46,664 nucleotides of DNA from positions 1 through 46,664 of the forward strand of contig JAFYIE010000085.1 in NCBI GenBank assembly GCA_017538795.1, read 5' to 3'. Origin of the DNA: Bacteroidales bacterium (GTDB lineage: Bacteria; Bacteroidota; Bacteroidia; Bacteroidales; F082). The notes under the pieces were generated by a model. The model saw only the letters and a program-made list of their open reading frames with translations, had not been told where the DNA came from and made no database searches. Position 1 is the first letter of the stretch; every line of letters starts with the position of its first letter. Below are positions 1 through 46,664 of the stretch, piece after piece. Position numbers and translations under genes: made by a program.

Positions 1-38
1 TACGTTATCATCGTTACTCGAACTAAAGTGAACAAAAT

Positions 39-86
39 ACCACTTCTTGAACAAATATTATCCAAACTTATTATTCAAGAAGTGGT
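39..86. repeat. Inverted repeat with 13-bp perfect arms
   Basis: The arm ACCACTTCTTGAA at 39-51 is the exact reverse complement of 74-86, with a 22-base loop. The right arm runs into a short T-rich stretch (tctgtttt). It could be a terminator of a gene left of the window or a protein-binding or attachment-related site. The pairing is certain, the role is not. Confidence 0.6.
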
Positions 87-134
87 TCTGTTTTAGAGGT
101 TTCCCTATAATAGTTTAGAGTCGTCCCTCCTCAT

Positions 135-169
135 GATAACTATAGTTATCTAAACTTTTGGATAACTAT
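135..169. promoter_or_regulatory. Operator-like cluster of three GATAACTAT half sites
   Basis: GATAACTATAGTTATC at 135-150 is a perfect 16-bp palindrome. A further GATAACTAT copy at 161-169 forms a second inverted repeat with 142-150. The cluster sits 50 to 85 bases upstream of the PcfK-like gene start, so it is a plausible operator for the first operon. No consensus promoter could be placed with confidence. The binding protein is unknown. Confidence 0.5.
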
Positions 170-220
170 TCCTACCACGAGCAGGGCAAAATCTAATTAT
201 TCATCTAAATACTTATCAAT

Positions 221-640
221 ATGAACGCAACAAGAGCATTTAAGGAAAGCATACAGGCATACCTTATAGATATGGCAGCCTGTGACACTAATTTCGCAGA
301 AAGATTTGCCGACCCCCAAAAGAACATAAACGACTGCGTGACCTACATTCTCAATCAAGTGCAGAAAAGCGGATGCAACGGATTTGAGGATGACGAGATT
401 TACGGAATGGCAGTTCATTACTACCAAGAAGAGGACATCGAAGTCGGCAAGTCTGTGGACTATCTGCATGTGGCGGTTAATCATGTAGTAGAACTGACAG
501 ACGAGGAAAAGGCAGAGGCAAGACGCGAGGCAATGGCGCAGTATCAAAGGGACTGCTATAACCGCATTGCCAACCGCAAGAAGCCGACCGCCAAGAGAGA
601 ACAGACCGCACAAGTCCAACCAATGCTATTCAATTTCTGA
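221..640 (+). CDS. PcfK-like family protein
   Basis: This 139-aa soluble protein matches the PcfK-like family, which is frequent on Bacteroidetes conjugative elements and named after a gene of the enterococcal pCF10 plasmid. The recognisable segment spans residues 5-90, with aromatic and acidic motifs such as GCNGFEDDEIYGMAVHYYQE. The C-terminus is a basic, low-complexity tail. It starts a + strand operon and is followed after 2 bases by the PcfJ-like gene, the usual partner. Its biochemical role is not established. The start was chosen as the first ATG after the regulatory palindromes. Confidence 0.8.
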   Translation: MNATRAFKESIQAYLIDMAACDTNFAERFADPQKNINDCVTYILNQVQKSGCNGFEDDEIYGMAVHYYQEEDIEVGKSVDYLHVAVNHVVELTDEEKAEARREAMAQYQRDCYNRIANRKKPTAKREQTAQVQPMLFNF

Positions 641-642
641 CT

Positions 643-1920
643 ATGAGACCCAAGAACGACTTTCAGCGCCAAGTTGTGGCAGCAATGAGGAAACTGCGCC
701 CTGCCACCAAGAGACAGATGCAGTGGGGCTACGACCATTCCGTGTACTTCTATGCCTACCGGCTGAAAAGCGGAAAGACCACCTGCATGGAGTGCGGACA
801 CACCTTCGTCACTGAGGAAGGAACGGAAGAAGCCGTCTGCCCTCACTGCGGAAAGCACCTTACCATCAAGGAAACGAATAAGCAGAAACTTTCGCAAGTG
901 GGCTATTTCAGCATCATCACCACCGCTGACGGATTGCAGGTACTCCGCTATTTCTTCATCCGCACCCACCAATGGAAAGGCGAGAAAACAACCTACACTT
1001 GCACAGAGGTCATGCAGAGGTGGATAGACAAGGACGGGAACACCTGCACCACGTCAAGGCTTCGCGCACCCTTTAGTTACTGCATAGACGACTGGCTCTG
1101 TGGTTCAAGCCTTGAAATCCGCACCCACTCAACGGCATTCCCCATCGTGGACGGATGCAGTGTCTATCCTCAGTTTGACATCATCCCCGAACTGAAACGC
1201 AACGGCTTTGACGGGAACTTTCACAAAACCCTGCCGTCTGCCCTCTTCGAGTCCCTGCTGACAAATGCCAAGACCGAGACACTTGTAAAGGCTGGCTATC
1301 ACGAACTTGCCCGAAAGTTCATCTACAACCAATACAGAGACATTGACCTCTATTGGGCATCCGTGAAAGTCTGCATCCGTAACCATTATGCCATCAATGA
1401 CGCATCCGTTTGGTGTGACTATATAGACGCACTCCGCTATTTCGGCAAAGACCTGCATAATGCCAAGTATGTATGCCCGACAGACCTCAACGCAGAGCAT
1501 GACCGATGGATAGAGAAGAAGGAGAGAAAGGAGATAGAAAAGAGTATCAATGACAAGATAGAACAATTCCAAAAAGATGAAGAGAAGTTCCGCAAACTCA
1601 AATCCCGCTACTTCGGCATACACTTCACTGACGGCTTAATCTGTGTCCATGTCCTTGAAAGTGTTGAGGAATACTTGCAGGAGGGCGAGCACATGCACCA
1701 CTGCGTTTACAGCAACAAATACTATCTGAAAAAGAACTCTCTTATCCTATCCGCTACCATTGACGGCAAACGAGTAGAGACGATTGAGGTATCGCTAAAG
1801 ACTATGAAGGTACTGCAATGCTATGGTGCATGTAACAAGTTCACCGAGCACCATGCCCGTATCATAGACCTTGTAAACAAGAACGCACACCTTATCGGAC
1901 AGCGGTTAAAGGCAGCATAA
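643..1920 (+). CDS. PcfJ-like protein
   Basis: This 425-aa protein resembles the PcfJ-like family found beside PcfK on conjugative elements. Residues 45-70 carry two CxxC pairs (CMECGH and CPHCGK), a zinc-ribbon-like module. The C-terminal third carries the family's most conserved part, around GEHMHHCVYSNKYYLKKNSL, followed by a small beta-rich domain ending near AHLIGQRLKAA. A charged, probably coiled-coil segment lies at about residues 287-325. It is probably translationally coupled to the PcfK-like gene 2 bases upstream. The family is known by association with mobile elements, and no reaction can be assigned. Confidence 0.8.
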   Translation: MRPKNDFQRQVVAAMRKLRPATKRQMQWGYDHSVYFYAYRLKSGKTTCMECGHTFVTEEGTEEAVCPHCGKHLTIKETNKQKLSQVGYFSIITTADGLQVLRYFFIRTHQWKGEKTTYTCTEVMQRWIDKDGNTCTTSRLRAPFSYCIDDWLCGSSLEIRTHSTAFPIVDGCSVYPQFDIIPELKRNGFDGNFHKTLPSALFESLLTNAKTETLVKAGYHELARKFIYNQYRDIDLYWASVKVCIRNHYAINDASVWCDYIDALRYFGKDLHNAKYVCPTDLNAEHDRWIEKKERKEIEKSINDKIEQFQKDEEKFRKLKSRYFGIHFTDGLICVHVLESVEEYLQEGEHMHHCVYSNKYYLKKNSLILSATIDGKRVETIEVSLKTMKVLQCYGACNKFTEHHARIIDLVNKNAHLIGQRLKAA

Positions 1921-1947
1921 TTCATTAACATAAAATAGAATATCATT

Positions 1948-2205
1948 ATGAAAGTACAGATTGAGAACCTAATTTGCGAGTGGGAAAGTGAAGCCACCGC
2001 AGAAGTATTCGTGAGATTCTGCAACCTTATCCTGCTGCAGAGCGACCGCCACGACCTCGAAAGGGCATTGAAGTTCAGCCCCTACCGCAGCGTATTCGAG
2101 AAGAACTTCATTTGGGGATTTGGCGCACACCATTTTTGGGCGAATCAGCGCAAGCCGTACAACGGTGAGCCGATGGAGAAGCGTTTACTTATTGTCGAAC
2201 TCTAA
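1948..2205 (+). CDS. Small unknown protein of the PcfJ operon
   Basis: This 85-aa soluble protein has no domain that I recognise. It lies 27 bases after the PcfJ-like gene and 12 bases before the next one, in the same direction, and has codon use like its neighbours, so it is very probably real. It is acidic at the N-terminus and rich in aromatic residues in the middle (FIWGFGAHHFWANQRKPY). It has no signal peptide or membrane segment. Confidence 0.6.
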   Translation: MKVQIENLICEWESEATAEVFVRFCNLILLQSDRHDLERALKFSPYRSVFEKNFIWGFGAHHFWANQRKPYNGEPMEKRLLIVEL

Positions 2206-2217
2206 CAGAAAGAAAAC

Positions 2218-2454
2218 ATGTGTTACGCAGGACGATTTATTATCCCCACATGGGCAATAGCACCCCTCTGCTATGGGGACTACAGCGGACTGAACGATTT
2301 GGATTCAGAGTTGGTGAATGCCTTTATCGACAGCAATTTCCCCAAAGGCTATAGTGTTGAATGGACGGGTATCAATGAGCCGTATATTTGTTCCCATCCC
2401 GATATTGGCGATATGACAAGCGAAGTGGTAGAAGCAGACTTCTTTCACGCATAA
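2218..2454 (+). CDS. Small unknown cytoplasmic protein
   Basis: This 78-aa protein is acidic and has no signal peptide. The text MCYAGRFIIPTWAIAPLCYG at the start and an acidic C-terminal half are its main features. It resembles short DUF-type proteins seen in Bacteroidales mobile elements, but I cannot name the family with confidence. It follows the preceding gene by 12 bases, consistent with one transcript. Confidence 0.6.
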   Translation: MCYAGRFIIPTWAIAPLCYGDYSGLNDLDSELVNAFIDSNFPKGYSVEWTGINEPYICSHPDIGDMTSEVVEADFFHA

Positions 2455-2508
2455 GTATTAACATGGTGGGAGTGGGCAACCATTCCCACCACTAAAAACA
2501 AACAGGCA

Positions 2509-3903
2509 ATGGCGAGAATAAAAGCAATCAGCAGAACGAGAACCGCCAAGACAAGGCAACTGCAATTCGTTTGGAAACATAAGATGATGAAGAACAACGG
2601 ACAGACCATCGACGGAAAGGACGTGGAGGTCATAGACCCGGGAGTATTCAACCGCCGAGGCGATGCGCCCGACTATTTCAATGCCAAGTTGAAGTTGAAC
2701 GGTGTACTATGGGTGGGCAATGTCGTAGTGACCGAGAACGCATCCGACTGGTGTCTGAACAATATGGATAAGGATAAGGCGTATGACAACGTAATCCTCG
2801 CAGTGGTGGGCAATGCCGATACGGACATCATCAACTCCAAGGGACAGCCCGTCAGCGTTATGCCGATGGAGGTGCCGCAGGAAGTCGCAAAACGATACCT
2901 GATACTCGCATCCGACCAAGGGCAGACGGTGTGCCATCAGAACGTAAAGGAGAACTGCACCCGCCTCACCGTCAATTCATGGCTCAGTGCCTTACAGACC
3001 GAGCGTTTGGAATGGCAGACCGAGGAAATAAGGCGCAGGGCAAAGGAGTTTGGCAGTTGGGAAGCAGCCTATTTCGTGACCCTCGCCCGCACTTTCGGGA
3101 TGGGTGTCAACGGTGACTTGATGGAGCAGTGGGCAAAGTCGCTGCCAATGTCGGTAACAGACTTCCATGCTGATGATCTCTTCCAGTTGGAAGCCCTCTT
3201 TCTCGGACAGGCAGGACTATTGGAACTCGACACCATCCCCGAACGCTTTCAGCACGATGCACTGAACGAGGGCTATTTCGCCAAACTCCGCAACGAATAT
3301 CTCTACCTTGCGCACCGATACACACTCCATCCCCTTGACGGCAAGCAGTGGCAACCGATGGGCAACGGACGCAATCGCACACCACACCTTGCTTTCTCAT
3401 TCCTTGCCAACATGTACTATCTGCGCAAGACCTCGCTACACGCCATGCTCAAATGCGAGACAATGACGGAAGTGAGGAATCTGTTGAAAGTATCTGCCAC
3501 ACCCTATTGGCAGACACGCAGCCATTTCGGAGCAGAGTGCAAGACATGTGCAAAGCAACTGAGCGCAGAACGGCTGAATCTGATAGTCATTAACGCAGTC
3601 GTGCCCATGCTCTTCGCATACGGTCGTGAGATGTCACAGGAAACCTATTGTGACCAAGCCTTCGACCTCATTGAAATGTGCAAGGCAGAGAAGAACGCCA
3701 TCACCAAGCACTGGCAGCAGTACGGCATCAATGCCGACAGCGCAGGACAGACTCAGGCACTTATCCAACAGCAGGGTGAATATTGTGACAAACGCCAGTG
3801 CCTCCGCTGCCGTTTCGGTTATCAGTATCTCAAAGGCACCACGAAGTTGGAGGGCTACAGAAACATGGTGATAGAACCCGACCTTTTCGCAGAATTGTAT
3901 TAA
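2509..3903 (+). CDS. DUF2851 family protein
   Basis: This 464-aa protein matches DUF2851, a Bacteroidetes family of unknown function. Typical signatures are visible: the N-terminal core with DYFNAKLKLNGVLWVGNVVV, then ASDW and a conserved AYDNVIL segment (residues 45-105), and a C-terminal CDKRQCLRCRFGYQYLK motif with three cysteines. The family is normally encoded as a stand-alone chromosomal gene. Here it is the last gene of a mobile-element operon and the sequence is divergent, so it may have been captured. The gene is followed directly by a strong terminator. Confidence 0.8.
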   Translation: MARIKAISRTRTAKTRQLQFVWKHKMMKNNGQTIDGKDVEVIDPGVFNRRGDAPDYFNAKLKLNGVLWVGNVVVTENASDWCLNNMDKDKAYDNVILAVVGNADTDIINSKGQPVSVMPMEVPQEVAKRYLILASDQGQTVCHQNVKENCTRLTVNSWLSALQTERLEWQTEEIRRRAKEFGSWEAAYFVTLARTFGMGVNGDLMEQWAKSLPMSVTDFHADDLFQLEALFLGQAGLLELDTIPERFQHDALNEGYFAKLRNEYLYLAHRYTLHPLDGKQWQPMGNGRNRTPHLAFSFLANMYYLRKTSLHAMLKCETMTEVRNLLKVSATPYWQTRSHFGAECKTCAKQLSAERLNLIVINAVVPMLFAYGREMSQETYCDQAFDLIEMCKAEKNAITKHWQQYGINADSAGQTQALIQQQGEYCDKRQCLRCRFGYQYLKGTTKLEGYRNMVIEPDLFAELY

Positions 3904-3914
3904 CCACGGGTGGG

Positions 3915-3950
3915 AGCCGAGGAAGGCGAAATCCTCGGCTTCCTTTTTCT
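3915..3950 (+). terminator. Rho-independent terminator of the PcfK-DUF2851 operon
   Basis: A 9-bp perfect stem (AGCCGAGGA at 3915-3923 with TCCTCGGCT at 3932-3940) encloses an 8-base loop and is followed by a T-rich run. It begins 12 bases after the DUF2851 stop codon. Confidence 0.85.
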
Positions 3951-4011
3951 TTCGGATTGCGGGAAAGAACAAGGAAGCGAAAAAGAAACCGCTGAAACGA
4001 GAACCAACAGG

Positions 4012-4725
4012 TTAGTTGCCCAGCACTTTCACTGCAACGGCACCTAACAAAATCGCAATGGTGAAACTTGATAACGTGCCTATCATTACGTACTCCGTTA
4101 TTTTCACTTCCTTTGCCTTTGTCAGTTCTCCGAAACGGAATACGGATTTAGCAGCAAGCAGGAACCCGATACCTTCCATACAGCCGACCAGCATAAATGT
4201 AAGTATCAAAACTCTTTCAAGATAGCCAATCCATGATCCTGCATTCGGCAGGCTATTCTTATCGTTTTCCTTGGGAGTCCACTTTGCAATGAAAGTCCCC
4301 AAAAGAATAGAAGAAGGCTTCAATGCCAAAAGATAACAGACTGCCACCACCCATATCCGATAGTCCGACAGCCAATCACCATTCAAGCATAATTGTGTGT
4401 CTGTTATCCATGCCCATAACAAAACGATAACCGTAACATGTGCCAACTGGTCTATAATGAATACCCAGGTATCTTTGCTATTCACACATGACTTCACATA
4501 ATCTATTATATAATGAGTGACAAATACCACAACCGGAATCAGCCAGCACTCCAACATCCCGACAAGGAGATATGCCAGTGCAGCGTTTATTCCGCTATGA
4601 ATGGCCAGATATATAAGACGCCTAAAGCCCTTCGAGTTCTTTCCTTCACAAATAGTGTCGGTCTGGAGGAAAAAGTCACCAATAATATGTGCTACAAGTA
4701 ACTTGATAAGAATGAGAATGTTCAT
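4012..4725 (-). CDS. DUF3307 membrane protein
   Basis: This 237-aa multispanning membrane protein begins MNILILIKLLVAHIIGDFFL, typical of DUF3307. The family motif GDFFLQTD is at residues 16-23 and a second HYIIDYVK-type motif is near residue 70. About six hydrophobic segments are visible. It overlaps the upstream SatD-family gene by 4 bases (ATGA-type junction), so the two are translationally coupled. DUF3307 and SatD proteins are commonly neighbours. The function is unknown and a membrane partner of the SatD protein is a reasonable guess. Confidence 0.8.
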   Translation of the reverse strand: MNILILIKLLVAHIIGDFFLQTDTICEGKNSKGFRRLIYLAIHSGINAALAYLLVGMLECWLIPVVVFVTHYIIDYVKSCVNSKDTWVFIIDQLAHVTVIVLLWAWITDTQLCLNGDWLSDYRIWVVAVCYLLALKPSSILLGTFIAKWTPKENDKNSLPNAGSWIGYLERVLILTFMLVGCMEGIGFLLAAKSVFRFGELTKAKEVKITEYVMIGTLSSFTIAILLGAVAVKVLGN

Positions 4726-5366
4726 AGTTCCTTATGCTTTATAATGATTGTTTCAAAACGGTTTAAGAATCGCACTAACAGCGATTCCTTTGCAGATGTC
4801 AGCATCTTACTGACATTCTGCTGTGATTTCTCAATGCTATTTGCTATAACGGCTTGTGATAGTTCTTGGGCAACAGAAAGATAGATTACCTTCGCCTGAT
4901 TGACACTCCAGCCAGTAATGAGGTCATCAGCAAATGCAAGACCTGCATCCAATTCCTCATTCACATCATGCCAACAGGTACTGACTGCAAGCCTGTTCTT
5001 TTCCATCGCATCAAGTCCTCTTCCCGATAACTTGAATGCCTCACCGTCAGATGTTACAATACTGTCACCCTGATAGTCTGTCGTTCCTATTCCTATTGAT
5101 ATTCGTGCATCCCACACTTCCTTCGCGTCTGTCGGGGAATACGATTTCAACCCTGCCCGTATCATTGACGCAATTTTCAATGATGCTTCAGGACATTCTA
5201 CGACAATCTGAAAGCTGTCCCCACGAAACATCTCCATCTTCATAGGGCTTATCTTCTGTAGGTCTTCAACAATATCGCGCAAGACTTTAATCAACAAGTC
5301 TCGCTTGTCTAAAGCAATCTGCTCCGAACGGACTATATCGCCTGTAATTATTGCCTTAATCTCCAT
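4722..5366 (-). CDS. SatD family protein
   Basis: This 214-aa protein, counting from MEIKAIITGDIVRSEQ, matches the SatD family. The GDIVRS motif is at residues 9-14 and a GDSFQI motif follows near residue 60. The C-terminal 70 residues (LDAGLAFADDLITGWSVNQAKVIYLS and beyond) look like a helix-turn-helix region. SatD was named from a Streptococcus secretion and acid-tolerance locus, and its activity is not settled. I chose the ATG at 5366 over the upstream one because a TAATTTTG -7 box at 5397-5404 would leave the longer start outside the transcript. It is first in a two-gene operon with the DUF3307 protein. Confidence 0.75.
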   Translation of the reverse strand: MEIKAIITGDIVRSEQIALDKRDLLIKVLRDIVEDLQKISPMKMEMFRGDSFQIVVECPEASLKIASMIRAGLKSYSPTDAKEVWDARISIGIGTTDYQGDSIVTSDGEAFKLSGRGLDAMEKNRLAVSTCWHDVNEELDAGLAFADDLITGWSVNQAKVIYLSVAQELSQAVIANSIEKSQQNVSKMLTSAKESLLVRFLNRFETIIIKHKEL

Positions 5367-5396
5367 ATTTCGTAACATATTTAGTGACTTCGGGTG

Positions 5397-5428
5397 CAAA
5401 ATTACGAAAAAAAATGGAATACAACAAC
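5397..5428 (-). promoter_or_regulatory. Bacteroidetes-type promoter of the SatD-DUF3307 operon
   Basis: On the minus strand, TAATTTTG (5397-5404) fits the TAnnTTTG -7 box. A GTTG at 5425-5428 lies 20 bases upstream where TTTG (-33) is expected. The -33 box falls inside the first of three palindromes, so binding there would be expected to affect transcription. Confidence 0.65.
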
Positions 5429-5499
5429 CTTTTTCGGTTGTTTTTGCCTTTTACAACCAAAAAAGGTTGTATTTTGGGTTTACAACCAAAAAAGGTTGT
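5424..5499. promoter_or_regulatory. Three tandem ACAACC-N6-GGTTGT operators, 29-bp period
   Basis: Identical arms ACAACC and GGTTGT separated by 6 bases occur at 5424-5441, 5453-5470 and 5482-5499. The start-to-start distance is exactly 29 bp each time. The first overlaps the promoter of the SatD operon. The other two extend toward traR. They fill most of the 193-base gap between those genes. This looks like a cooperative repressor or activator site. Confidence 0.8.
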
Positions 5500-5559
5500 T
5501 ACGAGCAACGAAAAATGGAGGCAAACAGAAAATTCAATCTTCCATTTGCCTCCATTTAT

Positions 5560-6069
5560 TTACTTCACAAAGAACAGGTCAAACTCCACTTGCCTACGGA
5601 ACTTGATGGACTTCACAGGTCTGCCATGCCATCGGCAGAAGGCGATGTAGTCATTGTAGATGTTCCTGTCACCACGCTCTATCTTCCGCAGCAGTCGGCT
5701 CTTGGGACGCTTGGAGGTGCCGAGGATGGCGTATGGCCCGACGTTGTAGGCCAGTACCGAGAGCAACAGCGCATCCTTGCCGTAGCCACGGAACAGATAT
5801 AAGTTTCGCATCAGGTCGAGACGGAGCAGTAAGTCACCCTGTTTTCTGGTCATCGTCCGTGCTGAGTACCGTTCACCTTTCTGAAGTTGGTGACCATAGC
5901 CGATATACGGATAGTTCTTGGTCGTGTGCCAGCCCTCGAAGTGCTTGATACAGGCGACGGCCATTTCAAACTGCTTTTCGGTATATGGCAGGTTATTGGG
6001 TGTCGCTCTCGCCATCCCCACTGTGCAGAGGCACAGGAGCGACAGCAGTCTAATCCTCAACCTTTTCAT
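5560..6069 (-). CDS. traR: Conjugal transfer protein TraR, lysozyme-like
   Basis: This 169-aa exported protein has a signal peptide (residues 1-22, ending near ARA). It also has a T4-type lysozyme fold signature, with a likely catalytic Glu45 in IKHFEGWH followed by YPYIGYGHQLQKGE. It would cut peptidoglycan so that the transfer channel can cross the cell wall. The start overlaps the end of traQ by 20 bases. It is the last gene of the transfer operon. The name follows the Bacteroides CTn convention by position and content. Confidence 0.8.
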   Translation of the reverse strand: MKRLRIRLLSLLCLCTVGMARATPNNLPYTEKQFEMAVACIKHFEGWHTTKNYPYIGYGHQLQKGERYSARTMTRKQGDLLLRLDLMRNLYLFRGYGKDALLLSVLAYNVGPYAILGTSKRPKSRLLRKIERGDRNIYNDYIAFCRWHGRPVKSIKFRRQVEFDLFFVK

Positions 6070-6496
6070 CCTTCTTGTTCTCGTTGTTGAAGTTGAACGT
6101 CAGTGTCTGGCTGTTGCCGTTAGAGTCCTCCACGACCACGATGAACTTGTGCGCATCCGTACTGGCCGAGGTATAGTAGAGCCGGAAGGTCTCGTTCTCC
6201 AACAGGTAGCGGTCGTTGGGCTGGAGGATTGTGCCGTTTTCCATGCGGAGCGAACCCGTGCCATCGTAGAGGAACCAACGGATGGTGTAAAGCGTGTGGG
6301 TATAGTCGCCCTCCTTCGCCAGATGGCAACGGATTTCCACCGTCTGCCCACGCAGTACCTTTGTCGGCACAGGCATCACCTCCACCTCAAACGGGTAGTT
6401 GGTCTGAATGTCCAGATCATCCTCGCAGGAAGTAAAACCCATCAGTGCGGCCAACATCATGGCGCACATCATCACTTTCTTCAATAGTCTTTTCAT
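6050..6496 (-). CDS. traQ: Conjugative transposon lipoprotein TraQ (DUF3872)
   Basis: This 148-aa lipoprotein has a signal sequence ending in a lipobox (GFTSC, Cys at about residue 24). After that comes an Ig-like beta-rich domain, with segments such as VRWFLYDGTGSL-like and TFNFNNEN near the end, matching DUF3872/TraQ. I use the internal ATG at 6496 because it overlaps the traP stop in an ATGA junction and gives a clean signal peptide. The longer reading frame starting at 6568 lacks one. It probably sits at the outer membrane or in the periplasm as part of the transfer apparatus. Confidence 0.8.
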   Translation of the reverse strand: MKRLLKKVMMCAMMLAALMGFTSCEDDLDIQTNYPFEVEVMPVPTKVLRGQTVEIRCHLAKEGDYTHTLYTIRWFLYDGTGSLRMENGTILQPNDRYLLENETFRLYYTSASTDAHKFIVVVEDSNGNSQTLTFNFNNENKKDEKVED

Positions 6497-7374
6497 AATT
6501 TCAGTTTCGATTTTGTTTGTTGTTTGTTCGTTAATTGCTGCTGCAGGTACTCGTTCACGTCCTTGCAAGGACGGAACACGACGGAGAAGTCCCTAACTCT
6601 CTCGCCGTACCGCTTTTGCAAGGCTTCGAGGCACTGCCGACCCGCCTTGTCATTGTCGAGCCAGCACTTGATGAGGTCGTAGCCGTCCAGATGCCTGTAC
6701 GCTTTACCTTTGTTGGCGACGGAGTTCAGCACCAGATTGTCCTCCGTCCTGCCGTAGCCGAGCGTCAGCCCCGAAAGGAAGTCCACGAATCCCTCATAGA
6801 CGTTGACCGTAGCCGAGCCGTGCCTGATGAGCGAAACGGCCTTTGGCGGGATGCTGCCCTTGAAGAACCTGTTGCGAATCTCGTAGCCCCCATCCTCATT
6901 GGGGAATCCGACGGCAAAGTAATTTTTGCCGTGCAGCCTGTAGTGAATCTCCACGCAGTTCGCCGTTGCGATGTCCGAGGGTATGCCCCTCTCCCGAAGG
7001 TAGGCCAGCAGCGCCGGATGGCCCAACGGTTTCACCTCCACGTCCGTGAACTGAGGCACCGCTGGCTCAGGCTCATACTTCGGAGGCTCTGACCGTTCTA
7101 TCGGATTGCTTGTCACCTCGCCGATGTACCTCGCCTGTGCCATAAAGTCGTTGGAGTTGATCATCAGCCCTGCAAGGGTAAAAATGTCACCGCCGACACC
7201 CGCGCCGAAGTCATTGAAAATGTTCTTCTCCGTGTTCACGCAGAACGACGGAGTGCTGTCTGAACGGTACGGCGCATGGAACCACACTTCTTTGCCCCGC
7301 TTCTTCGTTGACTTGCAGCCGAGTCGGTGCATGAAGTCCGTGATGGGCATATCCCGTATTTCCTCTATCGTCAT
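6493..7374 (-). CDS. traP: Conjugative transposon primase-like protein TraP
   Basis: This 293-aa protein combines an N-terminal CHC2-type primase zinc-finger fold (residues 1-70) with a C-terminal Toprim domain. The finger keeps the framework (TPSFCVNTEKN, then NDFGAGVGGD), but the usual metal-binding cysteines are mostly gone. Toprim acidic residues are visible in VNVYEGFVDF and in LDNDKAG. TraP of Bacteroides elements is thought to prime the complementary strand in recipients. With the degenerate finger, its activity is uncertain. It is coupled to traQ by a 4-base overlap and lies 6 bases after traO. Confidence 0.8.
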   Translation of the reverse strand: MTIEEIRDMPITDFMHRLGCKSTKKRGKEVWFHAPYRSDSTPSFCVNTEKNIFNDFGAGVGGDIFTLAGLMINSNDFMAQARYIGEVTSNPIERSEPPKYEPEPAVPQFTDVEVKPLGHPALLAYLRERGIPSDIATANCVEIHYRLHGKNYFAVGFPNEDGGYEIRNRFFKGSIPPKAVSLIRHGSATVNVYEGFVDFLSGLTLGYGRTEDNLVLNSVANKGKAYRHLDGYDLIKCWLDNDKAGRQCLEALQKRYGERVRDFSVVFRPCKDVNEYLQQQLTNKQQTKSKLKL

Positions 7375-7380
7375 CGCCCG

Positions 7381-7944
7381 TCAGTTGATCATCAGTTTCA
7401 GTCCCACGCCGTACTGCGTATGGAAATGCCCCGTGTCGTTGCCCCACAGATAGCGCTCACGCACACTGCCCGTCAGAGCCAAGCGGTCAGTAAGATAGAC
7501 CTCAATATTCAATGTCACTGCACCGCCATAGATAAAGGCATCTTTGTCCTGCAGCGTTGCACCGTCAGGCAGCAGCGTCTTTCCCCAATTCACGCTCTCG
7601 TACCCGGCCAGTGCCGACACTCCGCCATATATAAACAAGGTCTTACTGGCATCCGTGAGCAACTTCTGATAGTAACCGCCCTCCGCCGTGAACTGAGCGA
7701 CGGGAATAGTCGTGTCCTCGTCGTAGCCGTATTCACGCTGCAGGTACCCGCCGCCGAACACCCACTTGCTGCCGTTCTTCGTGTAGGTGGACAGTGCCAC
7801 GCCGCCACTGAATGCAGCACTCAACGGCTTCCCGTCCACGAAAGCACCGCTAACCTCTATGCCCTGCATCTTGGGCAAACATCGCTGTGCGGAGGCTTGC
7901 CCCATAGTCAGGGCAAGCACTCCAAGCATCAATAGTTTCTTCAT
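7381..7944 (-). CDS. traO: Conjugative transposon protein TraO
   Basis: This 187-aa exported protein has a signal peptide (MKKLLMLGVLALTMGQASAQ) and alternating hydrophobic and aromatic beta strands consistent with a small outer-membrane barrel. These are the features of the TraO family. It lies between traN (24-base gap) and traP (6-base gap), the canonical order. I infer that it is an outer-membrane component of the transfer channel. No catalytic motif is seen. Confidence 0.8.
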   Translation of the reverse strand: MKKLLMLGVLALTMGQASAQRCLPKMQGIEVSGAFVDGKPLSAAFSGGVALSTYTKNGSKWVFGGGYLQREYGYDEDTTIPVAQFTAEGGYYQKLLTDASKTLFIYGGVSALAGYESVNWGKTLLPDGATLQDKDAFIYGGAVTLNIEVYLTDRLALTGSVRERYLWGNDTGHFHTQYGVGLKLMIN

Positions 7945-7968
7945 TATGTTCCTTTTTTTGTTCCTCTT

Positions 7969-8904
7969 CTACTTCACTTTGAGTTCACTGATTAACTTCG
8001 CACGTACCAGGTCCGAGTTCTCAATAACGAACTGCTGATTACGCCCGCCGTTCTTCTCTGCCAGTTCCACCACCAGACACTTGTCATCGGGCAGCGTAAA
8101 CTTATCCATCGTCCATACTGTACGTTCCGATGAGTTGCCCGATACGTTCAGTACGAAGTCCTGTGTGCGCAGGGGCTGGATCACCTGCTCCTGAATGGCC
8201 GTACGCTTCACCACCTTCTTATCCACGATCTTCCATGTGATATAGTCCACATCGAACGGTACGTTACTGGAGTTCCTGATTTCCGTGTGGAAGTACAGCA
8301 ATCCGTTGTGCGTATAGATGCCCTTCAGCAAGAAGCGGATGCCAAAGCCCTTGCTGCCGATGTGCTTCACGATGCGCTCGTTCTGTTTCCAGATGCTCTT
8401 CATCACCAGTCGCACCAGCACTGGACTCTCCGAACCGAGTTCCTTCAGATAAATGTCCATCGAGTTATTGGGCCTGTTCACCGCCGAACCGTCATGGATA
8501 AAGTCCTTCATCTCGATGTTCAGTTTGTCCGGCTCCTTGGCATACTTCACGTTAAAGGCATAGAAACTGCCGTCCTCCGTGATGACGCTCATGTTCGTCT
8601 CGCCCTTGAACCATCGCTTTGCGGCCTTTACACGGATGACATTCTCCGCACCGTCAGCCTTGCCAGCCATGATGTTTGCCGAACCCAGGTCAACGTAGGT
8701 CACGGAGGCAGGGAAGATAATATGCACGGTCTTGTCGAAGGTCACCTGCAATCCGTGAGGCGGAATCATGCGGTCGTAGGTAATACTGCGCGTTAGCCCC
8801 TGAAACAAGTCGCCGTCCTGTGGCAGTGTCGTTTCCTGTGCACTCACTGCGCTTGCGCCCAACATCAGGGCGCAAGCCATCATCAATACTTTCTTCATTC
8901 TCAT
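7969..8904 (-). CDS. traN: Conjugative transposon protein TraN (DUF4138, VirB9-like)
   Basis: This 311-aa periplasmic protein, counting from MRMKKVLMMACALMLGASAV, has a signal peptide ending SAQ. It matches TraN (DUF4138). Beta-rich segments such as KTVHIIFPASVTYVDLGSAN, then a region with WFKGETNMSVIT, agree with VirB9-like outer-membrane core proteins that use a YVDLG-type strand. The frame extends upstream to 8937, but that start adds a polar tail before the signal peptide, so I use 8904 (8898 is also possible). It sits between traM and traO. Confidence 0.85.
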   Translation of the reverse strand: MRMKKVLMMACALMLGASAVSAQETTLPQDGDLFQGLTRSITYDRMIPPHGLQVTFDKTVHIIFPASVTYVDLGSANIMAGKADGAENVIRVKAAKRWFKGETNMSVITEDGSFYAFNVKYAKEPDKLNIEMKDFIHDGSAVNRPNNSMDIYLKELGSESPVLVRLVMKSIWKQNERIVKHIGSKGFGIRFLLKGIYTHNGLLYFHTEIRNSSNVPFDVDYITWKIVDKKVVKRTAIQEQVIQPLRTQDFVLNVSGNSSERTVWTMDKFTLPDDKCLVVELAEKNGGRNQQFVIENSDLVRAKLISELKVK

Positions 8905-8937
8905 TGTCGTTTGTCTGTTTGTTAATTGGTTATACAC

Positions 8938-10317
8938 TTAATTTTCCTTCTGGTAGAGCAACACCTGATACCCGGCCTTCAGATGCACCTTTACGGTTCG
9001 CATCTTCTTTGCCACATACTGGCTCGTTCCCTGAATCAGTCCCTTGCCGACATCAGAGACCAGTTGCGCCTTGGCATCCGACGAGATATTGATGCTGCTA
9101 CCCATCGACCCGCCCATGTTGGCGGCAACCTCCTTGGCGGCACTCACCTCCATCGAGTTTGGAATGAAAATGCCCTCCTGTCCGTCAGTGTCATAGACCG
9201 ACAACTCCATGGGAATGATCATCCTGCCGTTCTCTATCGAGGTAATGGTGATACAGAGCCGTTCGCCTTGGATCTTCGTCGCACCGACCACGATTGAGTT
9301 CTTCGGGATGATGCGCTCGTCCACCGCCATCGGCTCCAACAGCCGTAGCCTCACCGTCTGCCCGTCAGTCACGGTCTGGTATCCATAGACCGATGCCGAA
9401 ATGGTGTTCTTGCGCGTCACACCGCCACCCGAACCTACCGCAGTATTGAAAGAGTTGAAGGCAAAGCCGCCATCGTCATCCTCACTGTCATACACCTGAT
9501 TGCCGAGGGCCGAGACCACCGTCTTTGCCACCTGCTGCACGGGCGAGACCTTGCGCTTCTTTCCCTGTTGGCCCGAAGTTTCCTGTTCACCTGCTCCCGT
9601 GTAGGCCACCTGACCGTTGCCACCCTGTGCCGCTGGCATATACTTGGCAGCGAGTTGATAGGACTTCTCCATCAAGGCCAACTGGTCATCAACATTACTC
9701 CCGCTTGATGCTGTCTGTGACGTCAGTTTCTGCTCCAGTTCCGCTATGCGGTTCTTCAGTTCCTCATTGGCAGCATCGCCCGACGGCTGGTAGAAACTGC
9801 CGAGCGTCTGGCTCAGTTCGTTACATGCCGCAGCCGACTGCTGAACCTTTTGCTTGGCTGGCGACACCTCTTCGTCCTTGTGTTCAGCCTTCCCCATCAG
9901 GTTCATGTCGTCAGTCACTGCGACGGAATCTGTCTCACTCACCGAGTAGGCCCCCAGGTCGTGCCGTGCCTGCTGGTTCTTCTTCACGCCGTCCATCTCG
10001 TAGGCTTTGCTCTTGTCGGCAATACCAGTACTTCCCTTGTCTGCGTCAGGCATCTCGGTATTGAAACCGCTTCTGCCCACGGCATCGTCACTTCCGCCAC
10101 CCAGCGAACTGAACAGCCAGAGAACGATGACTACCATGCCGATGACGGCAGCACCGAGCACCATCATCTTGTTACGCTTCAGCTTCTCTTCCTCCGTCAG
10201 TTCCTTCCTGGGCTTCGGTTCCTGCTCCTGTCTCTCATTCTTCTGCCCCTCCGGGGATGAGCTGTCCGAGGCCCCGCCTTGCGACTGCTCCAGTTCCTTT
10301 TTTTCTTCCTGTTCCAT
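8938..10317 (-). CDS. traM: Conjugative transposon protein TraM
   Basis: This 459-aa bitopic protein has a charged cytoplasmic N-terminus (residues 1-50, rich in E, K and Q), one membrane helix (MMVLGAAVIGMVVIVLWLFS) and a long periplasmic part with a coiled-coil predicted near ELKNRIAELEQKL. A C-terminal domain with RLRLLEPMAVDERIIPKNS, ITSIENGRMIIPMELSVYDT and the terminal RTVKVHLKAGYQVLLYQKEN fits the TraM/VirB10-like fold. VirB10-like proteins span the envelope and open the channel. The start overlaps the end of traL by 83 bases in another frame, a longer overlap than elsewhere in the operon. Confidence 0.85.
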   Translation of the reverse strand: MEQEEKKELEQSQGGASDSSSPEGQKNERQEQEPKPRKELTEEEKLKRNKMMVLGAAVIGMVVIVLWLFSSLGGGSDDAVGRSGFNTEMPDADKGSTGIADKSKAYEMDGVKKNQQARHDLGAYSVSETDSVAVTDDMNLMGKAEHKDEEVSPAKQKVQQSAAACNELSQTLGSFYQPSGDAANEELKNRIAELEQKLTSQTASSGSNVDDQLALMEKSYQLAAKYMPAAQGGNGQVAYTGAGEQETSGQQGKKRKVSPVQQVAKTVVSALGNQVYDSEDDDGGFAFNSFNTAVGSGGGVTRKNTISASVYGYQTVTDGQTVRLRLLEPMAVDERIIPKNSIVVGATKIQGERLCITITSIENGRMIIPMELSVYDTDGQEGIFIPNSMEVSAAKEVAANMGGSMGSSINISSDAKAQLVSDVGKGLIQGTSQYVAKKMRTVKVHLKAGYQVLLYQKEN

Positions 10318-10597
10318 TTACTATGTCTTTAAGTTGTGAATAATCCTGTTTCCCATCCACGATGATGGGACTGTCAATGTGTTCAATCACGATGTTCGTG
10401 CTTTCTTTCCTGTCGGCAATGTCCGTCACCGTCTGCCAGATGCAGTAGAGGAATAGCACCACGAGGATGCCGAACATCCCGATGACCACGTGCAGCCTCT
10501 GCTCAGGCGAGAGCGCATCAAGCCTTGCCCTGATGCCTCTCACCACATTCTGCCTCACCTCCTTCAGAAAGGAGATTCCCGATTCCACGTCCTTCAT
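10235..10597 (-). CDS. traL: Conjugative transposon protein TraL (DUF3989)
   Basis: This 120-aa protein, counting from MKDVESGISFLKEVRQNVVR, is a short bitopic membrane protein. It has one hydrophobic helix (LHVVIGMFGILVVLFLYCIW) and a basic C-terminal tail. It matches the short DUF3989/TraL proteins that stand between traK and traM. I rejected the longer start at 10699 because the ATG at 10597 gives an ATGA overlap with the traK stop, and the longer form adds a polar segment encoded within traK. Confidence 0.8.
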   Translation of the reverse strand: MKDVESGISFLKEVRQNVVRGIRARLDALSPEQRLHVVIGMFGILVVLFLYCIWQTVTDIADRKESTNIVIEHIDSPIIVDGKQDYSQLKDIVNGTGRKKGTGAVARRGLGQLIPGGAEE

Positions 10598-11217
10598 TTC
10601 TTCACCGTCCTGATGTCCCTGTTCTCGATGATCGTGAAGTTCCGTATCTGGAAGCCGTTGGGGTTGTCGTCCGAGCGGCTGGAGTTCATCAGTCGGCACT
10701 CCGTCACCAGCGTCCTCTCCGTCACGTTACTCTCACGGATGATTGTCTGCCTTGCGAACGTCCTCACCTGATACGGATAGCTGTCGAAGTCGCACACCAC
10801 GCTGTCCACCCTCACCGTCTGGTTGATGTTGCCCGCAATGATGCGGTTATAGAAACCCTGTTCCGCGAAGTCACGGTAGTAGTTGTAGGCGCTCTTGTCG
10901 GCCATCACCAGCGCACGATGCACGTTGCTCTCGATGGCGCTCTTCTCCGGTGCCAGCGTGAAGAAGAGTTCGTGAAAGCGGCGCACGTGTTCCCTCGCCT
11001 CTGCCGGACGGTTCTGCGAGAGGTCCTGCGAGAGCGCCAGCATCAGCGACTTGCCGCCGTCGAGCACATATATCTTCTCCCGCTGCTTCTCCGCGAAGCT
11101 GTACGAACTCCACACCGACCACACCGTGACCACCGTACACGCGGCCAGGAAGATCATCCCGAACAGCCGAAGCTGCCGGAATGACGATTCGATGTTCCTT
11201 AATGACTTGAATTCCAT
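10594..11217 (-). CDS. traK: Conjugative transposon protein TraK
   Basis: This 207-aa protein has one N-terminal membrane helix (FGMIFLAACTVVTVWSVWSS, residues 19-38) and a periplasmic domain of about 160 residues. It matches the TraK family of Bacteroides conjugative transposons, which occupies the VirB8-like position in the inner-membrane complex. The VirB8 analogy comes from family knowledge and not from a visible motif. It follows traJ by 39 bases and overlaps traL by 4. Confidence 0.85.
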   Translation of the reverse strand: MEFKSLRNIESSFRQLRLFGMIFLAACTVVTVWSVWSSYSFAEKQREKIYVLDGGKSLMLALSQDLSQNRPAEAREHVRRFHELFFTLAPEKSAIESNVHRALVMADKSAYNYYRDFAEQGFYNRIIAGNINQTVRVDSVVCDFDSYPYQVRTFARQTIIRESNVTERTLVTECRLMNSSRSDDNPNGFQIRNFTIIENRDIRTVKK

Positions 11218-11256
11218 TTCTCTTTTTGTCGTTACATTTTATTTGTTATACATTCT

Positions 11257-12252
11257 CTACTTCGCCAGCCACAGCGCACCGCTCTTCACGGCCCCGCCGC
11301 TCTTGGTCAGCGACTTGTTCACGTTGCGGTTGTAGTTGCCGATGCCTCCCGCCTGAATCACCCATCCAGCCACCGTAGGCACGGTGAAGTAACCGATGAT
11401 GCCGATGAGCATCATTATAAGGTACACCCCGTCCGACGAGTCGAGCGAGAAGCCCGGATCCGTCTGCATCTGAACGATATCATGCTCGATGCTCAACTGC
11501 TGGATTCTCGCGAGTATGCAGCTGAACAGATCAGCGATTGGCAACCAGAGATATACTTGTATATATCTGCACATCCACCCCGTGAGCGTACTTTGGAATC
11601 CGTCATAGACCGCAATTCCAAACGCCAACGGCCCGAGTATCGACAGTACGATAAGGAAGAACGTCCGCAACACATCTATCATCAGCGACACCGCCTCGAA
11701 CACCAGTTCCAGAATATAGCGGAAGCCGTCTCGTATCATCTTCTGCAGCTTGTACAGTCCCCGCTCTGCATACATCCCTGCCATCGTCGCGAGGTCTGAC
11801 GGCGATATGCCGAGATTGTCCAGTTCCTTGTCAAACTCCGCATCGTCCACCAGATAGGCCGTTTCAGGGTTGCGCTTCATCATCTCCGTCTCCAGCTCGT
11901 CCTTTTGCTGCCTCAACTGTTCAAGGTCCAGCTTCTGCCCTTCGAGCATCGTGCTCACGCCCTGCACTATCGGACTCATCACGCTGTTCATCGTGCCGAG
12001 CACCAGCGACGGGAAGAGCAGGATGCAGATGCCGATGGCGAACGGGCGCAACATCGGGAACACGTCTATCGGCTCAGCCCTCGCCAACGACTGCCATACC
12101 CTGTAGGCGATGTAGAAGAGCGCACCGAACCCGGCCACCGCCCTCGCCACGCCCGTCATCTGAGAGCAGAGCGGCATCATGTCGTCGTACAACTGGCGCA
12201 GAATGGTGTGGATGTTGTCCGTGTCGATGATTAGCAATAAGTCTGTCATCAT
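11257..12252 (-). CDS. traJ: Conjugative transposon protein TraJ (VirB6/TrbL-like)
   Basis: This 331-aa polytopic membrane protein has about five to six hydrophobic segments. Examples are AVAGFGALFYIAYRVW, FAIGICILLFPSLVLG, TFFLIVLSILGPLAFGIAVY, and the C-terminal pair near LIMMLIGIIGYFTVPTVAGW. This arrangement fits the TraJ family and the VirB6/TrbL role of forming the inner-membrane channel. A charged, coiled-coil-like region (LRQQKDELETEMMKRN) sits at about residues 110-125. It is followed by traK. Confidence 0.85.
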   Translation of the reverse strand: MMTDLLLIIDTDNIHTILRQLYDDMMPLCSQMTGVARAVAGFGALFYIAYRVWQSLARAEPIDVFPMLRPFAIGICILLFPSLVLGTMNSVMSPIVQGVSTMLEGQKLDLEQLRQQKDELETEMMKRNPETAYLVDDAEFDKELDNLGISPSDLATMAGMYAERGLYKLQKMIRDGFRYILELVFEAVSLMIDVLRTFFLIVLSILGPLAFGIAVYDGFQSTLTGWMCRYIQVYLWLPIADLFSCILARIQQLSIEHDIVQMQTDPGFSLDSSDGVYLIMMLIGIIGYFTVPTVAGWVIQAGGIGNYNRNVNKSLTKSGGAVKSGALWLAK

Positions 12253-12270
12253 GTCACTCGCATCTTTGGT

Positions 12271-12903
12271 TTACCAGTACTTCTCCGCACCCTTGCCGTA
12301 GAGTTTCAGCACACGGTCGAGGTCGTGCTTCTTCTTGGCACGGAGGTACGAAACGGAGATGTTCTTGTTGGTGTAGTAGTTGACGAGGTTTCGGTAGTGC
12401 TTCATGTCACGGTAGCACTTGTCTACCACGTCCATCCTGTCCTTGTCGGTCATGGAGAGCGTCGAGATGTTCACGACCGTCTTCAGTTCGTTCAGTATGC
12501 CCGTCGATTCCTCCAGCAGTTTCGTGTAGCCACTGGCAATCGCAGACAGTTCCTCAACGGAAAAGTTCTCGTCGTTCATCATCTTCTGGAACGAGTTGAC
12601 GTAGATGTCGGTGATGTCGCCCACCATGACGATGGTCTGCTGCACCTTGCGGGCATCGCGGACCAGGTTGTTCACACTCTTCAGGGCATCGTAGTACTTC
12701 TTGCCCTGCTCATAGATCTTCACTGTCTCTTGAAACTCGTTGATCATGTTTTTTGCGGTCGTGGAAGTCTCCACAATCTCACGGGTCGAGTTCACAATGC
12801 TCTGTGCAAGGTTTGTCGGGTCAATGACCGTCCACTGTGCACTGGCCTTGCCGACGAACAGCGTCATGCAAAGGCTCATCAATACTAATACTTTTGTTCT
12901 CAT
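12271..12903 (-). CDS. traI: Conjugative transposon protein TraI (DUF4141)
   Basis: This 210-aa secreted protein has a signal peptide (MRTKVLVLMSLCMTLFVGKASAQ). It is then helical throughout, with WTVIDPTNLAQSIVNSTREIVETS near the start of the mature form, as in DUF4141/TraI. The spacing resembles VirB5-like periplasmic subunits, but that is an analogy. It lies 18 bases before traJ and 51 bases after traG. Confidence 0.85.
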   Translation of the reverse strand: MRTKVLVLMSLCMTLFVGKASAQWTVIDPTNLAQSIVNSTREIVETSTTAKNMINEFQETVKIYEQGKKYYDALKSVNNLVRDARKVQQTIVMVGDITDIYVNSFQKMMNDENFSVEELSAIASGYTKLLEESTGILNELKTVVNISTLSMTDKDRMDVVDKCYRDMKHYRNLVNYYTNKNISVSYLRAKKKHDLDRVLKLYGKGAEKYW

Positions 12904-12954
12904 TGTTACTTTTGTTTTTTGATTGGTTTATGACATGGTGCATGGCTGCACCGT

Positions 12955-15468
12955 TTACTTACTCTCTTCACGCCGTTTGTCGGCAAGTTGCCTGATGGCA
13001 CCCTCGATGTCACCGCCCAGCTTCTCCGCCAGACGCTGCACCTCGATCTTCTCGGTCTCTTCCGTCGTGTAGGCCAGGTATTCCTCCGGGCTGACCTCGG
13101 TGGCATAGACCGCCGACTGCGTACCGCCCAGACCTATCCACACCTCCTTGTAGAGCCGTGAGGGATTGTTGGCCTGGTTGATGCTCAGTATCTGCCCCTT
13201 CTCCTTCTCCGTCAGTCCGAGCAGGTTCTGTATCTGGTCGAACTTGTTCATGTACTTGCGCTGGTCGAGCAGTATCTTGCAGTCGGAGTTGTTGATGATG
13301 CTCTCCTTCACGATGGGCGACGATATGATGTCGTCCACCTCCTGCGTCACTACCACGGCCTCGCCGAAGAACTTTCTCACCGTCTTGTACATGTAGAGCA
13401 TGTAGGAGGCCATGTTTGCCGAGGTCAGCGCCTTCCATGCCTCTTCCACCACCAGCATCTTCCGTACTCCCTTCAACCGTCGCATCTTGTTGATGAATGC
13501 CTCCATGATGATGATGGTCACCACTGGAAACAGTTCCTTGTTGTCCTTGATGGAGTCGATTTCAAACACGATGAAGCGTTTGCCCAGCAGGTCGATGTTC
13601 TCACGCGAGTTCAGCAGGAAGTCGTAGCGTCCGCCTCGGTAGTACTGGCGAAGCGTGGTCAGGAAGTTGTCGATATTAAAGTCATCCTTCCCTACCTTGA
13701 TGTCACGTTCCTGCATCTGCTGGCGGTACACGTCGCGCATGTACTCATAGAAGGTGTCGAAGCACGGCACAATGGTATGGTCTGCCTGGATCATGCTGAT
13801 GTAAGCAGAAACCGCACTGCCCAACTCTCCCGATTCGGTCTTTGTGACTTCCTCGTTCTCACTCTTCCAGAGCGTCAGCAGCAGCGTCACTATCGAATCC
13901 TTCTTCTCCACGTCGAAAACGTAGTCATCCGTATAGAACGGGTTGAATGAAATCGGATGTTCCTCGGTGTAGGTGTAGTATATGCCATCCTGTCCGTGTG
14001 TCTTACGGTGGATCATGGCACACAGTCCCGCATACGAATGACCCGTGTCAATCAATACGACGTGGGTACCCTGCTCATAGTACTGGCGCACGACGTGGTT
14101 CATGAAGAAACTCTTTCCGCTGCCCGAAGGCCCAAGCACGAACTTGTTTCGGTTGGTGGTGACACCCTTCTTCAAAGGCAAATCACTAATGTCAATGTGC
14201 AATGGCTTTCCCGTCAGCCTGTCCACCATTTTTATTCCAAATGGCGAGAGCGACGATCTGTAGTTGGTCTCTTCGGTAAACAGGCACACTGCTGGCTCGA
14301 TGAACGTATAAAACGACTCTTCCGCTGGGAAGTCGCCCTCGTTGCCGGGGATGCCGGACCAGTAGAGTGTCGGGCAATCGACGGTGTTGTGCCTCGGCAT
14401 ACACTCCATACTGGCCAACTGGCTTCCGATGTCGTTCTTGGCGTGCTTCAGTTCTTCGGCGTCGTCACTCCATGCTATGACGTTGTAGTGGGCACGGACG
14501 CTGATGAGCCCCTGGGAGTGCGCTTCGTTCAGGTACATGTCTATCCACTCCTTGTTGATGGCGTTGCTGCGGCTGTAGCGGCTCAGCGACTGCATATTCC
14601 TCGCCGTCTTCTCAAAGCGCTGCAGGTTGTCATCGCTGTTGTCGATAATCACATACTGGTTGTAGATGTGGTTGCAGGGCAGCAGCAGTCCCACGGGACT
14701 GGCAAACGACAGGCGGCAGTCGCTTCGGTCTGTACTCAGACGCTCGTAGCGGGTGTCGGTATGCACCTTGGCAGGAAGGTCGTTCACGTCGGAGAGCGTG
14801 AAGAGACACAGGCGGTTGTCACCAATCTTCATCTCTGCTGGGTCAAGGTCGATGTCCTGGAGCGAGGCGTTATCCTCTGGCATCAGCGACAGGTAGCGCT
14901 CAATCACCCCAGCCTTGCGACGGGTGCCTACAATCTCATTGTCACTCAACTTGCGCAGACGGATGAAACCTGAGTCGTTCATGATGCGCTCGAACTGCTC
15001 CACGGACTCCAAGAATCGGCTGGCCGTTTCCTTGTTCAGTTCCTTCGGGATGATGTGGCCACGGCACAGGGTGGAAAAATTGCTCTGCATCCTGTTTCTC
15101 TCCTTGGTGGTCTTGGTCAGGTAGAGGTAGCACGTATGCTTCAGGAAAGGCCGCTCATTGAAATGTCTCTCAAAGCTTCGTGACAGGAAGGTCATATCAT
15201 CTTTCTGCAACTCCGGCTTGTAGGTCTCGCGGATGAACCAGTCCTGCTTGTGGACGATGCTGTAGTCTGGCAGTACCTTTATCGCCTTGCACCAGCAGCC
15301 GTGAATGGTCTCGTACTCCTGCGAGGTCACGGTGTAGAGTTCGGGCAGCGTCACCTCGAAGGCGACGGTCAGGTCAGCGTCCTTCGATACGATGCAGCCG
15401 TTCTCCACCGCCAGCAGGGGCAGCTTGTTCTCAATAGTCGTTGCTTTCAGCGTATTCCTCATTGTCAT
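12955..15468 (-). CDS. traG: Conjugation ATPase TraG (VirB4-like)
   Basis: This 837-aa protein is a VirB4-class ATPase. The N-terminal 400 residues form the VirB4 N-terminal domain. Walker A (GPSGSGKSFF) is at about residues 444-455 and Walker B (KMLVVEEAWKAL) at about 671. It also carries an arginine-bearing TQEVDDIISSPIVKESIINN segment near 705. It powers assembly of the pilus and channel. The start overlaps the traF stop by about 38 bases (an alternative ATG at 15462 reduces this). It is the largest gene of the operon and reads in the same direction as all tra genes. Confidence 0.9.
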   Translation of the reverse strand: MTMRNTLKATTIENKLPLLAVENGCIVSKDADLTVAFEVTLPELYTVTSQEYETIHGCWCKAIKVLPDYSIVHKQDWFIRETYKPELQKDDMTFLSRSFERHFNERPFLKHTCYLYLTKTTKERNRMQSNFSTLCRGHIIPKELNKETASRFLESVEQFERIMNDSGFIRLRKLSDNEIVGTRRKAGVIERYLSLMPEDNASLQDIDLDPAEMKIGDNRLCLFTLSDVNDLPAKVHTDTRYERLSTDRSDCRLSFASPVGLLLPCNHIYNQYVIIDNSDDNLQRFEKTARNMQSLSRYSRSNAINKEWIDMYLNEAHSQGLISVRAHYNVIAWSDDAEELKHAKNDIGSQLASMECMPRHNTVDCPTLYWSGIPGNEGDFPAEESFYTFIEPAVCLFTEETNYRSSLSPFGIKMVDRLTGKPLHIDISDLPLKKGVTTNRNKFVLGPSGSGKSFFMNHVVRQYYEQGTHVVLIDTGHSYAGLCAMIHRKTHGQDGIYYTYTEEHPISFNPFYTDDYVFDVEKKDSIVTLLLTLWKSENEEVTKTESGELGSAVSAYISMIQADHTIVPCFDTFYEYMRDVYRQQMQERDIKVGKDDFNIDNFLTTLRQYYRGGRYDFLLNSRENIDLLGKRFIVFEIDSIKDNKELFPVVTIIIMEAFINKMRRLKGVRKMLVVEEAWKALTSANMASYMLYMYKTVRKFFGEAVVVTQEVDDIISSPIVKESIINNSDCKILLDQRKYMNKFDQIQNLLGLTEKEKGQILSINQANNPSRLYKEVWIGLGGTQSAVYATEVSPEEYLAYTTEETEKIEVQRLAEKLGGDIEGAIRQLADKRREESK

Positions 15469-15784
15469 TACACTTGTTTTTGATAATCAGGTACGGCTTG
15501 CGTCGGTTGATCAGGAAACGGGGATGCTGTCTGTTGGCCATACGCTTCATCAGACCATGCTCCCCATAGCGTCGGTTGAGGGCGAAGGTCTGCCAGACCA
15601 GGACGGAGGCAGACACGACACCCGTACCGATGCACACCCACTGGTTGACGCCAGCGAGATAGAGGACCACGAAGAGGACGAAGACTGCAAGCAGTCCGCC
15701 CGCGAAGATGAAGAGATACTGCGCCTTCAACCCCTTGAACTCAACCGACTGGCCGATACCCTTGTTGATATTGTACTCAGCCAT
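15431..15784 (-). CDS. traF: Conjugative transposon protein TraF (DUF4133)
   Basis: This 117-aa protein has two closely spaced membrane helices (LFIFAGGLLAVFVLFVVLYL and WVCIGTGVVSASVLVW). It then has a basic tail with NRRKPYLIIKNK. It fits DUF4133/TraF, the VirB3-like inner-membrane component that works beside the VirB4-like ATPase. It overlaps traG and lies 57 bases after traE. Confidence 0.85.
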   Translation of the reverse strand: MAEYNINKGIGQSVEFKGLKAQYLFIFAGGLLAVFVLFVVLYLAGVNQWVCIGTGVVSASVLVWQTFALNRRYGEHGLMKRMANRQHPRFLINRRKPYLIIKNKCNDNEEYAESNDY

Positions 15785-15841
15785 TGGTCGGACAATTATT
15801 ACTCACTATTGTCTTCCTTATACCTTATTATTTATATAGAC

Positions 15842-16165
15842 TTATAGGAAGAACGAGCGCAGGATGGTTGCTGCCACGATAAGGAAGATACAGGCACCGA
15901 ACCATGAGGCTGCGGTCTTCGAGGTGTCGGGATCGCCGCTGGAGAACTTGCCGTACACCTTCACGCCGCCGATAAGTCCCACGACGGCACCGATGGCATA
16001 GATGAGCTTCGTGCCCGGCTCGAAGTAACTGGTCACCATGCTTGTTGCCTCGTTGATACCTGCGAGGCCGTTGCCCTGGGCCATAGCGGTAGTTGTTGCT
16101 GCAGCAATGAGGGCTGCACATGCTACGAGCTTCTTGTTAGCGAATTTCTTTACATTCATTTTCAT
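15842..16165 (-). CDS. traE: Conjugative transposon protein TraE (DUF4134, pilin-like)
   Basis: This 107-aa protein has a signal-like N-terminus (KLVACAALIAAATTTAMAQ) followed by two hydrophobic helices (LIYAIGAVVGLIGGVKVYG and WFGACIFLIVAATILRSFFL). That matches DUF4134/TraE and the general architecture of VirB2-type pilins. It is probably the major subunit of the transfer pilus. A single 16-bp-type repeat copy (16177-16193) lies just upstream of it. Confidence 0.85.
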   Translation of the reverse strand: MKMNVKKFANKKLVACAALIAAATTTAMAQGNGLAGINEATSMVTSYFEPGTKLIYAIGAVVGLIGGVKVYGKFSSGDPDTSKTAASWFGACIFLIVAATILRSFFL

Positions 16166-16299
16166 TTTTCGTTTACGTTTAAATTGTTAATACTGTTGTT
16201 GATTGGTTGGATAATTGTTGGATTCAGTGGTTGCAGAAACGCACGTCTATCCGTAGTCTCTCTGTTTCATTTTTCTTCTTGTCGTTTATTCGTTACTGT

Positions 16300-16989
16300 T
16301 TATACATAGTCGTGGATATTGAAATCCTCGAATCTCTCAGGGATGGAGAACGCTTCCTTCGGCTCAGCCTTTACGTCATTCCTGTCTGAAACAGCATCCT
16401 CTATTGGCTTATTCTCGTACTTGTCAAACAAGTCGTTGATACGATCACCAATATGCGGGAAGTCCTTGGTGACGGTGTCGAACAGTTCTGTGCCCTCCAG
16501 CCCTTTGAACACCTTCACTACGGAACGTTCTTCTTCATCAGACATATCCTTTCTGCCCACATTCTTGAAGGCAAGGTCGATATCATCTATCGTGGCACCT
16601 TCTGCATAAGGTTCTTCAGGCTCGTCAGGTTCGTCGAACAGATAATTGAGTTGTTCCGTTGGCACCTGCTTCCAGACTTTCTTCTGCTCAAATTCGCAGT
16701 CCTCAGGGTTCACAGGCTTGGCTATCTCCTTGCCGTCCTCTGTCATCTCGCCTTTGACAACAGCCTCTTTTCGTTTAGCCTCTTCCTGTCTTTGGCGCAT
16801 CCGCTCCATCTCAGCTTTCATGTTGAAGGAACTTTTGCCGATGATGTCCGCATCTTCTACTTTAGGTGACACTTCTGTTTCTGGATTTGCTTGCTTCCCG
16901 CCATGCGGAGGCTCCTTCTGATAGTGATTGAATATAGCCAGTTCATAGGCGATAAAGGCCAATATCCCAATGATTACGACGGTTGCCAT
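16300..16989 (-). CDS. traD: Conjugative transposon protein TraD
   Basis: This 229-aa protein has an N-terminal membrane helix (MATVVIIGILAFIAYELAIF) and then a long, acidic, charged cytoplasmic part with a probable coiled coil at about residues 50-85 (MKAEMERMRQRQEEAKRKEA). It corresponds to the TraD position in the CTn operon. No enzymatic motif is visible. This TraD is not the coupling ATPase of the F plasmid. It overlaps traC by 16 bases. Confidence 0.7.
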   Translation of the reverse strand: MATVVIIGILAFIAYELAIFNHYQKEPPHGGKQANPETEVSPKVEDADIIGKSSFNMKAEMERMRQRQEEAKRKEAVVKGEMTEDGKEIAKPVNPEDCEFEQKKVWKQVPTEQLNYLFDEPDEPEEPYAEGATIDDIDLAFKNVGRKDMSDEEERSVVKVFKGLEGTELFDTVTKDFPHIGDRINDLFDKYENKPIEDAVSDRNDVKAEPKEAFSIPERFEDFNIHDYV

Positions 16990-17420
16990 TTGCCATGCTT
17001 TTTACGGGTGTCATTGAAACTGTTCTGGAGCAGATGGTCAATCTGAGACTCATACCGCATAAAGTGGTCTGTCAGCACCATGTCCACGTAAGAGGAAATG
17101 TTCACGTCCTCAATGTTCAAGGCATTCACGATGGAACGGATACGGTCATGGTAGGCATCACGGAGATAGGCAGACTTACCACGTCGTGCAGCCTTATCCA
17201 TTGGAGGATTGGAGAATAGGTTCATGTATTCCTCGTCAAGATTGCCCAGCGGTGCAAGATGGAATCTTTCATCATCATCCGCTTTTACGGCGTTGTGGGG
17301 ATGTTCATCCGGCAACTCCTGTACACGGGATTTGTTTTTCTGACCTTTCCATAGAAGGTAGGTCTCTGCTGTTACTATAGCATATATTATCAGCAGCAAA
17401 ATGATTTGTAATGCTGTCAT
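16974..17420 (-). CDS. traC: DUF3408 protein TraC with N-terminal membrane helix
   Basis: This 148-aa protein carries an N-terminal hydrophobic helix (LQIILLLIIYAIVTAETYLL) and a C-terminal DUF3408 domain. The domain carries a ribbon-helix-helix-like core (AYLRDAYHDRIRSIVNALN, then NISSYVDMVLTDHF). The domain is shared with traB, 77 bases upstream, so the two are paralogues, this one membrane-anchored. DUF3408 proteins are thought to bind DNA and act near the ParA-like TraA. The function here is inferred. Confidence 0.75.
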   Translation of the reverse strand: MTALQIILLLIIYAIVTAETYLLWKGQKNKSRVQELPDEHPHNAVKADDDERFHLAPLGNLDEEYMNLFSNPPMDKAARRGKSAYLRDAYHDRIRSIVNALNIEDVNISSYVDMVLTDHFMRYESQIDHLLQNSFNDTRKKHGKWQPS

Positions 17421-17422
17421 TG

Positions 17423-17502
17423 CGTTTGATTGTTAATACGTTTGAATGTTAATACATTTAATTGTTAATACGGTTGGCCGTTAATACGCTTGAACGTTAA
17501 TA
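17423..17502 (-). repeat. Five tandem 16-bp repeats between traB and traC
   Basis: Five 16-bp units start at 17423, 17439, 17455, 17471 and 17487. On the + strand each ends in GTTAATA and begins CGTTTGA, CGTTTGA, CATTTAA, CGGTTGG or CGCTTGA. The last overlaps the traB stop codon. They fill the entire gap between the two DUF3408 genes. A related copy lies at 16177-16193. They may be binding sites for the ParA/DUF3408 proteins, or a translational or transcriptional attenuation element. Confidence 0.8.
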
Positions 17503-17961
17503 CACATCATGATAGTTCTTATTGTACAGTTTCCTGATCGGTTCCTCGAACTCCTCGAAGTGGTGGGCGAAGATGTTATCAACGTAGGTCGAGATGTTCA
17601 ACTGATTATTGCCTATCACACTGATTATTCTCTGGATCCGCTCATGATACTCAGGCCGCATATACACCATCTTCCCCTGTCTTGCCAGCGTTTTCATCAT
17701 TGGCGTATTGATGAAGTGGCTCAAAAAGAACTCCTCTGGGGAACATTCATCATCAGGGATGTTGTCAGGACTGTCATCTTTCCGCACTTTTGATTTTGGC
17801 GGTTTCGACTTCTTATGTCTCTGTACATTCTCCTGATTCCGCAAGGCATCCGCAGCCTCTTTTTCTTTCTGCCGGGACAGATCTGGCGGAGCATCAGGAC
17901 GGATGCCTTCGATGATGTCATGAAAGTCAACCTCTTGAACGGTATTCTTGTCCATTGCCAT
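17497..17961 (-). CDS. traB: DUF3408 protein TraB
   Basis: This 154-aa soluble protein has a polar, basic N-terminus (residues 20-60, with RHKKSKPPKSKVRK) and a C-terminal DUF3408 domain including MVYMRPEYHERIQRIISVIG and NISTYVDNIFAHHF. It overlaps the traA stop by 1 base (TAATG junction), so it is translationally coupled to the ParA-like ATPase. That pairing resembles a ParA plus ribbon-helix-helix partner partition pair. The DNA-binding role is inferred. Confidence 0.75.
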   Translation of the reverse strand: MAMDKNTVQEVDFHDIIEGIRPDAPPDLSRQKEKEAADALRNQENVQRHKKSKPPKSKVRKDDSPDNIPDDECSPEEFFLSHFINTPMMKTLARQGKMVYMRPEYHERIQRIISVIGNNQLNISTYVDNIFAHHFEEFEEPIRKLYNKNYHDVY

Positions 17962-18731
17962 TAACCGTTAATGATTCCCAACACCTCTTCTGCTAGTTCC
18001 CTGACGTTGCTCCCTCTGATAAGCGTCTTATCCGGCGGGAACAGCGTCGAACGGAATAGCGGACGGTTTTCCTCCTTCTCACCCTCCCTGCGGAATCGCT
18101 TGCTGTCAGGGACAAATGTCTTCAGGGCAGAAAGGCCAAGTTCCGCCATTACTTTGTCGTAGATGTCATAGAGTCCCGTCTTCTCACGGCCGTCCACCAT
18201 GTTCCATACGAAGTACAGGCCCTTGATGTTGGTCCTGCCTGTGGTAATCATGTGGTCGTTGATGGCCTTCGCAAATGCGAGGGAACTCTGCATGACTACA
18301 CGGTCCGCAATTGCCGGACAGAAGATGTAGTCCATCGAGGCAACCGTTTTCAGCACTCCCTCGTTGTCCATTGTGCCAGGCAGGTCAAAGAAGATAATCT
18401 CAGGGGCATTCTCCATCTCCTGAAGTTTTCTGGCAGCATCAATGGCATCCCCGGGACGGCTCATAATCACAGGGTAGGCTTTCTTTTTGATGCGCTTGAA
18501 CTGGTCGAAAGCCTGTTTGCGAAACTGCTCATTCTCTTCAATGGTCTTGAAGTCGCGTCTGCGCATCTCATCGATGCTGTACTGCGGGAAGTCACAGTCA
18601 ATGACCCCAACATTGATTCCCTTCACATAGTGCAGATAGCTTGCCATCAGCACCGTCAGCGTTGTCTTGCCAGCCCCTCCCTTCTGTGTGGAGAAGGCGA
18701 CGAATGTTGTCTTGTTCATCTTTTCAGTCAT
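17961..18731 (-). CDS. traA: ParA-family ATPase TraA
   Basis: This 256-aa protein is a ParA/MinD ATPase. It has a deviant Walker A (STQKGGAGKTTLTV) at about residues 15-28, the switch motif GVIDCDFPQ near residue 50, and Walker B IIFFDLPGT near residue 128. It is the first gene of the transfer operon and probably works with the DUF3408 proteins, either in partition of the excised element or in its control. The ATG at 18731 is preferred over the TTG at 18752. Confidence 0.85.
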   Translation of the reverse strand: MTEKMNKTTFVAFSTQKGGAGKTTLTVLMASYLHYVKGINVGVIDCDFPQYSIDEMRRRDFKTIEENEQFRKQAFDQFKRIKKKAYPVIMSRPGDAIDAARKLQEMENAPEIIFFDLPGTMDNEGVLKTVASMDYIFCPAIADRVVMQSSLAFAKAINDHMITTGRTNIKGLYFVWNMVDGREKTGLYDIYDKVMAELGLSALKTFVPDSKRFRREGEKEENRPLFRSTLFPPDKTLIRGSNVRELAEEVLGIING

Positions 18732-18827
18732 TTGTTTATTTAATCGGTTCAACTTGTGTTCATCATCACATACGACTCTTTATATATTGCCAGTCGTGAA
18801 TATGTGTCATCAGGCACTTTACTGTCT

Positions 18828-18859
18828 GTTCAAACGTTCAAATGTTCAAACGTTCAAAT
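18828..18859. repeat. Four tandem 8-bp repeats upstream of traA
   Basis: GTTCAAAC, GTTCAAAT, GTTCAAAC and GTTCAAAT run without gaps, followed by a degenerate GTTTAGTC and, later, ACAAACATTCATTTG. They lie about 100 bases upstream of the ParA-like gene, inside the 608-base gap between traA and mobA. They look like iterons or a parS/operator site for TraA and TraB. Confidence 0.75.
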
Positions 18860-19158
18860 GTTTAGTCATACAAACATTCATTTGTTAGGGCAGTTTTACA
18901 TCTGACCAGTTGGTTCAGAAGCCTTTTGACGGTGCAAAGGAACGGCTAATTTTCCAACCAACCAAATAAACAAGGCAAGTGTCCCCAGAAGTCCCATCGA
19001 AACAGGGACATTGAGGACACCACCCAACTTTTTTCTTACCACCGTTTTAAAAAGGTGTGAAAAAGACTCATCGGAAATGCAGACCTTTGCAGCCGCAAAT
19101 GCCAATCAGTGGGTGACGGATATATCGGTTACGACCGATGTTGGTCTATTGAAGCGAC

Positions 19159-19293
19159 TAATCCGTCCGCAAGGCGGATTACTTATGCTCGCAGGAGCAT
19201 AGCAAGATGTCTTTTGAGTTACTCAAAAGGTTTCGGGTTACCCGCGAAACAGCATCTTGCCCTTGCAGGGGGCTGGGGTCTGACTCCGAAGTC
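19159..19293. other. Probable oriT region, dense inverted repeats
   Basis: The segment just upstream of mobA contains consecutive hairpins. TAATCCG/CGGATTA arms lie at 19159-19181. ATGCTC-GCAG-GAGCAT is at 19185-19200. CTTTTGAGTtACTCAAAAG is at 19211-19229, enclosed with a third hairpin by GCAAGATG (19202-19209) and CATCTTGC (19253-19260). GACTCCGAAGTC is at 19282-19293. Together with its place between traA and mobA, this is what an origin of transfer for the MobB relaxase should look like. The nick site is not identified. Confidence 0.65.
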
Positions 19294-19339
19294 GTCATCC
19301 CCTGATTTGGAGAAGCGATAGTAACGTATCATAGATAAT

Positions 19340-19762
19340 ATGGAAGAAAACAAAAAGAGAAAGACGGGTCGATACCCGAAGAACAACAAGCGGACGCACT
19401 GCGTTATGGTACGCTTCGATGATGTGGAATGGGCCAAATTCCTCACTCTCTACGAGCAGTCAGGGGTCTATGCCAAGGCCGTTTTCGTCAAGTCGCGCGT
19501 CTTTGGCGAGACGTTCAAGGTCGTGAAAGTAGATAAGACAATGGTGGACTTCTACGAAAAGCTGTCATCATTCCACGCTCAGTTTCGTGGTGTGGCGGTC
19601 AACTACAATCAGGTGGTGAAGGAACTGCGCAGCCACTTTTCCGAGAAAAAGGCAATGGCCTTGCTCTATCGTCTGGAGTCAATGACACGCCAGATGATGG
19701 AACAGGGACAGCAGATTGTGGCATTGGCAAAGGAGGCAAGGGAGAGATGGTTGCAAAGATAA
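19340..19762 (+). CDS. mobA: Mobilisation accessory protein MobA
   Basis: This 140-aa basic protein has an N-terminal lysine- and arginine-rich stretch and a ribbon-helix-helix-like core, with HCVMVRFDDVEWAKFLTLYE near residues 20-40. The remaining part is helical (MVDFYEKLSSFHAQFRGVAV and after). This is the pattern of relaxosome accessory proteins in Bacteroidetes. Its stop overlaps the mobB start by 16 bases. It probably binds oriT next door and recruits the relaxase. It is named by position. Confidence 0.8.
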   Translation: MEENKKRKTGRYPKNNKRTHCVMVRFDDVEWAKFLTLYEQSGVYAKAVFVKSRVFGETFKVVKVDKTMVDFYEKLSSFHAQFRGVAVNYNQVVKELRSHFSEKKAMALLYRLESMTRQMMEQGQQIVALAKEARERWLQR

Positions 19763-21048
19763 CGATCGGAAGTTCCCTTTTCGGTGCCATCAAGTATAAC
19801 TCCGACAAGGTGAACATAGGAAAAGGCCAGTTACTGGACACTAACAAGGTGTTCAACAACGGTGACGGTAAGGTCAATGTTGCACAGGTGTTGGCAGACT
19901 TCGAGAAGCGGATGCCAAGACAGATGCGGACGGAGAAGCCTGTCATCCATATCTCACTCAATCCCCATCCTGACGATAAGTTGACAGACGGGGAACTGAC
20001 GCAAATGGCGCATGAGTATATGCAGCGTATGGGATATGGCGACCAGCCTTATATCATTGTCAAGCATGAGGATATTGACCGCCACCATCTGCATATCGTT
20101 TCCGTCCGTGTGGACGAGCAGGGCAAGCGCATTAACAGCGACTTCACCAAACGGCGAAGCCTTGCCATTCTAAGGGACTTTGAACAGAGATACGGACTGC
20201 ATCATGGCAACAAGCGGGAAGAGGGGAAAAAGACAAACTGCATCCCGCCTGTTGATCCATCCGAGGGTGACGTAAAAGAACAGGTGGGCAATACGGTCAA
20301 GGCCGTGTTCCACGACTATCAGTTTCAGACCATTGGCGAACTTCGCGCACTATTGTCGCTCTATAACCTGACTGTCGAAGAAGTTAGAGGCAATGTCAGA
20401 GGTGAGGACTATAACGGTCTTGTCTATTCTGTCATTGATGCCAATGGTAATAAGGTTGGCAATCCATTCAAGTCATCCCTGTTTGGCAAGTCCGTTGGCT
20501 ATGAGGCATTGCAGAAAAAGGCTGCATTCTCAAAGAAGAATATCAAGGATAGGAATCTGACAGAGCCGACCAAGAAAGCCTTGGAGTATGCACTTAAACG
20601 GACTTACGACAAGGACGAATTTGTCAGGATGCTCAAAGAAAAAGGCATTGATTGTGTCTTTCGTTATACCGACGAGGGTAGAATTTACGGTGCAACATTC
20701 ATCGACCACCGTACCCATTGCGTTCTCAACGGTTCCCGTATGGGCAAGGCTTTCTCTGCCAATGCACTCGAACAGCACTTCAATACGCCGCCAGAGGAAC
20801 AGATTCCTTTCAAGGAAAAGGAAGAACAGGAGGAACAGCCGAATACTGGCAGCACATCGGCAGAAGGACTTCAACAAACCACTTCTCACGATGAGCAGGA
20901 ACATTACGAAAGCAAAGGCGTTTTCGCATCATTCCTTGATGCACTTGACTTCCTCAATACTGACAATCCTGTCACTGATGCAGAGGAAGAGGCATTCCGT
21001 CGCAGGTTACAGCGCAAGAAGAAAAAGCGTCGTGGCCCAAGACTTTAA
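19747..21048 (+). CDS. mobB: Relaxase MobB (MobP family)
   Basis: This 433-aa relaxase carries the metal-binding motif HEDIDRHHLHIV at about residues 110-121 (HxDxxHxH pattern). It also has an upstream HISLNPHP motif near residue 75, typical of MOBP relaxases. A catalytic tyrosine is expected in the first 40 residues, and Tyr17 in AIKYNSDK is a candidate. The C-terminal third is polar and probably interacts with the coupling protein. It nicks oriT and pilots the strand. The ATG at 19747 lies inside the mobA end. Confidence 0.9.
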   Translation: MVAKITIGSSLFGAIKYNSDKVNIGKGQLLDTNKVFNNGDGKVNVAQVLADFEKRMPRQMRTEKPVIHISLNPHPDDKLTDGELTQMAHEYMQRMGYGDQPYIIVKHEDIDRHHLHIVSVRVDEQGKRINSDFTKRRSLAILRDFEQRYGLHHGNKREEGKKTNCIPPVDPSEGDVKEQVGNTVKAVFHDYQFQTIGELRALLSLYNLTVEEVRGNVRGEDYNGLVYSVIDANGNKVGNPFKSSLFGKSVGYEALQKKAAFSKKNIKDRNLTEPTKKALEYALKRTYDKDEFVRMLKEKGIDCVFRYTDEGRIYGATFIDHRTHCVLNGSRMGKAFSANALEQHFNTPPEEQIPFKEKEEQEEQPNTGSTSAEGLQQTTSHDEQEHYESKGVFASFLDALDFLNTDNPVTDAEEEAFRRRLQRKKKKRRGPRL

Positions 21049-21088
21049 CCAATCAACAATAGTATCAACAATTTAATTCAAATGTATT

Positions 21089-23089
21089 ATGCAACAAGAA
21101 GATGATTTGAGGGCATTGGCGAAAGTCATGGATTTTCTCCGTGCCGTGAGTATTATTCTCGTAGTAATGAACGTCTATTGGTACTGCTATGCCAGTATCG
21201 TGGAATGGCACCTGAATATCGGTGTGGTTGACCGCATTATGATGAATTTCAACCGTACCGCAGGACTGTTTCATTCCACGCTCTATACCAAACTGTTCTC
21301 CGTTCTTCTCCTTGCCCTGTCGTGCATGGGTACAAAAGGCGTGAAGGAGGAAAAGATTACTTGGAAGCACATTGGCATAGCACTGGCTATAGGTTTCATC
21401 CTGTTTTTCCTCAACTGGTGGATTCTCAATTTGCCATTACCCTTTGAGTTCTGCACAGTCCTGTATGTCCTGACGCTGACCCTCGGCTATATCGGTCTGC
21501 TGATGGGTGGTCTGTGGATGAGCCGTCTGCTTCAGAACAACCTCATGGATGATGTTTTTAACAACGAGAACGAATCATTTATGCAGGAAACCCATCTGAT
21601 GGAGAACGAGTATTCCGTCAATCTGCCGACACGTTTCTACTACAAAAAGAAGTGGCACAAGGGCTGGATTAACGTGGTCAATCCCTTCCGTGCCACTATT
21701 GTACTTGGTACTCCTGGTAGTGGTAAGTCATACGCCGTAGTAAACAACTTCATCAAACAGTCCATTGAAAAAGGTTTCTCGATGTACATCTACGATTATA
21801 AGTTCAGTGACCTCAGTACCATTGCCTATAACCACATGCTGACACACAAAAGCGGTTACAAGGTACTTCCCAAGTTCTACGTCATCAACTTCGACGATCC
21901 TCGACGCAGCCACCGATGCAATCCCATTCATCCAGACTTTATGACAGACATTTCCGATGCCTACGAATCTGCCTATACCATCATGCTTAACCTAAACCGC
22001 ACATGGGTACAAAAGCAAGGTGACTTCTTCGTAGAATCACCTATCATTCTGTTTGCCGCCATCATTTGGTTTCTCAAACTATATCAAGGAGGCAAATACT
22101 GCACTTTCCCTCATGCCGTAGAGTTTCTGAACCAAAAATACGAGGACATTTTTCCGATACTCTCATCATATCCAGAACTTGAAAACTACATGTCACCCTT
22201 TATTGATGCATGGCAAGGTGGTGCTGCTGATCAGCTTCAGGGTCAGATAGCAAGTGCCAAAATTCCGCTGTCCCGTATGATTTCCCCACAACTATATTGG
22301 GTCATGTCCGCTAGTGAGTTCACGCTCGACATCAATAACCCAAATGAGCCAAAGATTCTTTGTGTCGGTAACAATCCAGACCGTCAGAACATTTATGGTG
22401 CAGCCCTCGGTCTGTATAACAGCCGTATTGTAAAACTCATCAACAAGAAAGGAATGCTCAAATCGTCCGTTATCATTGATGAGTTGCCAACCATTTACTT
22501 CAAAGGACTGGATAACCTGATTGCCACAGCCCGAAGCAACAAGGTTGCTGTCTGTCTCGGTTTCCAGGATTTCAGCCAGTTGGTGCGTGACTATGGTGAT
22601 AAGGAAGCAAAAGTAGTACAGAATACTGTGGGCAATGTCTTTTCTGGGCAAGTGGTAGGTGAGACTGCCAAGACATTGAGCGAGCGTTTCGGTAAGGTAC
22701 TTCAAAAGCGACAGTCCATGTCCATCAATCGCCAAGATGTATCTACCTCCATCAATACACAGATGGACAGTTTGATTCCACCCAGCAAAATCTCCACGTT
22801 GACACAGGGCATGTTTGTCGGTGCTGTCTCTGACAACTTCGACGAGCGTATCGAACAGAAAATCTTCCATGCTGAAATTGTAGTGGATAATGCCAAGGTA
22901 GCCAAAGAAACCAAAGCATACAGGCCTATCCCTATTATTACTGACTTCATAGATGAGAACGGAAATGATAATATGGAACAGATGGTCAAAGAAAACTATA
23001 TCCAGATAAAAATGGATGTTAAAGATATTGTGGTTAATGAATTAAAACGTATCGCTGAGGACTCTGATTTAGCACATATAAAGAAATAA
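21089..23089 (+). CDS. mobC: Coupling protein MobC (VirD4/TraG-like)
   Basis: This 666-aa protein is a type IV coupling ATPase. It has four hydrophobic segments in the first 150 residues, Walker A (GTPGSGKSYAVVNNF) at about residue 206, and a Walker B region (VIIDELPTIYF) near residue 465. It ends with a VirD4-like motif LIATARSNKVAVCLGFQDFS. It docks the relaxase-DNA complex onto the Tra channel. The gene is 40 bases after mobB and is the last of the conjugation module. A hairpin follows it immediately. Confidence 0.9.
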   Translation: MQQEDDLRALAKVMDFLRAVSIILVVMNVYWYCYASIVEWHLNIGVVDRIMMNFNRTAGLFHSTLYTKLFSVLLLALSCMGTKGVKEEKITWKHIGIALAIGFILFFLNWWILNLPLPFEFCTVLYVLTLTLGYIGLLMGGLWMSRLLQNNLMDDVFNNENESFMQETHLMENEYSVNLPTRFYYKKKWHKGWINVVNPFRATIVLGTPGSGKSYAVVNNFIKQSIEKGFSMYIYDYKFSDLSTIAYNHMLTHKSGYKVLPKFYVINFDDPRRSHRCNPIHPDFMTDISDAYESAYTIMLNLNRTWVQKQGDFFVESPIILFAAIIWFLKLYQGGKYCTFPHAVEFLNQKYEDIFPILSSYPELENYMSPFIDAWQGGAADQLQGQIASAKIPLSRMISPQLYWVMSASEFTLDINNPNEPKILCVGNNPDRQNIYGAALGLYNSRIVKLINKKGMLKSSVIIDELPTIYFKGLDNLIATARSNKVAVCLGFQDFSQLVRDYGDKEAKVVQNTVGNVFSGQVVGETAKTLSERFGKVLQKRQSMSINRQDVSTSINTQMDSLIPPSKISTLTQGMFVGAVSDNFDERIEQKIFHAEIVVDNAKVAKETKAYRPIPIITDFIDENGNDNMEQMVKENYIQIKMDVKDIVVNELKRIAEDSDLAHIKK

Positions 23090-23092
23090 TTT

Positions 23093-23127
23093 ATAGGGGG
23101 TGTGCTTCAAAATGGCACATCCCCTAT
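23093..23127 (+). terminator. Hairpin after mobC, probable terminator
   Basis: The arms at 23093-23105 (ATAGGGGGTGTGC) and 23115-23127 (GCACATCCCCTAT) pair with one G-T mismatch. The hairpin starts 3 bases after the mobC stop. There is no strong T-tract, so termination is probable but not certain. It separates the conjugation module from the AT-rich region. Confidence 0.6.
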
Positions 23128-23281
23128 GAAACTTTATGCGGACGAAACCTTAGGAGTTATGTAATTCTTGTAAAGATAAAACTATATATTTTATTCAACT
23201 TTCGCAAGTCCCTGACCCCTTGTCTCCTTAAACATGCGAAATTTGTATATATTTTATAGTAAACTACTGTATGCCTGTCCC

Positions 23282-25447
23282 TTAATTACACAAAGTCCCT
23301 TTTGTTTGTTCGTTCCACAACATTGAATAAACCCCTTTTTTGACGAGTAGTTCGTTATGTGTACCTGATTCTACAACCTTTCCATGATCAATGGTTATTA
23401 TAGTATCAGCATCCATCACTGTACTCAATCTGTGGGCAATTATAACAATTGTTTTACCTTCAGATGCTAATTGCTTTGTTACTTGCTTAACATATTTCTC
23501 CGCAAGACTATCAAGCGAAGAAGTTGCTTCATCGAAAAGTATAATCTCTGGATTACAATAAACAGCCCGTGCTATTGCTAATCTTTGCCGTTCTCCGCCC
23601 GACAGCGATGTGCCATGTTCGCCGATACGTGTATTAAGCCCCTGTGGTAGTTCATCTATGAAATTGTCCAATCCAAGATTCTTAATCACATCTACGATGC
23701 GTTTCATGTCTGGGTTACTTTCTCCGAGAGCGATATTCTCGGTTACGGTGCCTGCAAACAGTTCTACCTGCTGCGGAACGATACTGACTTTCTCACGTAA
23801 AGACCTTTTGTTGATCGTAGATATGTCATAGTCACCAATCTTTATCTTACCCTTTTGTATCGGATAGATGTTTTGCAAAAGTGAAATGAGTGTGGTTTTA
23901 CCAGATCCGCTTTCACCAACGATGCCTGTCGTCTTGCCCCTCTGTATCGTTAAATTAAGATTTTCAAACACGAATTTGCGAGAACCATAACGAAATGTAA
24001 CATCGTCGAAATGAATGTCGCCTAGCATATCATTGGTGAGAGAAATCTTATTGGTGTCGATTTCTTCACGTTCTAAATCCATAATCTGGAATAAGCGGTC
24101 TGAGGCTATCATAGCCTCCTGTATGGTAGAATTAGATGAAATAATGGTAGATATAGGCGATGTTACATAACCGACAAGGCTATAGAACATCATTAATGTT
24201 CCTGGTGTGATACTTTGGTCTATAACCTGCGAACTGCCTATCCATAGTATTGCAATAACTACAGCCTGTTCCACCAGCTCTATGCCATTACTTACATACA
24301 ATCCTCCTTTAGTGGCTGTGAATATACTTCGAAGCATTCCCACGAAATGACGCTCAGTCTTTACGTTCATAAAATACTCTATACCGAAGCGCTTTACCGT
24401 AGCTATAGACTCCAGCGATTCTACGAGCTGAGCTTGCAAGTCTGCACCGCGTTCCATTATCTTTCTTTGGTATTTGCGATTAAGGCGATTGAATGTAAAA
24501 AACAGCAATCCATAAAATGGAACCGCTGCTATCAGTATTAGCGTGAGCTTCCATGAGTAGATTAGCATCAATGCCACTGTAAAAAGCAATATCATGATGT
24601 TCACAGTGAAATCCACCACGACATTGTTAATAAAGTTCCTTATCTTCACTGCATCACCAAGACGTGACATTATTTCACCGACACGCATGGTGTCAAAAAA
24701 AAGTTGGGGCAGAGTAAGCAAATGTTTATAATAGCCAAGTATGAGTGTCACGTCAATACACTGCCCCGTCTTTACCGTAATTAGGTTTTTCATCAGGCCG
24801 ATAAATACTTTTAATAACAGAATGGCAATCATGACAATGCTCATCATATTCAATAGGTTTACATTGCCGTCAACAAGCACGTAATCCGTTATTTTGCTGA
24901 CATAGATTGAAGTTGAAAGGCCAAGAATGCTCACTATTATAGCACCGAATAATGATTGAATTAGTGCTCCACGATGAGGACGGAATAGTAGCCAGAAACG
25001 TTTTATATTGCTTGTAGTCTTGTCGCCAGTTTCAAATGTATCATTTGGTTCTGCAAAGACAAGTATACCAGTCCAAATTTTCTTGAAATCATCATGCTTC
25101 ATCTCATGCATTCTTCCGTCACCAGGATCCATGTATTCAAGTGAAGTGTTACTAACCTTGTATATAACCACGAAATGATGCAGCCCATCCTTGACGACAA
25201 CATGAGCAATTGTTGGTTTAGGAACAATCTTAAGAGCAGCAAATTCCGCCTTCACTCCTTTTGCACTAAACCCTAACTTCCGGAGTGCATCAATCATACC
25301 AAGAATATTGGTACCTTTCTTATCAGTATAGGCATATTGCCGTATCTTAGCTATCGGGTATTTTAATCCATAGAATGCGCAGACCGAAGCTATACATGCT
25401 GCCCCACAGTCAGTGATGTCGTGTTGTTTTATACGTATTGCACTCAT
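23282..25447 (-). CDS. C39-peptidase ABC exporter (bacteriocin-type)
   Basis: This 721-aa protein is a peptidase-containing ABC transporter. Domains in order are a C39 peptidase (residues 1-140) with catalytic Cys13 in DITDCGAACIA, His in GLHHFVVIYK near residue 92 and Asp in YMDPGDG, then a transmembrane domain (about 160-460), then the ATPase. The ATPase has Walker A GESGSGKTTL, signature LSGGERQRLAIARA and Walker B IILFDEATSSLD. It should cut a peptide after a Gly-Gly leader and export it. A matching 60-aa precursor lies 2.4 kb upstream. It overlaps the HlyD-type gene by 1 base. All catalytic residues are present. Confidence 0.93.
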   Translation of the reverse strand: MSAIRIKQHDITDCGAACIASVCAFYGLKYPIAKIRQYAYTDKKGTNILGMIDALRKLGFSAKGVKAEFAALKIVPKPTIAHVVVKDGLHHFVVIYKVSNTSLEYMDPGDGRMHEMKHDDFKKIWTGILVFAEPNDTFETGDKTTSNIKRFWLLFRPHRGALIQSLFGAIIVSILGLSTSIYVSKITDYVLVDGNVNLLNMMSIVMIAILLLKVFIGLMKNLITVKTGQCIDVTLILGYYKHLLTLPQLFFDTMRVGEIMSRLGDAVKIRNFINNVVVDFTVNIMILLFTVALMLIYSWKLTLILIAAVPFYGLLFFTFNRLNRKYQRKIMERGADLQAQLVESLESIATVKRFGIEYFMNVKTERHFVGMLRSIFTATKGGLYVSNGIELVEQAVVIAILWIGSSQVIDQSITPGTLMMFYSLVGYVTSPISTIISSNSTIQEAMIASDRLFQIMDLEREEIDTNKISLTNDMLGDIHFDDVTFRYGSRKFVFENLNLTIQRGKTTGIVGESGSGKTTLISLLQNIYPIQKGKIKIGDYDISTINKRSLREKVSIVPQQVELFAGTVTENIALGESNPDMKRIVDVIKNLGLDNFIDELPQGLNTRIGEHGTSLSGGERQRLAIARAVYCNPEIILFDEATSSLDSLAEKYVKQVTKQLASEGKTIVIIAHRLSTVMDADTIITIDHGKVVESGTHNELLVKKGVYSMLWNEQTKGTLCN

Positions 25448-26607
25448 TATATATTGTATTGTGTGGGGCTAACCCATTCGTCAATATTTTTATATATTAA
25501 AGTAAACAAAGACTGACGTGTTACCATAAAATGTGCTGTAGCACTCATTCCTTTCTTAATTTGGGCTCGCTTGTCAGTATGTTTCAACAAAAGATAGTCT
25601 CTGTCCATAGTGCATTTCACCTTATAATAGTATGTGTCGTTTATTGCAACTAAGTCTGATGCTATATCCGTGACGTGTCCCGTCATTATACCCCATTCGT
25701 TGTAATTCAGTGCATCTATCTGTACTTTTACTTCCATATCTTTTTTAATGAAAGCGATGTCTCTAGGGCTGACATGACACTCAAGACAAAGTTTCCCGTT
25801 TGGGCTGACAATGGCGATTTGCTGACCTGCGGCGAGAAATCCTCCCTTGTATATTCCGTTGAATTGTTCCAACGTACCATCAATGGGACTCTTTACAACA
25901 TACAATTGTTTGTCTGCCAAGAGACTGCTGTCCGTTGCTAAGGTTTCTTTCAATTGCATGCGATAGTCATAGAGATAGTTCGCCCATGAACTCTCCTGAT
26001 TTTCTTTCAAGACATTCAATTCATTTAGTTTTCCTTGATACCTATAGTAAACCTCGTTATATTCACTTTCACTAATAAGACCCTTGTCAAATAGTAGTTT
26101 GTATTTTCTCCATTCAATTTCATATTGCTCGCGGTCGGTGTCTATTTTGCGGACTTGTGATCGATAATGCGTGTAAATCTCTTTTATATCCACGGAGTGG
26201 AAACAAGTTGGTACATTACCCTTTGATAGTGTCTCTAGGTCATGTATCTTATCAGACAATTCCCTCAACTTATCAGAATAGAATCTGTGCTGACTGTCAT
26301 CCTTCTGTGTTCGTTGGGTTAGGATAACATCTCCTTTATGTAAAATTGCACCTTCTGTGACGTAGACGGAATCTACATATTCTGACATGGCTGTCATTAT
26401 CGGGGTTTTCTCATAAACAGGTCTTACCATAGACGAGGCACTGACGGTTATATCGATGTAAATAAATGGCAAAGAGGCAATAGCTAAGAAAAACACAAAA
26501 ACTACCACTTTGTAAATAATTTTTGTCTTTATGCGGTGTTCATAAAGATAAAAATCTGCAGAATTCGAAGTAAGGTGATTTTCTAATAATGAGTCCATCT
26601 CTAACAT
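25447..26607 (-). CDS. HlyD-family periplasmic adaptor
   Basis: This 386-aa protein is a membrane-fusion adaptor. It has one N-terminal membrane helix (IIYKVVVFVFFLAIASLPFI), two split biotinyl-lipoyl halves (AILHKGDVILTQR and VVKSPIDGTLEQF), and between them an alpha-helical hairpin rich in K, E and R. It links the ABC exporter to an outer-membrane channel. No TolC gene is found in this window, so the host chromosome must supply one. It is translationally coupled to the exporter. A TACTTTTG -7-like box at 26625-26632 fits a promoter. The start at 26607 is the most upstream ATG, and 26598 is also possible. Confidence 0.9.
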   Translation of the reverse strand: MLEMDSLLENHLTSNSADFYLYEHRIKTKIIYKVVVFVFFLAIASLPFIYIDITVSASSMVRPVYEKTPIMTAMSEYVDSVYVTEGAILHKGDVILTQRTQKDDSQHRFYSDKLRELSDKIHDLETLSKGNVPTCFHSVDIKEIYTHYRSQVRKIDTDREQYEIEWRKYKLLFDKGLISESEYNEVYYRYQGKLNELNVLKENQESSWANYLYDYRMQLKETLATDSSLLADKQLYVVKSPIDGTLEQFNGIYKGGFLAAGQQIAIVSPNGKLCLECHVSPRDIAFIKKDMEVKVQIDALNYNEWGIMTGHVTDIASDLVAINDTYYYKVKCTMDRDYLLLKHTDKRAQIKKGMSATAHFMVTRQSLFTLIYKNIDEWVSPTQYNI

Positions 26608-26624
26608 TTATTGAAATTAAAACG

Positions 26625-26667
26625 CAAAAGTATCTCACTGTCAGGTTGGTCAGGATTATATTTGTCG
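26625..26667 (-). promoter_or_regulatory. Promoter of the adaptor-exporter operon with conserved element (copy 1)
   Basis: On the minus strand TACTTTTG (26625-26632) matches the -7 box, but no TTTG lies at -33. Instead a conserved element occupies 26641-26667 (on the + strand it reads TCAGGTTGGTCAGG then ATTATATTTGTCG). Related copies lie at 28084-28112 and 28311-28337. This suggests activator-dependent expression. The activator is unknown; the nearby TPR/LuxR-type protein is a candidate. Confidence 0.5.
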
Positions 26668-26733
26668 TTTCATGTATCAATTCGATATTATTCTTCCAAT
26701 TGGTAACATATTTCTTCCCCTTGAAGTTGTTCG

Positions 26734-27741
26734 CTATTCTTCTCGAACCAACTGTTCCCCTATTCTTTCAGTTAGAGGAAACAATACTGAATATTTCTCA
26801 TAATCTTCCTGCAGCAACTCTGACGAAGATGATTTCTTAGTGTCTGTATATTCATATTCGACAACATAGAACACATCTTCCACATCAATGTTCCTCACAA
26901 TATCTTCTTTTTTATGCGTCAACATCAGATGCCGGTATCTGTTAGAAGACTTCAGATTGAAAACGGAAGGGGTATCAGAATCACTATATCGATATAATTC
27001 CGTCTTATTGTGTTTAGACAATACTTGTGTGTACCCGAAGAGATTTATCACAAGAGAGTTTTGGGGCCACAAGGCATCTGCGGACAGAAGCATTTCGCTC
27101 TTGTCACGAAAAAACTCGCAACTGCCTATCGCGATAGAATCCGCATAAACAATACCCGATTCAATATTCCTTTTATTATCACGCATGATTTCCTCATATA
27201 AAGTGCTCTTGTCGAGAAACGGTAAAGCCATGTATCTGTCGTCAATCATCATGCTTCGTTTCTTCTGTGCAATGTCTTTTCTCTTTGACATAAAGTAATT
27301 TGTTACGTCATTACCGCAATGCACTTTTTTGCTTTTGGTGTCGATATAGAATTCACGTATGCCATCCATATAATACTTCAGGCATGAATCTACATGTTCT
27401 ATACTCCTAAAGTACACTTTACAATGATAGTACTTCTTTTTCTTTACCGTAACACTGACTTCTGATATTTTATAAGACGATGGAGACAGGAAAATGATGC
27501 TGTCCTCATTATAAACGAGACTCTTGGGCTCATAGCTTATATGAGAAATATGATATTTGAGACCTTTCTGAAGATTGGTACATCCTCCCATGTCAGAGCG
27601 TCCTACTACTGTTCCGTTAGCATCGTAGATAGTAGCATAACTAATTGGATTTCCAGTTATGCTGTCTGCCAGCATAACTTGCTGGGCTAATCCCACTAAT
27701 CTAGTAATGAAAAGCAGTTGAGCTAAAATAAAATATTTCAT
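26734..27741 (-). CDS. Exported protein with CarboxypepD_reg-like domain
   Basis: This 335-aa protein, counting from MKYFILAQLLFITRLVGLAQ, has a signal peptide followed by a CarboxypepD_reg-like beta domain (residues 20-95, with SITGNPISYATIYDANGTVV and SYKISEVSV). The remaining 240 residues match no family I know. Such proteins recur in Bacteroidetes peptide-export loci. Roles in surface assembly or self-protection are speculation. It lies between the adaptor gene and the precursor gene. Longer starts at 27759 and 27792 are possible. Confidence 0.7.
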   Translation of the reverse strand: MKYFILAQLLFITRLVGLAQQVMLADSITGNPISYATIYDANGTVVGRSDMGGCTNLQKGLKYHISHISYEPKSLVYNEDSIIFLSPSSYKISEVSVTVKKKKYYHCKVYFRSIEHVDSCLKYYMDGIREFYIDTKSKKVHCGNDVTNYFMSKRKDIAQKKRSMMIDDRYMALPFLDKSTLYEEIMRDNKRNIESGIVYADSIAIGSCEFFRDKSEMLLSADALWPQNSLVINLFGYTQVLSKHNKTELYRYSDSDTPSVFNLKSSNRYRHLMLTHKKEDIVRNIDVEDVFYVVEYEYTDTKKSSSSELLQEDYEKYSVLFPLTERIGEQLVREE

Positions 27742-27845
27742 ACTTCTATTTAGATTCATAGAGTAATCACAATTAACGGATATGATAAGCAATATCCGTC
27801 AATTGTGATACTAGATTGATGTGATATGACTTAACGTCTGGGGCT

Positions 27846-28028
27846 TCATGCATTTTTACCATGGTATACTCTGATACCAAAGATATATATTTCTGTATTT
27901 CCCTTTATCCCATCACTAAGACCTTTAACACTTACTATTTTTACAGTGCCTCCTCCATAGACGTTTTGCGCTTCATTAGCAGAAAGCTCACTACATAAAC
28001 TCTTTGAGTCAATTTTTTTAATATTCAT
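27846..28028 (-). CDS. Double-glycine leader precursor peptide
   Basis: This 60-aa peptide is a likely substrate of the C39 exporter. The leader (residues 1-26) ends in a hydrophobic and acidic stretch and a double glycine (LSANEAQNVYGG, Gly25-Gly26). The core from residue 27 has 34 residues, net charge about +3, many glycine and beta-branched residues, and no cysteine. The leader type is that of Bacteroidales GG natural-product precursors. The core does not carry the YGNGV motif of pediocin-like bacteriocins. No modifying enzyme is seen nearby, so it is probably exported unmodified. Function could be killing or signalling. Confidence 0.8.
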   Translation of the reverse strand: MNIKKIDSKSLCSELSANEAQNVYGGGTVKIVSVKGLSDGIKGNTEIYIFGIRVYHGKNA

Positions 28029-28083
28029 TTTTCTAATTTTTTTTGTTGTCCTACTCTTAAGATTTTCGGTTCTCTCCTGTTAA

Positions 28084-28112
28084 CCAGTTTGGTCTGGATT
28101 ATATATTTGTCG
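28084..28112 (-). promoter_or_regulatory. Conserved element upstream of the precursor gene (copy 2)
   Basis: The + strand reads CCAGTTTGGTCTGG (an inverted repeat, CCAG/CTGG) and then ATTATATATTTGTCG. It lies about 56 to 84 bases upstream of the precursor start. It matches the element before the adaptor gene in the same orientation. The 344 bases from 28029 to 28372 hold no other gene; the rest is AT-rich sequence with a third copy at 28311. Confidence 0.55.
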
Positions 28113-28310
28113 ACTCATATATATCAAATTGTATTTTCTCAACTTTATTTTTTTATTTTGCATATAGGCAGTGCCTTTTAGTTAATAAACTGTAATTATT
28201 CGCAACTATTCATAACTATAATTGCTATATTACCTATTATTTATTTTCATTTTACTATCTTTTATTATAATACTCTATCATTAAGGCAATGAGGCATCTA
28301 CCCATTATAA

Positions 28311-28337
28311 CTGTCTGGCCTGGATATTATCGTGTCG
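28311..28337 (-). promoter_or_regulatory. Conserved element, diverged copy 3
   Basis: The + strand reads CTGTCTGGCCTGGATATTAT then CGTGTCG, which aligns with the copies at 26641 and 28084 in the same orientation. No complete gene lies between it and the precursor on the minus strand, so it may be a second regulatory site or the remnant of a lost precursor gene's promoter. Confidence 0.4.
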
Positions 28338-28372
28338 ACTTGATTATACATTATAAAATTCATTATCTAGTT

Positions 28373-28780
28373 CTATCTAATTAGAATTTTTTCGAATGTT
28401 CCAACGTAAGTGTCTCCATAACCTGTTGTAATCACAATCACAAATTCACCATTTCCGTATTCAGAAAGGTCATAGGAGATAACATCTCCATAATTCATAT
28501 GAGGATTATCATAGATTATTTCATTGCCATTACGATATATGGCAATACTTCCGTAACCAAGATCTTCTTGAAAAGAAATGTGCAGAAATTCAGAATCAGA
28601 ATAGAAGATTGCATTAATAGCATACGCATTTTGAGAAGGTGAGCGCCAAATATCAGTTGGAAGATAAATGGGGCCATTTGCTTCGGACACTTCAAAATAG
28701 TGGATTCTACTATATGTAGCTGAACTTGCATTAATTGCAAAACATACAATAATTAGAATAACGAAAATAACCTTTTTCAT
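28373..28780 (-). CDS. Small secreted DUF3244-like protein
   Basis: This 135-aa protein, counting from MKKVIFVILIIVCFAINASS, has a signal peptide and one compact beta-rich domain ending GEFVIVITTGYGDTYVGTFE. This resembles DUF3244-type secreted domains of Bacteroidales. The ATG at 28780 agrees with a well-matched promoter just upstream; the longer frame from 28855 would lie outside the transcript. Its position between the precursor and the regulator suggests it belongs to the peptide locus. Function unknown. Confidence 0.65.
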   Translation of the reverse strand: MKKVIFVILIIVCFAINASSATYSRIHYFEVSEANGPIYLPTDIWRSPSQNAYAINAIFYSDSEFLHISFQEDLGYGSIAIYRNGNEIIYDNPHMNYGDVISYDLSEYGNGEFVIVITTGYGDTYVGTFEKILIR

Positions 28781-28800
28781 ACCTTTGAACTTTTTGGCTG

Positions 28801-28832
28801 CAAAGATATGATAAAATTTCCGTCGCAGCAAA
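28801..28832 (-). promoter_or_regulatory. Consensus Bacteroidetes promoter of the DUF3244-like gene
   Basis: On the minus strand TTTG at 28829-28832 is followed after 20 bases by TATCTTTG at 28801-28808, a full match to TTTG / TAnnTTTG. The expected transcript start is a few bases before the ATG at 28780. Confidence 0.8.
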
Positions 28833-28934
28833 TCGCTTTGGTCTATTTGTTGCACCTTAGAAATCTGTACCCATTGTAAATCAGTGGATTACGGGAACGT
28901 ATCCATGTTTTTACGATTATATTTGCAACAAAAA

Positions 28935-30602
28935 TTATAATCGTGCTTTCTTCTTTATTCTGGATCTGGTAGAACGTACGGTCGTATCTGAAACACCTAA
29001 AACATCTGCAATATCATAATCGTCATAACCCAAATCTTCGAGGATCAAAAATACATATTGGCGAACACTTAGAGGTGTATATCGCTCTAACCAGCCTGAA
29101 AATACCTTATTATTTATGATTTTATAAAAGTCAACCAATGAGTTTAAATCCTCGTCAGAATAATGAACTATAGGCTTTCTGTTCTTTATTGTCTCATAGA
29201 TAGTATTCCCTTTTTGCAGTTCTGACATAATAGATTTATAGAGTGTTGATATATTGTCTTTCAGTTCATCAATCTCCTTTTGCTTTGACCTGTCTGATGT
29301 CTTTAATAACTTTATTTTCTCTATGTTTTTGCTGATTTCTTCCTCATAATTAGATACTTTACTCACATACAATCCTATTTCATGTTGATACATATTTACC
29401 TTCTCGGTAAAATTCTCTATTTCTGATTTGTAGGTATCATTATTGTTGGTAAGTGTTTCTATTGTACTATTATATGATCTCACCCTCTTTTGGTGATAAC
29501 GGAAAGAAACAAAAAGAGCTGCACTGGCTAAAAACGCAATAACAAGAGCATATAATATTTTCTGATATAATTCCGACTCGGATTTCGCTCTATCATATTT
29601 TAACTGAAGCTCTTGTACTGTTTTAGAACTTTTATTTATAGTATCATTAAGACTGTCCAATTTTAATGAAATGATATATGCATCATCATAATTTCCAACC
29701 TCTGCATAATAATTCGCAATTATTTTATATAGATCTTTTTTTATCTTTACGTCATTTGTCGACAAAGCATGATCCCAATATTCTTTTGCTTTTAATCGGT
29801 CACCTCTTTGATATTCTATTTTACCAAGTAACATTTTTGCATGGGAATTGGGGTGAATAGAGTCAGATTGTAATGCGTTATTCTCAGATAAATCCATATC
29901 ACCTTTTTCATAATACATTTCACCTATATCTACTAATATGTCTGCTTTTAATATTGAATTGACATCATCAATATAGCGTAGTCCAGATTTTAAATAAAAA
30001 TAGGCACTATCCGATAAGTTTACTGCTGAATATGAAGATGCAACCATTACAAACGCTCGACTTATTAACGCCCTATCTTTAAGTTCAAATGAGCTCTCCA
30101 AGAATTTTTTAGAATATTCCAAAGTTAAGGCTTTGTTATCTGTAATATAGTTCAGATATATAAGTCTTTCATAGATTTTATTAGTTATCCAAGAATAACC
30201 AAATTCAATAGACAGGCCTTCCGCTTTCTTCAAATAATGAGCACTCACTTCTAATTGTTTTTTTGCATAACACATCATTCCTTTATAATAATATGAATCT
30301 GCTAAATGATAAGAATCATTATTATTTTCAAAAAACTGAATACTATAGTCTATTAAAGAATCGTTATCTGGGACTTTTTGTTTTTTTATGTTGGCAGATG
30401 TATATAATAAACCATATAGCGCTTTTAAATGATTATCTTTCAAAGCCTCATAGTCTATTTCTCGAAGAATAGATAATGTGCTGTCAGGATTATCGTTGAT
30501 AATATCTTCTGCTGTCTTTAGGGAAGAACAAATTTCATTCTGTGAGCAGGATACTATAAACAAAGATATAGGTAAAAACCATATAAGTCGAGATATCTTC
30601 AT
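28935..30602 (-). CDS. Membrane-anchored TPR regulator with LuxR-type HTH
   Basis: This 555-aa protein has a lipoprotein-like signal (LFIVSCSQN) and a series of tetratricopeptide repeats (about residues 25-320). A single membrane helix follows (ILYALVIAFLASAALFVSFR, about 345-365). Then come a long coiled coil (about 370-460) and a C-terminal helix-turn-helix (DDYDIADVLGVSDTTVRSTR). This layout is common in Bacteroidetes: periplasmic TPRs sense a ligand and the cytoplasmic HTH binds DNA. It is a candidate regulator of the adjacent peptide-export genes. I use the ATG at 30602, not 30626, because the promoter -7 box at 30634-30641 makes 30626 almost leaderless. Confidence 0.8.
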   Translation of the reverse strand: MKISRLIWFLPISLFIVSCSQNEICSSLKTAEDIINDNPDSTLSILREIDYEALKDNHLKALYGLLYTSANIKKQKVPDNDSLIDYSIQFFENNNDSYHLADSYYYKGMMCYAKKQLEVSAHYLKKAEGLSIEFGYSWITNKIYERLIYLNYITDNKALTLEYSKKFLESSFELKDRALISRAFVMVASSYSAVNLSDSAYFYLKSGLRYIDDVNSILKADILVDIGEMYYEKGDMDLSENNALQSDSIHPNSHAKMLLGKIEYQRGDRLKAKEYWDHALSTNDVKIKKDLYKIIANYYAEVGNYDDAYIISLKLDSLNDTINKSSKTVQELQLKYDRAKSESELYQKILYALVIAFLASAALFVSFRYHQKRVRSYNSTIETLTNNNDTYKSEIENFTEKVNMYQHEIGLYVSKVSNYEEEISKNIEKIKLLKTSDRSKQKEIDELKDNISTLYKSIMSELQKGNTIYETIKNRKPIVHYSDEDLNSLVDFYKIINNKVFSGWLERYTPLSVRQYVFLILEDLGYDDYDIADVLGVSDTTVRSTRSRIKKKARL

Positions 30603-30633
30603 CGCTATATTATTATTTGTTTGCATTTAACGA

Positions 30634-30680
30634 CAAAGTTACGAAAACTATTTCCTACTCCATAACATACCGATAGGTAT
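30634..30680 (-). promoter_or_regulatory. Promoter of the TPR regulator with ATACC/GGTAT operator
   Basis: On the minus strand TAACTTTG (30634-30641) is a -7 box and TATG at 30661-30664 is in the -33 place after 19 bases. Directly upstream, ATACCGATAGGTAT (30667-30680) is a palindrome with 5-bp arms. The same palindrome type is present at the synthase, second TetR and patatin promoters. Confidence 0.65.
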
Positions 30681-30753
30681 TTTAGAATAATTAAGGAATT
30701 TGTACTGTTATTTATGCTAAATTAGGAAAATGCAGGGATGATTCACAAGTATA

Positions 30754-31350
30754 TTACTCTCCTAACAGATATGCAATCCCATTAATATAGGATTGGAGAT
30801 GTTTGTTAACATTGAATAAATCCTGTTGACTGGCAGAAAGAAGCAAGGTTCCACTCTTTAGCAGACAATATGTTTTAAATGAATTGATCAGCCTGGGATT
30901 ATCTCGCATAATAACTGCGTTTTTTTCAATGTATTGAATTTCATCAGAAATATACCGTCCAATAATAATGTCAAAACACGGGTATAGTTTCCTGGCTTGG
31001 ACAATTATATTTAATACTGCTGGGGTGGGGTCTTTGAGATCGTAATTATCAGAAATATCATTGCAAAGCCTCTCAAAAGGAGTTTGATATTGATTGAAGA
31101 AGCCTGTAATTGTCGTATTTTGGATAGCAGAAGTATTAACTTCAGTGGTCAAAAACTTCGAAAGGAATCGTTCATTAATAATTGAATTGAATAGTTCATT
31201 TTTATTTTTGAAGAAATAAAAAATGGCACCACGCGTTCGCCCAATAGAACTCTCTATCTGTTCTATTGTTATTGCCTCCCAGTTATATACAAATAGCAAT
31301 TGATAGGTTTGAGACAATATCAGTTCGCGAGTATCTTTTTTTCTCTGCAT
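30754..31350 (-). CDS. TetR/AcrR family regulator
   Basis: This 198-aa protein, counting from MQRKKDTRELILSQTYQLLF, has an N-terminal TetR helix-turn-helix (EAITIEQIESSIGRTRGAIF, residues 25-45) and the usual FYFFKNKNELF following it. The C-terminal ligand domain is not assignable. The frame is open upstream to 31446, but the TetR domain begins here. A long hairpin with a terminal T-run ends just before this start. It is a relative of the other TetR gene in the window, 1.4 kb away. Confidence 0.85.
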   Translation of the reverse strand: MQRKKDTRELILSQTYQLLFVYNWEAITIEQIESSIGRTRGAIFYFFKNKNELFNSIINERFLSKFLTTEVNTSAIQNTTITGFFNQYQTPFERLCNDISDNYDLKDPTPAVLNIIVQARKLYPCFDIIIGRYISDEIQYIEKNAVIMRDNPRLINSFKTYCLLKSGTLLLSASQQDLFNVNKHLQSYINGIAYLLGE

Positions 31351-31353
31351 AAA

Positions 31354-31420
31354 AAGTATGGGAACATTCACTTTCAACAAGCCATTGGGAGAGGCCGTAA
31401 CGAAGTGAAGTCCCATACTT
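31354..31420 (-). terminator. Long hairpin directly before the TetR start (terminator or attenuator)
   Basis: On the minus strand AAGTATGGGA (31411-31420 side) pairs with TCCCATACTT (31354-31363). A second stem pairs TTCACTT with AAGTGAA inside it. The right arm continues as TTTTTATG, so the T-tract joins the sequence before the ATG of tetR at 31350. It may end the synthase transcript or regulate the TetR gene by attenuation. Confidence 0.65.
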
Positions 31421-31540
31421 ATATGATATGAGCACATATAGTACAAACTTCACATCTGTCTCGTTACTTCTTTTTCCCAATTTTAGTTGAAGACAAATAT
31501 GAACCCTAAATTTTGTGCAAAGATACGAAGAATTATTTGA

Positions 31541-32683
31541 TTAGTGGTCCTTTTTAACAGTCAATAACACTACTCCATAAGAAAATCTTCCGCTTTCAGG
31601 CACTAATAGTAATATTTTCTCTCCATCTACTAAAGATTTTGTTCTAACCAACTCATCCAATGCAGCAAAGATAGAAACAGATCCCACGTTGCCAACACTG
31701 GTCAGGTTTGTAAACCACCTGGATTCGTCGAGTGAAATATTCCGACGTTGAATTTCTTCGTCCAATTTGTGATAGAAGAACATTGACGATATGTGAGGTA
31801 TTACATAATTTATGGAGTTAGGATTTATATCGTGTTTTTGAAAAGCATACTCTATTGCATCAACAAATAGCCTGATAGCATGTTCATTGAGGATTTTTAC
31901 ATTTTGCTTGACACACCAAATGGATTTTTTTGCACGTTGTTCTTCGTTAAAATGTTTCCAGCCAATCAAAACACCTTGTTCATCAAGATCTCCTCCCATA
32001 TACATACAAGTTGGTTTGTTATTGGCATATGATATGGTTTCAATCCAGTCAATACGAAGATTTATATCGTTGTGAGGTTTATTTTCCAACAAGCAACATG
32101 CAGCTCCATCTGATAACATGAATCTTAGGAAATCCTTTTCAAAAGCGATAAGGGGATTCTTCTCAATTTTTGCCTTTGCATTATACTCTTCTTCAAATTG
32201 TCTTGAGAAAAGTATCGGAGATATTAGTTCTGACGTAGAACATATCGCATTTTGAGAATTGTCAGACAAGATTGACATGTATGCAGTCTTAAGTGATGCA
32301 ATACTTGTCATACACACTCCAGAGAAAGAGAAAATCTCCAGAGGATGGTCAAACGCCTCTCCATGTACCATTGACGCATGGGAAGGTAGGAACTGGTCTG
32401 GAGATGCTGTTCCGCAGGATAATACCTGAATCATAGAGAGTTCTTCTGATGACAGCATCTTTTTAATGGCTAATGCTGCCATTTGGGCATTTGTATGGGT
32501 TATGTTCTGTTTCTTGTCAAGAGCATAATACCTGTATTTAATGCCATTTTGTCTGAGGATAATGCTCCTCACTCTTGAAGGTTTACCACCAATCAAGCCC
32601 AAATAATTTTCCATTTCCTCATTTCCAACTGGATTGTTCGGGAAATAGGATGATGTTCTCGTAATAAAAACTTCTTTTGCCAT
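31541..32683 (-). CDS. DarB-like beta-ketoacyl-ACP synthase III
   Basis: This 380-aa protein is a KASIII-fold ketosynthase. The complete catalytic triad is present: Cys124 in FSGVCMTS, His297 in YVIPHISS and Asn332 in SVGNVGSVS. The N-terminus (VFITRTSSYFPNNPVGNEEM, then YLGLIGGKPSRVRS) resembles the DarB/flexirubin-type branch, which joins beta-ketoacyl chains into alkyl- or dialkylresorcinols. The partner aromatase and acyl carrier genes normally needed were not found in this window. The substrate cannot be read from sequence. It is a single gene between two TetR genes, with its own promoter. Confidence 0.8.
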   Translation of the reverse strand: MAKEVFITRTSSYFPNNPVGNEEMENYLGLIGGKPSRVRSIILRQNGIKYRYYALDKKQNITHTNAQMAALAIKKMLSSEELSMIQVLSCGTASPDQFLPSHASMVHGEAFDHPLEIFSFSGVCMTSIASLKTAYMSILSDNSQNAICSTSELISPILFSRQFEEEYNAKAKIEKNPLIAFEKDFLRFMLSDGAACCLLENKPHNDINLRIDWIETISYANNKPTCMYMGGDLDEQGVLIGWKHFNEEQRAKKSIWCVKQNVKILNEHAIRLFVDAIEYAFQKHDINPNSINYVIPHISSMFFYHKLDEEIQRRNISLDESRWFTNLTSVGNVGSVSIFAALDELVRTKSLVDGEKILLLVPESGRFSYGVVLLTVKKDH

Positions 32684-32687
32684 ATTT

Positions 32688-32742
32688 ACATACTATTTGT
32701 TATGTTGGGTGCAAAAATAGTAAAAATACGGCAAATAACAAA
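32688..32742 (-). promoter_or_regulatory. Promoter of the ketosynthase gene with downstream palindrome
   Basis: On the minus strand TTTG (32739-32742) is followed after 19 bases by TATTTTTG (32712-32719), a full consensus. Between the expected transcript start and the ATG lies ACATACTATTTGTTATGT (32688-32705, given on the + strand), a near-palindrome with ACATA/TATGT arms. A repressor bound there would block the promoter. Confidence 0.75.
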
Positions 32743-33351
32743 CTAATTCTTTATAAAATCATACAAATTTAGCATTTGTTCCAATAACTGATTGGAATTT
32801 AAGCCATCAGAAAACGAATTCATTAGAGTTAAACCATAATATATGCAAACGAATTGTTTTGCACTATTTAAAATATCAATGTCCTCTCGGATCTCACCAT
32901 CTTCTACACCTTTATGTAAAACAGATACCCACATACTTATATCGTTATTGACATTATGCCTATACCATATATTCACATCAGGGAAAAAGGTGCTTGCCTC
33001 AAGTATCGTTGAAACATAAGCTCTACTTGCATTGTCCCTAGTCATGTCCGGGAGTAATTCATATAGGCTATCCATAGTTTCTTTTACGCCTTTTACATAA
33101 AGATCAATGTAATCCCGAACAGAAGTGTAATCAGAACTAGTTACCTTAGTTGATATATTTTGTCTGTCAATAACAAAATGCTTTATAATATCATGGAACA
33201 AGTCCTTCTTATCCTTTGCATAATAGAAAATGGCTCCCCTCGTTAAACCAGATTCATTCTCAATGTCACTTAAAGACACACCTTCGAATTGTCTTACAAG
33301 AAAAAGCCTAAATGCAGCTTTATACAGGGTTTCTTTGTTACTTTTGCGCAT
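32743..33351 (-). CDS. TetR/AcrR family regulator
   Basis: This 202-aa protein, counting from MRKSNKETLYKAAFRLFLVR, has a TetR helix-turn-helix (VSLSDIENESGLTRGAIFYY, residues 25-45). The C-terminal domain resembles fatty-acid-responsive TetR regulators only in general outline. The start at 33351 places the HTH at the usual distance from the N-terminus and fits a TATTTTTG -7 box at 33371-33378. A palindrome lies upstream, so autoregulation is likely. It lies immediately upstream of the ketosynthase and in the same direction. Confidence 0.85.
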   Translation of the reverse strand: MRKSNKETLYKAAFRLFLVRQFEGVSLSDIENESGLTRGAIFYYAKDKKDLFHDIIKHFVIDRQNISTKVTSSDYTSVRDYIDLYVKGVKETMDSLYELLPDMTRDNASRAYVSTILEASTFFPDVNIWYRHNVNNDISMWVSVLHKGVEDGEIREDIDILNSAKQFVCIYYGLTLMNSFSDGLNSNQLLEQMLNLYDFIKN

Positions 33352-33370
33352 AATTTTCTTAATTTTGGCA

Positions 33371-33443
33371 CAAAAATACATAAAAAATTTCATATTTCAA
33401 TGAAAATTCGTAATTTTGTGCAACATACCGATAAGTTTGGTAT
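33371..33443 (-). promoter_or_regulatory. Promoter and operator of the second TetR gene
   Basis: On the minus strand TATTTTTG (33371-33378) is a -7 box and ATTG (33398-33401) lies at -33 after 19 bases. The palindrome ATACCGATAAGTTTGGTAT (33425-33443) sits upstream. A TAATTTTG on the + strand at 33411-33418 could be a weak opposing promoter ending at the same palindrome. The remaining part of the 382-base gap (33352-33733) holds no gene that I can support beyond a 14-codon frame at 33442. Confidence 0.6.
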
Positions 33444-33648
33444 GGGCATGGATTCTGTTGTGTCAACAAAAGGGAGAAAAAAGTAACGCATAGCAGATCC
33501 ATGCTTTTCTATTTTTATTTCGTACTTTTCTTTTAGGAACAACTATCTTTATATTGGAAAATATAGTATTTTGTTGCAAATACTTCCCGAAAAAACTTAT
33601 ATTCGCTTGATTTTAAGTTACTTTTGATTCTCGTGCTGCAACATTCTA

Positions 33649-33680
33649 TTTGGTATTTTAAATAATAATTTGTATCTTTG
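33649..33680 (+). promoter_or_regulatory. Promoter of the first amylase gene
   Basis: TTTG (33649-33652) is followed after 20 bases by TATCTTTG (33673-33680), a full Bacteroidetes consensus. The half-site TTGGTAT overlaps the -33 box, so the TetR-type operator may be present in reduced form. The ATG is 54 bases downstream. Confidence 0.75.
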
Positions 33681-33733
33681 CCAAAGAAATTCTATTTATG
33701 ATGCTGTATCTATTCACCAATAATAATACAATT

Positions 33734-35848
33734 ATGAAAAAATGTCGTTTATTCCTTCAGAATCAAGTATGCCACTGTATTATGGCAATACTTATGCCTC
33801 TGGCTATGTCTGGTTGTTATGGCAATGTGGATGGTATTACAACATCCAACTCGTCCTCTCTTGGATTATCAACGGATATAAACTATTCGGTTTCTACATT
33901 ATCTCCGCTGGATGATGTAATGATGCAGGCTTTTTATTGGAATGTCCCTGTGGATGAGACAAACCTCAATGGAACATGGTGGGATAATCTTAGTGGGAAA
34001 GCCTCTGAATTGAAGTCAAGTGGAATATCTGCCATATGGACTCCAGGCCCCGCAAAAGGAAACTGGGGAATCCTGGATAATGGCTACGGTATATATGACC
34101 ACTATGATTTAGGCAATTATTATCAGAAAGGAAGTACAGAAACCAGATTTGGTAGCCGTTCTGAATTAGAGACGATGATCCAGACGATGCATCAGAGTCC
34201 AAGAATAAATGTGTATTCCGATGTAGTTCTAAATCATGTTTATTCAAGTGATGATAATGAAGAGGTTAATCCTGCAGTAAAAGCCTATGTTTTTAATGAA
34301 GCTAATTCTGAACAATTCATGCCATATCCTGCCAATGAAATAAGGTGGGTCGTCCCAAATGCCTTAGCAGGAGACTATTATATACAAATAAAAGGCTATT
34401 GTCTGCCTTGGTCTTCTCCATCGACAGAAAGAGGATATGATGTTATGATAAAATGGGATAACAGCATAATTGTAAATGATACTATTGTTTGGGAATATGA
34501 ACCGAACGATGGGGGAGGTAATTACAATCTATTTCCTGCATCAGGAAAAACGGTGCGCGGACATATAGATAGCCAGTCTGATATAGACGAATATAAAATA
34601 ACATTGGCAACACCCCATGATATAGAGATTCGACTTACAGCAAAAAAAGAATATGGAACACCAATGCAATGGGTAGATGCAGGAAGTATGTTAGGATATT
34701 ATCCTGTCGCTATATGGTACAATTCCTCAAATCTTGCAAGTTCACAACTGCAAGCCAGGACTAACACCTATATCACATATCCTACTCACACGGGGACAGG
34801 CGAGCCTAATTACAGCTGGACATATAGTCATTTCCACCCTGTTGATGTTAATGACTGGTTAGGGGGATATGGAACTGACGAAATCGTAACAAATACAAAA
34901 TTCTTCGGAAACGACTTCAATACTTTTGAAACATCAGTACAGACACGTTTAGGAGATTGGGGGAAATGGCTTGTTAACACTATTGGATTTGATGGTTTTA
35001 GATTGGATTTCGTACGTGGATTCCAAGAACAATTTGTAGCAGACTGGGTTAATGGTCTTCCCTTGGTAAATGGTGTACAGCCTTTTATTGTCGGAGAATA
35101 CTGGGGAGCTGATTATCGAATTAAGAATTGGGTCAATACAATTGCTTCTTTGGGTGCTGATGTTGACGGTTTTGACTTTCCGTTGAAGAATACATTAACA
35201 GACATGTGCAATAGTTCTGGGTCAGATTTTAACATGTCATGGCTGAATCATGCTGGCTTAGTTCGCAATAATGCAGGTAATTCTCTGCCTGGAACCTCTG
35301 TTGTAACATTCCTGGACAATCACGATACTGGCAAGGAGCATGACAAATGGGTAACAAAAGACTTCCATCTTGGATATGCATATCTGTTAACGCACGAAGG
35401 GAGACCGTGTATTTTCTATCCACATTTCTTTGGTGATACTATGGTAGATGCCAATGACAATACGCAAACAGTAACTCCACCATCATGGCTGAAAAACAGT
35501 CTTAAGGATCTTATCTCCATCAGAAAGACATATCTTGGGGGATCTCTCGTGGTTTTGAGTGAAATAGGAAATCCATATCCGTCAGGAGATGTCCAGGATG
35601 TCTATATTGCAAGAAGGCAGGGAAACGGGACAAAAGATGGTGCAATAATCGTGCTTAACAATAATGACACAAATACAAAAACCTTATGGGTTACGGTTAA
35701 TGCAACGGGATTTTCAGACTGGTCCGGACTAACTCTTGTAAACGTCCTGAATACTACAGAAACAGTAACTGTTCAATCGGACGGACGAGTAGAATTAGGT
35801 GCTCCGGCTAGAAGTTATAGCATTTGGGTTAAGCAGTCAGATCTGTAA
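33734..35848 (+). CDS. GH13 alpha-amylase lipoprotein with inserted PPC-like domain
   Basis: This 704-aa protein, counting from MKKCRLFLQNQVCHC, is a lipoprotein (lipobox MSGC, Cys near residue 28) of the alpha-amylase family GH13. The catalytic residues are all visible: Asp in GFDGFRLDF (about residue 425), Glu in VGEYWG (about 455) and Asp in FLDNHDTG (about 531). An extra block of about 130 residues replaces the short domain-B segment of its paralogue. It has an EPND motif and VRGHIDSQSDIDEYKITL, typical of pre-peptidase C-terminal domains. It probably hydrolyses starch at the cell surface. It is AT-rich compared with the second amylase downstream. The longer start at 33698 is less likely. 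Confidence 0.9.
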   Translation: MKKCRLFLQNQVCHCIMAILMPLAMSGCYGNVDGITTSNSSSLGLSTDINYSVSTLSPLDDVMMQAFYWNVPVDETNLNGTWWDNLSGKASELKSSGISAIWTPGPAKGNWGILDNGYGIYDHYDLGNYYQKGSTETRFGSRSELETMIQTMHQSPRINVYSDVVLNHVYSSDDNEEVNPAVKAYVFNEANSEQFMPYPANEIRWVVPNALAGDYYIQIKGYCLPWSSPSTERGYDVMIKWDNSIIVNDTIVWEYEPNDGGGNYNLFPASGKTVRGHIDSQSDIDEYKITLATPHDIEIRLTAKKEYGTPMQWVDAGSMLGYYPVAIWYNSSNLASSQLQARTNTYITYPTHTGTGEPNYSWTYSHFHPVDVNDWLGGYGTDEIVTNTKFFGNDFNTFETSVQTRLGDWGKWLVNTIGFDGFRLDFVRGFQEQFVADWVNGLPLVNGVQPFIVGEYWGADYRIKNWVNTIASLGADVDGFDFPLKNTLTDMCNSSGSDFNMSWLNHAGLVRNNAGNSLPGTSVVTFLDNHDTGKEHDKWVTKDFHLGYAYLLTHEGRPCIFYPHFFGDTMVDANDNTQTVTPPSWLKNSLKDLISIRKTYLGGSLVVLSEIGNPYPSGDVQDVYIARRQGNGTKDGAIIVLNNNDTNTKTLWVTVNATGFSDWSGLTLVNVLNTTETVTVQSDGRVELGAPARSYSIWVKQSDL

Positions 35849-35859
35849 AATAGCTTTTC

Positions 35860-35897
35860 GTTATGGATATGGAGATTTTCCATATCCATAACTTTTT
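35860..35897 (+). terminator. Rho-independent terminator of the first amylase gene
   Basis: A 14-bp perfect stem (GTTATGGATATGGA at 35860-35873 with TCCATATCCATAAC at 35879-35892) has a 5-base loop and ends in TTTTT. It starts 12 bases after the stop codon. Confidence 0.9.
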
Positions 35898-35926
35898 AGG
35901 TGTATGCATAAGAGAACTGTAGCAGA

Positions 35927-36718
35927 ATGATGCATAACAAACTTATCTTGAAACAAGATATGCTTGATGCATTCAAGAAACTTGGAATGCAACAGGAAAT
36001 GACGGTGATGGTTCATTCTTCGCTGAGCAGTCTGGGCTATGTATGCGGAGGGGCACAGACCATTATCCGGGCTTTACTCGAAATCGTCACACGCGAAGGT
36101 ACTATCGTGATGGCTACCGAGTCTTGGAAGAACCTCGACCCCGATGCAGGCGTTCACAACGAAGTAGGTACTGACGACTGGCAGGCTATCCGCGACAACT
36201 GGCCACCATTCGACAAACGCCTCACGCCGACTGACAGCATGGGCACAGTTGCCGAAATGTTTCGTCTCTGGATTTGGACTTATCGCAGTGACCATCCAGC
36301 CCGTTCCATTGCTGCCAACGGCAAACATGCGACCTTCCTGACCGTGAAGCACGACCTTTCGGATATTTACGGCGACACATCACCCATGGGACGGCTCTAC
36401 GAACTCGATGCCTACATCCTGCTGATTGGCGTAGGCTACGACAAAGTGACTTCACTCCATCTGGCCGAGGCCCGTGCCAATTATCCAGGTAAACATAACA
36501 CGATTGCCCATAGTGCCGATTTCGAATGCGGCAAGCGGGTCTGGAAAGCATACGAGACGCTTGATGTCGATAGCAGGGACTTCAAGCAGATAGGCAAGGC
36601 TTTCGAGCAAACCCATCATGTGGCAAAGGTACGGCTTGGTCATGCCACCCTGCGACTGATACGCCAACGGGAACTGGTGGACTTTGCCGTGGAATGGATG
36701 GAAAAGAATCGTAAATGA
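35927..36718 (+). CDS. AAC(3)-family aminoglycoside N-acetyltransferase-like protein
   Basis: This 263-aa protein matches the AAC(3) antibiotic acetyltransferase family. The visible signatures are MVHSSLSSLGYVCGGAQTII (residues 27-46), RSDHPARSIAANG (about 125) and a C-terminal LIGVGYDKVTSLHLAE (about 167). These enzymes move an acetyl group from acetyl-CoA to the 3-amino group of aminoglycosides, but many relatives have unknown substrates, so resistance should not be assumed. The gene has higher G+C than its left neighbour and lies 18 bases before the second amylase, probably as one transcript. Confidence 0.85.
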   Translation: MMHNKLILKQDMLDAFKKLGMQQEMTVMVHSSLSSLGYVCGGAQTIIRALLEIVTREGTIVMATESWKNLDPDAGVHNEVGTDDWQAIRDNWPPFDKRLTPTDSMGTVAEMFRLWIWTYRSDHPARSIAANGKHATFLTVKHDLSDIYGDTSPMGRLYELDAYILLIGVGYDKVTSLHLAEARANYPGKHNTIAHSADFECGKRVWKAYETLDVDSRDFKQIGKAFEQTHHVAKVRLGHATLRLIRQRELVDFAVEWMEKNRK

Positions 36719-36736
36719 CTAATAAGTATAAGCAAT

Positions 36737-38335
36737 ATGAAGAATCTGAGATTTTGGAAAGACGTTAATGTAGTGGTTGCCGCTTGCTTTCTCGCCGCTT
36801 GCTCTACGCAAAGGGAGGAGCCGTTGCAGCCGTTGGACGACGTGATGATGCAGGCGTTCTATTGGGATGTGCCTGTGGATGACCAGGCCAGGAACGGCAC
36901 ATGGTGGGATCACCTTTCTTCGTTGGCGCCGGAACTCAGGGCCGCTGGCATCAGCAGCCTGTGGACGCCCATTCCCGCAAAGGGAAACTGGGGCATCTAT
37001 GACAGTGGCTATGGCATCTACGACCATTATGACCTCGGCAATTATGAGCAGAAGGGCACGGTGGAAACGCGCTACGGCAGCCGTGCGGAACTGGAGCAGA
37101 TGATTGGCACGATGCACCAAGCGGGTATCAAGGTCTATTCAGACGTGGTGCTGAATCATCTCTATGGTGGGGATGAGAACTTCGATGCCAATCCCGCTGT
37201 CACGGCGTATGTCAGGGCGGGACTTCATGAGCCGTACCCTGAGAGCGACATCCAATGGAAGAACGACACGGCTTATACGCGGACACATCTTTTCTTCCCG
37301 AAGCATACGGGTAAGGGCGAACCAAACTACGAATGGCACTATCAGCACTTCCATCCGTCGTCGGCATCGGACTCGCTGACTGACTTCGCCGACGATGTGC
37401 TGCGGCCACGCACCAAGTTCTTCGGCAACGACCTCGACACGTATAACGAGGAAGTGCAGCAGCGGCTCTGCGATTGGGGCAAATGGCTGAAGGGCACGAT
37501 TGGCTTTGATGGCTTCCGTCTGGACTTCGTGCGGGGCTTGCTGCCTGAGTTTGTCAACCGATGGGTAAATGGATTGCCGTTGCAGGACGGCCAGCAGCCG
37601 TTTATCGTCGGTGAGTATTGGGCCGAAGACGGACGGTATATCAAGGAATGGGTGGATAGCGTTGCTCAGGGCGGTGCCGATGTTCATGCCTTCGACTTCC
37701 CTCTGAAGTTCACGCTCACCGAGATGTGTAATAAGTCGGGTGATGAGTTTGACATGTCGCGCCTGGCTCATGCGGGGATGATACGGGGCTTCGGCCTGCC
37801 CGTTGATAATGTAGTGACCTTCGTGGATAACCACGACACGGGCAAGGAGCATGACAAATGGCTCGTCAAGGATTACGTACTGGCCTACGCCTATATCCTC
37901 ACCCACGAGGGTACGCCCTGTGTGTTCTATCCGCATTTCTATGCCGTCACCCAGCACGACGTGGATAATCCGTCATTAGAAGTCACGGCATCTACAGACT
38001 TGCAGTTGGATATTCGTCATTTGATTGACATCCGCCGCCAGTATCTCGGAGGCACGTTGGCAGTCTTAACAGAATCAGACAAACATTTATACGTTGCCCG
38101 CCGTCAGGGAAACGGCCATAGGGACGGTGCCATCATCGTACTCAACAACCACGACACCGACACCCTCAGCATCACCCTCAATGTATGTCCCGACGGCTTC
38201 ACTGACTGGTCAGGCCAGACGCTGGTTAATCTCCTTAATCCCAAAGAGACTATCACTGTCGGCAATGACGGCCAAGCCACGCTGTCAGCCCCCAATCGTT
38301 ATTTTTCTATATGGTCGCCTCAAAGTAATCTATAA
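36737..38335 (+). CDS. GH13 alpha-amylase lipoprotein
   Basis: This 532-aa lipoprotein (lipobox LAAC, Cys near residue 22) is a GH13 alpha-amylase. Catalytic residues are Asp in GFDGFRLDF (about residue 263), Glu in VGEYWAEDG (about 292) and Asp in FVDNHDTG (about 366). It is highly similar to the first amylase over the whole catalytic domain but lacks the PPC-like insertion. The C-terminal beta domain ([18 protein letters not shown]) is kept. The gene is clearly more G+C-rich than the first, so the two copies have had different histories. A terminator follows. Confidence 0.9.
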
Positions 38336-38345
38336 CATCACGAAT

Positions 38346-38377
38346 AAGAGTCTTCTTTATTTTAGGAGGCTCTTTCT
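38346..38377 (+). terminator. Probable terminator after the second amylase
   Basis: AAGAGTCTTC (38346-38355) pairs with GGAGGCTCTT (38365-38374), including G-T pairs, around a 9-base loop and is followed by a short T-rich run. It starts 11 bases after the stop codon. Confidence 0.65.
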
Positions 38378-38484
38378 ATATATATAATAATGTATAGAGA
38401 CATTCTTTCATAAAATATGATGAATTTGACAAAATTTACGGCCAAACATTTAAAAAATATTAAATCTTGCATTTTTTCTGAATG

Positions 38485-38538
38485 TTTGTGCACCAGTTTA
38501 CATACTATTTAGTATCTTTGCATCATACTGATTGGTAT
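38485..38538 (+). promoter_or_regulatory. Promoter of the patatin operon with two palindromic operators
   Basis: TATCTTTG (38513-38520) is a -7 box. TTTG at 38485-38488 is 24 bases away, wider than usual. Two 14-bp palindromes flank and overlap the -7 box: ATACTATTTAGTAT (38502-38515) and ATACTGATTGGTAT (38525-38538). They match the TetR-type sites at the regulator, synthase and TetR promoters, so repression by one of the TetR proteins is likely. Confidence 0.7.
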
Positions 38539-38554
38539 TTAAATTATATTTCGT

Positions 38555-40153
38555 ATGGCAAAACTAAATATTGGAATGTCTTTTTCTGGAGGTGGTTACA
38601 GGGCTGCCACATTCCATTTGGGTACACTTTCATTCCTGAACACGATTTATGTCGATGATGGAAAATCATTGTTGTATTGTATTTCAGTAATGTCAACCGT
38701 CTCTGGGGGGACTATTACTGGACTAAAGTATATGCTTGCACTGGCCCAGAAGCAAGATATTAATACTATGGTGCATGAGTTGTTCGACTTTCTATATAAT
38801 GAGGATTTGATTGAGGATGCATTTGCAAACATAGAAAAGGGACGGACAGACTATGGGGCATCATTAATCAAAATCATGGCAAGCATTTATGATGCCAGAT
38901 TGTTCAATCAATCTGTTATGGGTGACCTGATGGATTGTATCAATGATATACCAATCAAACATTTCTCGGCTAACGCAACAGATTTTGACAATGGGCTGCC
39001 GTTCCGTTTTCAGGTTACCGAGGGGCGCATGATTGATGATACGAAATCCACATACGGAGTGTTCGGGAACAGTAATCATAGGTTAAAGCGAGACATTGCT
39101 CAATATGTTACATTGGGCGAGGCGCTTGCCTGTTCTTCTTGTTTTCCAAGTGGATTTGAGCCAATGATGTTTCCAGATGACTTCAAAGTATGTCAAAATG
39201 AAACTGCTGCAAAGAAAGACAGTTTTGGAATTATGGATGGGGGAGTCGTTGATAACCAGGGAATAGAACCAATCCTATTAGCAGAAGAGCGTATGCGAAA
39301 ATGTGATAAAGGAAGAAAAGATAAGGCATTGGAACTCGTAATCGTATCTGACGTGTCAAGTTCGAACATGAACGGTTATTCTCCTTGCCAACAAAGGTTG
39401 CCAAAGAGCATCGGGGGATGGACAATTACAAAATTGCAGCAATATGCCCTGTTTGCCGAATTCGTTATTTCGCTATTACTGATTGTCGCTTTCTTTGCTA
39501 ACAACCATTATATGATCGGAGCCATAGCTGTTATCTGGGGAATGGTAACCATAGTAAATGTTGCACTCCATTGGATCAATAATAAGATTGTGGGATTGGT
39601 TTCAAATACGATTATCGGGAAGAACGCATCATTTATTAATCATCTGTCTTTTGGCGATATTGAGTCTTTGCTAATGAATCGTGCCAAGTCTGTCATCATG
39701 ATGAGTTCCTCAGTCTTTTTGAAAAGAATCCGCAGAATGGCTTACGCAACTCTGTATAGTGACAAAGACTGGCAGAATCGCTTGGTAACCAATACTATTT
39801 ATGAACTCAGGGCTGGAGAGAAATGGGCCTCAAGATTTAAGAATGGCACCTTACCAGATTACCTCAAGCCATCAATAGCCATACAAGAAAATAGTTATAA
39901 AGCAGCAAATATGGGAACCACACTCTGGTTTACGGAAAAAGATAAGGGGAAGGGCATCCCAGAAGCAATTCTCGCAGCAGGTCAGTACACGATTTGCTAT
40001 AATCTATTGGATTACATTGATAAGATAAAGAAAAAGAGAGACAATTTGAATGAAAACCATCAACTGATTATTGCATGTGAACAACAATTGCAAGATGCGT
40101 GGAAGAAATTTCAGGAAGACCCGTTATGGATGGTTTCTAAGTTTAGAGAGTAA
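38555..40153 (+). CDS. Patatin-like phospholipase
   Basis: This 532-aa protein has the patatin fold. The oxyanion motif GGGYRAATFHLG starts at residue 12, the nucleophile Ser50 lies in STVSGGTITG, and the catalytic Asp is in MDGGVVDNQG (about residue 228). A hydrophobic pair near residues 305-345 (FVISLLLIVAFFANNH and IGAIAVIWGMVTIVNVAL) suggests membrane attachment. Patatin proteins act on membrane lipids, either in lipid turnover or as effectors in anti-phage systems. No cyclase-type gene (CD-NTase) is seen here. It is first in a likely three-gene operon under TetR-type operators. Confidence 0.85.
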   Translation: MAKLNIGMSFSGGGYRAATFHLGTLSFLNTIYVDDGKSLLYCISVMSTVSGGTITGLKYMLALAQKQDINTMVHELFDFLYNEDLIEDAFANIEKGRTDYGASLIKIMASIYDARLFNQSVMGDLMDCINDIPIKHFSANATDFDNGLPFRFQVTEGRMIDDTKSTYGVFGNSNHRLKRDIAQYVTLGEALACSSCFPSGFEPMMFPDDFKVCQNETAAKKDSFGIMDGGVVDNQGIEPILLAEERMRKCDKGRKDKALELVIVSDVSSSNMNGYSPCQQRLPKSIGGWTITKLQQYALFAEFVISLLLIVAFFANNHYMIGAIAVIWGMVTIVNVALHWINNKIVGLVSNTIIGKNASFINHLSFGDIESLLMNRAKSVIMMSSSVFLKRIRRMAYATLYSDKDWQNRLVTNTIYELRAGEKWASRFKNGTLPDYLKPSIAIQENSYKAANMGTTLWFTEKDKGKGIPEAILAAGQYTICYNLLDYIDKIKKKRDNLNENHQLIIACEQQLQDAWKKFQEDPLWMVSKFRE

Positions 40154-40155
40154 AA

Positions 40156-40602
40156 ATGAGGAAAGTACAGTTTTTGTGTCTATTGCTAATCTTACTATCT
40201 ACTGTCTGGGCTTGTAGAAAGACGGATGAAGATCGACTTGTGGAATACCTGAAGCAAGCATATCCTCCAGAATATGCAGAGCATGTAAAGTTGGGGGTAC
40301 TTGATAGTGTCTATGATCCTTACGATTCTTTATGCACACTACTGAATATAATTGATAGTGTAAAAGATATGCCTATTATGGATGCTATACTTCACGATAA
40401 CCGCAGGAAGGCCAATGCCCTTGGCAGAAATGCGACTATATATGAATCTGGCGGTTATACAAAGAATATTGTCGTCATCTATGATGCAAATGGCAATATT
40501 AAGCATACCTCCATCCAATCCGAGAAGAAAGGAGAACAAATTATGTTCAGATTCTTCCAAAGATACAAAAAAGACCCATTTTGGGAAGAACTACCGAGAT
40601 AA
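40156..40602 (+). CDS. Small lipoprotein of the patatin operon
   Basis: This 148-aa lipoprotein has the lipobox VWAC (Cys20) and no domain I recognise. The mature part is helical, polar and rich in Y, D and K, with a short beta stretch (NIVVIYDANGNIKHTSI). It begins 2 bases after the patatin gene, so it is very probably co-translated with it. It may be a periplasmic partner or inhibitor. Confidence 0.7.
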   Translation: MRKVQFLCLLLILLSTVWACRKTDEDRLVEYLKQAYPPEYAEHVKLGVLDSVYDPYDSLCTLLNIIDSVKDMPIMDAILHDNRRKANALGRNATIYESGGYTKNIVVIYDANGNIKHTSIQSEKKGEQIMFRFFQRYKKDPFWEELPR

Positions 40603-40625
40603 CTAAACAATTAAAAATAGAAATT

Positions 40626-41465
40626 ATGGATTTTATTACTTTAATGCCCATTGAGGCTTATTCAATGCCCTCATCAACTTTTGTTCCAGATGACAGCCAT
40701 GTCATGGTAATTAACACAGCACGTAATATGGAATGGGACGATTTCGGTGGTGGATGGAGTGATCAACGAACAAAGACTTTACAAGCCAGAACAAACGCGT
40801 ATAAACAATGGCTTCTTAATTTTTGTAAGCCTACGGCTTCTCCAACTGATACGGGAATTACTTTTATGGAGAATGGCGTTTGTCACACAGCAGCAAATAG
40901 AATACTTATTGTTTCTGACGGTGACACAAATGTAAGACTGGCACCAGGAGATGAATATGCTATCCTGTTCTTTGGAAAATATGGATTGGGCATTTCTGAT
41001 TTCAAGAAAAAGCTGAAAGACTCCTTCAATAAAACTGCAAAGAGCTATTTTATGCCTAAATGTATCTTAGACGAGGTCCTAAAGAGAATTGATAATAGTT
41101 GGGAAGAAGAATGGTCTGCTTGGAGACTTGTTGCCGAAAAAGAATGCAACCTTGATGTCCGGAGGATCCTTAATAAAAACGTATCTGGAGGATTTTCTAA
41201 TGCGGAACGTCACATGAAGGATTTTATCGCAAAAAGAGAGGTCGTATATGCACAATATAAAGGCAATTCTTCTATGGTCCAGAAAAAGATAGGGGAATTG
41301 ATATACTCATCTACGGAGGCATATTTGAGTCAATTGACTCCTGGATTTATAACAGAAGCCGAAAAAAGATATGCGCTGAAAAAGATCAAGGAGTTCTTAA
41401 ATGGCCATATTAAGTCTATGCGCAGAGCTATGACATTATGGAGACGAAACCGTTTAACATTATAG
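40626..41465 (+). CDS. Unknown protein of the patatin operon
   Basis: This 279-aa cytoplasmic-looking protein has no recognised family. Near the middle it carries ENGVCHTAANRILIVSDGDT and APGDEYAILFFGKYG, a compact conserved-looking block with a Cys-His pair that could be catalytic, followed by a charged helical C-terminal half. I use the ATG at 40626 because upstream starts would overlap the previous gene. It lies 23 bases after it and ends the operon. Confidence 0.65.
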   Translation: MDFITLMPIEAYSMPSSTFVPDDSHVMVINTARNMEWDDFGGGWSDQRTKTLQARTNAYKQWLLNFCKPTASPTDTGITFMENGVCHTAANRILIVSDGDTNVRLAPGDEYAILFFGKYGLGISDFKKKLKDSFNKTAKSYFMPKCILDEVLKRIDNSWEEEWSAWRLVAEKECNLDVRRILNKNVSGGFSNAERHMKDFIAKREVVYAQYKGNSSMVQKKIGELIYSSTEAYLSQLTPGFITEAEKRYALKKIKEFLNGHIKSMRRAMTLWRRNRLTL

Positions 41466-41485
41466 AAGATAAAACATCTTGAAGA

Positions 41486-42049
41486 ATGAATAACAAACAT
41501 GATAAAAATATAAACCAAGTTATGAATAAATATGCTATATTTGGCCCTTTCCGTCTTTGTCGCCTAAAAATAAAAGGCAGAAACGTCGGATATTGTAAGA
41601 ATCAAGGATTAATTGATGCAGTAACGTTTATAGGTGAATATCGTGCACCTTATGAAAAAAATAAAAGCCCATATATGAGAGGAATTGACTTCATACGTAA
41701 TGCTTATGAAAGAAATTATAACGAATGGATTAGTAAAGCAGAAATAAAAAGGCTTATGCGTCCAAATTATAAGCGTCGTCATCGTTTAAAAATACCATCA
41801 AGAACAATTAAGATTCTTGAATGCATAGCATTGCACATTGACTTTCCAACAGATTGCCTCTCCCGTAAACATTGTATGAAAAAAAAGACGGAATTTTGTC
41901 ACAATAATAATATAAATAGTATCTGTTGCTATCGTTACTTAGTATATAACCTTTATGTGCAACTTGAAGAAATCGAAGGCCTTCTGGATCAGAAGTCGAT
42001 AATATATAGTATTTATAAAGAGATTGAAGATAACAAAAAAAATTGCTGA
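41486..42049 (+). CDS. Unknown basic protein
   Basis: This 187-aa protein is strongly basic and cysteine-containing (CLSRKHCMKKKTEFCH near residue 124), with no signal peptide and no recognised domain. It starts an AT-rich gene run different in composition from the patatin operon. Its stop codon lies only 2 bases before the next ATG. A role in nucleic-acid binding is possible from charge alone. Confidence 0.55.
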   Translation: MNNKHDKNINQVMNKYAIFGPFRLCRLKIKGRNVGYCKNQGLIDAVTFIGEYRAPYEKNKSPYMRGIDFIRNAYERNYNEWISKAEIKRLMRPNYKRRHRLKIPSRTIKILECIALHIDFPTDCLSRKHCMKKKTEFCHNNNINSICCYRYLVYNLYVQLEEIEGLLDQKSIIYSIYKEIEDNKKNC

Positions 42050-42051
42050 TT

Positions 42052-42765
42052 ATGAATCGATATACAAATATACGCTACCATATATATAAAGAGCTTTCAA
42101 AATATAGGCAGCTGCAAGAAAAGCGAGGTTCAGATAGAATTAATGAATTCGCTGTGCCTATCTTGACAGGTATTCTGGTCATAGTTATAACAAGCTTTCT
42201 TCAAAACATTATTGATAAGAAAGGGGGCTATTTTTATCTAATTATCATTTTGGCAATACCAATTATTTATATATTGCTGCTCGCTTTATTAAAACGTATT
42301 CTCTATATGTGGGAGAACTATATAAAACCCAATTGGTTCCCTGTGAGGAACGTAGATGAAATTTCATTCAAATTGCGTCAAGAAGAGTACGCCGCCAAAT
42401 TTAATTATGAGGTAACATATCTCGTTGAAGCCGCATATGTTCAAGTTCAAAATTTAACATGTCAAGATGGCCTTCTTCTAAGAATAGGTTTGCTTAATAT
42501 TTCCTTCTGTGTAAGAAATATTTTGAGAAAAATAAAAGAATCATTATTAGAACATTCTAGGAAAATAAGTTCAGGTCTTGTGTCTGATAACATGATTGTA
42601 GTTGTTATGGAAATGACGTTAATGATTATAAAAAGAATGCAAGAGTATAGTAACAAGAATAAAGATATATATTTAGATGAAATATCGCTATTACAAGAAA
42701 AGTATGATAGGTTAAAAGTGCGAATTGAAGAAATCTATGAAGTTAATATTTCATTTCAGTCATAA
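42052..42765 (+). CDS. Unknown membrane protein with two helices
   Basis: This 237-aa protein has two adjacent membrane helices (VPILTGILVIVITSFLQNII and YFYLIIILAIPIIYILLLAL) followed by a long charged, mostly helical cytoplasmic part. No family is recognised. The start is the ATG at 42052, 2 bases after the previous stop; a TTG in the same frame lies 9 bases upstream. Its topology is like membrane partners in some defence operons. Confidence 0.6.
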   Translation: MNRYTNIRYHIYKELSKYRQLQEKRGSDRINEFAVPILTGILVIVITSFLQNIIDKKGGYFYLIIILAIPIIYILLLALLKRILYMWENYIKPNWFPVRNVDEISFKLRQEEYAAKFNYEVTYLVEAAYVQVQNLTCQDGLLLRIGLLNISFCVRNILRKIKESLLEHSRKISSGLVSDNMIVVVMEMTLMIIKRMQEYSNKNKDIYLDEISLLQEKYDRLKVRIEEIYEVNISFQS

Positions 42766-42858
42766 GTATTGTTTAACCCTAACAAATAGGTACATAATAA
42801 AAAAGAAAAGATAGAGATAATCACTAATTATGTATACATCTAAATTAGTTTAATATAA

Positions 42859-43464
42859 ATGAAAAAACGTGTTATTTATATTATCTTGATTTGCAGTCTG
42901 CCTGCGACTCTATTACCATACGCTTATATCTTTAATGGTGGACTATCGATGAAAAGTAATACATGGGCCGATTTCGGTGATTATCTCGCAGGAGTTTCCG
43001 GTATGTTAAATGTCCTTATTTTAAGTCTTATAACACTAATAGTTCATGAAATAGACAGTAATAACAGGACAAAGGAAACTCGAGCAAATCAACAAAAAGA
43101 ATTACTAAATCGTTTTCTTAACACATATGAAGATATTATTACAAGTCTATATACCCTAAAAACAGAATTTGTTAGAACAATATTGTCTGATCATCATTCG
43201 TTTTTCGAACATAATAAATCTTTTGATTATTATATAAAGCTTCAGTCTTTAAAAGTTTTTGCAGAAACCTACATAAAGGATACTGATATTTCAGAGAGTG
43301 TAAATAAGTTTGTGAAAGAATATAAAGAGATTATTCAACTTTCATCACAAAAAGGTAACGAAAATAGACTTAGAGATGCTATGAAAAAAGGAATTAAGTC
43401 TATTGAAGTTTTAATTAGCAATATTCAAAACAGAATTAATATTAACTATTATGGAACAAAATAA
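42859..43464 (+). CDS. Membrane protein, phage abortive-infection-like
   Basis: This 201-aa protein has two N-terminal membrane helices (MKKRVIYIILICSLPATLLP and GVSGMLNVLILSLITLIVHE) separated by a short WADFGDYLAGV motif. This arrangement matches putative phage abortive-infection membrane proteins. The C-terminal 130 residues are polar and helical. The last codons overlap the start of the following gene by 14 bases. The annotation of abortive infection is by resemblance only. Confidence 0.6.
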   Translation: MKKRVIYIILICSLPATLLPYAYIFNGGLSMKSNTWADFGDYLAGVSGMLNVLILSLITLIVHEIDSNNRTKETRANQQKELLNRFLNTYEDIITSLYTLKTEFVRTILSDHHSFFEHNKSFDYYIKLQSLKVFAETYIKDTDISESVNKFVKEYKEIIQLSSQKGNENRLRDAMKKGIKSIEVLISNIQNRININYYGTK

Positions 43465-46369
43465 ATATAGAGAGAAGTTGGTTGAATCGCTTGGCAAAGA
43501 AACATGTTCTGGATTAGAACATTTTATACAAAAAATTGATGAAGAAAAAGCAGATATCATCATGCTAATCGCAAGAAAAGCCTTATGTCTTTTTAATCTG
43601 TTAAAATATTTGAAAATCAAATTGCCCAATGCCGAAATAGTTAGCGATCGCGTTTTAGACCTTAATATGCAATATTTTGAGGGTAAGAAAGTGGTAGTCG
43701 TTGACGATACTCTGATACTCGGAACAACATTAAAAAATATAAAAGAAAAGTTGCTGGCAGCCAAATGTAATGTAAAAATATACATTTATAGTATTGATAG
43801 GACAAACTGGCAGAAAAACTTGATAATACCCGACTACGCAGAAAAATTCTATTCATCAGATGAGATTTTAAATTTTTGTAATACCTTGGTGAAATCATTT
43901 TCAATGGTCTCATTGCCATATCTAGTGGACTTTCCAATTACGAATTTAGGGAAAATGTCGCAGAGTAATTATCATCAACTAATAAATGATAATAATTTAA
44001 AGGTAATAGAGTTGCCTAGCTATGATTTTTCTAACACTTCATTTTATACCATATTATTAAACGAATCATTAAAAGAACAATTTTACAATCAAGTAGGCAA
44101 GACTATTCGTCAGATAGTTGATGTTATAAAAATACGTGTATATGTTATTCACTGTCACGATGAGAATGTCAACTTAAGATTCGTTCCCATCGTATTGCTT
44201 AAATGCATAAATATCAGTATAATTAACCAGATTTTTTTTCACCTTGTAAAGAATTACCGCGAAAAAGATGTTGTTGAAAGTCTTCTAAATACGCCTCAAA
44301 TACGTTTACGCTTCATACAATACTATCTGTCAGTACAATTGGGATTTGTCTTTTTTCAACAGATTCAAGGCAAGGTTAAACTCAGCAAATACAAATTCAA
44401 AAAAAGTGAACTAATCTATATCTTTGGAAAAGATATAGCGGACATTTGTTGTCAGCTTTTGCACGAAGATATATCACCACTACATATCAGATTTAAAAAT
44501 GATGATGTATCAATTCCTGATGAGAATTTCAGAAAACTATTGCCTCATGCCAACATTAAAGGTTATAATATCCTTCAGTCATTTCAAGAAATATTTGCAA
44601 ACTTAGTTGACAAAAGAGAACTTCCTGCTAGGAAATGGTATAATAACATGGCCGGTACGTTACCTCTTCAAGTGAGGAATCGACTATTGAATGGAATCGC
44701 ATTTGACAAAATATGCAAATTCTTCTGTGAAAAATTAGGAATAACACCTGGAGAATATATAAAGGAAATTATTAGTATCTGTCTAGATATATGTAATGAT
44801 ATGGGCATCTCGGTTCCGATAATATGTAATAATAATAATGTATTATTCCGGGCATTCAGGCATGGCGAATTGGGGAAAAAGTCAAAAGGCAATGTAATCC
44901 TCCTAAAGAATTTTTTAGATGCATTCTGCGAAACAAATGGATATAATTTTAAAAAAGGGTTTGATAAAGTTTTATTGGAAAAATTAACTGTTATTTTTTA
45001 TAGAATAGGTGCGAAATATAATTTTATAGAAAACACATATGATTATAATGATCCTGAGGCCATCAATATAGGATTCTACTTGTTTGGCGCAATACCTATA
45101 ATTAATAAAGAAATTGACTATTTCCCAAATAAGCCAGAGGATTGGTTTCTTAATTCTCATTGCTATTCTCTTTTTAAACTATGCAATGACAATAAGTATC
45201 ATTACGATATTGTACCAAATAGAGAAGGAACTTCGATAAGTGAGAAAAATATTATTGAAGCAAGAAGTTTGGGAAACATTTTGGGACATGTAATAAAGTC
45301 TACAAGAAATAGGAAGGAAGAACAAGCAACATGCATAATGCAGCCATTAAACATAGAACGCTTAACTCTTATTGCTTCATGTTATACATTAGGTGATATT
45401 ACCAATGCATTAGCAGCAGAGTTAAATATTATCTTAAACTGGGTAAAGATTGTGAGTAATATAAAAATAGTAAACTATTCAGTTTTCACAAATAGACTGT
45501 TTCTTGATTTCTCAAATAGCACAGTCTATAAAGCATTTAATCAAGCTCTATTCAAGTTCTCAAATTCATTTACTCCAGAGCGTAATGTTCCTAAAATCAT
45601 TGAGAGTGTTACGAATTATATTAAATACCGTATTTCACTACACGAATTAACAAGCACCGATTTGATAAAATGGGAAACGTATGTTAGTCAATTAGGAATT
45701 GGTAATGAAGACTTGTTTGTTTGGAAAAATAAGAAGATTGATACTGACAAAAGAAGAGTTTTTGTGCGTAAGATTTTTGTTGAAATCTCCTATGCAGGTT
45801 TACTCTTGATCTTTATTAGATATATTATTGACGTTTATAATAATATGGTCACTCCCTCTATTGGCATAGGAAGCAAATTCACTTTTTTTGATTATACTAC
45901 AAAAAAACAACACTCACGGATATTAGTCGACATGAGGGTTAAAGATATTAGGAACTCATCATCCAACAATAATGAAATGTCTATTGGGTCAAAAGCGGGT
46001 ATGGCTTTCTTCAAAAAAAGCGCAAACAGCAAAGTAACATTTGACTTTCGTAATAAAACATACAATTTCCATATCTTATCAATAAATAATGAGAAAATAC
46101 AATATGCTAGTGAATTGGAAATTGATGCGTTTTACAAAAGTGTAGTTGCAGTATATGGAACAAGTAATTCTTCTTTAAAAAATAAATATCAAAGAATAAA
46201 ACAACAAATGAAAATAATCCGAGATACTACTCCTCAACCATATCTGGTCTCCATTTTAAGTAATACAATTAAAGAACTAACAGATAGGACAGGAATTATG
46301 GAAAACATAATTATGGAGAGCAAGGTTATCAACCGTCAAGCTAAAGATAACTTTGTCACACTATTATAA
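43451..46369 (+). CDS. Large protein with N-terminal phosphoribosyltransferase domain
   Basis: This 972-aa protein has a phosphoribosyltransferase-like domain in residues 1-130. The PRPP-binding motif VVVVDDTLILGTTLKN lies at about residues 80-95 and is preceded by a strand typical of the family. The next 840 residues match nothing that I know; they contain several hydrophobic stretches and two cysteine- and lysine-rich segments. PRTase domains occur in some anti-phage effectors, which would fit the neighbouring membrane genes. It is coupled to the previous gene by a 14-base overlap. Confidence 0.65.
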   Translation: MEQNKYREKLVESLGKETCSGLEHFIQKIDEEKADIIMLIARKALCLFNLLKYLKIKLPNAEIVSDRVLDLNMQYFEGKKVVVVDDTLILGTTLKNIKEKLLAAKCNVKIYIYSIDRTNWQKNLIIPDYAEKFYSSDEILNFCNTLVKSFSMVSLPYLVDFPITNLGKMSQSNYHQLINDNNLKVIELPSYDFSNTSFYTILLNESLKEQFYNQVGKTIRQIVDVIKIRVYVIHCHDENVNLRFVPIVLLKCINISIINQIFFHLVKNYREKDVVESLLNTPQIRLRFIQYYLSVQLGFVFFQQIQGKVKLSKYKFKKSELIYIFGKDIADICCQLLHEDISPLHIRFKNDDVSIPDENFRKLLPHANIKGYNILQSFQEIFANLVDKRELPARKWYNNMAGTLPLQVRNRLLNGIAFDKICKFFCEKLGITPGEYIKEIISICLDICNDMGISVPIICNNNNVLFRAFRHGELGKKSKGNVILLKNFLDAFCETNGYNFKKGFDKVLLEKLTVIFYRIGAKYNFIENTYDYNDPEAINIGFYLFGAIPIINKEIDYFPNKPEDWFLNSHCYSLFKLCNDNKYHYDIVPNREGTSISEKNIIEARSLGNILGHVIKSTRNRKEEQATCIMQPLNIERLTLIASCYTLGDITNALAAELNIILNWVKIVSNIKIVNYSVFTNRLFLDFSNSTVYKAFNQALFKFSNSFTPERNVPKIIESVTNYIKYRISLHELTSTDLIKWETYVSQLGIGNEDLFVWKNKKIDTDKRRVFVRKIFVEISYAGLLLIFIRYIIDVYNNMVTPSIGIGSKFTFFDYTTKKQHSRILVDMRVKDIRNSSSNNNEMSIGSKAGMAFFKKSANSKVTFDFRNKTYNFHILSINNEKIQYASELEIDAFYKSVVAVYGTSNSSLKNKYQRIKQQMKIIRDTTPQPYLVSILSNTIKELTDRTGIMENIIMESKVINRQAKDNFVTLL

Positions 46370-46537
46370 ATGTTTGTCGATGAAATTCTTAAATAAAAAG
46401 AAAAAAATGATGCGTGTAAACACTTATACGATTTTTATTTGTACTTTTGCAGAAATATAAAACGTACCTACGAGTATTTACTTATTGAAATAACATATTT
46501 TTATGATCAATTAATGAACAAACGATAATAACAAATT

Positions 46538-46664
46538 ATGGATAATTCAGCCTTTCCTTGGTGGAAACTAATAACCGAAACAGATTTAAAAGGGGGTAAG
46601 AACTTTGAGGCTATTGCATTCGAATTTATTCAAAGTGAATTCCCTGAATACTCATGGACGCGAA
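46538..46664 (+). CDS. Unknown protein, 3' end beyond the window
   Basis: Only the first 42 codons are present. They read MDNSAFPWWKLI followed by KNFEAIAFEFIQSEFPEYSW. An N-terminal FExxAFEFIQ-like helix is reminiscent of restriction-endonuclease-like or Mrr-like domains, but the fragment is too short for assignment. It follows the large PRTase gene by 168 bases, which contain a TACTTTTG box at 46442-46449, so it may have its own promoter. Confidence 0.6.
   Translation, partial: MDNSAFPWWKLITETDLKGGKNFEAIAFEFIQSEFPEYSWTR

Follow-up and report, generated by a model that had tools for sequence, protein, structure and literature searches.

A minus-strand block on a Bacteroidales-type conjugative element encodes a C39 exporter, an HlyD adaptor, an exported partner protein (CpD) and a 60-aa double-glycine precursor, and the core of this precursor recurs, followed by a CpD homologue, near C39/HlyD exporters in two other genera. 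The block lies in a 46,664-nucleotide stretch of Bacteroidales bacterium DNA (contig JAFYIE010000085.1, hereafter the window). Carried together on a mobile element, peptide and CpD are most likely, judging from their sequences and setting, a bacterial weapon with its protector; the more specific proposal of a new class-II-like bacteriocin with an exported protector has, in our estimate, an even chance of being correct.

A peptide exporter on a conjugative element

The mobile context is marked by a MobC coupling protein gene on the plus strand (21089-23089; NCBIfam Bacteroid_MobC, 1117.9 bits); all other features described here lie on the minus strand, and the positions initially assigned to the exporter, HlyD, CpD, precursor, DUF3244 and TPR-HTH genes were borne out. 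The 721-aa exporter (PCAT; 23282-25447) matches Pfam Peptidase_C39 (2.9e-32), ABC_membrane and ABC_tran, and its residues 5-720 align with the solved bacteriocin exporter 4ry2 at E = 2.8e-158. Cys14, His91 and Asp107, which we take to be the catalytic residues of the C39 domain, fall within the C39 motifs of this alignment, and together with the Pfam domains they confirm the complete C39 exporter of the initial annotation. The adjoining HlyD-type adaptor (386 aa, 25447-26607) matches Pfam HlyD_3 at 5.8e-12, and the features of the two genes support peptide export through the pair as the natural reading. Pfam and NCBIfam scans of the ten genes between 21089 and 33393 detected no peptide-modifying enzyme, and Pfam no outer-membrane channel gene, both as noted at the outset; PADLOC returned no match.

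Related Bacteroidales loci were collected by a genome scan with the HlyD alignment, keeping the best 80 of 109 confirmed relatives. A total of 83 related exporter loci were compared, 59 of them at least 15 kb long, so neighbouring genes may fall off the contig. Most of their exporters are ~57-65% identical to the window exporter; an exporter match at E ≤ 1e-8 is missing in two of the 83, and a TolC match is present in 24.

A conserved core in three genera

The precursor (60 aa, 27846-28028) consists of a 26-residue leader ending in Gly25-Gly26 and a 34-residue core (27-60) with no cysteine. The leader residues L-12, E-8, V-4, G-2 and G-1 conform to the consensus double-glycine spacing, which fits the predicted cleavage after Gly26. 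Among 375 small window ORFs no other fits the double-glycine-leader pattern, which 12.45 of 11,763 shuffled ORFs fitted (~0.4 expected by chance in the window). Canonical leader spacing, an adjoining C39 ABC exporter with adaptor and the absence of a modifying enzyme among the ten genes scanned are all features of class II bacteriocins and microcins found here.

Hoylesella timonensis (locus L040) and Bacteroides sp. An322 (locus L041, on a plasmid-like contig) carry the core as well, again near C39/HlyD exporters. Between any two of the three loci 21-29 of 31 core residues are identical, and most nucleotide changes fall on third codon positions; for the window and L040 the values are 22 of 31 residues and 5/7/20 differences at the first, second and third positions. 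The leaders are divergent, ending NGG/VGG in the two relatives. In all three loci the order is precursor, strong hairpin, CpD, and the core is under selection. Because the core is conserved in two other genera with its changes concentrated at third positions, we regard the 60-aa precursor called initially as a real gene; the initial annotation had also staked its proposal on precursor homologues near C39 exporters elsewhere, which the two relatives supply. The core's length and lack of cysteine held, its cationic character did not hold as a family trait, the charge at pH 7 being +2.9 in the window and only +0.9 in the two relatives.

Both relatives surfaced solely through the HlyD scan. Searched directly, the precursor was found in one of 173 genomes of its own family (the window itself) and in four of 393 of the order, namely the window and three with weak matches (E 0.015-0.048), which contain an internal stop (two places in G266) or lie within much longer frames (G316, G371). 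Direct search of genome contigs gave no relative, nor did viral contigs, also with a three-row alignment, or plasmids queried with the An322 precursor. The core was found in these three loci only.

The unfamiliarity of the core, remarked on from the start, is upheld: it has no Pfam match and no PDB match better than E = 0.36, four core fragments were absent from the literature searched, and the NCBIfam matches of the precursors, to plantaricin (0.027) and cerein (0.0037) families, are sub-threshold and mostly within the leader. One H. timonensis protein has a T9SS sorting tail similar to the core segment DGIKGNTEI; the likeness was discarded as a single 13-residue post-hoc best match, and T9SS models matched none of the cores. 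Structure models of CpD and the precursor were too poor to use (pLDDT 33 and 45).

Exchange of the precursor-CpD cassette

The hairpin between precursor and CpD (27766-27809) is strong, with a folding energy of -30.3 kcal/mol for the 107-nt stretch (z -5.6), and L040 and L041 have hairpins of unrelated sequence at the equivalent position (z -6.3 and -6.7). The An322 locus provides a natural comparison with and without the pair. Its flanks are 97% and 95% identical on the two sides to plasmid pBACSA02 (L008) and 94% identical to a B. uniformis plasmid (L009, in whose record HlyD and exporter are fragmented into pieces); the identity reaches the exporter stop codon (3538) and resumes from 5082/5086, enclosing a segment with precursor and CpD of 1,543 or 1,547 bp, against 195 and 199 bp in the plasmids. 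The pair is therefore a cassette, occupying in An322 the place of ~200 bp of an otherwise 94-97% identical operon, and the comparison points to a common exporter operon that receives exchangeable effector cassettes.

CpD as candidate protector

The CpD gene occupies a 352-aa frame (26734-27792), for which homologues suggest a start at Met18, giving a 335-aa protein (26734-27741). Its N-terminal domain is SusC-NTE/CarboxypepD_reg-like, the CpD profile weakly matching the N-terminal regions of SusC (E = 0.0025). Its best PDB profile match, to adiponectin (6.5e-6 over the whole chain, no single stretch passing), was taken as chance.

The initial annotation saw no obvious immunity gene; we disagree, as besides the exporter genes CpD is the gene that accompanies this core in all three loci, its homologues in L040 and L041 likewise coming immediately behind the precursor. 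CpD genes also occur without a precursor. Twelve further genomes among 399 carry relatives at E ≤ 1e-120 with no precursor detected, which fits an immunity gene. Six of the 12, together with a seventh, interrupted copy, share 76-82% identity with the window CpD. We used only the 13 genomes at this threshold (An322 being one), since the full tally of 93 of 399 includes many matches of the N-terminal domain in much longer proteins. Some CpD genes lie at contig ends (14 bp upstream in G820), so a precursor there could be missed. Adjacent to the core in every case and found elsewhere without it, CpD is a candidate cognate immunity gene.

Two observations temper this assignment. Identity between the CpD proteins of the three core loci is 32-44%, far below that of the core; such divergence is unusual in a protein required to bind the core and counts against immunity. 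CpD relatives also occur in many chromosomal settings, for example, without this core, beside a radical-SAM-like gene (by eye) in L054 and beside kinases in L157, L158 and L170, and could have a function of their own. No CpD was found in plasmids or viral contigs.

Under the proposed mechanism the peptide would represent a new family, unmodified and cysteine-free, with the mode of action of class II bacteriocins or microcins. The C39 domain would recognise the 26-residue leader and cut after Gly25-Gly26, the core would exit via the ABC/HlyD pair and a TolC-type channel encoded elsewhere, and its target would probably be the envelope of related Bacteroidales. CpD would reach the periplasm or outer membrane and protect the producer, at a level that the upstream hairpin may keep below that of the precursor. 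The precursor-hairpin-CpD cassette would plug into different standing exporter operons, in the window on a conjugative element beside a TPR/DUF3244 module. Cleavage, secretion, killing, protection and control via the upstream element discussed below are all predicted steps.

A possible signalling role for the peptide

The principal alternative, which we consider unlikely, casts the peptide as an autoinducing pheromone. The TPR-TM-coiled-coil-HTH protein (28935-30626, or starting at 30602) would detect it beyond the inner membrane and activate precursor and exporter through a shared element. TPR, Sigma70_r4 and GerE matches in this protein all fall below the Pfam cut-off; its start looks like a signal or lipobox (by eye), and a hydrophobic segment at 353-378 (hydropathy) probably separates an external TPR part from an internal HTH, which fits such a sensor. 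The element itself lies upstream of the precursor (28085-28122) and of HlyD (26642-26677); local alignment of the two upstream regions, one of 21 pairwise comparisons, scored 64, reached by none of 300 shuffles. At ≤3 mismatches the pattern occurs at these two sites only in its own genome, and a local regulator is therefore plausible. Similarities between the TPR and DUF3244 upstream regions (3/300 shuffles) and between two segments upstream of the precursor (4/300) were near the edge and not used.

The leader also speaks for a possible autoinducer role, as it resembles those of histidine-kinase-adjacent peptides in related loci. It ends NVYGG, with Tyr at -3, and F or Y precedes GG in 19 of 22 distinct kinase-linked leaders versus 6 of 128 others, a feature defined in this analysis rather than published. 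The 22 derive from 25 peptides, minus two duplicate leaders (L070, L075) and L077, whose sole peptide was distant and terminates its leader in NGG; the 128 are de-duplicated regular-expression matches, ~12 of 155 such matches being expected from shuffled ORFs, and the pattern missed a similar ORF in L054 (6574-6702, by eye). The two relatives of the window precursor, however, carry NGG/VGG leaders. The core is conserved between genera, whereas the cores of kinase-linked peptides of this exporter family differ widely (by eye), and Pfam found no histidine kinase or response regulator among the ten genes scanned.

An association of the TPR protein with the peptide is not supported. The TPR gene precedes that of a secreted DUF3244 protein (135 aa from a likely start at Met26, 28373-28780, ORF to 28855; Pfam 6.7e-6), and the same arrangement is found in Parabacteroides distasonis, where the genes are annotated and lie beside dxs and trkA, and in Phocaeicola massiliensis (L177, L178); neither 9-kb stretch matched the exporter, the precursor or CpD. 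At E ≤ 1e-8 neither TPR nor DUF3244 homologues turned up in any of the 83 related exporter loci, the other two core loci included; at E ≤ 1e-3 L063 shows a single weak TPR match. No DUF3244 protein was found in plasmids. Because the pair occurs in two other species without the peptide, TPR-HTH and DUF3244 are probably a separate module. We accordingly demoted the TPR protein as sensor: where a new bacteriocin or a signalling peptide sensed by the TPR protein had been envisaged, export and the unfamiliar core are supported and the TPR-peptide link, as put there, is not. A 507-aa TPR protein immediately upstream of CpD in L157 speaks for some TPR-CpD link.

Other possible roles for CpD

Rather than a dedicated protector, CpD might be the peptide's own target or receptor in a resistant form, carried along so that the producer is spared. 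BSAP toxins set the precedent, as a resistant version of the target is brought along with the toxin. The exported appearance and weakly SusC-NTE-like domain of CpD would suit this role, as would homologues 65-98% identical to a locus CpD in genomes without detected peptide. The patchy distribution (present in 13 of 399 genomes at E ≤ 1e-120 and, at E ≤ 1e-20, in none of the 31 further genomes related to the window) is unlike that of an essential target, and its own genome, 93.5% complete, has no second copy, making a resistant target quite improbable. Another role, which we think very unlikely, is that CpD assists the export or maturation of a peptide that is secreted for a structural or host-directed purpose and is no weapon. 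Strict adjacency and exported nature might suggest this, but a dedicated helper should not persist alone, and 20 CpD flanks (4-19.5 kb) gave no match to the precursor or to a C39 peptidase domain, their three ABC matches all beginning at exporter residue 222 or later.

The weapon-and-protector reading can be taken further, in a form that probably does not hold in full: the cassette would be the first known Bacteroidales peptide weapon with SusC-NTE-domain immunity exported outside the inner membrane, stand-alone CpD genes would be a ready-made defence that spreads, and here, with an acquired pheromone-type leader and a one-component TPR-HTH sensor, the peptide may both kill and self-induce.

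Relation to known systems

ComC/BlpC-type peptides are double-glycine pheromones with a histidine kinase and response regulator. The window leader ends like kinase-linked peptides of related loci; in contrast to the ComC/BlpC type, the ten genes scanned include no such pair, and the core is conserved rather than hypervariable (21-29 of 31 residues).

Closer to the locus are colicin V-type class II bacteriocins and microcins, with the same double-glycine leader, C39 ABC exporter and HlyD and no modification gene seen. Colicin V immunity is a small inner-membrane protein; the putative protector here is a 335-aa exported SusC-NTE-like protein, and the window core matches no family above cut-off. 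As the accessible portion of one survey states, colicin V likewise uses a TolC encoded elsewhere (PMC10352776).

Bacteroidetocins, in the part of their description available (PMC6671954), share with the window peptide Bacteroidetes origin, a leader cut at GG and a C39-type ABC transporter. Their leaders are 15-16 aa long, the peptides contain two or more cysteines, and a 5-TM protein is encoded nearby, mostly with a thiol oxidoreductase as well; the window locus differs in its 26-aa leader, cysteine-free core and presence of HlyD and CpD, and Pfam found neither a bacteroidetocin-type TM protein nor a thiol oxidoreductase gene among ten neighbours. The Bacteroidales RiPP clusters covered by the accessible portion of the survey (PMC10352776) have related PCAT layouts with GG precursors, partly with MFP/OMP, TPR (two of nine) or HK/RR genes. 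Eight of the nine encode a radical SAM enzyme and the remaining one LanM; in the ten genes scanned here neither was found.

As the exported partner of one conserved core in three genera, also occurring without it, CpD is an immunity candidate for Bacteroidales peptides. It matters because, in the available parts of both sources, the bacteroidetocin work reports no obvious immunity protein (PMC6671954) and the RiPP survey none with homology to known ones (PMC10352776).

A conserved core and its exported partner

The initial annotation described a C39 export locus with a double-glycine precursor and a TPR/LuxR regulator, and this was borne out; as described, none of the ten genes scanned near the exporter encodes an outer-membrane channel. 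Transcription on the minus strand runs from TPR-HTH through DUF3244, the 60-aa precursor (27846-28028), CpD (26734-27741) and HlyD (25447-26607) to the C39 ABC exporter (23282-25447), residues 5-720 of which match 4ry2, a bacteriocin exporter of solved structure. Directly before the peptide locus stands a conjugative element's MobC gene (21089-23089, 1117.9 bits), and GC content is 0.31-0.36 around the precursor, compared with ~0.54 over part of the transfer region. The source genome of the 46.7-kb window (2.48 Mb, 122 contigs) is 93.5% complete with 6.6% contamination, so the host of the contig is not certain.

The precursor was the only one of 375 small window ORFs with the double-glycine leader pattern, ~0.4 being expected by chance. 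Precursor queries found no true relative, the window's own apart, in genomes of the family (173) and order (393), nor among viral contigs, genome contigs or plasmids. An HlyD-alignment scan gave 109 confirmed relatives, and the best 80 of the 109 plus three plasmid loci formed a set of 83 exporter loci, in which tblastn of the window proteins found the precursor twice: in Hoylesella timonensis (L040, 51% over 59 aa) and on a plasmid-like contig of Bacteroides sp. An322 (L041, 56% over 50 aa). Aligned, the three precursors have diverged leaders and a common core end, DGIKGNTE[IV][FY]IFGIRV[FY]HGKN. The same residue is encoded at 22, 21 and 29 of 31 core codons in the three pairwise comparisons, with 5/7/20, 6/6/17 and 3/2/21 nucleotide differences at codon positions 1/2/3; judged from this pattern, the precursor gene codes for protein and purifying selection on it is strong. 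A profile of the three sequences (E<=0.001) matched 5 of 399 An322-family genomes, with An322 alone covering the core and the other four matches wholly or mostly leader, and the core is thus rare within this sample. Four core fragments had no occurrence in the literature searched, and neither the window precursor nor the window CpD had a Pfam, NCBIfam or PADLOC match above cut-off. Separately, an H. timonensis gene (L114:1243-1731) carries a T9SS sorting tail, DGLKGNTEIRVF, near the core's DGIKGNTE[IV][FY]IF, perhaps by chance.

In all three core loci CpD lies directly 3' of the precursor on the same strand. Judged by eye, its start is a signal peptide without a cysteine lipobox. SusC N-terminal regions are a weak profile match to the CpD N-terminal domain (E=0.0025), ranking below an adiponectin match that looks like chance; the CarboxypepD_reg match falls below cut-off in the two relatives (L040, L041). 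Between the two genes, strong hairpins were predicted in the window (-30.3 kcal/mol, z -5.6), L041 (-26.3 kcal/mol, z -6.7) and L040 (-23.3 kcal/mol, z -6.3), each reached by 0 of 200 shuffles. As each locus has a hairpin of its own sequence, the precursor-hairpin-CpD layout is conserved but not the hairpin letters. A hairpin of this kind would allow precursor output above that of CpD, the next gene.

The cassette moves between exporter loci

The flanks of the pair in L041 share 97% and 95% identity with plasmid pBACSA02 (L008), and 94% on either side with a B. uniformis plasmid (L009). Identity ends at 3538, within the exporter stop codon, and restarts at 5082 or 5086 within the TolC gene; between these flanks L041 has 1,543 or 1,547 bp holding precursor and CpD, where the plasmids have 195 and 199 bp and gave no tblastn match to either. 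The pair sits before HlyD in the window and beyond a kinase/regulator pair in L040. This replacement and the differing positions argue, from the sequence comparison, that the pair moves as a unit. We conclude that the precursor-CpD unit is real and forms a mobile peptide-export cassette, in which both the core family and the type of exported partner are new.

CpD also occurs without the peptide. In the same 399 genomes, CpD-like matches were found in 93, many limited to the N-terminal domain of longer proteins, and matches at E<=1e-120 in 13 including An322; the precursor profile (E<=0.001) found nothing in the other 12, with some CpD genes at contig ends (14 bp upstream in G820), so that absence is not proven for each. 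Identity to the window CpD is 76-82% for the copies in six loci (L131-L136) and also for L137, an interrupted copy, and the L040 CpD is 97% identical to two other CpD proteins. Twenty CpD flanks (4-19.5 kb) held no precursor and no C39 peptidase domain, three ABC matches covering later parts of the exporter alone. The kinase of related loci was present in 3 of the 20, one of them also with double-glycine ORFs (L170) and another with a 507-aa TPR protein directly preceding CpD (L157). No second CpD turned up in the window's own genome, nor any at E<=1e-20 in its 31 relatives.

A patchy CpD kept without the peptide is the pattern expected of immunity genes held as a defence; for type VI systems of Bacteroidales, the available text of PMC12247911 and PMC10470768 describes orphan immunity genes. 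The cassette, seen at few loci, is probably a bacteriocin with its protector. CpD might alternatively be a receptor, or serve some function of its own. Bacteroidetocins, as presented in the available text of PMC6671954, differ from the window peptide in leader length, cysteines and neighbours. The Bacteroidales RiPP clusters in the accessible part of PMC10352776 have exporter layouts related to the window's and, in two cases out of nine, TPR genes, but with modification enzymes.

A probably separate regulator module

The start of the TPR protein resembles a signal/lipobox, and a single additional hydrophobic segment lies at 353-378, which should place the TPR part outside and the HTH inside. 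Three plasmid-collection records match it at 25-27% identity. In two of them a TPR-TM-HTH regulator is followed by a secreted DUF3244 protein, in Phocaeicola massiliensis (L177:3917-6224, DUF3244 1.3e-9) and Parabacteroides distasonis (L178:3977-6196, 8.4e-31), the annotated genes of the latter stretch being ordinary ones such as dxs and trkA; in the third, another P. massiliensis stretch (L179:3929-6856), a TPR-HTH gene has both a Cys/Gly-rich double-glycine precursor and a LanC-like gene nearby. These three 9-kb stretches gave no match to exporter, HlyD, precursor or CpD. In the 83 exporter loci neither TPR nor DUF3244 had a homologue at E<=1e-8, a single weak TPR match (E<=1e-3) being seen in L063. 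TPR and DUF3244 therefore look like a separate module set next to that of the peptide. An upstream element is common to precursor and HlyD (alignment score 64 versus a best shuffle of 50, n=300, one of 21 comparisons), the pattern occurring in the genome at these two sites only, which makes joint control by some local regulator likely.

Kinase-linked peptides and the signalling alternative

Related loci (104) contained 33 kinase copies, 25 of which had a tiny divergent double-glycine ORF within 900 bp upstream, against 2/33 on the same strand, 0/33 downstream, 216/3,000 random stretches and 0.8/33 with shuffled residues. They include L040:8791-8889, L121:2038-2154, L008:4201-4317, L009:2066-2215, L170:9399-9512 and those of 20 further kinase copies. 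Of 22 distinct kinase-linked leaders, 19 have FGG or YGG as their last residues, versus 6 of 128 for other peptides, and the kinase-linked cores differ widely by eye. Divergent double-glycine ORFs and a histidine kinase form a candidate pheromone/kinase/regulator system in Bacteroidales; the available text of the literature found describes none of this kind.

The window leader ends in NVYGG, as in the kinase-linked class, those of its L040 and L041 relatives in NGG and VGG, and this favours either a signalling role or a swapped leader. However, the window core is conserved and no kinase is among the ten genes scanned at its locus, and we consider it unlikely that the window peptide is a pheromone. 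A second conserved double-glycine peptide, with core start VAPGP[ND]GE[ST]CTEH, is common to several exporter loci (L008:4444-4599, L009:2390-2551, L040:8998-9168, L121:1747-1908).

Elsewhere in the window, a DarB/StlD-type beta-ketosynthase (31541-32683, NCBIfam 1.2e-148, 495 bits, above cut-off) is flanked by two TetR regulators, and an aminoglycoside 3-N-acetyltransferase family protein (35927-36718, Pfam Antibiotic_NAT 1.5e-78) is encoded between a pair of amylase-like genes (33698-35848 and 36737-38335) sharing 59-67% identity in two stretches.
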